39,542 nucleotides of DNA, from IMG/VR virus record IMGVR_UViG_3300005582_000031, positions 1-39,542 of that record; one strand, given 5' to 3'. Below, one piece after another: positions 1 to 39,542 of this stretch (its first letter is position 1; each line of letters opens with the position of its first letter). Source of the DNA: a virus. The position numbers were made by a program, and so were the translations under genes. A model generated the notes under the pieces. The model worked only from the letters and a program-made list of their open reading frames with translations, was not told where the DNA came from and searched no databases.

Positions 1-8
1 GCCCACTA
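1..8. repeat. Contig-end overlap, left copy (gcccacta)
   Basis: The first 8 bases equal the last 8 bases of the window (39535-39542). Merging them restores one continuous tail tube B reading frame, so this is a circular-assembly overlap cut inside a gene rather than a biological terminal repeat. Confidence 0.85.
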
Positions 9-71
9 CCATGTCGGTTCCAGTCAGCTGAGTGGGAGGGCTGGTATCACACCAGAGCAACACGGTTATGA
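1..71 (+). CDS. Tail tubular protein B (gp12-like), C-terminal fragment
   Basis: This is the 3' end of the gene that starts at 37143 and runs off the right edge. Read from base 3 it gives PLPCRFQSAEWEGWYHTRA and a few more residues before TGA at 69-71. The PC-x-F-x-SAEWEGWY pattern is the kind of ending seen at the C-terminus of T7 gp12-type nozzle proteins. The frame joins the right-edge ORF only if the 8 shared bases at the two ends are merged. The stop overlaps the start of the next gene as ATGA. The remainder of the protein is described under the entry at 37143. Confidence 0.85.
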   Translation, partial: PLPCRFQSAEWEGWYHTRATRL

Positions 72-538
72 TCAGACCTACAAAACCCAGTGATATACCT
101 TGGATAGCCGATCAGATGCGATCAGCTGATGTCGCTGAACTACAAGCTAGTTGCGGCCTTGGCCCTAAATACGCGTTGCTGCATAGCTTCCTAATTAGCA
201 AACCATGTATGACAATGGTGTCACGTACAGGGGAGCCGTTAGCTATGGGTGGTGTAGCACCGGATGAATTAAACGACCGGGTGGGTCGTATATGGCTATT
301 GGGTACTAATGCCATGGTGGAAGATCCAACTAATAAGACTGGCTTCTTGCGTAACTGCAGGTCTTGGGTGGCCGCTATGCACCGTGAGTACGACCTGCTG
401 TGGAACTGCATGGATGCCCGTAACGCAGTACACCAAAAATGGCTGGAGTGGATGGGGTTTACCTTTATCGCAAAACGGCCAAACTATGGAACAGAAGGTC
501 GATTATTCCTGGAGTTCTGCAAGGTGAACCATGTGTGA
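68..538 (+). CDS. gp13-like GNAT-fold internal virion protein
   Basis: The 156-residue product starts MIRPTKPSDIPWIADQM and resembles the GNAT/DUF2833-type proteins that occupy the T7 gene 13 position in many cyanopodoviruses. The near-C-terminal pattern D-ARN-x-VH-x-KWLEWMGF is typical of GNAT-fold proteins. T7 gp13 is an assembly factor or minor virion protein; any acetyltransferase activity here is inferred from fold similarity only. I chose ATG at 68 because it overlaps the gp12-like stop as ATGA. A GTG at 32 in the same frame would extend it by 12 residues into the upstream gene. Its end overlaps the gp14-like start by 8 bases. Confidence 0.75.
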   Translation: MIRPTKPSDIPWIADQMRSADVAELQASCGLGPKYALLHSFLISKPCMTMVSRTGEPLAMGGVAPDELNDRVGRIWLLGTNAMVEDPTNKTGFLRNCRSWVAAMHREYDLLWNCMDARNAVHQKWLEWMGFTFIAKRPNYGTEGRLFLEFCKVNHV

Positions 539-1229
539 TCCAACTGGAGGTATAGCTACGGGCTTTGCCGTCGCCCAGGCCGGGCTTGGCATAGCTCAAT
601 CTTTTACTGGTTACCAGCAGGCACAGCAAAATACAGCATACGCTAATGCTCAAGCTGAACAGCAATATCAATATCAGCAACAGCAAGCTAGTGCTGCCCG
701 TAATTATGAACAGCTAAAATACAACCAACAACAACAACTAATGCGTCAGACCCGGTTGTTAGCTGACAATGCTTATGCCGATGAGATTTCACAAATCAAC
801 CTACGGTTAATGCAAGAGCAGGAAGCATCTGCTCAGCAAAAACAAAAGGCAGGAAGGGAAGGCTTACAAGCTAGGGGTGCAGTTGTGGCTGGTGGTCGTG
901 TTGGTAATACCATTGATGCTTTGGTTGCTGATTACCAAAGGCAGCAAGCTCAGTTTGATTATGCAACAGAACGGAACCTAGCATTTACGACAATGCAGAT
1001 GCAGGAAGCTAAGCGTGGTTCTGCTGCTACTAGGGGTTCACGGATTGCCAGCCAACAGGAATACATCAAGCAGGAAACACTTGATCCAATGAAACCAATG
1101 AAGCAAGCAGCACCAAGTGCTATGCCGTTTATCCTGCAAGGAGCAGGGTCAGTATTGCAGGCGGCTGGCGGTTTTGAATCTGCTGTTTACAGGCACAAGT
1201 CTCTCAACACTCCTAAGACCAAAAGCTAA
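531..1229 (+). CDS. Internal virion protein, gp14-like
   Basis: The 232-residue protein has a short glycine/alanine-rich hydrophobic N-terminus (about residues 5-30), then a long glutamine/alanine-rich stretch likely to be helical or coiled-coil (about 35-170), and a basic C-terminus. Size, composition and position directly before the gp15-like gene match T7 gp14, which is ejected first and forms the outer-membrane part of the ejection conduit. T7 gp14 is slightly shorter (196 residues). It is coupled on both sides: it starts inside the previous gene and its stop shares a base with the next start (TAATG). Assignment rests mainly on synteny and composition. Confidence 0.75.
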   Translation: MCDPTGGIATGFAVAQAGLGIAQSFTGYQQAQQNTAYANAQAEQQYQYQQQQASAARNYEQLKYNQQQQLMRQTRLLADNAYADEISQINLRLMQEQEASAQQKQKAGREGLQARGAVVAGGRVGNTIDALVADYQRQQAQFDYATERNLAFTTMQMQEAKRGSAATRGSRIASQQEYIKQETLDPMKPMKQAAPSAMPFILQGAGSVLQAAGGFESAVYRHKSLNTPKTKS

Positions 1230-3949
1230 TGGCAAAACTCAGCACTGGTCAAGCCTACGGCACCACTAGCCGCACTACCTCCCCAAGGTTGTTAGGTGGT
1301 GAAGCACAAATAGCTAGTGGTAACCCCTTAGCGCAAGCAGAACTTGGCCAGCCTGGGCTGCAACCACAAGCCTCACCAGTTAGTACATTCCAGCAACCAG
1401 GTGCACCTACCCTTGGTGGCCCCTTGCGGATGTTTGAACCGCCAGCACTGCCAAGACCTAGCCAAGACCTAGCTAACCTGGCTGAGGCGCTATCTGGGTT
1501 TAATAAGAACCTGCAGCAATACGCTACTTCAATGCAAGAAGTAGAAACCTATAAAGAAGCAGCAGCTAAAGAACGTGGCACTGCACTTGGAGCTAAGCTT
1601 TCAGTATTTGGCTATAAAGATTATGCGGAAGCCCTAAGAGAAACTGAAAAGAAAGCACAAGTTGATCCGTCACTTGGGCCATTATTGCAACAGCTAAAAG
1701 CAAATGATCCTAGAGCTTTACCGTATGCTAATAATACATTAAATGATTCATTTATTAAATCACGGATAAGTGGTTTAAGAGATGAGATGAACAATATGTC
1801 TAAACTGCCAGACGGTCGCTTCCTGGAAACAGTTAGCGAAGGCGACCCGGCCTTTGTTGACTACTACGTATCAAGTGCATTGCCGCCAGGGATGTCACCT
1901 AAAGCTATTCTTGATAACCAAGCCGCTTTAGCCAATACGTTTGGGGCAATCAGAAATGATCAGACTAAACGACACATTGCATATAAAGATGGCCGAGTAC
2001 GCGCAGGCTATCAAGCAGGCTTAGGCGGTGATATAGCTTTGCTTGATGCTGGTCAATTAAACCCCAACCAACTTGCTGCTAGTGCAACTCAACGATTAAC
2101 TGATTTGCAAAACAACAGCAGCCCTGCTCTATACCAAGAGCAAAAGAAAGCAACGGTTAAACATCTTCTTGATTCAATCGTTGTAGCAGCTGGCGGGAAC
2201 CCTGGCAAAATAAATCAACTGGCGCTTCCGGCGGCTAAAGCCTTAGAGCTAATTCAGGCTGGGCCTAATGGGGAATTGTTAATTGATCAATTAGATCAGC
2301 CGCGAGACGTTGTAATACTTGAGTTTTATCGCGGCTTATCCAAAGGGACTATGCAAGATAGAGAGCTGCAAGATAAACAAGCAACTTATCGCGGCCAAGA
2401 TGCGGCTGATGCAGATGCAAAAGCGTACCTAACACCTGAAGTGTTAAACAACCCAGCGCAATTGCAAGCACGGTTAGATGCTTTGCCGCAAGAAGCAGTA
2501 AGAAAATTCCCTAATGATCCACAAGCCCAGCAATCATATTCAGAAAGGGTACAATCTTATGCCAAGAATTATACCCGCACTTACATCGCCCCCATTCAAC
2601 GTGATAACGCTGCTAATGAATACGCTAACCAAGCATTAAACCCATCAACTAATCCTGTTGCCGATATACAGCGGTATGAGAAAATGTTTCGGAACAGAGA
2701 GATTGATGAGTCTGATTTTAAGTCACTTGTAGCTGGCGCTAAAGCTCGCAATGAGAAGCGCAATGATAACAACTACAATACTTTGCGTGGCTTGCAGCGA
2801 GATTTACAAACACGACTGACTGAACAGTTTAGATTGCCCACCCAAGGTGATGGCACACCTGTCGTAACAGCAAAAGAAGCAATAGAAGTTCGCAAGCAAA
2901 TGGCTAGCCTTTACCGGGAAGGTGAGCAATTAATTATTAAAAACCCAGGCGCCAATATAGATGCTGAACTAGGCAAAGCATTTGAGAAGTACATCGCTCC
3001 AGCCGTGCAAAAAGGACAGCAACAATCTCAACAGCCAAAGGCTAAAACACCAGAAGATATTTCTCGTAACTTTGGCCCTGGCCGTGGCAATACAGCTGAT
3101 AATGCAAACCTAAGGCGACAAGCTGAGACTGCGCCTTTATATGACAAGAGTCGTATTGGGCAACAGTTAGATGAGATCTTAACTGATAAGCCATTGGATA
3201 ATGCTACCCGGCAAATTATTCGACGCACTGGGTTGAAGCCTAGTGACTTCTTCACTAAGCAAATGAAGTTACATGGGGTGCCATTAACACCAGAGATCCA
3301 ACAAAAACTACGCACCCTTGATGGCAGTGACCTTGTATCACAAGCATCGCCTGCAAGTGGTGAAGGCTCTGGCGGCATGGGTCTAATGCTTCCTAATGTC
3401 AGCAGGGCACAGCGACTGTGGGATGTATTCAATAGCGGTATGCAGGCTGCTCGTAATGCTCCTGTGGCCCCTGGTGGGGCTGTAGTGCCTAGCAATATCA
3501 ACGTAACACCTGGCGCAAAAGGCAAGAAAGAATCTATTGCTTTAGCCGCACAACAATTAGGCATTGATCCTGTTGATCTTGCTGCAGTTATGAGCCTTGA
3601 AACCGGAGGTAGCTACAGCACAACAATTACAGGAGGGGCTGGAAATAATTACCAAGGATTAATTCAATTTGGCCCAACCGAACGCCGCACTTATGGTTAT
3701 GATGAAAGGCAAAGTTTTGAACAGCAAGTATTAGGCCCTGTTGTTAAATACTTAAAAGATCGAGGAGTTAAGCCTGGCCACGGGGCTAAAGAAATTTATG
3801 CAGCAATTCTTACAGGAAATGTTGCTAACCTTGCCAGGGGTGGTATTGACTGGAAAGACGCAAACGGGACTTCGGTTAGGGGGGCTTTGCCTAGCCTGAC
3901 CTCAGGCCAACACCGTCAAAACGCTATCCGTTTTCTACAAAGGAATTAA
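1229..3949 (+). CDS. Internal virion protein gp15-like with C-terminal transglycosylase-like domain
   Basis: The 906-residue protein occupies the T7 gene 15 position; T7 gp15 has 747 residues. Most of it is helical, polar and without a recognisable motif. The last ~130 residues differ: AAVMSLETGG (candidate catalytic Glu791), a glycine-rich loop, then GLIQFGPTERRTYG and a C-terminal helix. This is the pattern of soluble lytic transglycosylase-like domains (E...GLxQF). In T7 the transglycosylase sits at the N-terminus of gp16, whereas here the gp16-like N-terminus shows nothing of the kind. The protein probably opens peptidoglycan during DNA ejection. Start TAATG is coupled to gp14-like; a 3-base gap separates it from the gp16-like gene. 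Confidence 0.8.
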   Translation: MAKLSTGQAYGTTSRTTSPRLLGGEAQIASGNPLAQAELGQPGLQPQASPVSTFQQPGAPTLGGPLRMFEPPALPRPSQDLANLAEALSGFNKNLQQYATSMQEVETYKEAAAKERGTALGAKLSVFGYKDYAEALRETEKKAQVDPSLGPLLQQLKANDPRALPYANNTLNDSFIKSRISGLRDEMNNMSKLPDGRFLETVSEGDPAFVDYYVSSALPPGMSPKAILDNQAALANTFGAIRNDQTKRHIAYKDGRVRAGYQAGLGGDIALLDAGQLNPNQLAASATQRLTDLQNNSSPALYQEQKKATVKHLLDSIVVAAGGNPGKINQLALPAAKALELIQAGPNGELLIDQLDQPRDVVILEFYRGLSKGTMQDRELQDKQATYRGQDAADADAKAYLTPEVLNNPAQLQARLDALPQEAVRKFPNDPQAQQSYSERVQSYAKNYTRTYIAPIQRDNAANEYANQALNPSTNPVADIQRYEKMFRNREIDESDFKSLVAGAKARNEKRNDNNYNTLRGLQRDLQTRLTEQFRLPTQGDGTPVVTAKEAIEVRKQMASLYREGEQLIIKNPGANIDAELGKAFEKYIAPAVQKGQQQSQQPKAKTPEDISRNFGPGRGNTADNANLRRQAETAPLYDKSRIGQQLDEILTDKPLDNATRQIIRRTGLKPSDFFTKQMKLHGVPLTPEIQQKLRTLDGSDLVSQASPASGEGSGGMGLMLPNVSRAQRLWDVFNSGMQAARNAPVAPGGAVVPSNINVTPGAKGKKESIALAAQQLGIDPVDLAAVMSLETGGSYSTTITGGAGNNYQGLIQFGPTERRTYGYDERQSFEQQVLGPVVKYLKDRGVKPGHGAKEIYAAILTGNVANLARGGIDWKDANGTSVRGALPSLTSGQHRQNAIRFLQRN

Positions 3950-3952
3950 CCC

Positions 3953-6900
3953 ATGCCTATCCAAAAGATTAAAGACCCACAAACTGGCGAGATCCGCGAG
4001 GAGTACGTTCTGCCAACAGCAGCACCAACAGCAGCACCGGCAAAACCTACAGCTAAGCCAGCGGCCCCGGCTAAGCCTGCAGCGGGCCCTACCTATGGCA
4101 TAGAAGATATTGGTGGAATAATTAAAGACCTCACCCAAGGCCCTAGTGCTTTATTGCAAGCTACCCCTGGCTCTGTTTCAGCAGCAGCACAAGAGCTGGT
4201 AAAGACTGGCGACCTTGGCAAAGCATTCCAAAAAGGACAGACGACATACATTAAAGATTTAGAAAAGCCTGGCCGTGGTGCCGCCAGAACGATTTATTCC
4301 GCTGGTCGTAATATCGTTCAAGAGACTAGCGATCTACTTACTGCTGATATTCCTGCCAAACTTAATATCCCAGGTGCTAAACCCACTACCGCACAACGAC
4401 CAGACGCTCCTTTATTTGGGTTCTTGCCTCCTCTTGCTAAACCAAAAAGCAGTGGTGTTGCTGAAGACCTGGTAACTGGCCTTGTCCAAATTGCAATTCC
4501 ATGGGCTGGTGTATCCAGAGGTGTGGGCTTTGCTGGTGCTGCTTTATCTAAACTGCCTGGTGCTGCCCGTGTAGGCCAAGCCGCAACAACAACAGCACAA
4601 GCAGTCGCTGCTAGTAAAGTTGGGCAAGTAGCTGCTCGTATCCCTGGTGCAGTACCAGTAGGTAAAGCTATAGCTGAAAACGTAGCTACTAAAGCAGCAG
4701 CGACAGGAGCCATTATTGATTTTGCTGCATTTGATCAACACACTGGTCGTTTAACTGATCTAATAGCTCAAACAACTAAGGGCACCCCGCTTGAAAACAT
4801 TGCTATTGATTACTTAAAATCAGACCCTAAAGATGTAGGGCTTGATGGCCGGTTAAAGAACGTATTAGAAGGTGCTTTATTTGGTACTGCTCTTGAGTCT
4901 ACATTTCGTTTATTTCGCGCTGCTCGCGCTGCCAACCGGTACAAAACAGATCCAACACCAGTAAAAGCTCAGCAAGTACAGCAAGCAAATGAAAAATTAG
5001 AAACTGCAATAGACCAACTGCGTCAAACAACCGAACAACAAATTAGCCCTAGGCCGCCAGTTGCAGCGCCAGAACCGGTTGAGCCTCGCACAGCAGTACA
5101 ACCCATGGGTAACGTAGCTGCCGCTGCAATAGAACCACCAACTGCACCAAGGCCACAACCCACATCTGTCGGGCCAGAGCCAACTGCCCCAGAAGCTGCT
5201 CCTGTCTCTCTGTCTGAACGGCTAGCTAAAGAAGCTCTTACCCAAGGGCGTGAGCCTGCTCCGGTTGAAACGCCAAAGCTAATTGCTACTCCTGTCCCCG
5301 CTTCTGCAACAAAAGAAATGCCTGACACCCGTGGTCAAGGGCGATTTTTCCATGGCGCTGCAGCCGAGTTTGAGCTGCAGCCAGGCGGTGAATATGGCGG
5401 CAGCGGAATGAATATATATGGAAATGGATTTTATGCCACGGAGGACTTAAAAATAGCTGGTCAGTATCAGAAAAAAAATAGCAAGGCGGAGCCCGTAATT
5501 AGCATGTATGGGGCGTCTGACGAGCTCAACCGAGCAGGCGTTAAGACCGCAGAAATTAACGGCTTGCTTGGCCGAGGTCGTGCTCCCATTCCATCACCCG
5601 AAAGGTTGCAAGAGATTGCATCTAAGTTGCGGCAACAGGCAGGAGAATCCCCCCGCTCAAACATAACCGAAAGGATGCTGGCTTTGGCGGATACGTTAGA
5701 CAATTACAAGCCTGTTGACGTTGTAGGCCAACGGGTTATTTATGAAATCAACGAAAAGAAACCAATTAAATTCTACGACCTAGATGCACCTGTCGATAAC
5801 AAAGTTTTGCAAGAGCTAGAGAGAATTGCGAGTAGGTCTGATTTAGTTGCTGATTCGCTGGGCATTCTCGACCCAGGCACTTATGTCAGCGGAGTAACGC
5901 CTAACGTCAGCCTGGCTCAGATCATGGACGAAATCCGCAATACTTCAAGTTCTCTACGTGTTCCATTTTACGAAGTTCAAGATATTTTTGAAGAGTTGAT
6001 CGACACGTTAAAGGCAGATGGTTATGGCGGGTTTACTCATGAAGGCGGTCGCCTTGCTGGCGGAGGGAAAAGGCTTCACCAGGTTCGCATTTACTGGGAT
6101 CCAGCGGAAAACATTAACACTCAAAAGGTAGATTTGGCTGAACAATTAGTTGATAGGGTCTTAGCTGCAGTAGCTGCCCCTGAAACAGCAGTGCAACCCA
6201 TGGGCAATGTGGCTGCTGCTGCAATAGAGCCACCTTCACCTTTAGCAGCTGAGATTAAAGCAGCAACCAGAAAATTTGGCCCAGATGATGGCGGTCGAAT
6301 AGAAGGCGCAGCCCAAGCATATCAAAAGTATTTTAATCAAGGCAAACGACAAGCAGATGAAATTACAGAGCAACAAGCATTAGACGCTGTACGAGCTGCA
6401 AACGTGTCGTTTGATCCAGATAGAGTAAAAAGTTTAGATATGGATAAAGTTAGAAACGATATATTTATGGGTAGATTTACCCCTGAAGTAAAAGCAGCGC
6501 AAGATGCTTATCGCTCAATTTATGACCCTAGCTTTGGCCCCTTGCGCAGTCGCGGCCCTGAACTGCCTGAACTGCCTAAGAAGCCAGGGCTTACACGCGA
6601 AGAAATAGAAGCAAGAATAGAGGAAATAGACAAGCTAATAGCTGACATAGAATCAGACAAGTTAAATATGCAAGTAGACGAGCCAAGGACTCGCGCTTTG
6701 GTTGCAGAGCTAACTAAGGATATTCGCACTGTCGCAGGAGACGAGGTAGCTATCCGTTTTAACAACGCCTTTATGGAAACCAAAGGAGGCGATGTCGCAT
6801 GGGGATACAAGCCAGGGGAAACAATGAAAGTTGGCGGCGAGTACGACCCTATAAAAGATATTATTGAAATAAATAATGTTGAGCTTATATCGGCTGACGT

Positions 6901-9900
6901 ACAACGACCAGAGCTGTTGCGGCTTTTAGTTGACAACTTAGAGAAAACTGCGTACCACGAAGCTTTCCACCGTGTTCAATTTAACTTCTTAAAGCCAGAA
7001 GAAATAAAAGTCTTTAACCAATATCTTGCAGAAATTAAATTAGACTTTGGTTCAATGGCAGACAGAGAAGCGAATGCACTGGCAAGTCGTCCAGATTTAC
7101 TGCCAATTGAAAAAGCTGCAGTAGCTTTTCAGATATATGCTTGGGCTCGCAAGAATAATTTAGATCCTCGCAAAGCTTTATTAGGTTACACCCGCGAAGA
7201 GTTAGGCAAGAAAGGAATTGTATCTGCGCTGGAATCAGCAGCTCTTGCGGTGATGGATACCCTTTATGACTTTGTGGAAAGGGTAGGCAATGCCTTTAAT
7301 GACCGTGGCTTTATATCAATTAAATCTATCTTTGAAGATGCTTACAGCGGCAAGTTAGCTAAACGTGGTGAGTTAGGAAGTGTCGTAGATGAAGCAGGCA
7401 AAGCTGTTCCTTCTGAACTTGACAGGCTTGATTTGCTCCAAGCACAGGCTATGGAATACGGGGAGACCAGAAGGGGCCAGTTGGGTCTGCCTGTTTTAAG
7501 GTCTCAAGCTGGCCCTCCTCCTCCCCCTGATGAAACATACACCAAGCGGTTTGTTGACCAAATAATAGAAAACAAAAACAAGATTGAAGCTGGTGAAATT
7601 ACCCTGGATGATCTATTGGTAAATAATGTTCAGAAATTTGAAAGTCCAAGTGGCCAAACATCTTATGTGCCAAGCCCACCTGTTAATGCAGTGCAAGCCT
7701 ATCGTGCATTTAGTGATATATTTACTCGGCCTGAAGCTACTGGCATACCAGTCATAAGCCTTGAAACAATAGCCAGAGAAACTGACGCATGGTTAGCTAA
7801 AAATAACTACAACGCTACAGCGGTAATAGAAGGGCTGCAAAAGCTAAGTGGGCCACTCGCTAACTATGAGGATAACTTGATAAAATTACGAGCTGGTCAG
7901 TTATATGTTGATGACGCTAACTTAAAAGCTGGTATTGCTGCCAACAAGTTTCTTAATGCTGCTGCTGATTCAACGGCAGATATGAACCAGTTGACCGCTG
8001 ATCTTTTGACAGCTGCTACCTATCAAAAAGCAGCCAACATTGCGCTGGAATCAGTTACTCGACCTATTGGTCAATTGCTTTATAGCTTGCAAGGGCCACG
8101 GCCAGAGATTGGTTCTATTGAATTTACTCAAGGGTTGCCTTCTGTTAAAAATGTTGGGGAAGAGCTGGAAGAAGCGCTAGATGCTCAAGCTCAAATACCT
8201 GTTGAGGAAAGCATTGGTAAGCCAATCAGCCCAGAGTTAGAAGAAGCTATTGTCACAGGGGAATATGGCCCCAAAGAGCTAGAAGAGTTAGATCAATTAG
8301 CGCGAAGCATGGCGCAGTCAGCTGTAACACCTGGCTTTGCTAAGGGTTTCTGGAAACAAGTTAATGAAAGTGCAGCTCTTACCACTCGCGGGTTAATCAT
8401 TTACCGTGCTGCTCAATTGCTATCTTCTGGATTAACACTATGGTCTAACACTATTGGCGGCGGCATCCGGTTGCTGCAGTTACCAGTTGCTCAGGCTTTA
8501 GGGGCTGGCTTGTCTGGTTCTGTGCCCAGAGCGTCGCAATCATTAATGATCTATGGCCAATACGTCAGCAATCTACAAAACGCTTTTAGGTTAGGAACCG
8601 AATCTTTTAAGGCTGGACGTGGCTTATACGACTTAGATGAAACGACAATGGACTTCCTTGATAAAATGGTTAAAGAAGATGCTCAATTACCGTTAGACCC
8701 TAATACCGTAGAAGGCAAAGGTGAATGGGATCTAAATACCATGCCATGGGTGGACATACAAGATAAATCAGTATGGGCTATGGCGCAAAAGAAAATATGG
8801 CAAGGGCTTAATTTATCAACCCGCACTCAAGTTAGCTTGGATACTTTCTTTAAGGTATTAGCAGGCCAGTCGTTTGAATATGTGCGCAATCTTCAGCCTG
8901 GTTTAGACCGTGCTGTAGGCCAAGGCATGGATGCTGGAAGCAAAGAAGCTTGGGACTTTGCTCAAGAATATGCACAAGCTGCTGTTGATCGTGCGACCAG
9001 AGACGTTGCTATTAATGGCCGCACAATTTTGGATGCAGTAATGACTAGCCCGCAAGCGCAAACAGCTATGCGGTATGCCACTTTTACTGACGACATCTGG
9101 GCTCAAATGGAAACTCGGACTCCAACGCGGGCACAAGAACTAGCTGCAGCACAAGGGCTAGAAGGCCAAGCTGCTACGGAATACATAAATAACTACCTTA
9201 ATACCACTGAAGAAATACCTTTCTTTTCTCGAACATTTAGCATGATGCCAGCAGTATGGCAAAAGCTAATTGAGTTTAGCCCTTTATTTAGCATCATCCA
9301 ACCTTTTAACCGTACCCCTGGGGACATAGTTAAATCAGTAGCCCGAATGGCACCAGTTGCGCCATTGGTTGATACATTCTGGAGAGACATTAACTCGGCT
9401 GATGCCTTTACCCGCGACAGAGCTAAGGGTGATATTGCAATAGGCATGGCAGCTGTCAGCTTGGGCACTATTGCTATGACACAAGGTCGTGTTGAATTTA
9501 CTGGTGGTGGTCCACAAGAACCAAGTGCTAAACAGAAGTGGCGCGAGTCAGGGAAAGTACCTTATTCATTCCGAGTGAGGACAGGAGAAGACGAAAATGG
9601 CCAGCCAATCTTTAGCCCTTGGGTATCAATGCGAGCATTTGAACCACTTAGTTCATTGTTTGGGGGGATGGCTGATTATCAAGAGGTCGCAAATAAGCTG
9701 CCAACTGAAGCAAGGGAACGGCTGGGTTCTGCTTATACAATGGATTTACTGATTGCTGTAGCTGGCGGCCAATTAAGCAAATCGTATTACCAAGGCTTTG
9801 CAGAATTGTATGAAGCGTTTACAGGTACTGGTGAATTAGACCAAGGGCCTAATGTACGCAGCCCGATTGAAAGGTATATTTCTAGAATAATTACATCAAT

Positions 9901-10645
9901 GGTGCCGTTCAGTTCGGCCTTACGAGCTGGCCGTCGGATTGAAGACCCTACGGTACGAGTGGTGCCACCAAGTCCTGTTGAAGGCGGCCTTACTGGCATC
10001 CCAATGCGTTTATTTGAGGAGACCCTTAATGAGATACGCAATGGAATCCCAGGCTGGTCGGAATCATTACCACCACGGATCAACTGGATTACTGGCCAAC
10101 CATTGCTGTTGTCAGGGATTATGGGTGATGAGTTCCTGCCACCTGATCAACCATACCTATCCACCTTGGCTCAATTTGCGCCGTGGTCTCCGTTGCAGGT
10201 AGCACCTAAGGTCGATCCAGTTATGGCTGAAATGACCCGGTTATCTGGTAGGGGGGCTAATTTCCGTGGCCCTACCAATACTGATTTTGGCAAGGAGTTC
10301 AGGCTTACACCTCAGCAATTTGCTGACTACTCAATGGCTGCAGCTAATGTGCGCGATGAGTATGGCCGCAACATTTATATGGCGTTAGAGCAATTGATTA
10401 ACTCACCTTTCTACCAATCCTTGCCGGAAGGAGAGATCAGCACAACTGTACCTAGCAGGAGGGCTGCTGCTATTGATAGAGAGGTTTCTATTTTCAAGGC
10501 TCTTGGCAAAACAGTTTATCTAAATAGCCGCCCTGATCTGCAACAAGAGCTTGGGGTTATTGAAGGCCGCACCAAACAGGTGCAATATGAGCTTAAATAT
10601 GGGCAACCCGCTGGCCTGCCCCAGTTCACCGAGGCCCTCCGCTAA
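3953..10645 (+). CDS. Giant gp16-like internal virion protein with ART-like and HExxH domains
   Basis: At 2230 residues this is far larger than T7 gp16 (1318). An Ala/Pro/Lys-rich N-terminus (about 20-50) is followed by hydrophobic helices (about 165-250) and a DPKDVGLDGRLKNVLEG segment of the kind found in phage polyvalent proteins. Residues about 464-725 look like an ADP-ribosyltransferase: FFHGA (His467), GNGFYAT (Tyr494) and LHQVRIYWD (His709/Gln710), fitting an H-Y-[EDQ] order. Residues about 920-1060 hold YHEAFH (His1002, Glu1003, His1006), a zinc metallopeptidase HExxH motif. A 17-residue peptide is repeated at about 380-396 and 745-761, bracketing the ART-like part. In T7 gp16 is ejected into the cell, so these domains could act in the infected host; that function is inference. 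Confidence 0.8.
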   Translation: MPIQKIKDPQTGEIREEYVLPTAAPTAAPAKPTAKPAAPAKPAAGPTYGIEDIGGIIKDLTQGPSALLQATPGSVSAAAQELVKTGDLGKAFQKGQTTYIKDLEKPGRGAARTIYSAGRNIVQETSDLLTADIPAKLNIPGAKPTTAQRPDAPLFGFLPPLAKPKSSGVAEDLVTGLVQIAIPWAGVSRGVGFAGAALSKLPGAARVGQAATTTAQAVAASKVGQVAARIPGAVPVGKAIAENVATKAAATGAIIDFAAFDQHTGRLTDLIAQTTKGTPLENIAIDYLKSDPKDVGLDGRLKNVLEGALFGTALESTFRLFRAARAANRYKTDPTPVKAQQVQQANEKLETAIDQLRQTTEQQISPRPPVAAPEPVEPRTAVQPMGNVAAAAIEPPTAPRPQPTSVGPEPTAPEAAPVSLSERLAKEALTQGREPAPVETPKLIATPVPASATKEMPDTRGQGRFFHGAAAEFELQPGGEYGGSGMNIYGNGFYATEDLKIAGQYQKKNSKAEPVISMYGASDELNRAGVKTAEINGLLGRGRAPIPSPERLQEIASKLRQQAGESPRSNITERMLALADTLDNYKPVDVVGQRVIYEINEKKPIKFYDLDAPVDNKVLQELERIASRSDLVADSLGILDPGTYVSGVTPNVSLAQIMDEIRNTSSSLRVPFYEVQDIFEELIDTLKADGYGGFTHEGGRLAGGGKRLHQVRIYWDPAENINTQKVDLAEQLVDRVLAAVAAPETAVQPMGNVAAAAIEPPSPLAAEIKAATRKFGPDDGGRIEGAAQAYQKYFNQGKRQADEITEQQALDAVRAANVSFDPDRVKSLDMDKVRNDIFMGRFTPEVKAAQDAYRSIYDPSFGPLRSRGPELPELPKKPGLTREEIEARIEEIDKLIADIESDKLNMQVDEPRTRALVAELTKDIRTVAGDEVAIRFNNAFMETKGGDVAWGYKPGETMKVGGEYDPIKDIIEINNVELISADVQRPELLRLLVDNLEKTAYHEAFHRVQFNFLKPEEIKVFNQYLAEIKLDFGSMADREANALASRPDLLPIEKAAVAFQIYAWARKNNLDPRKALLGYTREELGKKGIVSALESAALAVMDTLYDFVERVGNAFNDRGFISIKSIFEDAYSGKLAKRGELGSVVDEAGKAVPSELDRLDLLQAQAMEYGETRRGQLGLPVLRSQAGPPPPPDETYTKRFVDQIIENKNKIEAGEITLDDLLVNNVQKFESPSGQTSYVPSPPVNAVQAYRAFSDIFTRPEATGIPVISLETIARETDAWLAKNNYNATAVIEGLQKLSGPLANYEDNLIKLRAGQLYVDDANLKAGIAANKFLNAAADSTADMNQLTADLLTAATYQKAANIALESVTRPIGQLLYSLQGPRPEIGSIEFTQGLPSVKNVGEELEEALDAQAQIPVEESIGKPISPELEEAIVTGEYGPKELEELDQLARSMAQSAVTPGFAKGFWKQVNESAALTTRGLIIYRAAQLLSSGLTLWSNTIGGGIRLLQLPVAQALGAGLSGSVPRASQSLMIYGQYVSNLQNAFRLGTESFKAGRGLYDLDETTMDFLDKMVKEDAQLPLDPNTVEGKGEWDLNTMPWVDIQDKSVWAMAQKKIWQGLNLSTRTQVSLDTFFKVLAGQSFEYVRNLQPGLDRAVGQGMDAGSKEAWDFAQEYAQAAVDRATRDVAINGRTILDAVMTSPQAQTAMRYATFTDDIWAQMETRTPTRAQELAAAQGLEGQAATEYINNYLNTTEEIPFFSRTFSMMPAVWQKLIEFSPLFSIIQPFNRTPGDIVKSVARMAPVAPLVDTFWRDINSADAFTRDRAKGDIAIGMAAVSLGTIAMTQGRVEFTGGGPQEPSAKQKWRESGKVPYSFRVRTGEDENGQPIFSPWVSMRAFEPLSSLFGGMADYQEVANKLPTEARERLGSAYTMDLLIAVAGGQLSKSYYQGFAELYEAFTGTGELDQGPNVRSPIERYISRIITSMVPFSSALRAGRRIEDPTVRVVPPSPVEGGLTGIPMRLFEETLNEIRNGIPGWSESLPPRINWITGQPLLLSGIMGDEFLPPDQPYLSTLAQFAPWSPLQVAPKVDPVMAEMTRLSGRGANFRGPTNTDFGKEFRLTPQQFADYSMAAANVRDEYGRNIYMALEQLINSPFYQSLPEGEISTTVPSRRAAAIDREVSIFKALGKTVYLNSRPDLQQELGVIEGRTKQVQYELKYGQPAGLPQFTEALR
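5090..5140 (+). repeat. 51-bp in-frame repeat, left copy (flanks ART-like segment)
   Basis: It encodes TAVQPMGNVAAAAIEPP inside the gp16-like gene. The partner at 6185-6235 encodes the same 17 residues; 7 of 51 bases differ and all seven are at third codon positions. Confidence 0.9.
6185..6235 (+). repeat. 51-bp in-frame repeat, right copy
   Basis: This is the second copy of the peptide-coding repeat at 5090-5140. The two copies bracket the ADP-ribosyltransferase-like segment of the gp16-like protein, as expected if that segment were a cassette gained by recombination. Confidence 0.9.
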
Positions 10646-11856
10646 TGGCTTATTCCTACGTCGTCTATACCGGCAACGGGTCTACCACTCAGTTTGCCAT
10701 TACCTTCCCCTATATTAGGAAGGAGCACATCAAGGTCTACGTTAACTATGTGGACACGGCTTATACCTATGTAAACGACACTACCGTTCAGCTTGCTGCG
10801 GCCCCTGCGTCTCCACTGCGGGTTGAGGTACGTCGTGTCACACCACTAGCCAATGTGCTGGTGGACTATACCGATGGTTCTACTCTGGTTGCAGCTGATC
10901 TGGATACCAGTAATCTCCAAAGCCTTTACAACGGGCAAGAGCTAGACGACAGCTTAAAACAAACAGTCAGCATTGATCCCGCGACAAACTTGCCAACTGC
11001 TGGCGGCCAACGTATTACGAACGTTGCTAACCCAGTTAATGCCCAAGATGCTGCTACTAAAAACTATGTAGATACAGTAGATGCACTAAAGGTCAGTAAG
11101 GCTGGCGACAGCATGACTGGTGCCTTGGCTATGGGCACTAATAAGATTACTGGGCTTGGTACACCTACTACAGGCACTGATGCTGCTACTAAAACTTATG
11201 TAGATAATAATGCACTTAGGATTAACGGGTCTAATACAATGGCCGCCGACCTTAATATGGGTGGGTATAAAGTAATAAACGCCATTGCCCCAACGACCGA
11301 CACCGGTTTAGCGACTAAGCAATACGTTGACCTCCGATCAGGCATTAGCGGCCCACCCGGCTACACCAGCTGGGCTTATACAGCTGCCGGTGGCGAAACG
11401 GCACTTGGCAGCACTGGCCTTAGTGGCGGAGCCCTTGAGTACCAAGTAGGCAAAGAAACAGTATTTCTCAACGGCGCATTGTTACTCAGGGGGGACGACT
11501 ACACCGCAGACAACGGCACCTCCATTGCCCTTGCTATTGCACTGGCGCAAGGCGATCACGTCAGCGTCCGCTCCGTTAATTATCTACCAGACGACCCTGG
11601 CGCTTCCTACACCTACATGCGCTGGAGGAAGACTGCAGCTGGGGGGGAGACAAGCGTTGGTCCGGCAGGAGGCATTAGCACGTCTGGCTACACTGCCACG
11701 TTAAATTACGCCATCAACCGCGAACAGGTGTATATTAATGGCGCGTTGCTTGCTCGCGGCAACGATTACGCTGCTTCGACGGCCAACACTATTACCGGTC
11801 TCGTCGCACTAGCCGCTGGCGACATAATTGAAGTCCACTCCATCAACACACCCTAG
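10645..11856 (+). CDS. Tail fibre, T7 gp17 N-terminal type
   Basis: The 403-residue protein begins YVVYTGNGSTTQFAITFPY, the conserved N-terminal attachment domain of T7 gp17-like fibres (about 1-130). Then come short phage fibre repeats of the type MTGALAMGTNKITGLGTPT and DAATKTYVD (about 140-230). The C-terminal part holds two copies of an ~80-residue domain (about 237-320 and 321-403) with shared AAGGET, the pair VFLNGALL / VYINGALL, and RG(D/N)DY motifs. It probably connects the tail to the separate tailspike encoded next. Its start overlaps the gp16-like stop (TAATG). It lacks a large receptor-binding tip, so recognition may be handed to the downstream tailspike. Confidence 0.85.
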   Translation: MAYSYVVYTGNGSTTQFAITFPYIRKEHIKVYVNYVDTAYTYVNDTTVQLAAAPASPLRVEVRRVTPLANVLVDYTDGSTLVAADLDTSNLQSLYNGQELDDSLKQTVSIDPATNLPTAGGQRITNVANPVNAQDAATKNYVDTVDALKVSKAGDSMTGALAMGTNKITGLGTPTTGTDAATKTYVDNNALRINGSNTMAADLNMGGYKVINAIAPTTDTGLATKQYVDLRSGISGPPGYTSWAYTAAGGETALGSTGLSGGALEYQVGKETVFLNGALLLRGDDYTADNGTSIALAIALAQGDHVSVRSVNYLPDDPGASYTYMRWRKTAAGGETSVGPAGGISTSGYTATLNYAINREQVYINGALLARGNDYAASTANTITGLVALAAGDIIEVHSINTP

Positions 11857-11865
11857 GAAGCAACC

Positions 11866-13503
11866 ATGACCAAGACTCGTGATTTAGCTAACCTAGGCAG
11901 CGGTTTTTTGCAAACCGGAGCAGGCGCTGCCCGCCGTCCGGTTGACAGTAAGCTGAAGGATGTTGTGTCCGTTAAGGACTTTGGTGCGGTTGGGGATGGG
12001 GCGACGGATGATACGGCTGCTATTAACGCCGCATTAGCAGCTTCTAGTAACTTACTATTTCCACCAGGTACTTACGCAGTAACAACTATTACTTTTGACG
12101 GTGTTGGCAGACGACTTGCCTTTAATAGTGCCACAATTTTAGGCATTGCTACTGCATCAACACCGGCAGTGATTCAAATCACTGGCCGCGACATGCTTAT
12201 TACTGGGTTAAGTGTTAATGGCAACTTCAAAACAAACTACACTGCGGCCATTAAGTGGCACTCGCTAAGTGCTGGAACACCCGCTCAATTTATTCGCATC
12301 TATGATCTTCACATTAGTTACGCAAAGATTGGCATTTTGTTTGGTCAACTTTCTGGGACAGCCGTAATTGATGCGGCTCAGTCAGAAAATGATGTATTTG
12401 GATACACCACGCGAGGTGTTGAACAATGCGTGTATGCGAACCAAAGCAATGGTTTTATTACGTTTCACGGTGGAACCATTTGGTCTAGCAATAATGAGTG
12501 GGTAACTGGATATACCCAAACAAATGCTCGCGTAATTAACGGAATACAGGGGTCAGTAACATTTATTGGCTGTGAATTGCTTCTTACTCAATTTCAAAAT
12601 GGCCGTGGCATTGATGTGGCAGGGGGCGGTGTAGTTATACAAACATGCACTATTGAAATTGCTAATTCTTTCTTTTTGAATACAGGATCACTAAGTATAA
12701 ATTCCTCTGGCGGTTATTTTGCGCCAGGTGGCATTCCGTGTTTTGATTTAACTGCTGGGGATTTAAGCGTTAATAATTATGGTGCTTCGCGTAGTTCAAT
12801 CGCTGTGGGTGACAACGGATTTCTTATAAAAACTCCTGGCACGGGAGTGTATAGCGGGAAAATTCTTATTAAAAATTCAACATTTACAAACTGGAATAAA
12901 GATAAAATCTTTACCTACAATTCTAGTGATAACTTAGTCCTTGGCACCTACGTTAAGTTAAAAAATCTTAGGGTTGGAGCAACATCTACTGGATACACCG
13001 AAATAGAAGACACTACTCGCAACGACCTGGACAGGTTTAACTTGGACAATGGGGTTACTGCTTTGACAGATAACTGGTTTGCTTTTGTTGAGTATGGTGG
13101 TGGTACTACTTTGACGCTATCTGCCACTGTTCCATCTGCCGAATTTTCCAATTCAGTCCAACTTTATGCTACCGGTGAGGCCCATATTTGCACAACAGAT
13201 GCAGCATCGTCTATTACCAGAACAATTAAGCAAGGGACAAGTAACCTTTATTTTGTCTCTGCTCAAATTTACAGAGCTGCTGGAGCAGGTAGTACAAAAA
13301 TTGGTGTTAGAAATTTTTCAACGGCTGGCGCAAGCACAGGCCTAACTCGAATAGTAGCAAATGTTCCAACTACTGCTTGGACGACAGTTTCGGCAATTAT
13401 TAGTACAGCAGGCCCATTAGTAGCTTTTAACCTTAGCCAGGAGGTAGGAACTGTTTCTGTATGTAACGTATCAATGGTCAAAATAGGCGTACTCCGCCCC
13501 TAA
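11866..13503 (+). CDS. Beta-helix tailspike, pectate-lyase-like
   Basis: The 545-residue protein has VSVKDFGAVGDGATDDTAAI near residues 34-53, the N-terminal signature of pectate-lyase-superfamily right-handed beta-helix proteins common in phage tailspikes. The middle is rich in I/V/G/N beta-strand turns, and the last ~130 residues look like a separate beta domain. It probably binds or degrades host surface polysaccharide; no catalytic residues can be assigned by eye. It follows the tail fibre after 9 bases that include a modest Shine-Dalgarno (aggaag). A second tailspike with the same entry motif is encoded on the minus strand (19534-21519). Confidence 0.8.
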   Translation: MTKTRDLANLGSGFLQTGAGAARRPVDSKLKDVVSVKDFGAVGDGATDDTAAINAALAASSNLLFPPGTYAVTTITFDGVGRRLAFNSATILGIATASTPAVIQITGRDMLITGLSVNGNFKTNYTAAIKWHSLSAGTPAQFIRIYDLHISYAKIGILFGQLSGTAVIDAAQSENDVFGYTTRGVEQCVYANQSNGFITFHGGTIWSSNNEWVTGYTQTNARVINGIQGSVTFIGCELLLTQFQNGRGIDVAGGGVVIQTCTIEIANSFFLNTGSLSINSSGGYFAPGGIPCFDLTAGDLSVNNYGASRSSIAVGDNGFLIKTPGTGVYSGKILIKNSTFTNWNKDKIFTYNSSDNLVLGTYVKLKNLRVGATSTGYTEIEDTTRNDLDRFNLDNGVTALTDNWFAFVEYGGGTTLTLSATVPSAEFSNSVQLYATGEAHICTTDAASSITRTIKQGTSNLYFVSAQIYRAAGAGSTKIGVRNFSTAGASTGLTRIVANVPTTAWTTVSAIISTAGPLVAFNLSQEVGTVSVCNVSMVKIGVLRP

Positions 13504-13520
13504 CTCTCCTCCAAACTATC

Positions 13521-13814
13521 ATGGCACTTAACGCAACAATCAGCGAATCCGCTCCAGTTTTTGCCAGCACATCGCTTGGCCCGGTTGAATTAAACAATCA
13601 GCAAGTTTTGATTCAAAATTTATATATCAAAGTTGAAAGTGTTTTTAGTAGCAAAAAAGAAACAACCGCAACTGTAAGCTTTACAGAAAACAATAGCAAA
13701 GTAGCTGAACGGTCTTTTGCGTTTACTCTTGACCTAGACGGCCCCAACCCAATCAAACAAGCCTATCTCCACCTAAAGACCCTACCCGAATTTGCCGACG
13801 CTATCGACTCCTGA
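13521..13814 (+). CDS. Hypothetical protein after tailspike
   Basis: The 97-residue product has a predicted beta-rich middle (LYIKVESVFSSKKETTATV) and an FTLDLDGPNPIKQAYLHLKTLPEF C-terminal region. I do not recognise the family. It lies 17 bases after the tailspike and just before a hairpin terminator, so it is the last gene of the tail transcript. Its place suggests a minor tail component or a tailspike partner, but nothing in the sequence proves this. No signal peptide or membrane segment is visible. Confidence 0.65.
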   Translation: MALNATISESAPVFASTSLGPVELNNQQVLIQNLYIKVESVFSSKKETTATVSFTENNSKVAERSFAFTLDLDGPNPIKQAYLHLKTLPEFADAIDS

Positions 13815-13828
13815 TCCGCGTGGCTAAT

Positions 13829-13849
13829 CCCGTGGGTTTCCACGGGTTT
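13829..13849 (+). terminator. Hairpin terminator after tail genes
   Basis: Perfect 7-bp stem CCCGTGG / CCACGGG with loop GTTT, followed by a short T-run (TTT). It lies in the 68-base gap between the tail and lysis gene blocks. Confidence 0.65.
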
Positions 13850-13851
13850 GC

Positions 13852-13868
13852 GGCTACACTAAGGGCAA
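13852..13868 (+). promoter_or_regulatory. Candidate phage RNA polymerase promoter
   Basis: GGCTACACTAAGGGCAA directly follows the terminator and precedes the lysis-region genes. It resembles the T7-type promoter core (ACTCACTATAGGGAGA). The call rests on position and partial similarity only. Confidence 0.3.
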
Positions 13869-13882
13869 CACCAGCCTGAGCC

Positions 13883-14131
13883 GTGATTGAAGTTGTTGCT
13901 GCTTTAACGGGTTCGGCCTTTACTGCTCTTGTGATGGGCGTTAATGGCGGAATGCGTAGCAGCAACCAACACCGCGACATGGTGACAAGGCTGACAGTAG
14001 CTGTTGAAAATGTAGCCCAGCGGCTAGAGGAGCTACACCAAGATATAAAAGCAGATCGCAAAGAAACCTTTAGCAGACTGCATTCTGTCGAGCATAGGGT
14101 TACAGTATTGGAAACGCAAAACCAATCATGA
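13883..14131 (+). CDS. Small protein with N-terminal hydrophobic segment and coiled coil
   Basis: The 82-residue product starts at GTG. Residues 2-22 (IEVVAALTGSAFTALVMGV) could be one membrane span, followed by a charged heptad-like helix (about 30-80; VENVAQRLEELHQDIKADRK, VTVLE). An N-terminal anchor plus coiled coil recalls spanin- or holin-associated phage proteins, and the gene stands first in the lysis region. No clear Shine-Dalgarno is visible before the GTG. Function is not established; membrane-anchored lysis accessory is the best guess. Confidence 0.6.
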   Translation: MIEVVAALTGSAFTALVMGVNGGMRSSNQHRDMVTRLTVAVENVAQRLEELHQDIKADRKETFSRLHSVEHRVTVLETQNQS

Positions 14132-14196
14132 TGAAACCCAAGCCCGGCACTAAAGGCACAGGTAAAGGCACCAAGAAAGGCGGCAAGGGGTATTGA
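14128..14196 (+). CDS. Tiny Gly/Lys-rich basic peptide (22 aa)
   Basis: The ORF MMKPKPGTKGTGKGTKKGGK plus two residues overlaps the end of the previous gene by 4 bases (ATGA), which suggests translational coupling. It is made almost only of Gly, Lys, Thr and Pro. Such lysine/glycine tails are seen in small phage proteins and could bind nucleic acid or membrane, but the function is unknown. It is short enough to be fortuitous; the overlap and the unusual composition are the reasons to list it. Confidence 0.45.
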   Translation: MMKPKPGTKGTGKGTKKGGKGY

Positions 14197-14197
14197 T

Positions 14198-14210
14198 CCT
14201 ATAGCGACAG
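14198..14210 (+). promoter_or_regulatory. Candidate phage promoter element CCTATAGCGACAG
   Basis: This intergenic sequence shares CTATAG plus GCGAC with CTATAGAGCGACC at 22377-22389, which is also noncoding. Both resemble the initiation core of T7-type promoters. A similar CTATAGCGAT also occurs inside the portal gene near 32708, which weakens the case. Confidence 0.25.
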
Positions 14211-14232
14211 CCGTTATTTATTTGATAAGCTA

Positions 14233-14250
14233 GTGGTGACCATTCACCAC
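14233..14250 (+). promoter_or_regulatory. Hairpin covering the ribosome-binding region of the small membrane protein
   Basis: A perfect 7-bp inverted repeat GTGGTGA-CCAT-TCACCAC ends 6 bases before ATG 14257, where a Shine-Dalgarno would be expected; none is visible. It could be an operator or a translational control hairpin for the lysis-region gene. Confidence 0.5.
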
Positions 14251-14256
14251 AGTTCC

Positions 14257-14409
14257 ATGTCTCTTGCATTTTTAGAAAACCCAGTGTTCTGGGTGATTGT
14301 TGCGCTTGCTTCTGAGCTAATTGCCCTTAGCCCTTTGAAAAGCAACAGCATTATCCAGCTGGTATTTAGTGCGCTGAGGTCTATACAAGAAAAAAAGCAA
14401 CGGGGATAA
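14257..14409 (+). CDS. Small one-span membrane protein (50 aa), holin-like candidate
   Basis: The product begins MSLAFLENPVFWVIVALASE and continues LIALSPLKSNSIIQLVFSAL, one hydrophobic segment (about 9-28) followed by a short basic tail ending EKKQRG. Proteins of this look are common in cyanophage lysis regions, to my recollection. It precedes a C39-like peptidase that probably serves as endolysin, so a holin or holin regulator role is plausible. The 3' end carries the heptamer A AAA AAG in the correct frame for -1 slippage (14391-14397), and the -1 frame stays open for 72 more codons. It lacks a visible Shine-Dalgarno and sits behind a hairpin. Confidence 0.65.
   Translation: MSLAFLENPVFWVIVALASELIALSPLKSNSIIQLVFSALRSIQEKKQRG
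14391..14397 (+). other. Canonical -1 frameshift heptamer A AAA AAG
   Basis: In the frame of the 50-residue membrane protein the codons are gaA-AAA-AAG, exactly the X XXY YYZ arrangement of efficient bacterial -1 slip sites. The -1 frame from 14397 is open to TGA at 14613-14615. The zero frame stops 9 bases after the heptamer. Confidence 0.55.
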
Positions 14410-14615
14410 CCTGGAAACAAGCGTGGCAGCAGTATTGGTTTGAATTAACCCTTCCGTTTAAGCTTGACCAAGCAGAAGCGGATTGGAGTAAAGCACAACC
14501 ACTGCCACCATTACCGGTTGTCATAGAACATCCTATTAATGAAGAGCTGCAAACAGGCGACAGCCGTCTGTTAGGTGGCGAATTGTCTATTCATGCCCCT
14601 TACCAACGCGATTGA
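14397..14615 (+). CDS. -1 frame extension of the membrane protein (72 codons, no own start)
   Basis: Reading in the -1 frame from the slippery site gives ATGITWKQAWQQYWFELTLP and on to HAPYQRD before TGA. There is no in-frame ATG, GTG or TTG between the upstream stop (14367) and the start of the conserved-looking sequence, so expression by -1 frameshift is the simplest explanation; a nonstandard start is the alternative. Fusion would give a 119-residue protein: 47 residues of membrane anchor plus this Trp/Pro-rich domain. The stop overlaps the next gene as TGATG, which supports real translation of this frame. The function of the domain is unknown. Confidence 0.5.
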   Translation, partial: ATGITWKQAWQQYWFELTLPFKLDQAEADWSKAQPLPPLPVVIEHPINEELQTGDSRLLGGELSIHAPYQRD

Positions 14616-15310
14616 TGTCTAATTTTCTTCTTGCCGCCAAAAACACAGTACAACCTCCCCTTGCGCATCAAACCGCTGCCTGGAATTGGCTTTGGGACAA
14701 CGTTAGCGTTGAAGATAGAGCGACTTTTCTCGACAAATTCCGCAGTGATCCCCCGGCAAAACCGTCATTATCCGTACAACTCAACGTCCCCTTCGACAGC
14801 CAAAACGATAACGCCAGCGGCACCGGCTACAGAGAGTGTTTCAGCAGTTCATGCGCCATGGTTGCAAGGTTCTGGAAGCGTGTTGCCTCAGATGATGCGT
14901 ACAACGTGATTCGCAGCCGCTATGGGGACACGACAGACGCTATGGCCCAGGTCAAAGCACTGCAAAGCATGAACTTAGACGCAAGGTTTGTCACCAATGC
15001 AAGCGTAACCCTTATAGAAAATGAACTGAGGAACGGTCGGCCTACTGCTGTGGGTTGGTTGCACCACGGCAGCAGCCTTAAGCCAACTGGAGGGGGCCAC
15101 TGGTCGGTATTAACGGGGTTTGACAACCAGTTTTGGACAGTCAACGACCCAAATGGAGAGGCGAATTTAATCTCTGGAGGGTATATAAGTAGTGCAGGTG
15201 GTCGTGGCCAACGCTATTCCCGCTTGAATTTCAATCGCCGTTGGCTTATCGATGGGCCAAATAGCGGTTGGGCGATTTTATGCAAACCGTTCCCTCCCTA
15301 CGATGATTGA
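14615..15310 (+). CDS. C39/papain-like cysteine peptidase, probable endolysin
   Basis: The 231-residue protein carries LNVPFDSQNDN (about 56-66), GYRECFSSSCAMVARFW (candidate catalytic Cys75 or Cys80), GGGHWSVLTGFD (His162) and VNDPNG (Asp178). This Cys-His-Asp order and the VPF-Q...C...GGHW...DP pattern belong to C39-like peptidases, which in phages often cleave peptidoglycan cross-links. Placement right after the small membrane protein supports an endolysin role, since no T7-type amidase gene is present elsewhere. I chose ATG 14615 because it overlaps the previous stop as TGATG; the TTG at 14612 is less likely. It overlaps the next gene by 8 bases. Confidence 0.7.
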   Translation: MSNFLLAAKNTVQPPLAHQTAAWNWLWDNVSVEDRATFLDKFRSDPPAKPSLSVQLNVPFDSQNDNASGTGYRECFSSSCAMVARFWKRVASDDAYNVIRSRYGDTTDAMAQVKALQSMNLDARFVTNASVTLIENELRNGRPTAVGWLHHGSSLKPTGGGHWSVLTGFDNQFWTVNDPNGEANLISGGYISSAGGRGQRYSRLNFNRRWLIDGPNSGWAILCKPFPPYDD

Positions 15311-16163
15311 AACCAAACGCCTTAGCCCTGAAGTTCTAGAGTTTCGCATCCCATATAAATGCGGGGAAACGTTTGAGTTCTTCTTAGCTTCTGATATTCA
15401 CCTGGATAACCCTAAGTGCGACCGCAAACTATTCGCACGGCACCTTGATGAAGCTAAGGCTAAAGGCGCACCGTCACTTTTCTTTGGAGACATTTTCTGC
15501 CTCATGCAGGGGTCCAAGGATCGTAGAGCAGACAAGGGGAGTATTCGCATTGGCCACCTAAAAGGTGCTTATTTCGATACTGTATTTGAAGAAGGTGCTA
15601 ATTTTCTTAGTAGGTGGGGAGATAACATCTACATGATGAGTGATGGCAACCACGAAACTGCTATTATGAAACATAACGAGGTAGATCCTTTGCGCAATGT
15701 AACCCGTTTAATGCGCGAGAAAGGATCTAAAGTAGAGCACATGAGCTATCAAGGTTTTATTTTTATCAAGTTCTACCAACAGAATCCAGACGGTTCCCAA
15801 GGTAAAGTGCGCCAAACTACCTTGGCTTTTCACCATGGCGTATGGGGTGGGGTAGTAACCAAAGGTACGCTTGGTGGGTCAAGATACTTTAATATATTTC
15901 CTACAGCAAACATTGTTCTTAACGGCCACAACCATGAAAGAACAGTTGTAACACACACTTGCTATATGCCTAATGCTGTTGGTACTGTAGAAATAACCGA
16001 CAGATTACACTTGCAAAGCGGAACCTATAAAGAAGAATTTGGCAAGTTTGGAGGCTTTGCGGTCGAGAAGATTGCTATGCCGAAGTCGCTGGGCGGGCTC
16101 TGGTTAAAGCTACGGCCAAGAGATAAAAGTGGGGTAGCTGTATCTTGTGAGTTTGCCACTTAA
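15303..16163 (+). CDS. Calcineurin-like metallophosphoesterase
   Basis: The 286-residue protein shows the metal-binding motifs of the family in order: ASDIHLDNP (about residue 30), FFGDIF (about 60), SDGNHET (about 113) and NGHNHER (about 208). It should hydrolyse phosphoester bonds with a di-metal centre; the substrate (nucleic acid, nucleotide or protein) cannot be deduced. I start at ATG 15303 (MIETKRLSPEV), overlapping the peptidase stop by 8 bases; an earlier GTG/TTG-type start in this frame lies deep inside the upstream gene and is unlikely. The stop overlaps the next start (TAATG). T7 has no counterpart at this place. Confidence 0.8.
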   Translation: MIETKRLSPEVLEFRIPYKCGETFEFFLASDIHLDNPKCDRKLFARHLDEAKAKGAPSLFFGDIFCLMQGSKDRRADKGSIRIGHLKGAYFDTVFEEGANFLSRWGDNIYMMSDGNHETAIMKHNEVDPLRNVTRLMREKGSKVEHMSYQGFIFIKFYQQNPDGSQGKVRQTTLAFHHGVWGGVVTKGTLGGSRYFNIFPTANIVLNGHNHERTVVTHTCYMPNAVGTVEITDRLHLQSGTYKEEFGKFGGFAVEKIAMPKSLGGLWLKLRPRDKSGVAVSCEFAT

Positions 16164-16345
16164 TGATCAATCAGCATGTTGTTGAGGTATGGGCTCTTAT
16201 TGCTGTTTACAGCCCCTATGATGCCGAGACGGTGGAAGACAACATTGCTTCCATGCTAAAGGAAATGGCAGCTAGCGACGGCCATTTGCTTGCCCATGAT
16301 GTTGATTCCTACCTACTTCCTGAATTAAATGGAACACCAGATTGA
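16163..16345 (+). CDS. Hypothetical 60-aa protein
   Basis: The product MINQHVVEVWALIAVYSPYD continues as an acidic helix (DNIASMLKEMAASDGHLLAH). No family is recognised. It is coupled on both sides: TAATG overlap with the metallophosphoesterase stop and a 17-base overlap with the HNH gene start. No membrane segment long enough to span is present. Confidence 0.55.
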   Translation: MINQHVVEVWALIAVYSPYDAETVEDNIASMLKEMAASDGHLLAHDVDSYLLPELNGTPD

Positions 16346-16670
16346 TGAAACTGAACTCCTTTCCAAGAAAATCACAAAGGCTAAGTTTAGAAAATCAATC
16401 ATAGAAGAATGGGATAGTTGTTGTTATGTATGCGGCAAGCATTTTGATAAGATTACCCTTGACCATCTAGTACCCAAGAGGGCTGGTGGGCACACAACGC
16501 GGTTTAATTTGGCTCCATGCTGCTCGGTGCATAATCGCAGCAAGGGGAGTTCGGAATTATGGAGCTGGTGGACGCAGCATCCAGAATGGAATCTTGAGAG
16601 AGCTGTAAAGCTTCTGCACTATTTACGTCGTGCTGATAGCTTGCCATTAGCTGATGATAATACACCATAA
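16329..16670 (+). CDS. HNH endonuclease
   Basis: The 113-residue protein has CYVCGKHF (first zinc-binding CxxC), LDHLVPKRAGG (HNH His region), and FNLAPCCSVHNRSKG (Asn/His plus second Cys pair), the layout of a zinc-finger HNH nuclease domain. A C-terminal helix rich in Trp and Leu follows. Free-standing HNH genes beside terminases may act in packaging or as homing endonucleases; here it lies at the end of the plus-strand lysis block, converging with the minus-strand terminase module. That position, at the boundary of an inverted segment, is suggestive but not proof of mobility. It starts inside the preceding small gene. Confidence 0.8.
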   Translation: MEHQIDETELLSKKITKAKFRKSIIEEWDSCCYVCGKHFDKITLDHLVPKRAGGHTTRFNLAPCCSVHNRSKGSSELWSWWTQHPEWNLERAVKLLHYLRRADSLPLADDNTP

Positions 16671-16779
16671 CCTGCCACATTTGGCTATGCTCCCAAACTT
16701 GGCCATTGTAAGTAATCTGACAAACAGTGCCGCTATCGGCATTAACCATCATGATCTTAGGTGGTTTCAGCATGATCAT
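16504..16779 (-). CDS. Possible small ORF overlapping the HNH gene 3' end
   Basis: A 91-codon minus-strand ORF begins MIMLKPPKIMMVNADSGTVC. Its start lies inside the end of the 67-residue ORF above it, suggesting coupling, and its first 36 codons are the only content of 16671-16779. The other ~55 codons run antisense to the HNH gene, a long convergent overlap, so either the stop has drifted or the ORF is not real. Confidence 0.3.
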   Translation of the reverse strand: MIMLKPPKIMMVNADSGTVCQITYNGQVWEHSQMWQVMVYYHQLMASYQHDVNSAEALQLSQDSILDAASTSSIIPNSPCCDYAPSSMEPN

Positions 16780-16960
16780 TCACGCAAGTGGATATTTCGC
16801 GGGGGAATACTTGAGCATATTTAATTTCAAACGGTAGCTTTTCCCATATATCACAATCCATAGCTGTTTCCCAAGCCATTATTTCTGATCCAGCCATGAC
16901 TACGGTTTGGAAAGATCCTTGAGAGGCTTGCTTGTTGTGATCAATAAAGATAGCTGGCAC
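16757..16960 (-). CDS. Small hypothetical protein downstream of terL
   Basis: From GTG 16960 the ORF gives 67 residues, MPAIFIDHNKQASQGSFQTV and on through MAWETAMDCDIWEKLPFEIK. The composition looks protein-like, and it fills the gap after the terminase stop (16983) on the same strand. The frame stays open upstream to an ATG at 17059 inside terL, but an 77-base overlap is less attractive than the GTG. No family recognised. Some T7-like phages carry a small gene after gene 19, so a packaging accessory is possible. Confidence 0.45.
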   Translation of the reverse strand: MPAIFIDHNKQASQGSFQTVVMAGSEIMAWETAMDCDIWEKLPFEIKYAQVFPREISTCVNDHAETT

Positions 16961-16982
16961 TCGTACAACCCAAGCTTGGGGT

Positions 16983-18713
16983 TTATCTTGCTGCCATCCA
17001 TGTCGCGCCTTTGCCGGTCTTCGGTAAATTTTCCAAAGCCACACCAAGAAATTGTGCATCTAAAGCCCCCTCGATATTTCCCATAAAGGCTTCTAACTCT
17101 AGATCCCAAAGCTCGTCCTTGCGGTCGGCCATGGCTCTATCTTCATCAATTGCTAAGGATTCATTCCAGTATTCCACGACACCAGCTAGGGCATCTAAGC
17201 GGTCATCATGCTGTAAGCAATTCTTCTCATAAGTGATGTGAGTTAGCTGGTGAAATAACTGATAGGCCAGCTTGCGTTCAACCGTATCGTCATCACGACC
17301 ACGGCTATCGTTTTCAATTACAGAACGGTTAATGATTAGCCGGTGTTGATTCAGAACTGGCTCAAGAGCGGAAATAATCCGACGTTCCTTTTGCATATTG
17401 GAACGCACGGGCTCCACTGTGCATGGGTGGTGTAGCCGTAGGTAAGGCTTCAGCAGGGATTCCAGCATCCCCTGGCCGAACTGGTCTTCCAGGAGGATCA
17501 GGTTTACCTTGTTGCGCTTAGCAGCAACAGCTAAGCCTTCAAGAACAGCTTCCGTATAGCCATCACGGAAGGCGCCAGCATCTAAAAGGAACAGATTGCC
17601 ATTGAGGTGAGCAACAACGGCATAGGCAGTCTCGTCAGCACCACGACCAGATGGGTCAATAAACATGGCACAGCCTTGGAAGGGCAGCCAATCGCCATGG
17701 ATAAAGGCAGGACGGTGGTAATAGTCACCAGTAAAACCAACAGCAGGCAGGTCGCTAACCCGGTATTCAGCACCAGAAGACCACACAAGCTTCTCTGGGG
17801 CGTGGTCAGAGACTTCTAAGACCATCAGATCACTCAGCCGTAATGGGAAGCGTTCTAGGTCGGATAAGGAGGTATCTAGTTGAAACTGCAAAGCAAACTG
17901 TGACTTGCCATAGCTGACCTCACGTTCCAATAGATCCATTTCAGAGAAACGACCTGGGTCAACCGGCTTACCAATTAACTCTCTTGGTGCTTCTGCAACG
18001 ATGGGAGCTAATGATTCACCATACTTTTCTGGTTTAGTTGGGTATCTAGATGGCCAGATCCGTGTAGAGAAGCCTTTAAGCAACAGCTTGTTGTAGATCG
18101 ACTCTTCTGTTTGTGGTGTGCCAAGGTACATGACCTCACCACCGGGTTTAAGGATGGCGTTGTACTCACCTACAGCAGCCAATAGCTTCTCTCGCATCCC
18201 AACTGACCAGGATGTTGTAGGGGTTTCTATGTCATCTGGAATTATTAGGTCGGCCCTGGAGCCGGTTACCTGGCCAAAAATACCTACAGCTTTAACTGAT
18301 GGGCTTTTATCTGGCCGCGACTGCCGTACATCAAAAGCATGAACAGCAGATCGCTGCTCCTCCCGTTGTGGTTCTAAGCATTTCAGTATTGGCATATCAC
18401 GTATCAGCTGCAGGCAGAAGGTAGTGAAGTTTTTAGCCTCTGCCCCACTAGCTGAGTTGACCATGATCTTTTGCTGTGGATCTAGCCGTAGCCGCCACAA
18501 GACAAAAGAAGCTGCCATCCATGATTTACCTACACCTCGATAGCCTTGAATGATTCGGCGCTTAGGGCCGTGCTGCATAAACTCAGCTATATCAAGCTGT
18601 ATCGGTGTTGGATCAGGTAGACCCATGTGTTTCCATACAACACAAAGGAAGTAACGGAAATCACTGGCAAATGGCTCTGGCAGATCATGCCAAGTGCCAA
18701 GCGGTTTAGACAC
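16983..18713 (-). CDS. Terminase large subunit (gp19-like), minus strand
   Basis: The 576-residue protein has Walker A GYRGVGKS (57-64), Walker B ADLIIPDD (154-161), and RNase H-like nuclease motifs MFIDPSGRGADETAY (Asp353), LLEDQFGQG and HDDRLDALAG. This is the packaging motor ATPase and nuclease of T7 gp19 type (586 residues). It starts with GTG immediately after the TAA of the 105-residue gene. It is encoded opposite to all other structural and replication genes, which is unusual for a T7-like phage. Its first residues (LGTWHDLP) recur in the chimeric 26-residue ORF at 19457-19537. Confidence 0.95.
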   Translation of the reverse strand: MSKPLGTWHDLPEPFASDFRYFLCVVWKHMGLPDPTPIQLDIAEFMQHGPKRRIIQGYRGVGKSWMAASFVLWRLRLDPQQKIMVNSASGAEAKNFTTFCLQLIRDMPILKCLEPQREEQRSAVHAFDVRQSRPDKSPSVKAVGIFGQVTGSRADLIIPDDIETPTTSWSVGMREKLLAAVGEYNAILKPGGEVMYLGTPQTEESIYNKLLLKGFSTRIWPSRYPTKPEKYGESLAPIVAEAPRELIGKPVDPGRFSEMDLLEREVSYGKSQFALQFQLDTSLSDLERFPLRLSDLMVLEVSDHAPEKLVWSSGAEYRVSDLPAVGFTGDYYHRPAFIHGDWLPFQGCAMFIDPSGRGADETAYAVVAHLNGNLFLLDAGAFRDGYTEAVLEGLAVAAKRNKVNLILLEDQFGQGMLESLLKPYLRLHHPCTVEPVRSNMQKERRIISALEPVLNQHRLIINRSVIENDSRGRDDDTVERKLAYQLFHQLTHITYEKNCLQHDDRLDALAGVVEYWNESLAIDEDRAMADRKDELWDLELEAFMGNIEGALDAQFLGVALENLPKTGKGATWMAAR

Positions 18714-19031
18714 TTAGTTTGAAGTTGCAACCTTGAACGTAACTGTAGGTGTACCAGTACTAATGCTTACTAATTGACACCGTACATATAGCACAGGTGT
18801 ATTAGCAAACACATGGCCGTAAGTGCCGTTAGCAGTTATGGTTATATCCGACTCATGCAAATTAAAAAAGTTAGTGCCATCTAAAGAGCCACTAAGCCTG
18901 ACTACAACGTTTGTACCAATAGAGGCAACTGTTGCCTGAAAACAAATGTTGGTGCCTGAATCAAGGCTTTGAAAGGCAGTAACGCCTACAGCCGTAAGAG
19001 GTGTAAAGCTAGTGACAGTAGGTAAAGTCAT
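18714..19031 (-). CDS. Small beta-rich structural-type protein (105 aa)
   Basis: MTLPTVTSFTPLTAVGVTAF begins a beta-rich sequence with VVVRLSGSLDGTNFFNL in the middle and LYVRCQLVSISTGTPTVTF near the end. This pattern of alternating Thr/Val strands and SLDGTNFF is seen in small phage virion or receptor-binding accessory proteins; the exact role is unknown. It is coupled to the 134-residue gene (TGATG) and directly abuts the GTG of terL. Along with the 134-residue gene it occupies the second terS-terL interval described in the findings. Confidence 0.65.
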   Translation of the reverse strand: MTLPTVTSFTPLTAVGVTAFQSLDSGTNICFQATVASIGTNVVVRLSGSLDGTNFFNLHESDITITANGTYGHVFANTPVLYVRCQLVSISTGTPTVTFKVATSN

Positions 19032-19435
19032 CAGCTGTTCACTGCGTCGATAACTACAAAGTTAATGGTAAGAGCTTCGCTCAAGGTGCCACCTGTAGTG
19101 TTTTGCACTCTGATCACACAAGAGCCGTCAGCAACGGTAATGCAACGGCAAAAATAAGCGCCGCTAGTACCGCCAGAACCTTGGTTGCAGATAACGACGT
19201 CAGTAGCACTAATGGCACTGTTGGTCAAAGTAAACGACACATCGGTCACTGTGGCCAAGCCAGCATCCTGCATGGTGATAACACCAGCTTTGGCATTTAA
19301 GGTGACACCTGTGGATTTGCTGGTGAGCTGAGTCTTAGCACCACCAAAACCAGCGCCAATACCAAGAGCTGGAGCAGCTCCAACGGCCCTGTTAATAGGA
19401 GTAGCAATAGAAAAACCAGCAGGAACTGAAGTCAT
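19031..19435 (-). CDS. Structural-type protein (134 aa), beta-rich
   Basis: The product contains AKTQLTSKSTGVTLNAKAGV, VSFTLTNSAISATDVVI and GGTLSEALTINFVVI, a recurrent pattern in phage and prophage proteins of unknown exact function, usually listed as minor structural. It is Gly/Ala/Thr-rich and lacks a signal or membrane segment. It follows the 26-residue chimeric ORF and shares a TGATG overlap with the 105-residue gene. I infer a virion surface or tailspike-associated role from its location next to a tailspike. Confidence 0.65.
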   Translation of the reverse strand: MTSVPAGFSIATPINRAVGAAPALGIGAGFGGAKTQLTSKSTGVTLNAKAGVITMQDAGLATVTDVSFTLTNSAISATDVVICNQGSGGTSGAYFCRCITVADGSCVIRVQNTTGGTLSEALTINFVVIDAVNS

Positions 19436-19456
19436 GGTTTCAAGAGGTGGGAAAAA

Positions 19457-19537
19457 TTAAGATGCTCGGCGACGAGGCATTTGCACTACCTTACCAAGAT
19501 CTGGCAGATCATGCCAAGTGCCAATAGAACGACTCAT
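19457..19537 (-). CDS. Chimeric terL-terS mini-ORF (26 aa)
   Basis: Reading leftward from ATG 19537 gives MSRSIGTWHDLPDLGKVVQM followed by PRRRAS and TAA. The first half matches the TerL N-terminus (MSKPLGTWHDLP); the second matches the TerS C-terminus (LPDLDKVVHMPRRRTA). The DNA shows the same: ctggcagatcatgccaagtg (18679-18698 and 19501-19520) and, for the other half, 19471-19503 against 21540-21573. The join is at the shared DLP codons. The ATG overlaps the tailspike stop as ATGA. It is a recombination fossil of an extra terS-terL boundary; it may or may not be translated. Confidence 0.7.
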   Translation of the reverse strand: MSRSIGTWHDLPDLGKVVQMPRRRAS

Positions 19538-21519
19538 GCTTTGCCTGAAATGTAATAGCTAATTCGGTGAGTCTTGTTATCCATGCCAGTGCCTGCTCCA
19601 TATTTAATCTTAAAGCTTGCAGTAGTAGGTGGAGTTGGGTCGGCATTAATCATTGCGACAGGGATGTGGTAACCCAAAGCATCTGCTGTTGCAGTGCCAG
19701 ACATTTGGACTTGTATTAGCTCATTGACAGAACTAAATAGCCCTGCTGGTAAGGCAACAGTTGCGATACGGTTGCCATCTGTTGTAACAACGCCTTGCGC
19801 CCGTAACTCAACATTGCCGTAATCGTCACATGTAACAAAATTGCTACCATCAACATATTTATTGACGTGCGTTGTACTAAAGCAATTAGTTGCCCCAGCA
19901 GCTCTAACCATAAACGGAACTGTGCTGGGGTTATCGTATCGCTTGGCAACAGATTGAAGTTCTTTAATTCCATCGCACCCAGCGTTTATGCTTAACACAC
20001 AATCTAAATCATTTTCAGGCGCTTCAAAAACACATTGCGAAATAGTGCTTTTTTGACAATTAACAAACTGCCAAATAGCAGGTTTTTTTAATCCAGTCCA
20101 TGGGGCTACACCCCCCATAGTAAAAAATACAGTAAACCCAGCACCTAAAAGCTGAACGCCAGAACACTTTTCAAAATAAGCTGCTGGTTCTACTGGGGTA
20201 AGAGCCGTCCCAGTAATGTTGCCTTTTTCTCCACCATTTAATAATTGAAGCCCACTGGTTATTTGCACATTAGAAATATGCCTTAGATCAAAAGCTCTTC
20301 CACTGCATTCATAACTACAGTTGTTAAATAAAAATTGCAACGCAACTTCAATTACTTGGCCTGCAGCTGCATTTACAATGTTAGAATAATGCTTAATGCC
20401 GTGGTGGCCCATGCCATACACATTATCAAATGTTATTCCTTCTAACCCATGTATTTCACCGGTAGGATTTTGATACTGCACTAAAGATCTTAGCTCTATA
20501 TTTTGAAAGAAATAACCAATGAACGAATCTTTAACAGTTACGCCAAAAGCCCCATCCATATTGCCTGCCGTGTTTGGCGCATTAGAAGACATTGTTTCAA
20601 GCAGTAACCCAATCCTGCTGCTATCTACTGTGTTTGGTGCGCCACCAGTAAAATCACAATTACTAATTACTACACTTGTTGGTGCGTATATGGTACATGC
20701 GTTATTCCATTTTTCAAGGTTTTGTTGATCAGCGCCAAAAGGGCCGACCTTAACGTTATTTAGATTTACAAGAGAAGTTGGGCCACTATCACCTCGAAGC
20801 GCAGAAATAATGGCAGAGCCAGCTAAATCAGTGTGGTAGCAAGCTATTCTAAGGCTATCTATCCAAAGATATTTGTAATAGCCAGGGCAAATTAATCCTG
20901 TTTGAGCGGGAACCGAAGTGCCAGCAGTTACAGTAAAAGTAAATGTTGTTGAGCTAGTAACAGTAATAGTTTTAGGGCCAAGAAAAGCCCCAGGTAGCCT
21001 AACAACTGGGCCAAAAGCAGAGCTGCCTACAGCACCAGAAGTAAACCCATGAGGGTAAAGGCTTGTTATTGTGGCCGTCGTTCCATTTACGGCAACAGTA
21101 ATAGGATTATACGAATGCTCAATACAATTTTTGCCTTCTGCAGCGTCAAATAAGAAAATGCTCGTATATTGAAAATCTCCTTTAATTATTAACCCGCCAA
21201 TAACACCAACCCGGAGTGGGGCAGTTATTAAAAAATACCCTTGGGGAACACGCAAAACTTGTGAATTTGTTTCGCAATAATTAATAGCAGCTTGGATTGC
21301 GGCAGTATCGTCAGTAACCCCGTTCCCAACTGCTCCAAAATCTTTAACGCTAATAAACCCATTAAAAGTATTAATCTTTTTACGGATATTGCCTAAAGAA
21401 ATAGTTTTGCTTTGGTTGGTAGCAGTAGCTTCAGCTGGCACGTAAGCCAGCAAGCGATCATTGTCGCTGGCATTTGTAGCAGTTAGCTGTGCTAGTTCAG
21501 ACGGTTTACGGTTAGCCAT
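19534..21519 (-). CDS. Second beta-helix tailspike, minus strand
   Basis: The 661-residue protein starts MANRKPSELAQLTATNASDN and has FISVKDFGAVGNGVTDDTAA at about 55-74, the pectate-lyase-superfamily entry motif that the plus-strand tailspike also carries. The remainder is beta-helix-like with repeated N/G turns. It probably binds or depolymerises a host surface glycan. The two tailspikes share only this short segment by eye, so they likely recognise different glycans. It lies between TerS and the chimeric mini-ORF, a place where T7 has spanin genes rather than tail genes. Confidence 0.8.
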   Translation of the reverse strand: MANRKPSELAQLTATNASDNDRLLAYVPAEATATNQSKTISLGNIRKKINTFNGFISVKDFGAVGNGVTDDTAAIQAAINYCETNSQVLRVPQGYFLITAPLRVGVIGGLIIKGDFQYTSIFLFDAAEGKNCIEHSYNPITVAVNGTTATITSLYPHGFTSGAVGSSAFGPVVRLPGAFLGPKTITVTSSTTFTFTVTAGTSVPAQTGLICPGYYKYLWIDSLRIACYHTDLAGSAIISALRGDSGPTSLVNLNNVKVGPFGADQQNLEKWNNACTIYAPTSVVISNCDFTGGAPNTVDSSRIGLLLETMSSNAPNTAGNMDGAFGVTVKDSFIGYFFQNIELRSLVQYQNPTGEIHGLEGITFDNVYGMGHHGIKHYSNIVNAAAGQVIEVALQFLFNNCSYECSGRAFDLRHISNVQITSGLQLLNGGEKGNITGTALTPVEPAAYFEKCSGVQLLGAGFTVFFTMGGVAPWTGLKKPAIWQFVNCQKSTISQCVFEAPENDLDCVLSINAGCDGIKELQSVAKRYDNPSTVPFMVRAAGATNCFSTTHVNKYVDGSNFVTCDDYGNVELRAQGVVTTDGNRIATVALPAGLFSSVNELIQVQMSGTATADALGYHIPVAMINADPTPPTTASFKIKYGAGTGMDNKTHRISYYISGKA

Positions 21520-21525
21520 GGTGGG

Positions 21526-21765
21526 TTAGGCCGTTCTACGACGAGGCATGTGCACTACCTTATCAAGATCTGGAAGATTTGACACTAGCTCGCCAAAAGG
21601 AGTGCCTTCTGTGGGTTGGGCTGAGATTGAATTGTCCTTCAAGAATTGGCGGAGGATATTCATTTCACTAGCAGTAATGGTGCCTTCTTGTAGCTTTTCT
21701 TTCAAAAGTAGGGCTAGGCCAGCATGTAGATCAGCAAGATCATCCTGGATGTTTTGTTTAGCCAC
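21526..21765 (-). CDS. Terminase small subunit (gp18-like)
   Basis: From GTG 21765 the product has 79 residues: MAKQNIQDDLADLHAGLALL, then TITASEMNILRQFLKDNSIS and LPDLDKVVHMPRRRTA. The ITASEMN-x-x-RQFLKDN helix is typical of small terminase subunits of T7-like cyanophages and related phages. I prefer GTG 21765 over ATG 21780 because a strong Shine-Dalgarno, GGAGGTGA, lies at 21771-21778, inside the longer version. TerS recognises concatemer DNA and recruits TerL. It is the first gene of the minus-strand block and reads away from the large noncoding region. Its C-terminal coding sequence is partly duplicated at 19457-19510. Confidence 0.75.
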   Translation of the reverse strand: MAKQNIQDDLADLHAGLALLLKEKLQEGTITASEMNILRQFLKDNSISAQPTEGTPFGELVSNLPDLDKVVHMPRRRTA

Positions 21766-21822
21766 TGCAATCACCTCCATCCATACAACACCTACAGCAT
21801 AGCTTTACAGGGACAAAAGGGA

Positions 21823-21840
21823 GGGGCCACTCAGGGCCCC
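21823..21840 (-). terminator. GC-rich hairpin upstream of terS
   Basis: GGGGCC-ACTCAG-GGCCCC can form a 6-bp stem. Read leftward it is followed by TCCCTTTTG, a weak U-rich tail, so it could attenuate the minus-strand packaging transcript about 60 bases before terS. Confidence 0.35.
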
Positions 21841-21937
21841 AACCGCAGTAAACCCACCACAGGTTACCGAAAACACCATAGCACATAGGCCAACTATTGC
21901 CCCGCTAGGGCTAAGGATTAACCCCCTTAAATGTTAC

Positions 21938-21951
21938 AGTACATTTGTTCT
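21938..21951 (+). promoter_or_regulatory. Cyanobacterial LexA-box-like site AGTACATTTGTTCT
   Basis: It matches the published cyanobacterial LexA consensus RGTACNNNDGTWCB at every defined position. It overlaps an inverted repeat AAATGT-TACAGT-ACATTT (21929-21946) in the divergent control region. ATGTTACAG-N-ACA, which spans its left half, recurs at 22918-22930 before the first early gene. Confidence 0.4.
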
Positions 21952-21998
21952 TACGCCTTAAAGGAACCCCCCCCTTAAGCTAGCCTAAGATTAGCCTT

Positions 21999-22020
21999 AG
22001 ATAATCCTCTGTAAGAGAAT
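21999..22020. repeat. 22-bp repeat with hairpin, centre GTA
   Basis: AGATAATCCTCT-GTA-AGAGAAT. The partner at 22120-22141 is identical except that the central triplet is its reverse complement (TAC). Each copy can form a CTCT/AGAG stem. Confidence 0.8.
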
Positions 22021-22119
22021 AACTAAGATAACCCTTAGGTTAGCCTTAATTGCTCTAAGGGTACATTCTTTCCTATCTATCTAAAAAATAATCTTAGATA
22101 ATATCTTTAAGCTAATCCT

Positions 22120-22141
22120 AGATAATCCTCTTACAGAGAAT
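22120..22141. repeat. 22-bp repeat with hairpin, centre TAC
   Basis: Second copy of the repeat at 21999-22020, 121 bases further on. A related palindrome CCTCTAAGAGG lies at 22352-22362, and further CTCT(T)AC motifs are scattered between 22250 and 22350. Confidence 0.8.
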
Positions 22142-22160
22142 ACCTAGGACTTACTTAAAG

Positions 22161-22193
22161 ACAGCCATAGCGGATAACGCATGGTACGGCTGT
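22161..22193. repeat. Inverted repeat ACAGCC ... GGCTGT
   Basis: ACAGCC at 22161-22166 pairs with GGCTGT at 22188-22193; CCAT/ATGG inside the same segment offers an alternative pairing. Possible operator or RNA structure; role unknown. Confidence 0.4.
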
Positions 22194-22376
22194 ACTAACC
22201 CTGTCCAGGCTTAGTCGCTGGGGGCAGAATACGACGACTCCTGTCCCTATCCTCTAAGGCTTACTACAGCCCCTCTACAGGCTCTCCATGCCCATATATG
22301 GCTCTTACCATTACCTACCAGCTCTACCCCTCTTACAGCCTCTTCCAGAGCCCTCTAAGAGGATTCAGCTGATTAG

Positions 22377-22389
22377 CTATAGAGCGACC
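22377..22389 (+). promoter_or_regulatory. Candidate phage promoter element CTATAGAGCGACC
   Basis: It shares CTATAG and GCGAC with the intergenic element at 14198-14210 and resembles the T7-type initiation core. It lies in the noncoding region, rightward orientation toward the early genes. Support is weak. Confidence 0.25.
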
Positions 22390-22787
22390 CCCCTTTTTTT
22401 GCGCAGCCTTTTTCCTAACTCGGACTTATTCCGACTTACCTGAGTCTCACTCGTACTAGCCAGAGGTGGGCCGGGGCTTAGCTGGAAGCTGGCTGGGGGT
22501 TGGCCGGGGGTGTTTTTTGTTGCCTAAATCTCTGGGGCTTACGCATAGTGTCCGGGGTCGCCTTCACCCCCCTGGGGGGTTGCCTGGGCTTCCTGTAGAG
22601 GGCCCAGGGGGGCCTGCTCTGTCCAATGCTGGCCAGGGTGGCCACGGTAGGGCAGGAGAACCCTTGCAGGGCAGGGCCTGCGTACCTGTGTTCAAGGCAG
22701 GTGCTCAGGCTTGGACAGGGTCGCCAGCTGGGCGGGGTCGCTATGGGTGGGGCCTGGGCGGGGTTGTGGGTGGCTGTGTCACCGCAC

Positions 22788-22849
22788 AAGGGCCACAAGC
22801 CAGCTGCAGGGAAACCACAAGGGCCACAAGCCAGCTGCAGGGAAACCAC
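22788..22849. repeat. 31-bp tandem repeat, two exact copies plus a partial third
   Basis: Units at 22788-22818 and 22819-22849 are identical (beginning aagggccacaagccagctgc); a partial copy starts at 22850. It lies in the GC-rich half of the noncoding region. Tandem repeats flank terminal repeats in several T7-like phages, so a link with genome ends is possible. Confidence 0.85.
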
Positions 22850-23013
22850 AAGCCAGCCCGTGCCAGCCGGAGGGGCCCTGGGCCCTGCTGCTGTAAACCG
22901 GGGCCATCTTCCGGCGAATGTTACAGAACAATAAGAATATTCACCACACCCCTCGGCAGGTGACTAGGGTCTATATATGCAGGCGCAAGCTTGCCACCAC
23001 CACAGGAGAACCA

Positions 23014-23172
23014 ATGGCTTACTCATTCAAGATCTACTCATTCGCCCAGCTATTCGCCCAGGCTCAAGGTTTGCGTTCAGGCTTGCAAGTGCTGAACGGT
23101 TTGGGTCACGTTTGGCCACATGCAGGCGTAAAGGTCCTGCAGAACAACTTGGATTATCTACTCAACGTTTAA
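23014..23172 (+). CDS. Early hypothetical protein (52 aa)
   Basis: ATG 23014 is chosen because it follows a good Shine-Dalgarno (CACAGGAGAACCA). The product MAYSFKIYSFAQLFAQAQGL is mildly hydrophobic and aromatic-rich, ending VLQNNLDYLLNV. No family is recognised. It is the first gene of the rightward early block; earlier in-frame starts (ATG at 22918) lack a ribosome-binding site. A GC-rich hairpin follows at once. Early T7-like phage genes of this size often target host enzymes, but no such role can be read from the sequence. Confidence 0.6.
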   Translation: MAYSFKIYSFAQLFAQAQGLRSGLQVLNGLGHVWPHAGVKVLQNNLDYLLNV

Positions 23173-23178
23173 CCGCGC

Positions 23179-23194
23179 GGGGCCTTCGGGCCCC
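23179..23194 (+). terminator. GC hairpin with TTCG loop after first early gene
   Basis: GGGGCC-TTCG-GGCCCC forms a stable 6-bp tetraloop hairpin 6 bases after the stop. The following T-run is weak (TTA), so it may act as a partial terminator or mRNA-stability element. Confidence 0.5.
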
Positions 23195-23225
23195 TTACCC
23201 AACCCACCACCACCACAGCAAACCA

Positions 23226-23525
23226 ATGACAACCACAGCAACACGGGCCACCGCCCGCGACCTGGGCCAAGCCCGCAAAACGTACGCCAGCCGCTTAGAA
23301 GAGGCCACGGGTTTTACCATCCGGTGGAACTACGACCAACGGGAGCAGGCCTGGGCGTTCTACCTAATCGACCCATACGGGGACGTCGAGGGCGATCCCT
23401 GGTTTTGCTGGGCCGACCTGGTTCACGACACCCAGGACGCAGTGGACGAATACGAGGCAACCTGGGCCGAGTGTGAGCCCAAGGAATACCTCGACACCTA
23501 CAGCGACGCCGACCCCGGCCTTTAA
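23226..23525 (+). CDS. Early hypothetical protein (99 aa), acidic
   Basis: From ATG 23226 the product is MTTTATRATARDLGQARKTY and onward, with WNYDQREQAWAFYLIDPYGD in the middle and a strongly acidic C-terminus (DTYSDADPGL). It is rich in Trp, Tyr, Asp and Glu. I do not recognise the family. Acidic early phage proteins sometimes mimic DNA, but that is speculation here. The leader repeats the CACCACCAC-type motif found before other early genes. Codons are GC-rich, unlike the structural genes. Confidence 0.6.
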   Translation: MTTTATRATARDLGQARKTYASRLEEATGFTIRWNYDQREQAWAFYLIDPYGDVEGDPWFCWADLVHDTQDAVDEYEATWAECEPKEYLDTYSDADPGL

Positions 23526-23527
23526 TT

Positions 23528-23779
23528 ATGAGCAACCCCAATCACGCCGCCCACCAGGGCCCAATGGAACTATCAACGCTCAGGAACTACCTAGCCAGGG
23601 CCCATAACAACAGTTGCAACAGGTCTGCTAGGTGGGGCCACCACCCCACCACTGCCTATCTGGAGGCTTGGAATTGGTGCAACGCAACAGAGGCAGGGCT
23701 GACCACTGCCCGCCCTAGTTGGTTAGCTCAGCGGGCGATTAGCGCCATTGCTGAAGTCTGCCCGCTTGAATTCACCTAA
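23528..23779 (+). CDS. Early hypothetical protein (83 aa)
   Basis: MSNPNHAAHQGPMELSTLRN begins an 83-residue Trp/His/Ala-rich protein with YLEAWNWCNATEAGLTTARP near the middle. It starts 2 bases after the previous stop and no strong Shine-Dalgarno is visible, so translation is probably coupled. No family recognised. A GC-rich terminator-like hairpin follows. Confidence 0.55.
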   Translation: MSNPNHAAHQGPMELSTLRNYLARAHNNSCNRSARWGHHPTTAYLEAWNWCNATEAGLTTARPSWLAQRAISAIAEVCPLEFT

Positions 23780-23783
23780 GACG

Positions 23784-23820
23784 CCAGCAAGTAGGGGGGC
23801 CCCGGCCCCCTTATCTGCTG
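23784..23820 (+). terminator. Extended GC hairpin after second early gene pair
   Basis: GGGGGCC / GGCCCCC forms the core, with CAGCA and TGCTG flanks able to extend the stem. It lies between the 83-residue gene and the ArdC-like gene. The U-tract is weak (TTA). Confidence 0.5.
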
Positions 23821-23856
23821 CCCTCATGGGTAGCACCACCACAGGAACCTAGACAA

Positions 23857-24837
23857 ATGAACACCACCACAAGCCGGCCCACCACCAAGGGGGGTCGGAA
23901 GGTTTACGACGGGCCAACACCTGAGGAACAACTAGCCGCTGATCTGGTGGCGCTGATGGAATCATCAGAGCTGCCACCTTGGCGCCGTGAATGGCACGGG
24001 CACAGCGGCAATCATCGCAACCTCGTCACCGGTGCTGAATACAGCGGCAGCAACCCGCTTCTGCTGGAGCTCGGCAGCCTGAGCCGCGGCCACTCAATGC
24101 CGTTATGGCTTGGAGCTGGGCAGGGGAAACCACTCGGCTGGTGGCCTCGCAAGGGGACCAAAGCCTGCCGGATTATCCGGCCCCAGCTAAACAGCTACAC
24201 CGACCAGGTGGAGATGAACAACGTTCAGACCGGCCAGCCTGAGATTGTCGATCAATCGCGGGCATGGGTGAGCTTCAAAGCGGTAGCCGTATTTAATGCG
24301 GCAGATCTGCAAGGGGCCACCGAGGAAAGCCAGGCCGCCCTAGATGCAGCCATTGCGGCAGCACTAGGGCAGGGCGAGCCAGCGGCACCAGCTGCCAGGC
24401 TGGAGGTTGCCGAATCAGTGCTTGAATCCTGGGAGGTGATCACCACGTTTGAGGGGGGCCGGGCCTGCTATAGCCCGACACGCGATCAGATCACCATGCC
24501 ACCGGCTGACTCGTTCATTAACCGGGAAGCGTTCTGCGCGACCTGGGCCCACGAGCAGGCACACAGCACGGGCCACAGCTCAAGGCTGAGCCGTGATATG
24601 GGCGGTGATTCATCTTCCAAGGCTTACGCCCTAGAAGAACTGATCGCCGAGCTAGCAGCGGTGCTGATCTGTTACCGGTTGCAGGTAGGCAGTGAGTTCA
24701 CAAATCACGCCGCCTACCTGAAAGGCTGGGCCCAGATCCTAAAGGCTGAACCTAAGCAGCTGTTCAAGATCCTCTCAAAGGCCAGGGCTGCCGCTGATCT
24801 AATCACCGGCGCCACAGCTGGGGAGGTGGCAGCATGA
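23857..24837 (+). CDS. ArdC-like antirestriction protein
   Basis: The 326-residue protein has an N-terminal domain with LPPWRREWHG, NLVTGAEYSGSNPLLLELGS and PLGWWPRKGTKACRIIRPQ, as in the ssDNA-binding domain of ArdC/DUF1738-type proteins, and a C-terminal zincin-like domain with WAHEQAHSTGH (His232, Glu233, His236) and ALEELIAELAAVLIC supplying a further acidic ligand. ArdC proteins are best known from conjugative plasmids, where they protect incoming DNA from restriction. In an early gene block the likely role is defence against host restriction at infection. A longer Ala-rich linker (about 165-190) separates the domains. GC-rich codon use supports acquisition from elsewhere. Confidence 0.8.
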   Translation: MNTTTSRPTTKGGRKVYDGPTPEEQLAADLVALMESSELPPWRREWHGHSGNHRNLVTGAEYSGSNPLLLELGSLSRGHSMPLWLGAGQGKPLGWWPRKGTKACRIIRPQLNSYTDQVEMNNVQTGQPEIVDQSRAWVSFKAVAVFNAADLQGATEESQAALDAAIAAALGQGEPAAPAARLEVAESVLESWEVITTFEGGRACYSPTRDQITMPPADSFINREAFCATWAHEQAHSTGHSSRLSRDMGGDSSSKAYALEELIAELAAVLICYRLQVGSEFTNHAAYLKGWAQILKAEPKQLFKILSKARAAADLITGATAGEVAA

Positions 24838-24980
24838 ACCGCACTACCTGGGCCATCCTCGCCGCCTGTTCCGTCTGGTGGCTAGCAATGCTGCACTTGC
24901 TAGCACAGGTGCCAGAACCACCAGCGCAGCGGCCCCGGTACCTGTTCCCGCAGGGCCAGGGCCAGCCGTTACCCGACTAA
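24834..24980 (+). CDS. Small membrane peptide (48 aa) after ardC-like gene
   Basis: ATG 24834 overlaps the previous stop as ATGA. The product MNRTTWAILAACSVWWLAML plus HLLAQV has one hydrophobic segment (about 5-25), followed by a Pro/Gln-rich tail (VPEPPAQRPRYLFPQGQGQP). It could be a single-span membrane protein. Function unknown; it shares the GC-rich style of the block and is the last gene before the strong terminator. Confidence 0.55.
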   Translation: MNRTTWAILAACSVWWLAMLHLLAQVPEPPAQRPRYLFPQGQGQPLPD

Positions 24981-24994
24981 ACCACCACCACCAG

Positions 24995-25019
24995 AACCCC
25001 CAGCAATGGGGGTTTTTTT
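24995..25019 (+). terminator. Strong rho-independent terminator of the early block
   Basis: AACCCCC-AGCAAT-GGGGGTT followed by TTTTT: a 7-bp GC stem with a good U-tract. It closes the GC-rich early block. Confidence 0.85.
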
Positions 25020-25032
25020 ATGGCTGCCAATA

Positions 25033-25083
25033 CCCAGCCCCAGCCCCAGCCCCAGCCCGGGGGGAGGGGGGAGGGGGGTGGGG
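25033..25083. repeat. Adjacent C-tract and G-tract arrays (G-quadruplex potential on both strands)
   Basis: 25033-25058 is CCC(AGCCCC)n-type, so the minus strand holds five G3-G4 runs. 25059-25083 is G6-A-G6-A-G6-T-G4 on the plus strand. Each half fits a G-quadruplex motif, and the halves could also pair with each other as a cruciform. Confidence 0.8.
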
Positions 25084-25112
25084 AATGTGTACCTCCACAA
25101 TGTGTACCTCCA
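25084..25112. repeat. 14-bp direct repeat pair AATGTGTACCTCCA
   Basis: Two exact copies (25084-25097 and 25099-25112) separated by one base directly follow the G-tract array. Possible iteron or operator. The stretch 25113-25204 to the next gene shows nothing further that I can name. Confidence 0.8.
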
Positions 25113-25204
25113 TTAAGAAAAGCTACAGCTAAACTGACACACGCCAGTGGGTGTGCCATGCTTGCATCGCAGCCACGGCTGTACCCACCACTGCACCACT
25201 AACT

Positions 25205-25432
25205 ATGGAGATGCCAAGCGTTGCAGTATGCAGTGTTGCTATTGCAATTAATGAATGGGGTGAATGGGAAGCTATCGGTTCATCTAATACCACACGGTAT
25301 GAGATGGCTGAAGATGCACGTCACCTATTAAAAGATGGAGCTAACTTTATTTCAGATAGCATCCAAGTACATTGGGTTGAAGTCGAACTCCCTTTTCCTT
25401 CAGTCATCAAGGGGGTAGTCGTCAGTGAATGA
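25205..25432 (+). CDS. Early hypothetical protein (75 aa)
   Basis: From ATG 25205 the product is MEMPSVAVCSVAIAINEWGE, then WEAIGSSNTTRYEMAEDARH and IQVHWVEVELPFP. It looks like a small alpha/beta fold. A GTG at 25151 would add 18 residues without a better ribosome-binding site. The family is not recognised. Codon use here returns to that of the structural and replication genes, unlike the GC-rich block to its left. It overlaps the next gene by 8 bases. Confidence 0.6.
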   Translation: MEMPSVAVCSVAIAINEWGEWEAIGSSNTTRYEMAEDARHLLKDGANFISDSIQVHWVEVELPFPSVIKGVVVSE

Positions 25433-25712
25433 CAGCCAAGCAATGGCAACCCTACGTAATGAGTTGCTTAACAAGATAGCTGCTGTGTATCCAAGTCCAA
25501 TTGATGCAAAGCAATTGGAACTTAAATGCCGGATGCCTTTCCTTACACGAGATAAGGTCTGGTATCACGACGCTGTGCTTGAACAGTTAAAGATCCTGCA
25601 TCACGCTCGATTGATCCGCCCTTTCCACGGTGGCTACACCCTGACTGAAACAGGTAGAAGAGATCGAGCTGAAGCTTCTAGGTTCACTGATCCAGGGCCG
25701 GAGGCAGCATGA
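25425..25712 (+). CDS. Possible winged-helix DNA-binding protein (95 aa)
   Basis: The product starts at GTG (NDSQAMATLRNELLNKIAAV) and ends with ARLIRPFHGGYTLTETGRRD. The helix-helix-helix then GGYTLTETGR pattern resembles the wing of winged-helix regulators, where the loop is followed by a final beta strand and helix. A role as an early regulator is plausible but not shown. ATG 25443 is an alternative start. Stop overlaps the next ATG (ATGA). Confidence 0.5.
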   Translation: MNDSQAMATLRNELLNKIAAVYPSPIDAKQLELKCRMPFLTRDKVWYHDAVLEQLKILHHARLIRPFHGGYTLTETGRRDRAEASRFTDPGPEAA

Positions 25713-25864
25713 ACCAACTGATTGAAGATCAACGCCAGTTATTAGTAGCTAATTATCACGACGCAGTTGTCTTATCCCTGCGGATGCAGGAGCAAACAGA
25801 CGCAGCATGGGATCAGCTACAAAAATTCAACACCACCCACCCAAAGGAGAAAGCCAATGACTAG
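25709..25864 (+). CDS. Small helical hypothetical protein (51 aa)
   Basis: The ORF MNQLIEDQRQLLVANYHDAV continues VLSLRMQEQTDAAWDQLQKF and ends KEKAND. It is one long amphipathic helix by appearance. It is coupled to the previous gene by ATGA and overlaps the next start by 8 bases. The position in a tight operon supports it. The family is not known. Confidence 0.5.
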   Translation: MNQLIEDQRQLLVANYHDAVVLSLRMQEQTDAAWDQLQKFNTTHPKEKAND

Positions 25865-26207
25865 CACCATTGCCAAGGCATACCAGCCACCAGCTGAGGA
25901 TGTGTACCCAGCCACCACCATGCCAGTCAAGACACAAGCCAACGCTACAGGTGAAGTGCTGTGGTTTGCTGAAGGCTATGGTTGGTATGTAGGTGGCTTT
26001 GCTTCACCTCACATGCCTAACACCACACACTGGACTTATATCCCTGACCGTCCTGCTTGTGAGAACAGCAATGCACTACGGGATTCTGAGTTTGACCGGT
26101 GGATGCTGACCTTTAGCAGAGAAACTAGAGAAGCATTAAGGGATACCTTAAGCACTGCATTCCATGCAGGTTGGCGGTTAGGTCGGCAACCTAATGTCAA
26201 CCATTGA
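25857..26207 (+). CDS. Hypothetical protein before RNA polymerase (116 aa)
   Basis: ATG 25857 follows the Shine-Dalgarno AAAGGAGAAAG, which decides this start over an upstream in-frame one at 25767. The protein has a Pro-rich N-terminus, an aromatic middle (VLWFAEGYGWYVGGFASPHM) and a helical basic C-terminus (FSRETREALRDTLSTAFHAG). No family recognised. It overlaps the RNA polymerase gene by 14 bases and is probably in the same transcript. Confidence 0.65.
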   Translation: MTSTIAKAYQPPAEDVYPATTMPVKTQANATGEVLWFAEGYGWYVGGFASPHMPNTTHWTYIPDRPACENSNALRDSEFDRWMLTFSRETREALRDTLSTAFHAGWRLGRQPNVNH

Positions 26208-28572
26208 GGAGCAGCTTGCACTAGAGCGTGAGATGTTTCAGCTGGGTGCTGATCGTCATGCCTTTGTTAATAACAGACGGCAAGAACGTGGCATGGAATC
26301 CCTTAGCCAATACGGCGAAGCTTTAACTGAGCTGGGTATTAAACCTTTAGTGCAAGTAATTAGAGACACACGTCGTCGAATGAAAGAAGGCAAGGCTGGC
26401 CCTGGCTATGCTCACATGCAACCCCTCCTACTATTAGCGCCACATAAGACAGCAGCTACGGCTATGCGCTGTGTCGTGGATAGTATCCAAAAGGGTAACA
26501 AGTTAGTAGAGCTGGGTCGATTAGTAGGTGAACGCTTATGGATTGAAACCATGCTGGCCCGTGCTAGTAAGTGGGAGATGATTACCCACGAAAAGATACG
26601 CAGTACCTATAAACAAAAGATGCAGGATATAAGGCGCATGAAGGCAACAGAAGAATGGACAACAAGAGAGAAGGTAACGACAGGTGTGTGGTTAGTTATG
26701 CACATCGCTGAATTAACAGGGATGATCATACTAAAAACTGCACGTGAAGGTGGCCGCAGCCCTTATGTTGTATCACCTGCACCTAAGTGCATAGAGTTTA
26801 TCAATGATGTAATAACAGCAGGTAAGTTGTTGTGTCCCTTTGCTTTACCTATGGTTGTGCCACCACGGCCATGGGATAAAGACCTGGAAGGTGGCTACTT
26901 AACTAGCATACCTAACAGTAAGCTAACTAAAGATGCTACCCCACTAGGTATAACAGGGAATGAGCCATTCATTAAGGCTGCTAACTTACAACAAGCAGTG
27001 CCATGGCGTGTAAACAAATGGGTGTTGGAGCAGTTGCAATTTGCATGGGATCAAAGCTTATCTATTGGCAGGCTATTACCCCGTGAAGGTTACCCTATTC
27101 CACCCTACCCTAAGCATTTACCTGATGACCATGAAGATGTAAGGCAATGGAAGTTTAACGCTCGCATACTGCACGAGAAGAACGACAAGTCTATTAACCG
27201 ACGTGTCGCTACAGCTAAGCAGTTATGGATAGCTAACCGCATGGCTAGCTACGACAGGATATACTTCCCAACTCAGATAGATTTTAGGGGTAGGTATTAC
27301 TATCGCCCGCCATTCCTTAACCCACAGGCTAATGATATAGGCAGGGCGCTTCTGCTATTTGCGAATGGCAAACCCATAGTCACAGCAGAGGATGCCAGCT
27401 GGCTATACATACATGGTGCCAACATGTATGGCCATAGCAAACTAACTTGGCAGGCCAGGACAGATTGGGTTAAACAACACCACGACCAGATTATGCTGGC
27501 AGGTGCTGACCCATGGCGTAACGCTGTGTTCTGGACTGGTGCTGCTGATCCATGGCAGTTCCTTTCCTTTTGTCGTACCTATCAGCAGTTCAAACAACAT
27601 GGCTATGGCTATGTGTGTTACCTGCCAGTAGTGCTCGACTGTACCTGCTCTGGCATACAACATTACTCAGCACTGCTGAGGTGTGAGGAGATGGGCAAGC
27701 TAGTTAATCTAGCTAGCAGCGAGAAGCCACAAGATATATATAGCGTTGTATTAAACGAGGTGTTGTCGATACTACGGGTTGATGCTGCTGCTGGCAGCCA
27801 ACACGCTCAATCATGGTTGCAATTACAACCTGATCGCAGCTTGCTAAAGCCTGTAGTAATGACAGTCCCGTACTCAGCTGGTCGCACATCAGTTCTTGAT
27901 CACGTCCACCGCTGGGCCTTTGACCGCACAGTTGAACTTTATGGTATGAACAATTGGAAATTTAAGGCTGGTGCTATGGCAGCAGTTCATTACCTAACCA
28001 CAATCCTATGCCAACAAACCTATATGTTTATAGGCCCAGCTAAAGAAGCAATGCAATGGTTCAAACGGTTAGGCAATTTAGCTGGCAAACATCAGATCAA
28101 ACTTAAGTGGACTAACCCAGCCGGGCTACCTATTACACAGGGTTACCTTGATATGAAAGGCACAGTAATCACCTTGCGATACCTAACTAATGTATCGCTT
28201 AGGTTTACTGCTGGCTTAGAAGAAAGAGGTCTAGACCCAAGGCGTATGGGCACAGGGCTCAGCCCTAATGTTATCCACTCATTAGATGCCAGTCACATGG
28301 CATTCACCACGCTCGATGCTTCTGCAAAGGGCATCACTAACCTTGGAGGTATCCATGATTGCTTTGCCACGACCCCCGCCGAGATGACAGTGTTGCGTGA
28401 TTGTGTACGCAATACATTCGCTGATCTTTATAGCCGTGATGTACTCACGGATATAGTTAATCAGTTAATCAGCCAGCTGCCATTTGATGTAGCTGCTGAC
28501 GCTATGCCTAGCCCTGAGCTAGGTACATTAAACCCAAACACCGTTCGCCATTCCACCTACTTCATCACATGA
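26194..28572 (+). CDS. T7-type single-subunit RNA polymerase
   Basis: The 792-residue protein has VVLDCTCSGIQHYSALLR (Asp482, equivalent to T7 Asp537), LLKPVVMTVPYSAGR (Lys552 and Tyr560, like T7 Lys631 and Tyr639, same 8-residue spacing), GLSPNVIHSLDASHMAF and IHDCFATTP (Asp722, like T7 Asp812). All catalytic residues are present. It is about 90 residues shorter than T7 RNA polymerase, mostly ahead of the first catalytic Asp. It should transcribe the middle and late genes from phage promoters. The stop overlaps the ssDNA-binding protein gene as ATGA. Confidence 0.95.
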   Translation: MSTIEEQLALEREMFQLGADRHAFVNNRRQERGMESLSQYGEALTELGIKPLVQVIRDTRRRMKEGKAGPGYAHMQPLLLLAPHKTAATAMRCVVDSIQKGNKLVELGRLVGERLWIETMLARASKWEMITHEKIRSTYKQKMQDIRRMKATEEWTTREKVTTGVWLVMHIAELTGMIILKTAREGGRSPYVVSPAPKCIEFINDVITAGKLLCPFALPMVVPPRPWDKDLEGGYLTSIPNSKLTKDATPLGITGNEPFIKAANLQQAVPWRVNKWVLEQLQFAWDQSLSIGRLLPREGYPIPPYPKHLPDDHEDVRQWKFNARILHEKNDKSINRRVATAKQLWIANRMASYDRIYFPTQIDFRGRYYYRPPFLNPQANDIGRALLLFANGKPIVTAEDASWLYIHGANMYGHSKLTWQARTDWVKQHHDQIMLAGADPWRNAVFWTGAADPWQFLSFCRTYQQFKQHGYGYVCYLPVVLDCTCSGIQHYSALLRCEEMGKLVNLASSEKPQDIYSVVLNEVLSILRVDAAAGSQHAQSWLQLQPDRSLLKPVVMTVPYSAGRTSVLDHVHRWAFDRTVELYGMNNWKFKAGAMAAVHYLTTILCQQTYMFIGPAKEAMQWFKRLGNLAGKHQIKLKWTNPAGLPITQGYLDMKGTVITLRYLTNVSLRFTAGLEERGLDPRRMGTGLSPNVIHSLDASHMAFTTLDASAKGITNLGGIHDCFATTPAEMTVLRDCVRNTFADLYSRDVLTDIVNQLISQLPFDVAADAMPSPELGTLNPNTVRHSTYFIT

Positions 28573-29222
28573 GCAACTTCATCTTGATCAAAGGAGAAAA
28601 ATTCACCACTCCTGTTGCTAAGTTCCAGTATCCAAAGCTAGTTGAACCTGACACTAAGTTCCACCCAGAAGGAATGTATGAGGTGATAGCTGTAATGGAT
28701 GCGTCTGATCCAGAAGCAATCCGTTTAGCTGAAGACCTAGATAAATTCCTGGAGCAACACAAGGCTTCATTAAAAGCACAAGCACCCGCCACTAAGTTCA
28801 AGCTTACCGATTTGCCTTGGCGCTTTGAAGAAATTGATGGGATGCCTGCGCTTATTCTGAAAGCTAAGAGCAAGGCTAGTGGTGTTGATCGTGACGGTAA
28901 GAGTTGGGCACGTAAGCCTGCGTTGTTTGATGCCAAAGGCAACCCAGTCACTGATCGTTATGCAGTAGCTGGCTTATGGTCTGGCACTACAGGCAAGGTA
29001 GCGTTCCAAGCATCACCGTTTTATACGCCTGTGATAGGAGCAGGTGTGACCCTACGGTTGCAAGCTGTTCAGATCATTAACCTAGTTGAGTCCGGTGGTA
29101 GCGGTAGCGCCCATGGCTTTGGCCAAGAGAAAGGTTGGACGCCAAAAGGCGCCACGACAACAGAGCCAGCTGCCGTCCCCTGGGATGCAGAACCCATCGC
29201 TGCAGACGAAGCCGACTTCTAG
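28569..29222 (+). CDS. ssDNA-binding protein, gp2.5-like
   Basis: The 217-residue protein has the layout of T7 gp2.5: an OB-fold-type core (about 1-170) and a Gly/Ser-rich linker leading to an acidic tail that ends IAADEADF, an aromatic last residue as in gp2.5. In T7 that tail contacts DNA polymerase and primase-helicase. Here the tail persists although no phage DNA polymerase gene is present, so it may contact the primase-helicase or a host enzyme (inference). It lies between RNA polymerase and endonuclease I, as in T7 order. Confidence 0.85.
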   Translation: MSNFILIKGEKFTTPVAKFQYPKLVEPDTKFHPEGMYEVIAVMDASDPEAIRLAEDLDKFLEQHKASLKAQAPATKFKLTDLPWRFEEIDGMPALILKAKSKASGVDRDGKSWARKPALFDAKGNPVTDRYAVAGLWSGTTGKVAFQASPFYTPVIGAGVTLRLQAVQIINLVESGGSGSAHGFGQEKGWTPKGATTTEPAAVPWDAEPIAADEADF

Positions 29223-29595
29223 GTTTCGTAGCAAGTACGAGGCAGCAGTCGCTGCCTCCCTTGTTAAACGTGGTCTTGACTGCAAGTACGAAGCTCGAAG
29301 CTTTGGTTACATAATCAGAGCTACCTACACCCCTGACTTCTTCTTGCCTAATGGGGTAGTAGTAGAAACCAAAGGGCACTTCAGCTCTGATGATCGGCGC
29401 AAGATGCTGGCTGTTAAAAGCCAGTACCCATTACTGGATATTCGCTTGTGTTTCCAGAATGCACAAGTGAAATTATCTAAGGCACCTAAGTCCCTTGCTT
29501 ATTGGCAATGGGCTGAACGCCATGGGTTTCTCTGGTGTCAAGGCCACATCCCCACCACCTGGTTTACCGATGCCATCCAAACTCCTGCGGCATGA
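29113..29595 (+). CDS. Endonuclease I, T7 gp3-like Holliday junction resolvase
   Basis: The 160-residue version starts at ATG 29113, overlapping the ssDNA-binding gene by 110 bases; ATG 29185 (MQNPSLQTKP) is an alternative that gives an N-terminus nearer T7 gp3 in length. Conserved motifs are FRSKYEAAVA (Glu of the active site), TYTPDFFLPNG (Asp) and VVVETKGHFSSDDRRK (Glu and Lys), matching T7 endonuclease I SGLED, YTPDF and VETKG. It resolves branched DNA and degrades host DNA in T7. The end overlaps the primase-helicase start. Confidence 0.85.
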   Translation: MALAKRKVGRQKAPRQQSQLPSPGMQNPSLQTKPTSRFRSKYEAAVAASLVKRGLDCKYEARSFGYIIRATYTPDFFLPNGVVVETKGHFSSDDRRKMLAVKSQYPLLDIRLCFQNAQVKLSKAPKSLAYWQWAERHGFLWCQGHIPTTWFTDAIQTPAA

Positions 29596-31180
29596 CCCGT
29601 GTCCTGCTTGTGGCAGCAAAAACAACCTTGCTGTCTATGACGACGGCCATAGCCATTGCTTTGGTTGTGGCCACCAAATCCAACCAGCAAAAGATAAGCC
29701 AGTGCTACCACCTGAACCATTACCGCCACCCGCTAAACCTTTAATAAGGTTCAGCGCTATTCAAGGTTTAGCAAAGAGAGGTATCACCGAAGCAACAGCA
29801 AAACATTTTGGTTATGGCGTTGCTCAACACCATGGCCAATTAGTACAGGTAGCTGAGTACCGCGACCAGCAGGGTAACGTATGCGCCCAACACATACGTG
29901 ATCGAGACAAACGGTTTCAATGGTTAGGTGACACCAGCGGTATCCAGCTATGGGGTCAACACCTATGGCGGCAAGGTATTGGTGGTGGCAGCCAACTGTT
30001 TGTAGTTATTACTGAAGGTGAGATCGACGCTATGTCGGTTAGCCAAGTGCAAGGCAATAAGTATCCAGTTGTTTCATTACCGAATGGGGCACAGTCGGCC
30101 AAGAAATATCTGGCTGCTAACCAGCAATGGCTTAGCCAGTTCAACCGAATCGTTCTTTGTTTTGACAGTGATGAACCTGGCACTAAGGCAGCAACAGATG
30201 CACTAACAATCTTGCCCCTGGGTAAGGCTGCTATCTGTCACCTGCCACGCAAGGACGCCAACGAAATGCTGGTCAATGGGGAGGGTGACCTACTCAGGGA
30301 CTTGTTATGGAAGGCAACTCCATCCCGCCCTGATGGAATTGTTAATGCGTCTGAGATGTGGGAGGAGCTGATCAAACCACAAGCTGGTGCTGCTTGTGCA
30401 TACCCATGGCCAGACCTAAACCGTATGACCCGTGGCTTTAGAAAAGGTGAGATGGTTACGCTCTGTGCTGGCAGTGGCATCGGCAAGTCTTCTATATGTA
30501 GAGAGTGGGCACACCACTTCCTTTGTAACGGCATGAAGGTGGGCTACATAGCACTAGAGGAATCAATCAAGCGCACCATGCAGGGGCTGGTTGGTATTGA
30601 ACTAAACAAACCTATCCACCTTGACCCAACCCTTGCTACCAAGGAGGAGATGAGAGATAGCTTTGATAATTTATTTGGCAGTGGTCGTTGCTATTTGTAT
30701 GACCATTTCGGCAGCATGGATCCTGAGCATTTAATTAATAAGATCCGATACCTAGCTGATGGTGAAGGAGCAGACGTCGTAATCCTCGATCACTTAACCA
30801 TTGTGGTTAGTGGCTTGACTGAGTTGGATGAACGCCGTGCCATTGATGTGACCTGCACTCGGTTACGACAGGTGGTAGAGCAGAGCGGTATTGGCATTGT
30901 GCTGGTGTCGCACCTCAAACGACCGGAAGGTCGCGGCCATGAAGAGGGCCAGCAAACTAGCCTTGGCCACTTACGTGGTAGCCATGCCATAGCGCAGCTC
31001 AGCGATATGGTGATCGGCGCTGAACGTAACCAGCAAGGGGAGATGAGTGAACGCAATGAACTGCAGTTGCGTGTACTAAAGAACCGCTTTAGTGGTGAGA
31101 CTGGTACATGTGACAAGCTGTTGTATGACTCGGTTACTGGCAGGTTGACTGTCCCTATGTCCCGTTACTTTGGAATGTAA
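29570..31180 (+). CDS. Primase-helicase, gp4-like
   Basis: From ATG 29570 the protein has 536 residues. Zinc motif CPACG...CFGCG uses Cys11, Cys14, Cys30 and Cys33, the same spacing as T7 gp4. TOPRIM motifs VITEGEIDAMS and LCFDSDEPG follow, then Walker A GSGIGKSS (about 303) and VVILDHLTIV as Walker B of the RecA-like ring helicase. T7 gp4 ends in an acidic tail that binds the phage DNA polymerase; this protein ends TGRLTVPMSRYFGM without an acidic tail, which fits the lack of a gene 5. It should unwind DNA and make primers for a polymerase supplied by the host. Confidence 0.92.
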   Translation: MPSKLLRHDPCPACGSKNNLAVYDDGHSHCFGCGHQIQPAKDKPVLPPEPLPPPAKPLIRFSAIQGLAKRGITEATAKHFGYGVAQHHGQLVQVAEYRDQQGNVCAQHIRDRDKRFQWLGDTSGIQLWGQHLWRQGIGGGSQLFVVITEGEIDAMSVSQVQGNKYPVVSLPNGAQSAKKYLAANQQWLSQFNRIVLCFDSDEPGTKAATDALTILPLGKAAICHLPRKDANEMLVNGEGDLLRDLLWKATPSRPDGIVNASEMWEELIKPQAGAACAYPWPDLNRMTRGFRKGEMVTLCAGSGIGKSSICREWAHHFLCNGMKVGYIALEESIKRTMQGLVGIELNKPIHLDPTLATKEEMRDSFDNLFGSGRCYLYDHFGSMDPEHLINKIRYLADGEGADVVILDHLTIVVSGLTELDERRAIDVTCTRLRQVVEQSGIGIVLVSHLKRPEGRGHEEGQQTSLGHLRGSHAIAQLSDMVIGAERNQQGEMSERNELQLRVLKNRFSGETGTCDKLLYDSVTGRLTVPMSRYFGM

Positions 31181-31182
31181 TT

Positions 31183-31431
31183 ATGCGATGCACTAATTGC
31201 GGCGATAGCAAAAACGTCCGCGCTTCTCACACTCGTACTGACCCAATGGATAACACCATTATCAGACGACGTGTGTGTACTACATGCGGCCATCGTTGGT
31301 ACACAGCAGAGGTGCCGATCCCACCTGAAGCTGTTGGCCATGGCTTTAATGAAAGCCGGACTCAATCCACCTTTACTCTTAAAGGATCTATCACCTACAC
31401 CACCACGGGGAACCATGACTCTATTGATTGA
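31183..31431 (+). CDS. NrdR-like zinc-ribbon protein in the DNA polymerase slot
   Basis: The 82-residue protein starts MRCTNCGDSKNVRASHTRTD and has IIRRRVCTTCGHRWYTAEV. The two CxxC pairs and the (I)RRRxCxxCxxRW-T motif match the N-terminal zinc ribbon of NrdR, but the ATP-cone domain of NrdR is absent. NrdR represses ribonucleotide reductase genes; a free zinc ribbon could bind DNA or nucleotides. It occupies the whole gap between primase-helicase and exonuclease where T7-like phages place DNA polymerase. The last 40 residues are Thr/Ser-rich and without motif. Confidence 0.7.
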   Translation: MRCTNCGDSKNVRASHTRTDPMDNTIIRRRVCTTCGHRWYTAEVPIPPEAVGHGFNESRTQSTFTLKGSITYTTTGNHDSID

Positions 31432-32164
31432 TGCTGATTGGCTGCTCTATGCAGCATGTTGCGCTTGCGAAAATGAGATCCGTTGGGATGAATGGATTCA
31501 TACCTTGCATTCAGAACCAGTTGATGTGCAGGATTTTATTGGCAGCAAGGTAAATGGTTGGAAAAAATTAACGGATGATGATCAAATAGTTATGTGCCTA
31601 TCGGACTATCCATCCTTTAGGTCTGAGCTGTATCAAGATTACAAAGCTAACCGCGTTGGTAAGCGCAAGCCGCTGGTTCTTAAGGCCACAAGAGAATGGA
31701 TACATACGCGCTACACAACCAGAACACTGCCGGGCCTAGAGGGTGACGATGTGCTGGGGTTGCTAATGACTGGTGGCCAGTACCCAGACCCCATCATGGT
31801 GGCCATTGATAAAGATATGCGCACTGTGCCTGGTCGGTTGTTAGTAGATGACGAGCTGGTCGTTACTACTGAGCAGGAGGCCAACATGAACTGGATGTTG
31901 CAAACCCTGACTGGTGATGTCAGTGATAACTACCCTGGCATTAAAGGTTGTGGCCCTAAGACAGCAGCCAAGGTATTAGCTGATGCCAAAAATTTACCTG
32001 AGATGTGGGCGCTGGTAGTCGCGGCCTACAAGAAGGCTGGCCTTGGCTTTGCTGATGCTTTGCTTAATGCCAGGCTGGCTCGCATCCTACGTGATGGTGA
32101 CTACAACGAGGACACTAACGCTGTGCGACTATGGGAACCGAATCAAATGATTAGCCATGGATGA
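31415..32164 (+). CDS. 5'-3' exonuclease, gp6-like
   Basis: The 249-residue protein begins MTLLIDADWLLYAACCACEN and has acidic metal-site motifs LEGDDVLGLL and IDKDMRTVPG and the helix-hairpin-helix-like LTGDVSDNYPGIKGCGPKTA, all typical of FEN/T7 gp6-type nucleases. YKANRVGKRKP is the family's basic motif. It removes RNA primers and degrades DNA to nucleotides in T7. ATG 31415 is preceded by a leader with CACCACCACGGGGAACC that resembles the early-gene leaders; an earlier start near 31271 would overlap more of the zinc-ribbon gene. Confidence 0.88.
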   Translation: MTLLIDADWLLYAACCACENEIRWDEWIHTLHSEPVDVQDFIGSKVNGWKKLTDDDQIVMCLSDYPSFRSELYQDYKANRVGKRKPLVLKATREWIHTRYTTRTLPGLEGDDVLGLLMTGGQYPDPIMVAIDKDMRTVPGRLLVDDELVVTTEQEANMNWMLQTLTGDVSDNYPGIKGCGPKTAAKVLADAKNLPEMWALVVAAYKKAGLGFADALLNARLARILRDGDYNEDTNAVRLWEPNQMISHG

Positions 32165-32342
32165 TCAGTTGTGGCCACCGATTGATGATGCGTTGATTGT
32201 CATGCTGAACCGTTTGATACCAGAACGGTGCCCTAGTCTTGATGATGATGAGCGTAAGATATGGTTTAACGTTGGCCAACGGCAGGTTGTGCGAATGTTG
32301 CAGGCCATCTACATTGAGCAACAAGACAACCTTGCGGATTAA
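32157..32342 (+). CDS. Conserved-type hypothetical protein (61 aa)
   Basis: MDDQLWPPIDDALIVMLNRL continues IPERCPSLDDDERKIWFNVG and ends acidic. The pattern of short acidic helices, with ERCP then a WFNVGQRQVVRML helix, is often seen between exonuclease and portal genes of cyanopodoviruses, to my recollection. Function unknown. It overlaps the exonuclease end by 8 bases. Confidence 0.6.
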   Translation: MDDQLWPPIDDALIVMLNRLIPERCPSLDDDERKIWFNVGQRQVVRMLQAIYIEQQDNLAD

Positions 32343-32345
32343 CCC

Positions 32346-32663
32346 ATGTGTTTTGGTGGTGCTCCAAAGCCAGATAAAAAAGCAATGCTGTATCAACAGG
32401 CAGCTGATATGGAGCGCGAGAACCAGCGCATCGTTGCCCAGAACCAGCAGCAAGAACGCATGGATCAGCAGTATGCAGAGCAGCTAGCAATTCAAACAGC
32501 ACCACCACCACCACCACCTGCTGAGTCAGCAGCAACAGCAGCACCTGCTTTAGAAAATGCTCAGGCCACCACCCCGTCTGGCATTCGTAAAGGCATGGGC
32601 CGCCGTAAGTTGCGTACTGATGTAGCTGGTGGTACTGGTGGGTTATCTATTCCTAGCGTCTAA
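32346..32663 (+). CDS. gp7.3-like small virion protein
   Basis: The 105-residue protein has MCFGGAPKPDKKAMLYQQAA, a Gln/Glu-rich helix, a run of prolines (PPPPPP), and a C-terminus GMGRRKLRTDVAGGTGGLSI. The basic Gly-Arg-Arg-Lys then Gly-Gly-Leu-Ser-Ile ending resembles T7 gp7.3, a tail-associated protein needed for adsorption, and the gene sits just before the portal as in T7. The N-terminal MCxGG recalls other small phage virion proteins (gp14-type starts MCDPTGG here). Overlap TAATG with portal. Confidence 0.6.
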   Translation: MCFGGAPKPDKKAMLYQQAADMERENQRIVAQNQQQERMDQQYAEQLAIQTAPPPPPPAESAATAAPALENAQATTPSGIRKGMGRRKLRTDVAGGTGGLSIPSV

Positions 32664-34405
32664 TGGATCTGAAGCTGACTAGCAACGTAGATCGCCAGCC
32701 GAAACCCTATAGCGATGATGAGGAGGGGCTTACAGCTGCAGCCAGGTATCAACGCCTGGTCACTAGCCGTGATGCGTACCTACAAAGGGCTAGGGATTGC
32801 AGTAAGGTCACCATCCCAACCCTGATACCTGATGCAGGGGAAAAGGATCGCGGCACACTCAAGACCCCATACCAATCTCTTGGGGCAAGAGGTGTCAACT
32901 ACTTGGCCAGTAAGTTACTGATCACCCTGTTCCCACCTAACTCAGCGTTCTTTAAGTTAGAGATTGACGACCTGGTGTTACGGGCTACTGAAGGTGGCCC
33001 TGAGATCAAGGCTGAATTTGATAGCGCCCTAGTAAATGTTGAACATGCAGTGATGACTGCAATGGAGACGGCTAATGGCCGGGCTTCTATGCACGAAGCA
33101 TTCAAACATCTATTGGTTGGTGGCAATGTTCTGTTGTACGTAGCAGAGGAAGGGTTCCGTGTTATCCACTTAAACCGTTATGCACTGTGTCGTGATCCGA
33201 TGGGTCATGTCATAGAAATTGTGGTGGAAGAAGAGGTCTACCCTGAAGTATTACCTGCAGATTTTCTAGAGGCAGCAGACGCTGATGACGATGACAGCGA
33301 GGGATACAGCAGCCAGAAGACACTGAAGCTATACACCCATATTGAATATGAAAACGACAAGGTGCATTGGTATCAAGAAGCAAAAGGCAAGGAGATCCCA
33401 GGCACCCATGGCATGTGTGATACCGATGTATCACCGTGGATACCACTGCGGTTTAACCGGGTAGATGGTGAGGAGTATGGCCGTGGTTATGTCGAGGAAT
33501 ACTACGGTGACCTGCTAGCCCTTGAAGCTTTATATCAAGCAGTGCTGGAAGGCAGTGCAGCAGCAGCCAAGATCCTGTTCCTTGTTAATCCCAACGGCAC
33601 CACTCGACCACGCACCTTGGCTAATGCTGCTAATGGATCAATCATTCAAGGTAATGCAACTGATGTAACTGTTATCCAAAGCCAGAAGGCACAAGACTTA
33701 AGCATTGCTAACAGTGTGATTGATCGCATTGAAGGCCGGTTGCAGTTTGCTTTCTTGTTGAACACTGCTATCCAACGACCAGGTGAACGGGTAACAGCAC
33801 AAGAGATCCGATACATGAGCCAAGAACTAGAGGCTGGTATTGGTGGCTTGTATTCAATCCTTACCCAAGAGCTACAGCTACCACTGGTGCGTCGCTTGAT
33901 GCACGTCATGCGTAAGCAACGCAAGCTGCCAGCTTTCCCTAAAGGTGATGGTGGTAAAGCCTTAGTTAATCCCAAGCCAGTTACTGGCCTTGAAGCTATT
34001 GGTCGTGGTGATGATCGCAACAAGCTGGTTGATTTTATTACTACTGTCGGCCAGGTATTAGGGCCAGACGTATTGCAGAAATACATTAATGTAGACGAGG
34101 CATTACGCCGGTTAGCCAACAGTGAATCTATCGACACTACCAACTTGGTTAAGACGAAAGAACAACTGGATGGTGAAGCGGCTGCTGCTAATGAACAGAT
34201 GGTGCAACAGCAACAACAGGCAATGATGGCGCAAGGCATGAAGTCTCCTGCCCTTGCCAACCTAGTAAACAACTACACCCAGGAAGGATCACCTTATGGC
34301 CCGCAACCAAACGACGAAGGAATACCCAACCAATTCCCCGACCCCGCCGGACAGCAACAACTGCCTGCTGGGGAAGGAGCCATTGCCCCCGGCTCCCCCG
34401 TCTGA
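32663..34405 (+). CDS. Portal protein (head-tail connector), gp8-like
   Basis: The 580-residue protein matches T7 gp8 in length and position. Recognisable features include YLASKLLITLFPPNSAFFKL near residue 75, LYVAEEGFRVIHLNRYALCRD, GRGYVEEYYGDLLALEALYQ, RVTAQEIRYMSQELEAGIGG and a Gln-rich C-terminus. Twelve copies form the DNA channel at the capsid vertex. Its 3' end overlaps a small ORF by about 110 bases. A TAATG overlap links it to the gp7.3-like gene. Confidence 0.92.
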   Translation: MDLKLTSNVDRQPKPYSDDEEGLTAAARYQRLVTSRDAYLQRARDCSKVTIPTLIPDAGEKDRGTLKTPYQSLGARGVNYLASKLLITLFPPNSAFFKLEIDDLVLRATEGGPEIKAEFDSALVNVEHAVMTAMETANGRASMHEAFKHLLVGGNVLLYVAEEGFRVIHLNRYALCRDPMGHVIEIVVEEEVYPEVLPADFLEAADADDDDSEGYSSQKTLKLYTHIEYENDKVHWYQEAKGKEIPGTHGMCDTDVSPWIPLRFNRVDGEEYGRGYVEEYYGDLLALEALYQAVLEGSAAAAKILFLVNPNGTTRPRTLANAANGSIIQGNATDVTVIQSQKAQDLSIANSVIDRIEGRLQFAFLLNTAIQRPGERVTAQEIRYMSQELEAGIGGLYSILTQELQLPLVRRLMHVMRKQRKLPAFPKGDGGKALVNPKPVTGLEAIGRGDDRNKLVDFITTVGQVLGPDVLQKYINVDEALRRLANSESIDTTNLVKTKEQLDGEAAAANEQMVQQQQQAMMAQGMKSPALANLVNNYTQEGSPYGPQPNDEGIPNQFPDPAGQQQLPAGEGAIAPGSPV

Positions 34406-34508
34406 AGAGATCATCATTACTGAACCCATTCAATTTGAATCTACTATTGCTGCAGGTGCTCAGCCTGTAGTAACAATCAACGGCCCTCAAGAAATCACTA
34501 TTAACTAA
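34296..34508 (+). CDS. Small ORF overlapping the portal 3' end (70 aa)
   Basis: The product MARNQTTKEYPTNSPTPPDS ends SEEIIITEPIQFESTIAAGA QPVVTINGPQEITIN. The second half is outside the portal gene and looks protein-like with acidic and beta character. No start codon exists in this frame after the portal stop, so if it is real it must begin inside the portal gene; ATG 34296 is the best candidate. It would occupy the gap before the scaffold. Function unknown. Confidence 0.5.
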   Translation: MARNQTTKEYPTNSPTPPDSNNCLLGKEPLPPAPPSEEIIITEPIQFESTIAAGAQPVVTINGPQEITIN

Positions 34509-34513
34509 CCACC

Positions 34514-35329
34514 ATGCCCGACCCAGTTACCATCAGAACCGAAGGATCACCTGCTCTTTCGGCTGATAACATTGCTTTCCTTGAAGCTAACCCAGATGGA
34601 GAAGCCACTGAAGAAGAGTTGCTACTGGCTGGTAAGTACAAGTCAGTAGAAGAATTAGAGAAAGGCTACAAGGAATTACAGAACAAGCTAAGCCAAGGCA
34701 AGCCAGAACCTGAAGCAGCCGAAGAGGTTGAAGAAGGTGAGGCGCAGTCAGAGCCAGAGTCACGGTCAGCTAAAGAGATCTATGGCGATCTAGTTGGCAG
34801 CCGCCTTGAAGAAGCAGAGATTGACTTCTCTGATATGAACAGCAGGTGGCAACAGTCGGGTGAACTTACCACCGACGACTACAGCCAACTGGATGAGGCT
34901 GGCTTCAATAAAGAAATGGTTGATGCCTACCTAGCTGGCTTGAACTATCAAGCTGCTAAGGATTCTGCATTGACTATGCAACAGGTCAATGAAGTAAAAG
35001 CCAGTGTTGGTGGTGAAGCTGAGTATGCAGCTATGGCTGAGTGGGCTTCCAAAAACCTAAGCGCAGAAGATCTTGCTGCTTACAATTCCATTGTTAATAC
35101 CCAGCCATTGCCAGCTGTTAGGTTGGCTACTGCTGGTATTTACAGTAGGTACACTGGCGCCAATGGTCGTGAACCTAAGCTGATAGGTGGGCGTACACCA
35201 CGTTCTGAAGGTGATGTATTTGAATCCACAGCACAAGTTGTAGAAGCGATGAGTGATCCTAAGTACCACAAAGATCCAGCTTATAGAAAGAAAGTAGAAG
35301 CCAAGCTCAGTAGATCTAAGGTCTTTTAA
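34514..35329 (+). CDS. Scaffolding protein, gp9-like
   Basis: The 271-residue protein is acidic in the first half (EEVEEGEAQSEPESR) and helical, with a basic C-terminus (YHKDPAYRKKVEAKLSRSKV). The segment AMSDPKYHKDPAYRKKVEAK is typical for scaffolds of T7-like phages. It directs procapsid assembly and leaves before DNA packaging. A terminator follows its stop, so capsid gene expression is probably set separately. Confidence 0.85.
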   Translation: MPDPVTIRTEGSPALSADNIAFLEANPDGEATEEELLLAGKYKSVEELEKGYKELQNKLSQGKPEPEAAEEVEEGEAQSEPESRSAKEIYGDLVGSRLEEAEIDFSDMNSRWQQSGELTTDDYSQLDEAGFNKEMVDAYLAGLNYQAAKDSALTMQQVNEVKASVGGEAEYAAMAEWASKNLSAEDLAAYNSIVNTQPLPAVRLATAGIYSRYTGANGREPKLIGGRTPRSEGDVFESTAQVVEAMSDPKYHKDPAYRKKVEAKLSRSKVF

Positions 35330-35335
35330 TTATTT

Positions 35336-35361
35336 GGCCCTGGGTTACCGGGGCCTTTCTT
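35336..35361 (+). terminator. Rho-independent terminator between scaffold and capsid
   Basis: GGCCCTGG-GTTA-CCGGGGCC (8 bp with one G-T pair) followed by TTTCTT, 7 bases after the scaffold stop. Confidence 0.75.
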
Positions 35362-35401
35362 ATGGTCTATGCTTTTAGTACCTAGACCCACTCATTGATC
35401 G

Positions 35402-35458
35402 ACGGCCCGTTGCGACGGACACCCCCAGTGAAAGGAGTTAAGGTCGGGGAAACCTAAC
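35402..35458 (+). promoter_or_regulatory. Structured leader of the capsid gene
   Basis: A CCGT-TGCG-ACGG hairpin (35408-35419) is followed by a second hairpin GTTA(A)GGT-CGGGGAA-ACCTAAC (35437-35458). The GGGG of its loop (35446-35449) can pair with CCCCC at 35422-35426, a possible pseudoknot. The capsid Shine-Dalgarno (aggag) lies at 35470-35474. It could stabilise mRNA or contain a promoter. Confidence 0.4.
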
Positions 35459-35481
35459 CCAACTTCTCTAGGAGAAAACTA

Positions 35482-36462
35482 ATGGCTGCTCCCAATTTTG
35501 ACGCAACACGCTTAGGTCTAATCAACAACGCTGGCGGCGGCTCGTTCGCTGGCGACAACGCTATGTTCCTTAAGGTATGGGCTGGTGAAGTCCTTACCGC
35601 TTTCCGCAAATCAACAGTGTTTGAAGCCCTTCACAAGGTTCGCACTATTAGCTCTGGTAAGACTGCTTCGTTCCCCATCATCGGTGTGAACTCAGCTTCC
35701 TACCACACACCTGGCAACCAAATCATCGGCACCCAGCAAAAGGTTGCTGAAGCTACCGTCAACGTTGACGACAAGCTAATCAGTTCAGTATTCCTGGCTG
35801 ATATTGATGAAGCCAAGAACCACTATGACGTGCGCTCCCAGTTCTCAGCAGAGATGGGCAACGCTTTGGCATACACGTTCGACAAGAACGTAGCTGCCAT
35901 GATTGCTAAGGCTGCAAAAGCTAGCGCTATCAACGACCAACTCCCCGGTGGTACTCGCATCAAGATTATTGCTTCTTCTAAAGCTGCAATCACTGGTGCT
36001 CAACTGGCTACTGCATTATTTCAAGCTGCTCAGAGGATGGACGAGAACAACCTTCCTGAAGGTGATCGCTATTGCTGCTTAGCTCCTGCTGAGTATTACA
36101 AGCTCGTTCAAGAAACCAGCGTTATCAACCGCGACTGGGGCGGCCAAGGTGCCTATGCCGACGGTACTGTGCTGAAGGTAGCTGGCATTGACATTATCAA
36201 GTCCAACCACCTGCCTAGCACTAACCGCACTCAAGTGACTGGGGAGAACAACGCTTATCACGATGACTACACCAAGTCAGTAGCGTTGGTATGGAACCCT
36301 GGTGCAGTTGGCACGGTTAAGTTGATGGATCTGAAGATGGAAACCACTGGTGGTGATGTTCATGCTCTATGGCAAGGTACCTTTATGGTTGCTTCCATGG
36401 CATGTGGCACCGGGATCTTGCGTCCTGACTGCGCTATTGAAATTCACACCGATGTAAGCTGA
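35482..36462 (+). CDS. Major capsid protein, gp10-like
   Basis: The 326-residue protein matches T7 gp10A in length class and has typical segments AMFLKVWAGEVLTAFRKSTV, GKTASFPIIGV, ISSVFLADIDEAKNHYDVRS and FDKNVAAMIAKAAK. It forms the HK97-fold icosahedral shell. The gene uses more C-ending codons than its neighbours, as expected for the most highly expressed gene. There is no slippery heptamer near the 3' end, so no T7 10B-type frameshift product is predicted. A strong terminator follows. Confidence 0.93.
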   Translation: MAAPNFDATRLGLINNAGGGSFAGDNAMFLKVWAGEVLTAFRKSTVFEALHKVRTISSGKTASFPIIGVNSASYHTPGNQIIGTQQKVAEATVNVDDKLISSVFLADIDEAKNHYDVRSQFSAEMGNALAYTFDKNVAAMIAKAAKASAINDQLPGGTRIKIIASSKAAITGAQLATALFQAAQRMDENNLPEGDRYCCLAPAEYYKLVQETSVINRDWGGQGAYADGTVLKVAGIDIIKSNHLPSTNRTQVTGENNAYHDDYTKSVALVWNPGAVGTVKLMDLKMETTGGDVHALWQGTFMVASMACGTGILRPDCAIEIHTDVS

Positions 36463-36488
36463 CCCCAACAGGGATTACTTACGGCACA

Positions 36489-36517
36489 ATGGGGGCACCA
36501 TAGCCCCCATTTCTTTT
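36489..36517 (+). terminator. Strong terminator after capsid gene
   Basis: ATGGGGGC-ACCATA-GCCCCCAT (8 bp, perfect) followed by TTCTTTT. It corresponds in position to the T7 terminator after gene 10. Confidence 0.88.
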
Positions 36518-36528
36518 GGAGTAACACC

Positions 36529-37140
36529 ATGACAATGGCTCGCACTAGCTTCTTAGAAGCAGTCAACCGAGTATTACAAATGATGGGGGAAGCCCCAGTC
36601 AATAGCCTTAATGGACAATATGGCTTGGCCCTGCAAGCTCAAGATTCATTGAACGACGTAAGTCGTAAGCTGCAATCAGAAGGCTGGTCGTTTAATACTG
36701 ATCGTGAAAAGCTATTGCAACGCAACGCATCAACTAATGAAATTGCTGTTGGTTCTAACATCAGCCGGGTAGTGATAGATGCTTACCGTTACCCAGCACT
36801 TGATGTAGTCCAGCGTGGTGGCAAGCTATACGACAGGTATAACAACACCTATGTGTTCGACCAAGATCTATATGTAGATATGACCATCATTCTTGAGTGG
36901 GAAGAATTGCCTGAACACGCCCGGCAGTACATCACTATCAAGGCTGGCCGCCAATTGCAGGAGGCTATCCTTGGTAGTGTAGATCTGACTAAGATAAACC
37001 TGACAGCAGAGATGGAGGCTAAGGCCCTGTTCCTGGACGAGGAGACTGTCGTCAGCGACCACAGCATGTTACGTGGCAATCCCAACCATAGTGGTGTCAC
37101 AATGGCGTATATGCCTAGCAGAGCCCTTCGCCGTCAATAG
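36529..37140 (+). CDS. Tail tubular protein A, gp11-like
   Basis: The 203-residue protein begins MTMARTSFLEAVNRVLQMMG and has ALQAQDSLNDVSRKLQSEGW, FNTDREKLLQRN and KLYDRYNNTYVF, the conserved pattern of T7 gp11-like adaptor proteins (196 residues in T7). It forms the ring between portal and nozzle. ATG 36529 lies 7 bases after GGAG, which favours it over ATG 36535. Confidence 0.92.
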   Translation: MTMARTSFLEAVNRVLQMMGEAPVNSLNGQYGLALQAQDSLNDVSRKLQSEGWSFNTDREKLLQRNASTNEIAVGSNISRVVIDAYRYPALDVVQRGGKLYDRYNNTYVFDQDLYVDMTIILEWEELPEHARQYITIKAGRQLQEAILGSVDLTKINLTAEMEAKALFLDEETVVSDHSMLRGNPNHSGVTMAYMPSRALRRQ

Positions 37141-37142
37141 TC

Positions 37143-39542
37143 ATGCCACTGATCAGCAGCTCTATTCCTAACCTGATCAATGGTGTTAGCCAGCAACCAG
37201 CTGCACTACGGCTGGCATCACAAGCTGAGACTGTAGTCAACTGTTTACCAAGTCCAGTAGAAGGGTTAAAGAAACGACCACCGTGTTATCACATTGCCAA
37301 GCTATTTGCTGGTAGTGCAGGAGCTGGTCGTCCTTTTACCCATATCGTTGATCGTGACGGCACAATTAAATACTTGGTGATGATCCAAGATGCCACGCTA
37401 AAAGTATTTGGCTTAGATGGTTCTGTTAAAACTGTTACTGCCGCAGGTGGTTTTAGTTACCTTGATATAACAGGTGAGCCCAGTCAGGTATTCCGTGTTG
37501 CTTCTGTCGCTGACTATACCTTCATTGTAAATCGTGAAAAGACAGTAGCAATGTCAGCATCAACATCCCCTGATTGGGGCACCAAAAGCATGGTGTTTAT
37601 TAAGACTGCTGACTATGCAACAACATATAGCATTACAGTTAATAGCGTAACCGTAAGTGACACTACCGCTAACAGCGGCGGCAATGTACCTAGCAACGTA
37701 ACTATTGCCACTAACTTAGCTGCCAGCTTAAATGCCAACGGTACTTTTAATGCTTCATTTGTAGCAACTCAAACTGATTACATTGTGCGCATTACTAAGA
37801 ACGACGGTGGTGCATATACCTTGTCGTCCAAAGATACACGCAATGGCGCTATGACCATAGCAATTAAAGGCACTGTTGACACCTTGACAGACTTGCCAAC
37901 TATTGCTGAGCATGGCTTCACGGTAAAGATTTTAGGCAGTAAAGCTACGGGCCTTGATGATTACTACGTTAAGTTTGAAACTAATACTGGCAGTGGGTTT
38001 GGCCATGGCATCTGGAGAGAGACAGTAGCACCTGGCATCCCTTACCTATTTGATGCAGCAACTATGCCGCATGTATTGATTCGTAATTCCAATGACACCT
38101 TTACTTTCCAACCATTTACCTGGGCTGGCCGGGTAGCAGGGGATACCTTAACCGCTCCTGATCCTAGTTTTATTGGCAGCAAGATCCAGAATTTACAGCT
38201 ATTCAGGAACCGCTTAGCATTTTTGTCTGATGAAAATGTGATCCTATCTGCTGCTGATTCCTACGACCGCTTCTTCCCCGAGACCGTGCAGACTATTGTC
38301 GATAGTGATCCTATTGATATTGCGACTGGCGGCCAAGAGATTAACTTCTTAGTCAGCAGCCTCGCCTTTGCTAACTCTCTGTTGCTATTCAGCAGGCATA
38401 GCCAGTTCCGCCTAGATACAGGCAACGTAGCTGCAGCTTTATCCCCAAAAACAGCCAGCATTGCTGCTCTTACTACCTTCGAGATGGTGGATACGGTAGA
38501 CCCTGTTGCTGTGGGTCGTACTATTTTCTTTGCTGTACCCAAGGGTGACTTCAGTGGTGTAAGAGAGTTCTTCCTGCCTGACAGCAGCGGCCCTGTTCCT
38601 ATTTCAGAGGAAATAACATCGTCTGTGCCTCGGTTTGTACCGGGTTCTTTGACATCAATGACGGCAACAGTGTCAGAAGAAGGGCTGGTGTTGCTCAGCA
38701 AGAACGAACCAAAGCGTATTTATTTGTATAAATTCTTTTTTCAAGACGACACCAAGCTGCAATCAGCCTGGTCGTATTGGGAAGTAGAAGGAGCTAAAAG
38801 CATTATTGGCGTTGATATTCTTGATAGCGACCTATACTTAACTATTGAATATGCTGATGGTGTTTACCTAGAACGTGTTGCTTTGCGCCCTGAGACAGTA
38901 GATCCTGGCGCAACTATTGAAATCTTGGTAGACCGCAAGATAAATGAAACTGCTTGCAGTGTAGTTGTAAGTGATGCAGCTGGTATTGGTGTTCAATCTA
39001 CAGTTACCTTGCCCTACCCAATAGCTAGTGGCAGCCAAATGGCATTAGTTGGGCGCTCGGATTCGTCCTTCTTTATTCTTGAAAATGGCGACTTCTTAAT
39101 ACTAGAAGATGGCGGCAACCTATTGTTTTCTACAGGTGCAGCACTTGGTTCTGTGCGATACCCAGTAAGTCAGACAAGTAATACTATTACTATTCGTGGG
39201 GATGTAAGTGCTGCTTTCTTTTATGTAGGTGAAATATACAATATGCTGTACGAGTTCAGTACTCAATACATTAAAGAGCAACCGCCTGGTGGTGGTATGG
39301 CTATAGCTGCTGGCCCCAAGCTGCAGCTACGCACCTGGACTATGGTCTTTGATGAGACTTCAGCCTTTGAAATTAAAATCACACCACGGGGTAGAGACAC
39401 TAATACTTACCCCTATAACGCTATTACCCCTGGTGATGCTTCCTTGCTGGATTCGCTTGGCGTTAAAACCAATAGGTTCCGAGTGCCGGTAATGACTGAA
39501 AATCTAAATGCTGTTATCCAACTGACAAGCAGCAGCCCACTA
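37143..39542 (+). CDS. Tail tubular protein B (gp12-like), cut by the window end
   Basis: The ORF is open from ATG 37143 to the last base. It starts MPLISSSIPNLINGVSQQPA, the hallmark N-terminus of T7 gp12-type nozzle proteins (NGVSQQP-x-xRL). Other recognisable segments are IQNLQLFRNRLAFLSDENVI, SLLLFSRHSQFRLD and DLYLTIEYADGVYLERVAL. Joined through the 8-base overlap to the 3' part at 1-71, the complete protein has 820 residues; T7 gp12 has 794. It forms the tail nozzle. Because the gene runs off the edge, it is easy to miss in ORF lists. Confidence 0.93.
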   Translation, partial: MPLISSSIPNLINGVSQQPAALRLASQAETVVNCLPSPVEGLKKRPPCYHIAKLFAGSAGAGRPFTHIVDRDGTIKYLVMIQDATLKVFGLDGSVKTVTAAGGFSYLDITGEPSQVFRVASVADYTFIVNREKTVAMSASTSPDWGTKSMVFIKTADYATTYSITVNSVTVSDTTANSGGNVPSNVTIATNLAASLNANGTFNASFVATQTDYIVRITKNDGGAYTLSSKDTRNGAMTIAIKGTVDTLTDLPTIAEHGFTVKILGSKATGLDDYYVKFETNTGSGFGHGIWRETVAPGIPYLFDAATMPHVLIRNSNDTFTFQPFTWAGRVAGDTLTAPDPSFIGSKIQNLQLFRNRLAFLSDENVILSAADSYDRFFPETVQTIVDSDPIDIATGGQEINFLVSSLAFANSLLLFSRHSQFRLDTGNVAAALSPKTASIAALTTFEMVDTVDPVAVGRTIFFAVPKGDFSGVREFFLPDSSGPVPISEEITSSVPRFVPGSLTSMTATVSEEGLVLLSKNEPKRIYLYKFFFQDDTKLQSAWSYWEVEGAKSIIGVDILDSDLYLTIEYADGVYLERVALRPETVDPGATIEILVDRKINETACSVVVSDAAGIGVQSTVTLPYPIASGSQMALVGRSDSSFFILENGDFLILEDGGNLLFSTGAALGSVRYPVSQTSNTITIRGDVSAAFFYVGEIYNMLYEFSTQYIKEQPPGGGMAIAAGPKLQLRTWTMVFDETSAFEIKITPRGRDTNTYPYNAITPGDASLLDSLGVKTNRFRVPVMTENLNAVIQLTSSSPL
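39535..39542. repeat. Contig-end overlap, right copy (gcccacta)
   Basis: Identical to bases 1-8; see the left copy. Confidence 0.85.

Follow-up and report, generated by a model that had tools for sequence, protein, structure and literature searches.

A T7-like phage genome without a DNA polymerase gene, and the large, mostly uncultured lineage to which it belongs

T7-like phages without a DNA polymerase gene have already been described for Prochlorococcus, namely the MPP-C phages P-SCSP1a-u and P-SCSP2 (PMC9860041). The P-SCSP1/2 isolates grow on Prochlorococcus MED4 (PMC9860041), and hence the MPP-C gene set suffices with the host. How a T7-like phage replicates without its own polymerase is posed as an open question by the discoverers of MPP-C, and the options listed by Cai and colleagues are Pol I, Pol III and a hidden polymerase (PMC9860041). 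In T7 itself gp4 attaches to basic patches of gp5 through its acidic tail and the Phe at the end of that tail (PMC12593628, PMC12230644). The MPP-A and MPP-B cyanopodoviruses (Syn5, P-SSP7) and the pelagi- and roseophages HTVC011P and CRP-125 have the Autographiviridae gene order seen here, but in each of them a family-A polymerase lies between helicase and exonuclease.

We analysed the virus record IMGVR_UViG_3300005582_000031, whose whole length of 39,542 bases (39,534 unique after one end copy is trimmed) is called the window below. A sequence-only reading of this DNA had described a replication module in T7 order, i.e. RNA polymerase (RNAP), single-stranded DNA-binding protein (SSB), endonuclease I, primase-helicase and exonuclease, with no DNA polymerase gene, and had pointed to a report of polymerase-less cyanopodoviruses. 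The report is real and concerns the MPP-C phages (PMC9860041). The gene order is borne out by Pfam and PHROG matches and continues past the exonuclease with a 61-aa ORF and then the portal gene, as listed here.

25767..26207, + strand: unassigned protein immediately upstream of the RNAP, shared by the window clade and P-SCSP1u but absent from P-SCSP2
26194..28572, + strand: T7-type single-subunit RNA polymerase (PF00940 E 1.3e-80, phrog_414, motif alignment)
28569..29222, + strand: gp2.5-type single-stranded DNA-binding protein (phrog_112 E 3.4e-29, PF21265)
~29086..29595, + strand: endonuclease I, a Holliday junction resolvase (PF05367 E 1.2e-32)
29576..31180, + strand: primase-helicase (phrog_239 E 1.3e-179)
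31183..31431, + strand: NrdR-type zinc ribbon without ATP cone, 82 aa (PF22811 E 5.8e-8)
31415..32164, + strand: 5'-3' exonuclease, T7 gp6 type (PF02739/PF01367, phrog_107)
32157..32342, + strand: 61-aa protein (phrog_4970), kept throughout the lineage and also found in P-RSP2, CRP-125 and Pasto
39535-39542 = 1-8, no strand: 8-nt direct repeat GCCCACTA, an overlap left from circular assembly

The interval 31180-31415, between primase-helicase and exonuclease, is occupied by the zinc-ribbon ORF, which the ATG start of the exonuclease overlaps. The primase-helicase is intact in its zinc site, Toprim, Walker A/B and the His465 and Arg522 equivalents, and we would expect unwinding and priming since the catalytic residues of both activities are in place. 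Its C-terminus (...VPMSRYFGM) has no acidic Phe-ending tail. The SSB does have an acidic C-terminal tail with Phe as the last residue (...IAADEADF). By motif alignment the RNAP retains its catalytic residues, the Tyr that selects rNTPs (T7 Y639) and the His at H784, and has Pro at T7 R632. The true start of endonuclease I is probably downstream of the TTG of its ORF.

Compared with the T7 replisome (gp4, gp5, gp2.5, thioredoxin), the window encodes homologues of the helicase-primase, SSB, exonuclease, endonuclease I and RNAP, arranged in the same order, but has neither the gp5 polymerase nor the acidic Phe-ending tail of gp4. Its own single-subunit RNAP and its T7-like order are those of the Autographiviridae, while the usual family-A polymerase between helicase and exonuclease is absent; P-SCSP1/2 are filed in that family without it too. 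The window and MPP-C share the T7-like order, with the exonuclease directly after the helicase in MPP-C, as well as the absence of DNA polymerase and of RNR or other auxiliary metabolic genes tested (psbA, hli, mazG, rnr, talC, thyX). The identity between P-SCSP1u and the window is 71% for TerL, 65% for MCP, 63% for the portal and 57% for the helicase. The window differs from MPP-C in size (39.5 kb vs 37.3-37.9 kb), in GC content (48% vs 34-39%) and in having an NrdR-type zinc ribbon in the vacant slot, and it shares its ArdC with P-SCSP2 only. The core phenomenon is known for Prochlorococcus phages, whose lineage gains a new, uncultured member in the window. Three additions were not found in the literature searched: the loss of the tail across the clade, the phylogeny with a single loss event, and the likelihood of hosts among betaproteobacteria.

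The record looks like the complete genome of a T7-like phage of bacteria, since its ends overlap by 8 nt and the join is collinear with the relatives L027 and L016 once one copy of GCCCACTA is removed. The contig had been said to close on itself in frame; the closure stands, but the in-frame read-through is spurious and arises only with both GCCCACTA copies kept. The gp12 ORF is to be read after trimming one copy, and its C-terminus then differs from that of the raw join.

We scanned IMG/VR with the helicases of the window, P-SCSP1u, P-SCSP2 and Syn5 and with a mixed alignment, and scored the contigs for polymerase by tblastn. The polymerase is absent in all 173 testable contigs of the lineage, i.e. 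the window plus 69/69, 24/24 and 79/79 in the window, P-SCSP1u and P-SCSP2 groups, isolates included. It is present in all testable contigs outside the lineage (73/73 Syn5-like, 73/73 distant relatives and the annotated reference isolates). The DNA_pol_A profile matches 8/8 polymerase-plus records and 0/24 polymerase-minus ones. When genome contigs were scanned with the helicase, the matches were polymerase-plus alphaproteobacterial contigs only. Surveys that use DNA polymerase as a marker gene overlook the entire lineage.

We built quick trees with SH-aLRT, using a helicase alignment with the tail removed. In the helicase tree the polymerase-minus phages all fall on one side of a single branch (SH-aLRT 100), and the RNAP tree too has them as one clade (SH-aLRT 94); this clade takes in P-SCSP1/P-SCSP2 and excludes the polymerase-plus phages, so the suspected kinship to a polymerase-less lineage is upheld by both proteins. 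P-SCSP1u lies inside the window clade in the RNAP tree and joins P-SCSP2 in the helicase tree. The suggestion that the polymerase-plus cyanophages are not the sister group of the polymerase-minus clade was dropped, as a tree grouping them scored better than the free quick search. Judged by these sequences, the window belongs to a large, mostly uncultured lineage sharing the polymerase loss, of which only oceanic Prochlorococcus viruses had been known. The simplest reading would be that the gap is inherited from one polymerase loss, and the data suggest a single, old and successful event.

The missing acidic docking tail of the primase-helicase, which the sequence-only reading had pointed out for the window, turned out to be a property of the whole polymerase-minus clade. 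A terminal Phe was found in 83 of the 88 polymerase-plus helicases (73/73 in Syn5-like phages) vs 1 of the 172 polymerase-minus ones, and this sole exception has no acidic residues in its tail. After the TGRL motif the polymerase-minus C-terminus is 8-11 residues shorter than the Syn5-like one. The acidic Phe-ending tail of the SSB is kept in all polymerase-minus contigs scored and in nearly all others. The sequence mark of polymerase loss is a docking helicase tail gone with the SSB tail retained, and the correlation between tail loss and polymerase loss counts as a single observation because both are one event on the tree. The helicase tails of the window clade are net basic and those of P-SCSP1 and P-SCSP2 are not, and hence a basic tail is not a shared rule of the lineage. 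Helicase K122H as a fixed mark of the lineage was ruled out, since it occurs in 8 polymerase-plus phages too.

Could the gap be an artefact, or could a phage enzyme fill it? A misassembly, or a deletion in one individual genome, has to be considered for a single metagenomic contig judged from assembled sequence. We give this next to no probability, as the helicase, zinc-ribbon and exonuclease order is the same in L002, L003 and L027 from other IMG data sets (helicases 93-98% identical), the gene is likewise absent from complete-sized relatives of 38.7-43.1 kb, several with 62-127-bp end repeats, and the overlap and collinearity at the ends, the 173 contigs and the isolated, sequenced MPP-C phages all speak against it; the earlier judgement that a missing segment is unlikely holds. 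A phage-encoded polymerase too divergent for profiles could be sought in the gp16-like (2230 aa) and gp15-like (906 aa) proteins, which are largely without family assignment, but is very improbable. A six-frame HMM search over the whole record gave no match to DNA_pol_A and, at E up to 1, none to the family B and C profiles DNA_pol_B, DNA_pol_B_2 and DNA_pol3_alpha, which agrees with the first reading of the window as free of a DNA polymerase gene. The DNA_pol_A profile found no match in nine related complete-sized genomes either. All large non-capsid proteins, including the gp15-like and gp16-like ones, were scanned against Pfam and/or PHROGs and no polymerase was seen, and PolA/PolB motifs were not found in these two. 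The gp16-like protein matches an internal virion protein family (phrog_6651) and ranges from 1786 to 2827 aa among relatives, and the conserved unassigned ORFs are all <=146 aa.

The phage RNAP, the only polymerase that the phage encodes, might itself have been turned into a DNA polymerase, as T7 RNAP Y639F partly can. The position of T7 R632 is Pro, Ala, Ser, Asn or Gly in the RNAPs of the window clade and P-SCSP1, and in one contig Y639 is replaced by Phe. However, all other polymerase-minus RNAPs keep the Y639 equivalent, and H784 and the catalytic Asp/Lys/His positions are likewise retained, so that with the dNTP-excluding residues kept we hold the RNAP to be an extremely improbable substitute. 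The survey argues against both the RNAP and a hidden polymerase in this role. The recruited enzyme, if from the host, could be DNA polymerase I, which is of the same family (A) as the lost T7 gp5. In plant organelles a T7-type primase-helicase (Twinkle) works with Pol I-type, i.e. non-phage, enzymes via a basic and not an acidic tail (PMC12230644), and the window-clade helicase tails are net basic. Twinkle is not a phage protein, and the analogy is for mechanism only. Pol I is a low-processivity repair enzyme and the tails of P-SCSP1 and P-SCSP2 are not basic, and we think Pol I unlikely, if a serious candidate. Pol III is favoured since the phage brings its own helicase, primase and SSB to the fork yet encodes no processivity factor; that the host enzyme is the replicative Pol III holoenzyme is likelier than Pol I, with about an even chance of being right.

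Recruitment of a host polymerase had been proposed in the sequence-only reading and is our leading hypothesis. We regard synthesis by some host polymerase as very probable; the contact with it we infer. With rather less assurance, we favour the fuller account in which the window is a T7-like phage of one lineage that lost its family-A polymerase, with the phage helicase-primase and SSB at the forks and a recruited host polymerase, probably Pol III, doing the synthesis. The phage RNAP would start replication, the phage helicase-primase would unwind and prime, and the host DNA polymerase, bound through surfaces that do not involve the lost helicase tail, would make the DNA from nucleotides supplied by the host. 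A host polymerase with host nucleotides would fit the missing polymerase, the tail loss, the intact helicase and primase, the RNAP residues and the absence of RNR. At tblastn sensitivity, no candidate recruiter protein turned up that all polymerase-minus lineages share and the polymerase-plus ones lack. Among the helicase, SSB, exonuclease and RNAP the only clamp-binding-like motif is QLRVL in the helicase, a probable core strand that counts for nothing.

The zinc ribbon sits where the polymerase-plus relatives have their DNA polymerase and matches the N-terminal DNA-binding ribbon of NrdR, the ATP cone being absent. Of 70 window-clade contigs, 36 have its strict motif in the slot, and no P-SCSP1-type contig has it; 12 P-SCSP2-type contigs carry it at another place in the genome, and it is missing from all 182 loci of the polymerase-plus groups. 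It was rejected as a general polymerase replacement, as it is found in the polymerase slot only in the window clade. We speculate that it interferes with host NrdR control of RNR, a role possible in a clade without RNR (RNR genes in 0/190 loci of the polymerase-minus groups). A ThyX-like gene with the RHRSFSFQEFSTRYA motif lies in the helicase-exonuclease slot in L007, L008, L041, L043, L045, L077 and L079.

The host question was approached through marker genes and attachment sites. A tblastn search of the window for psbA, hli, talC, mazG, rnr and thyX gave no hit for any of them (thyX is present in some window-clade relatives), and the window has no integrase and no recognisable tRNA fragment. 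In five window-clade contigs (L031, L032, L050, L077, L079) an integrase precedes a tRNA-Met(CAT) 3' half whose CCA is encoded; L040 and L054 also have an integrase beside tRNA 3' halves, the types seen being tRNA-Met and tRNA-Leu. Members with an integrase are possibly temperate or formerly temperate, judging from these genes. The att comparisons were confined to the replicons of a plasmid collection and genome sets on the proteobacterial side. For the L050-type tRNA-Met the best match in the plasmid collection is Burkholderia cenocepacia (97.9% over 47 nt), with Cupriavidus next. An exact copy of this sequence lies in genome G379, whose 16S is betaproteobacterial (~90% to Burkholderia, Cupriavidus and Neisseria) and which has a second copy of the tRNA-Met 3' half 8.8 kb away, marking an inserted element. 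With two variable positions allowed, 15 of 300 genomes of this order have the site exactly, compared with 2 of 398 phylum-wide when one mismatch is tolerated. For the tRNA-Leu att of L054, 300 genomes from the same order gave nothing at up to 2 mismatches, and a helicase search of 399 order-mates of a betaproteobacterium gave no close prophage. tRNAs evolve slowly, which limits what such matches say about a host.

The att sites are a strong hint, short of proof, of betaproteobacterial hosts, and they bear on relatives in the window clade instead of on the window. The window had been taken for a member or relative of a cyanopodovirus lineage; its kinship to MPP-C is confirmed, but its standing as a cyanopodovirus is not, given that it has no cyanophage marker gene and that its relatives have tRNA-Met att sites of betaproteobacterial type. 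With such sites in several window-clade relatives, a cyanobacterial host is not to be assumed, and a part of the polymerase-less lineage probably infects bacteria quite different from Prochlorococcus. We tentatively propose, at slightly worse than even chances, that a single old T7-like lineage without polymerase has hosts among both cyanobacteria and Burkholderiales-type betaproteobacteria, and uses the host polymerase via a rebuilt replisome interface (marked by the loss of the helicase tail and the retention of that of the SSB) that works across bacterial phyla. If the lineage does span both host groups, polymerase loss in phages is no cyanophage speciality. Some of the betaproteobacteria suggested as hosts can be cultured and genetically modified much more readily than Prochlorococcus.

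Three further features of the window were noted. An ArdC-type antirestriction protein with a zincin domain (23857-24837) is also found in P-SCSP2-type phages and in one other window-clade contig only. The giant gp16-like ejection protein (3953-10645) shows a weak DUF3990 match (residues 486-525) and, around residue 1010, an HExxH-type motif. Two tailspikes with a pectate-lyase fold (11866-13503 and 19534-21519) are encoded on opposite strands and vary between relatives.
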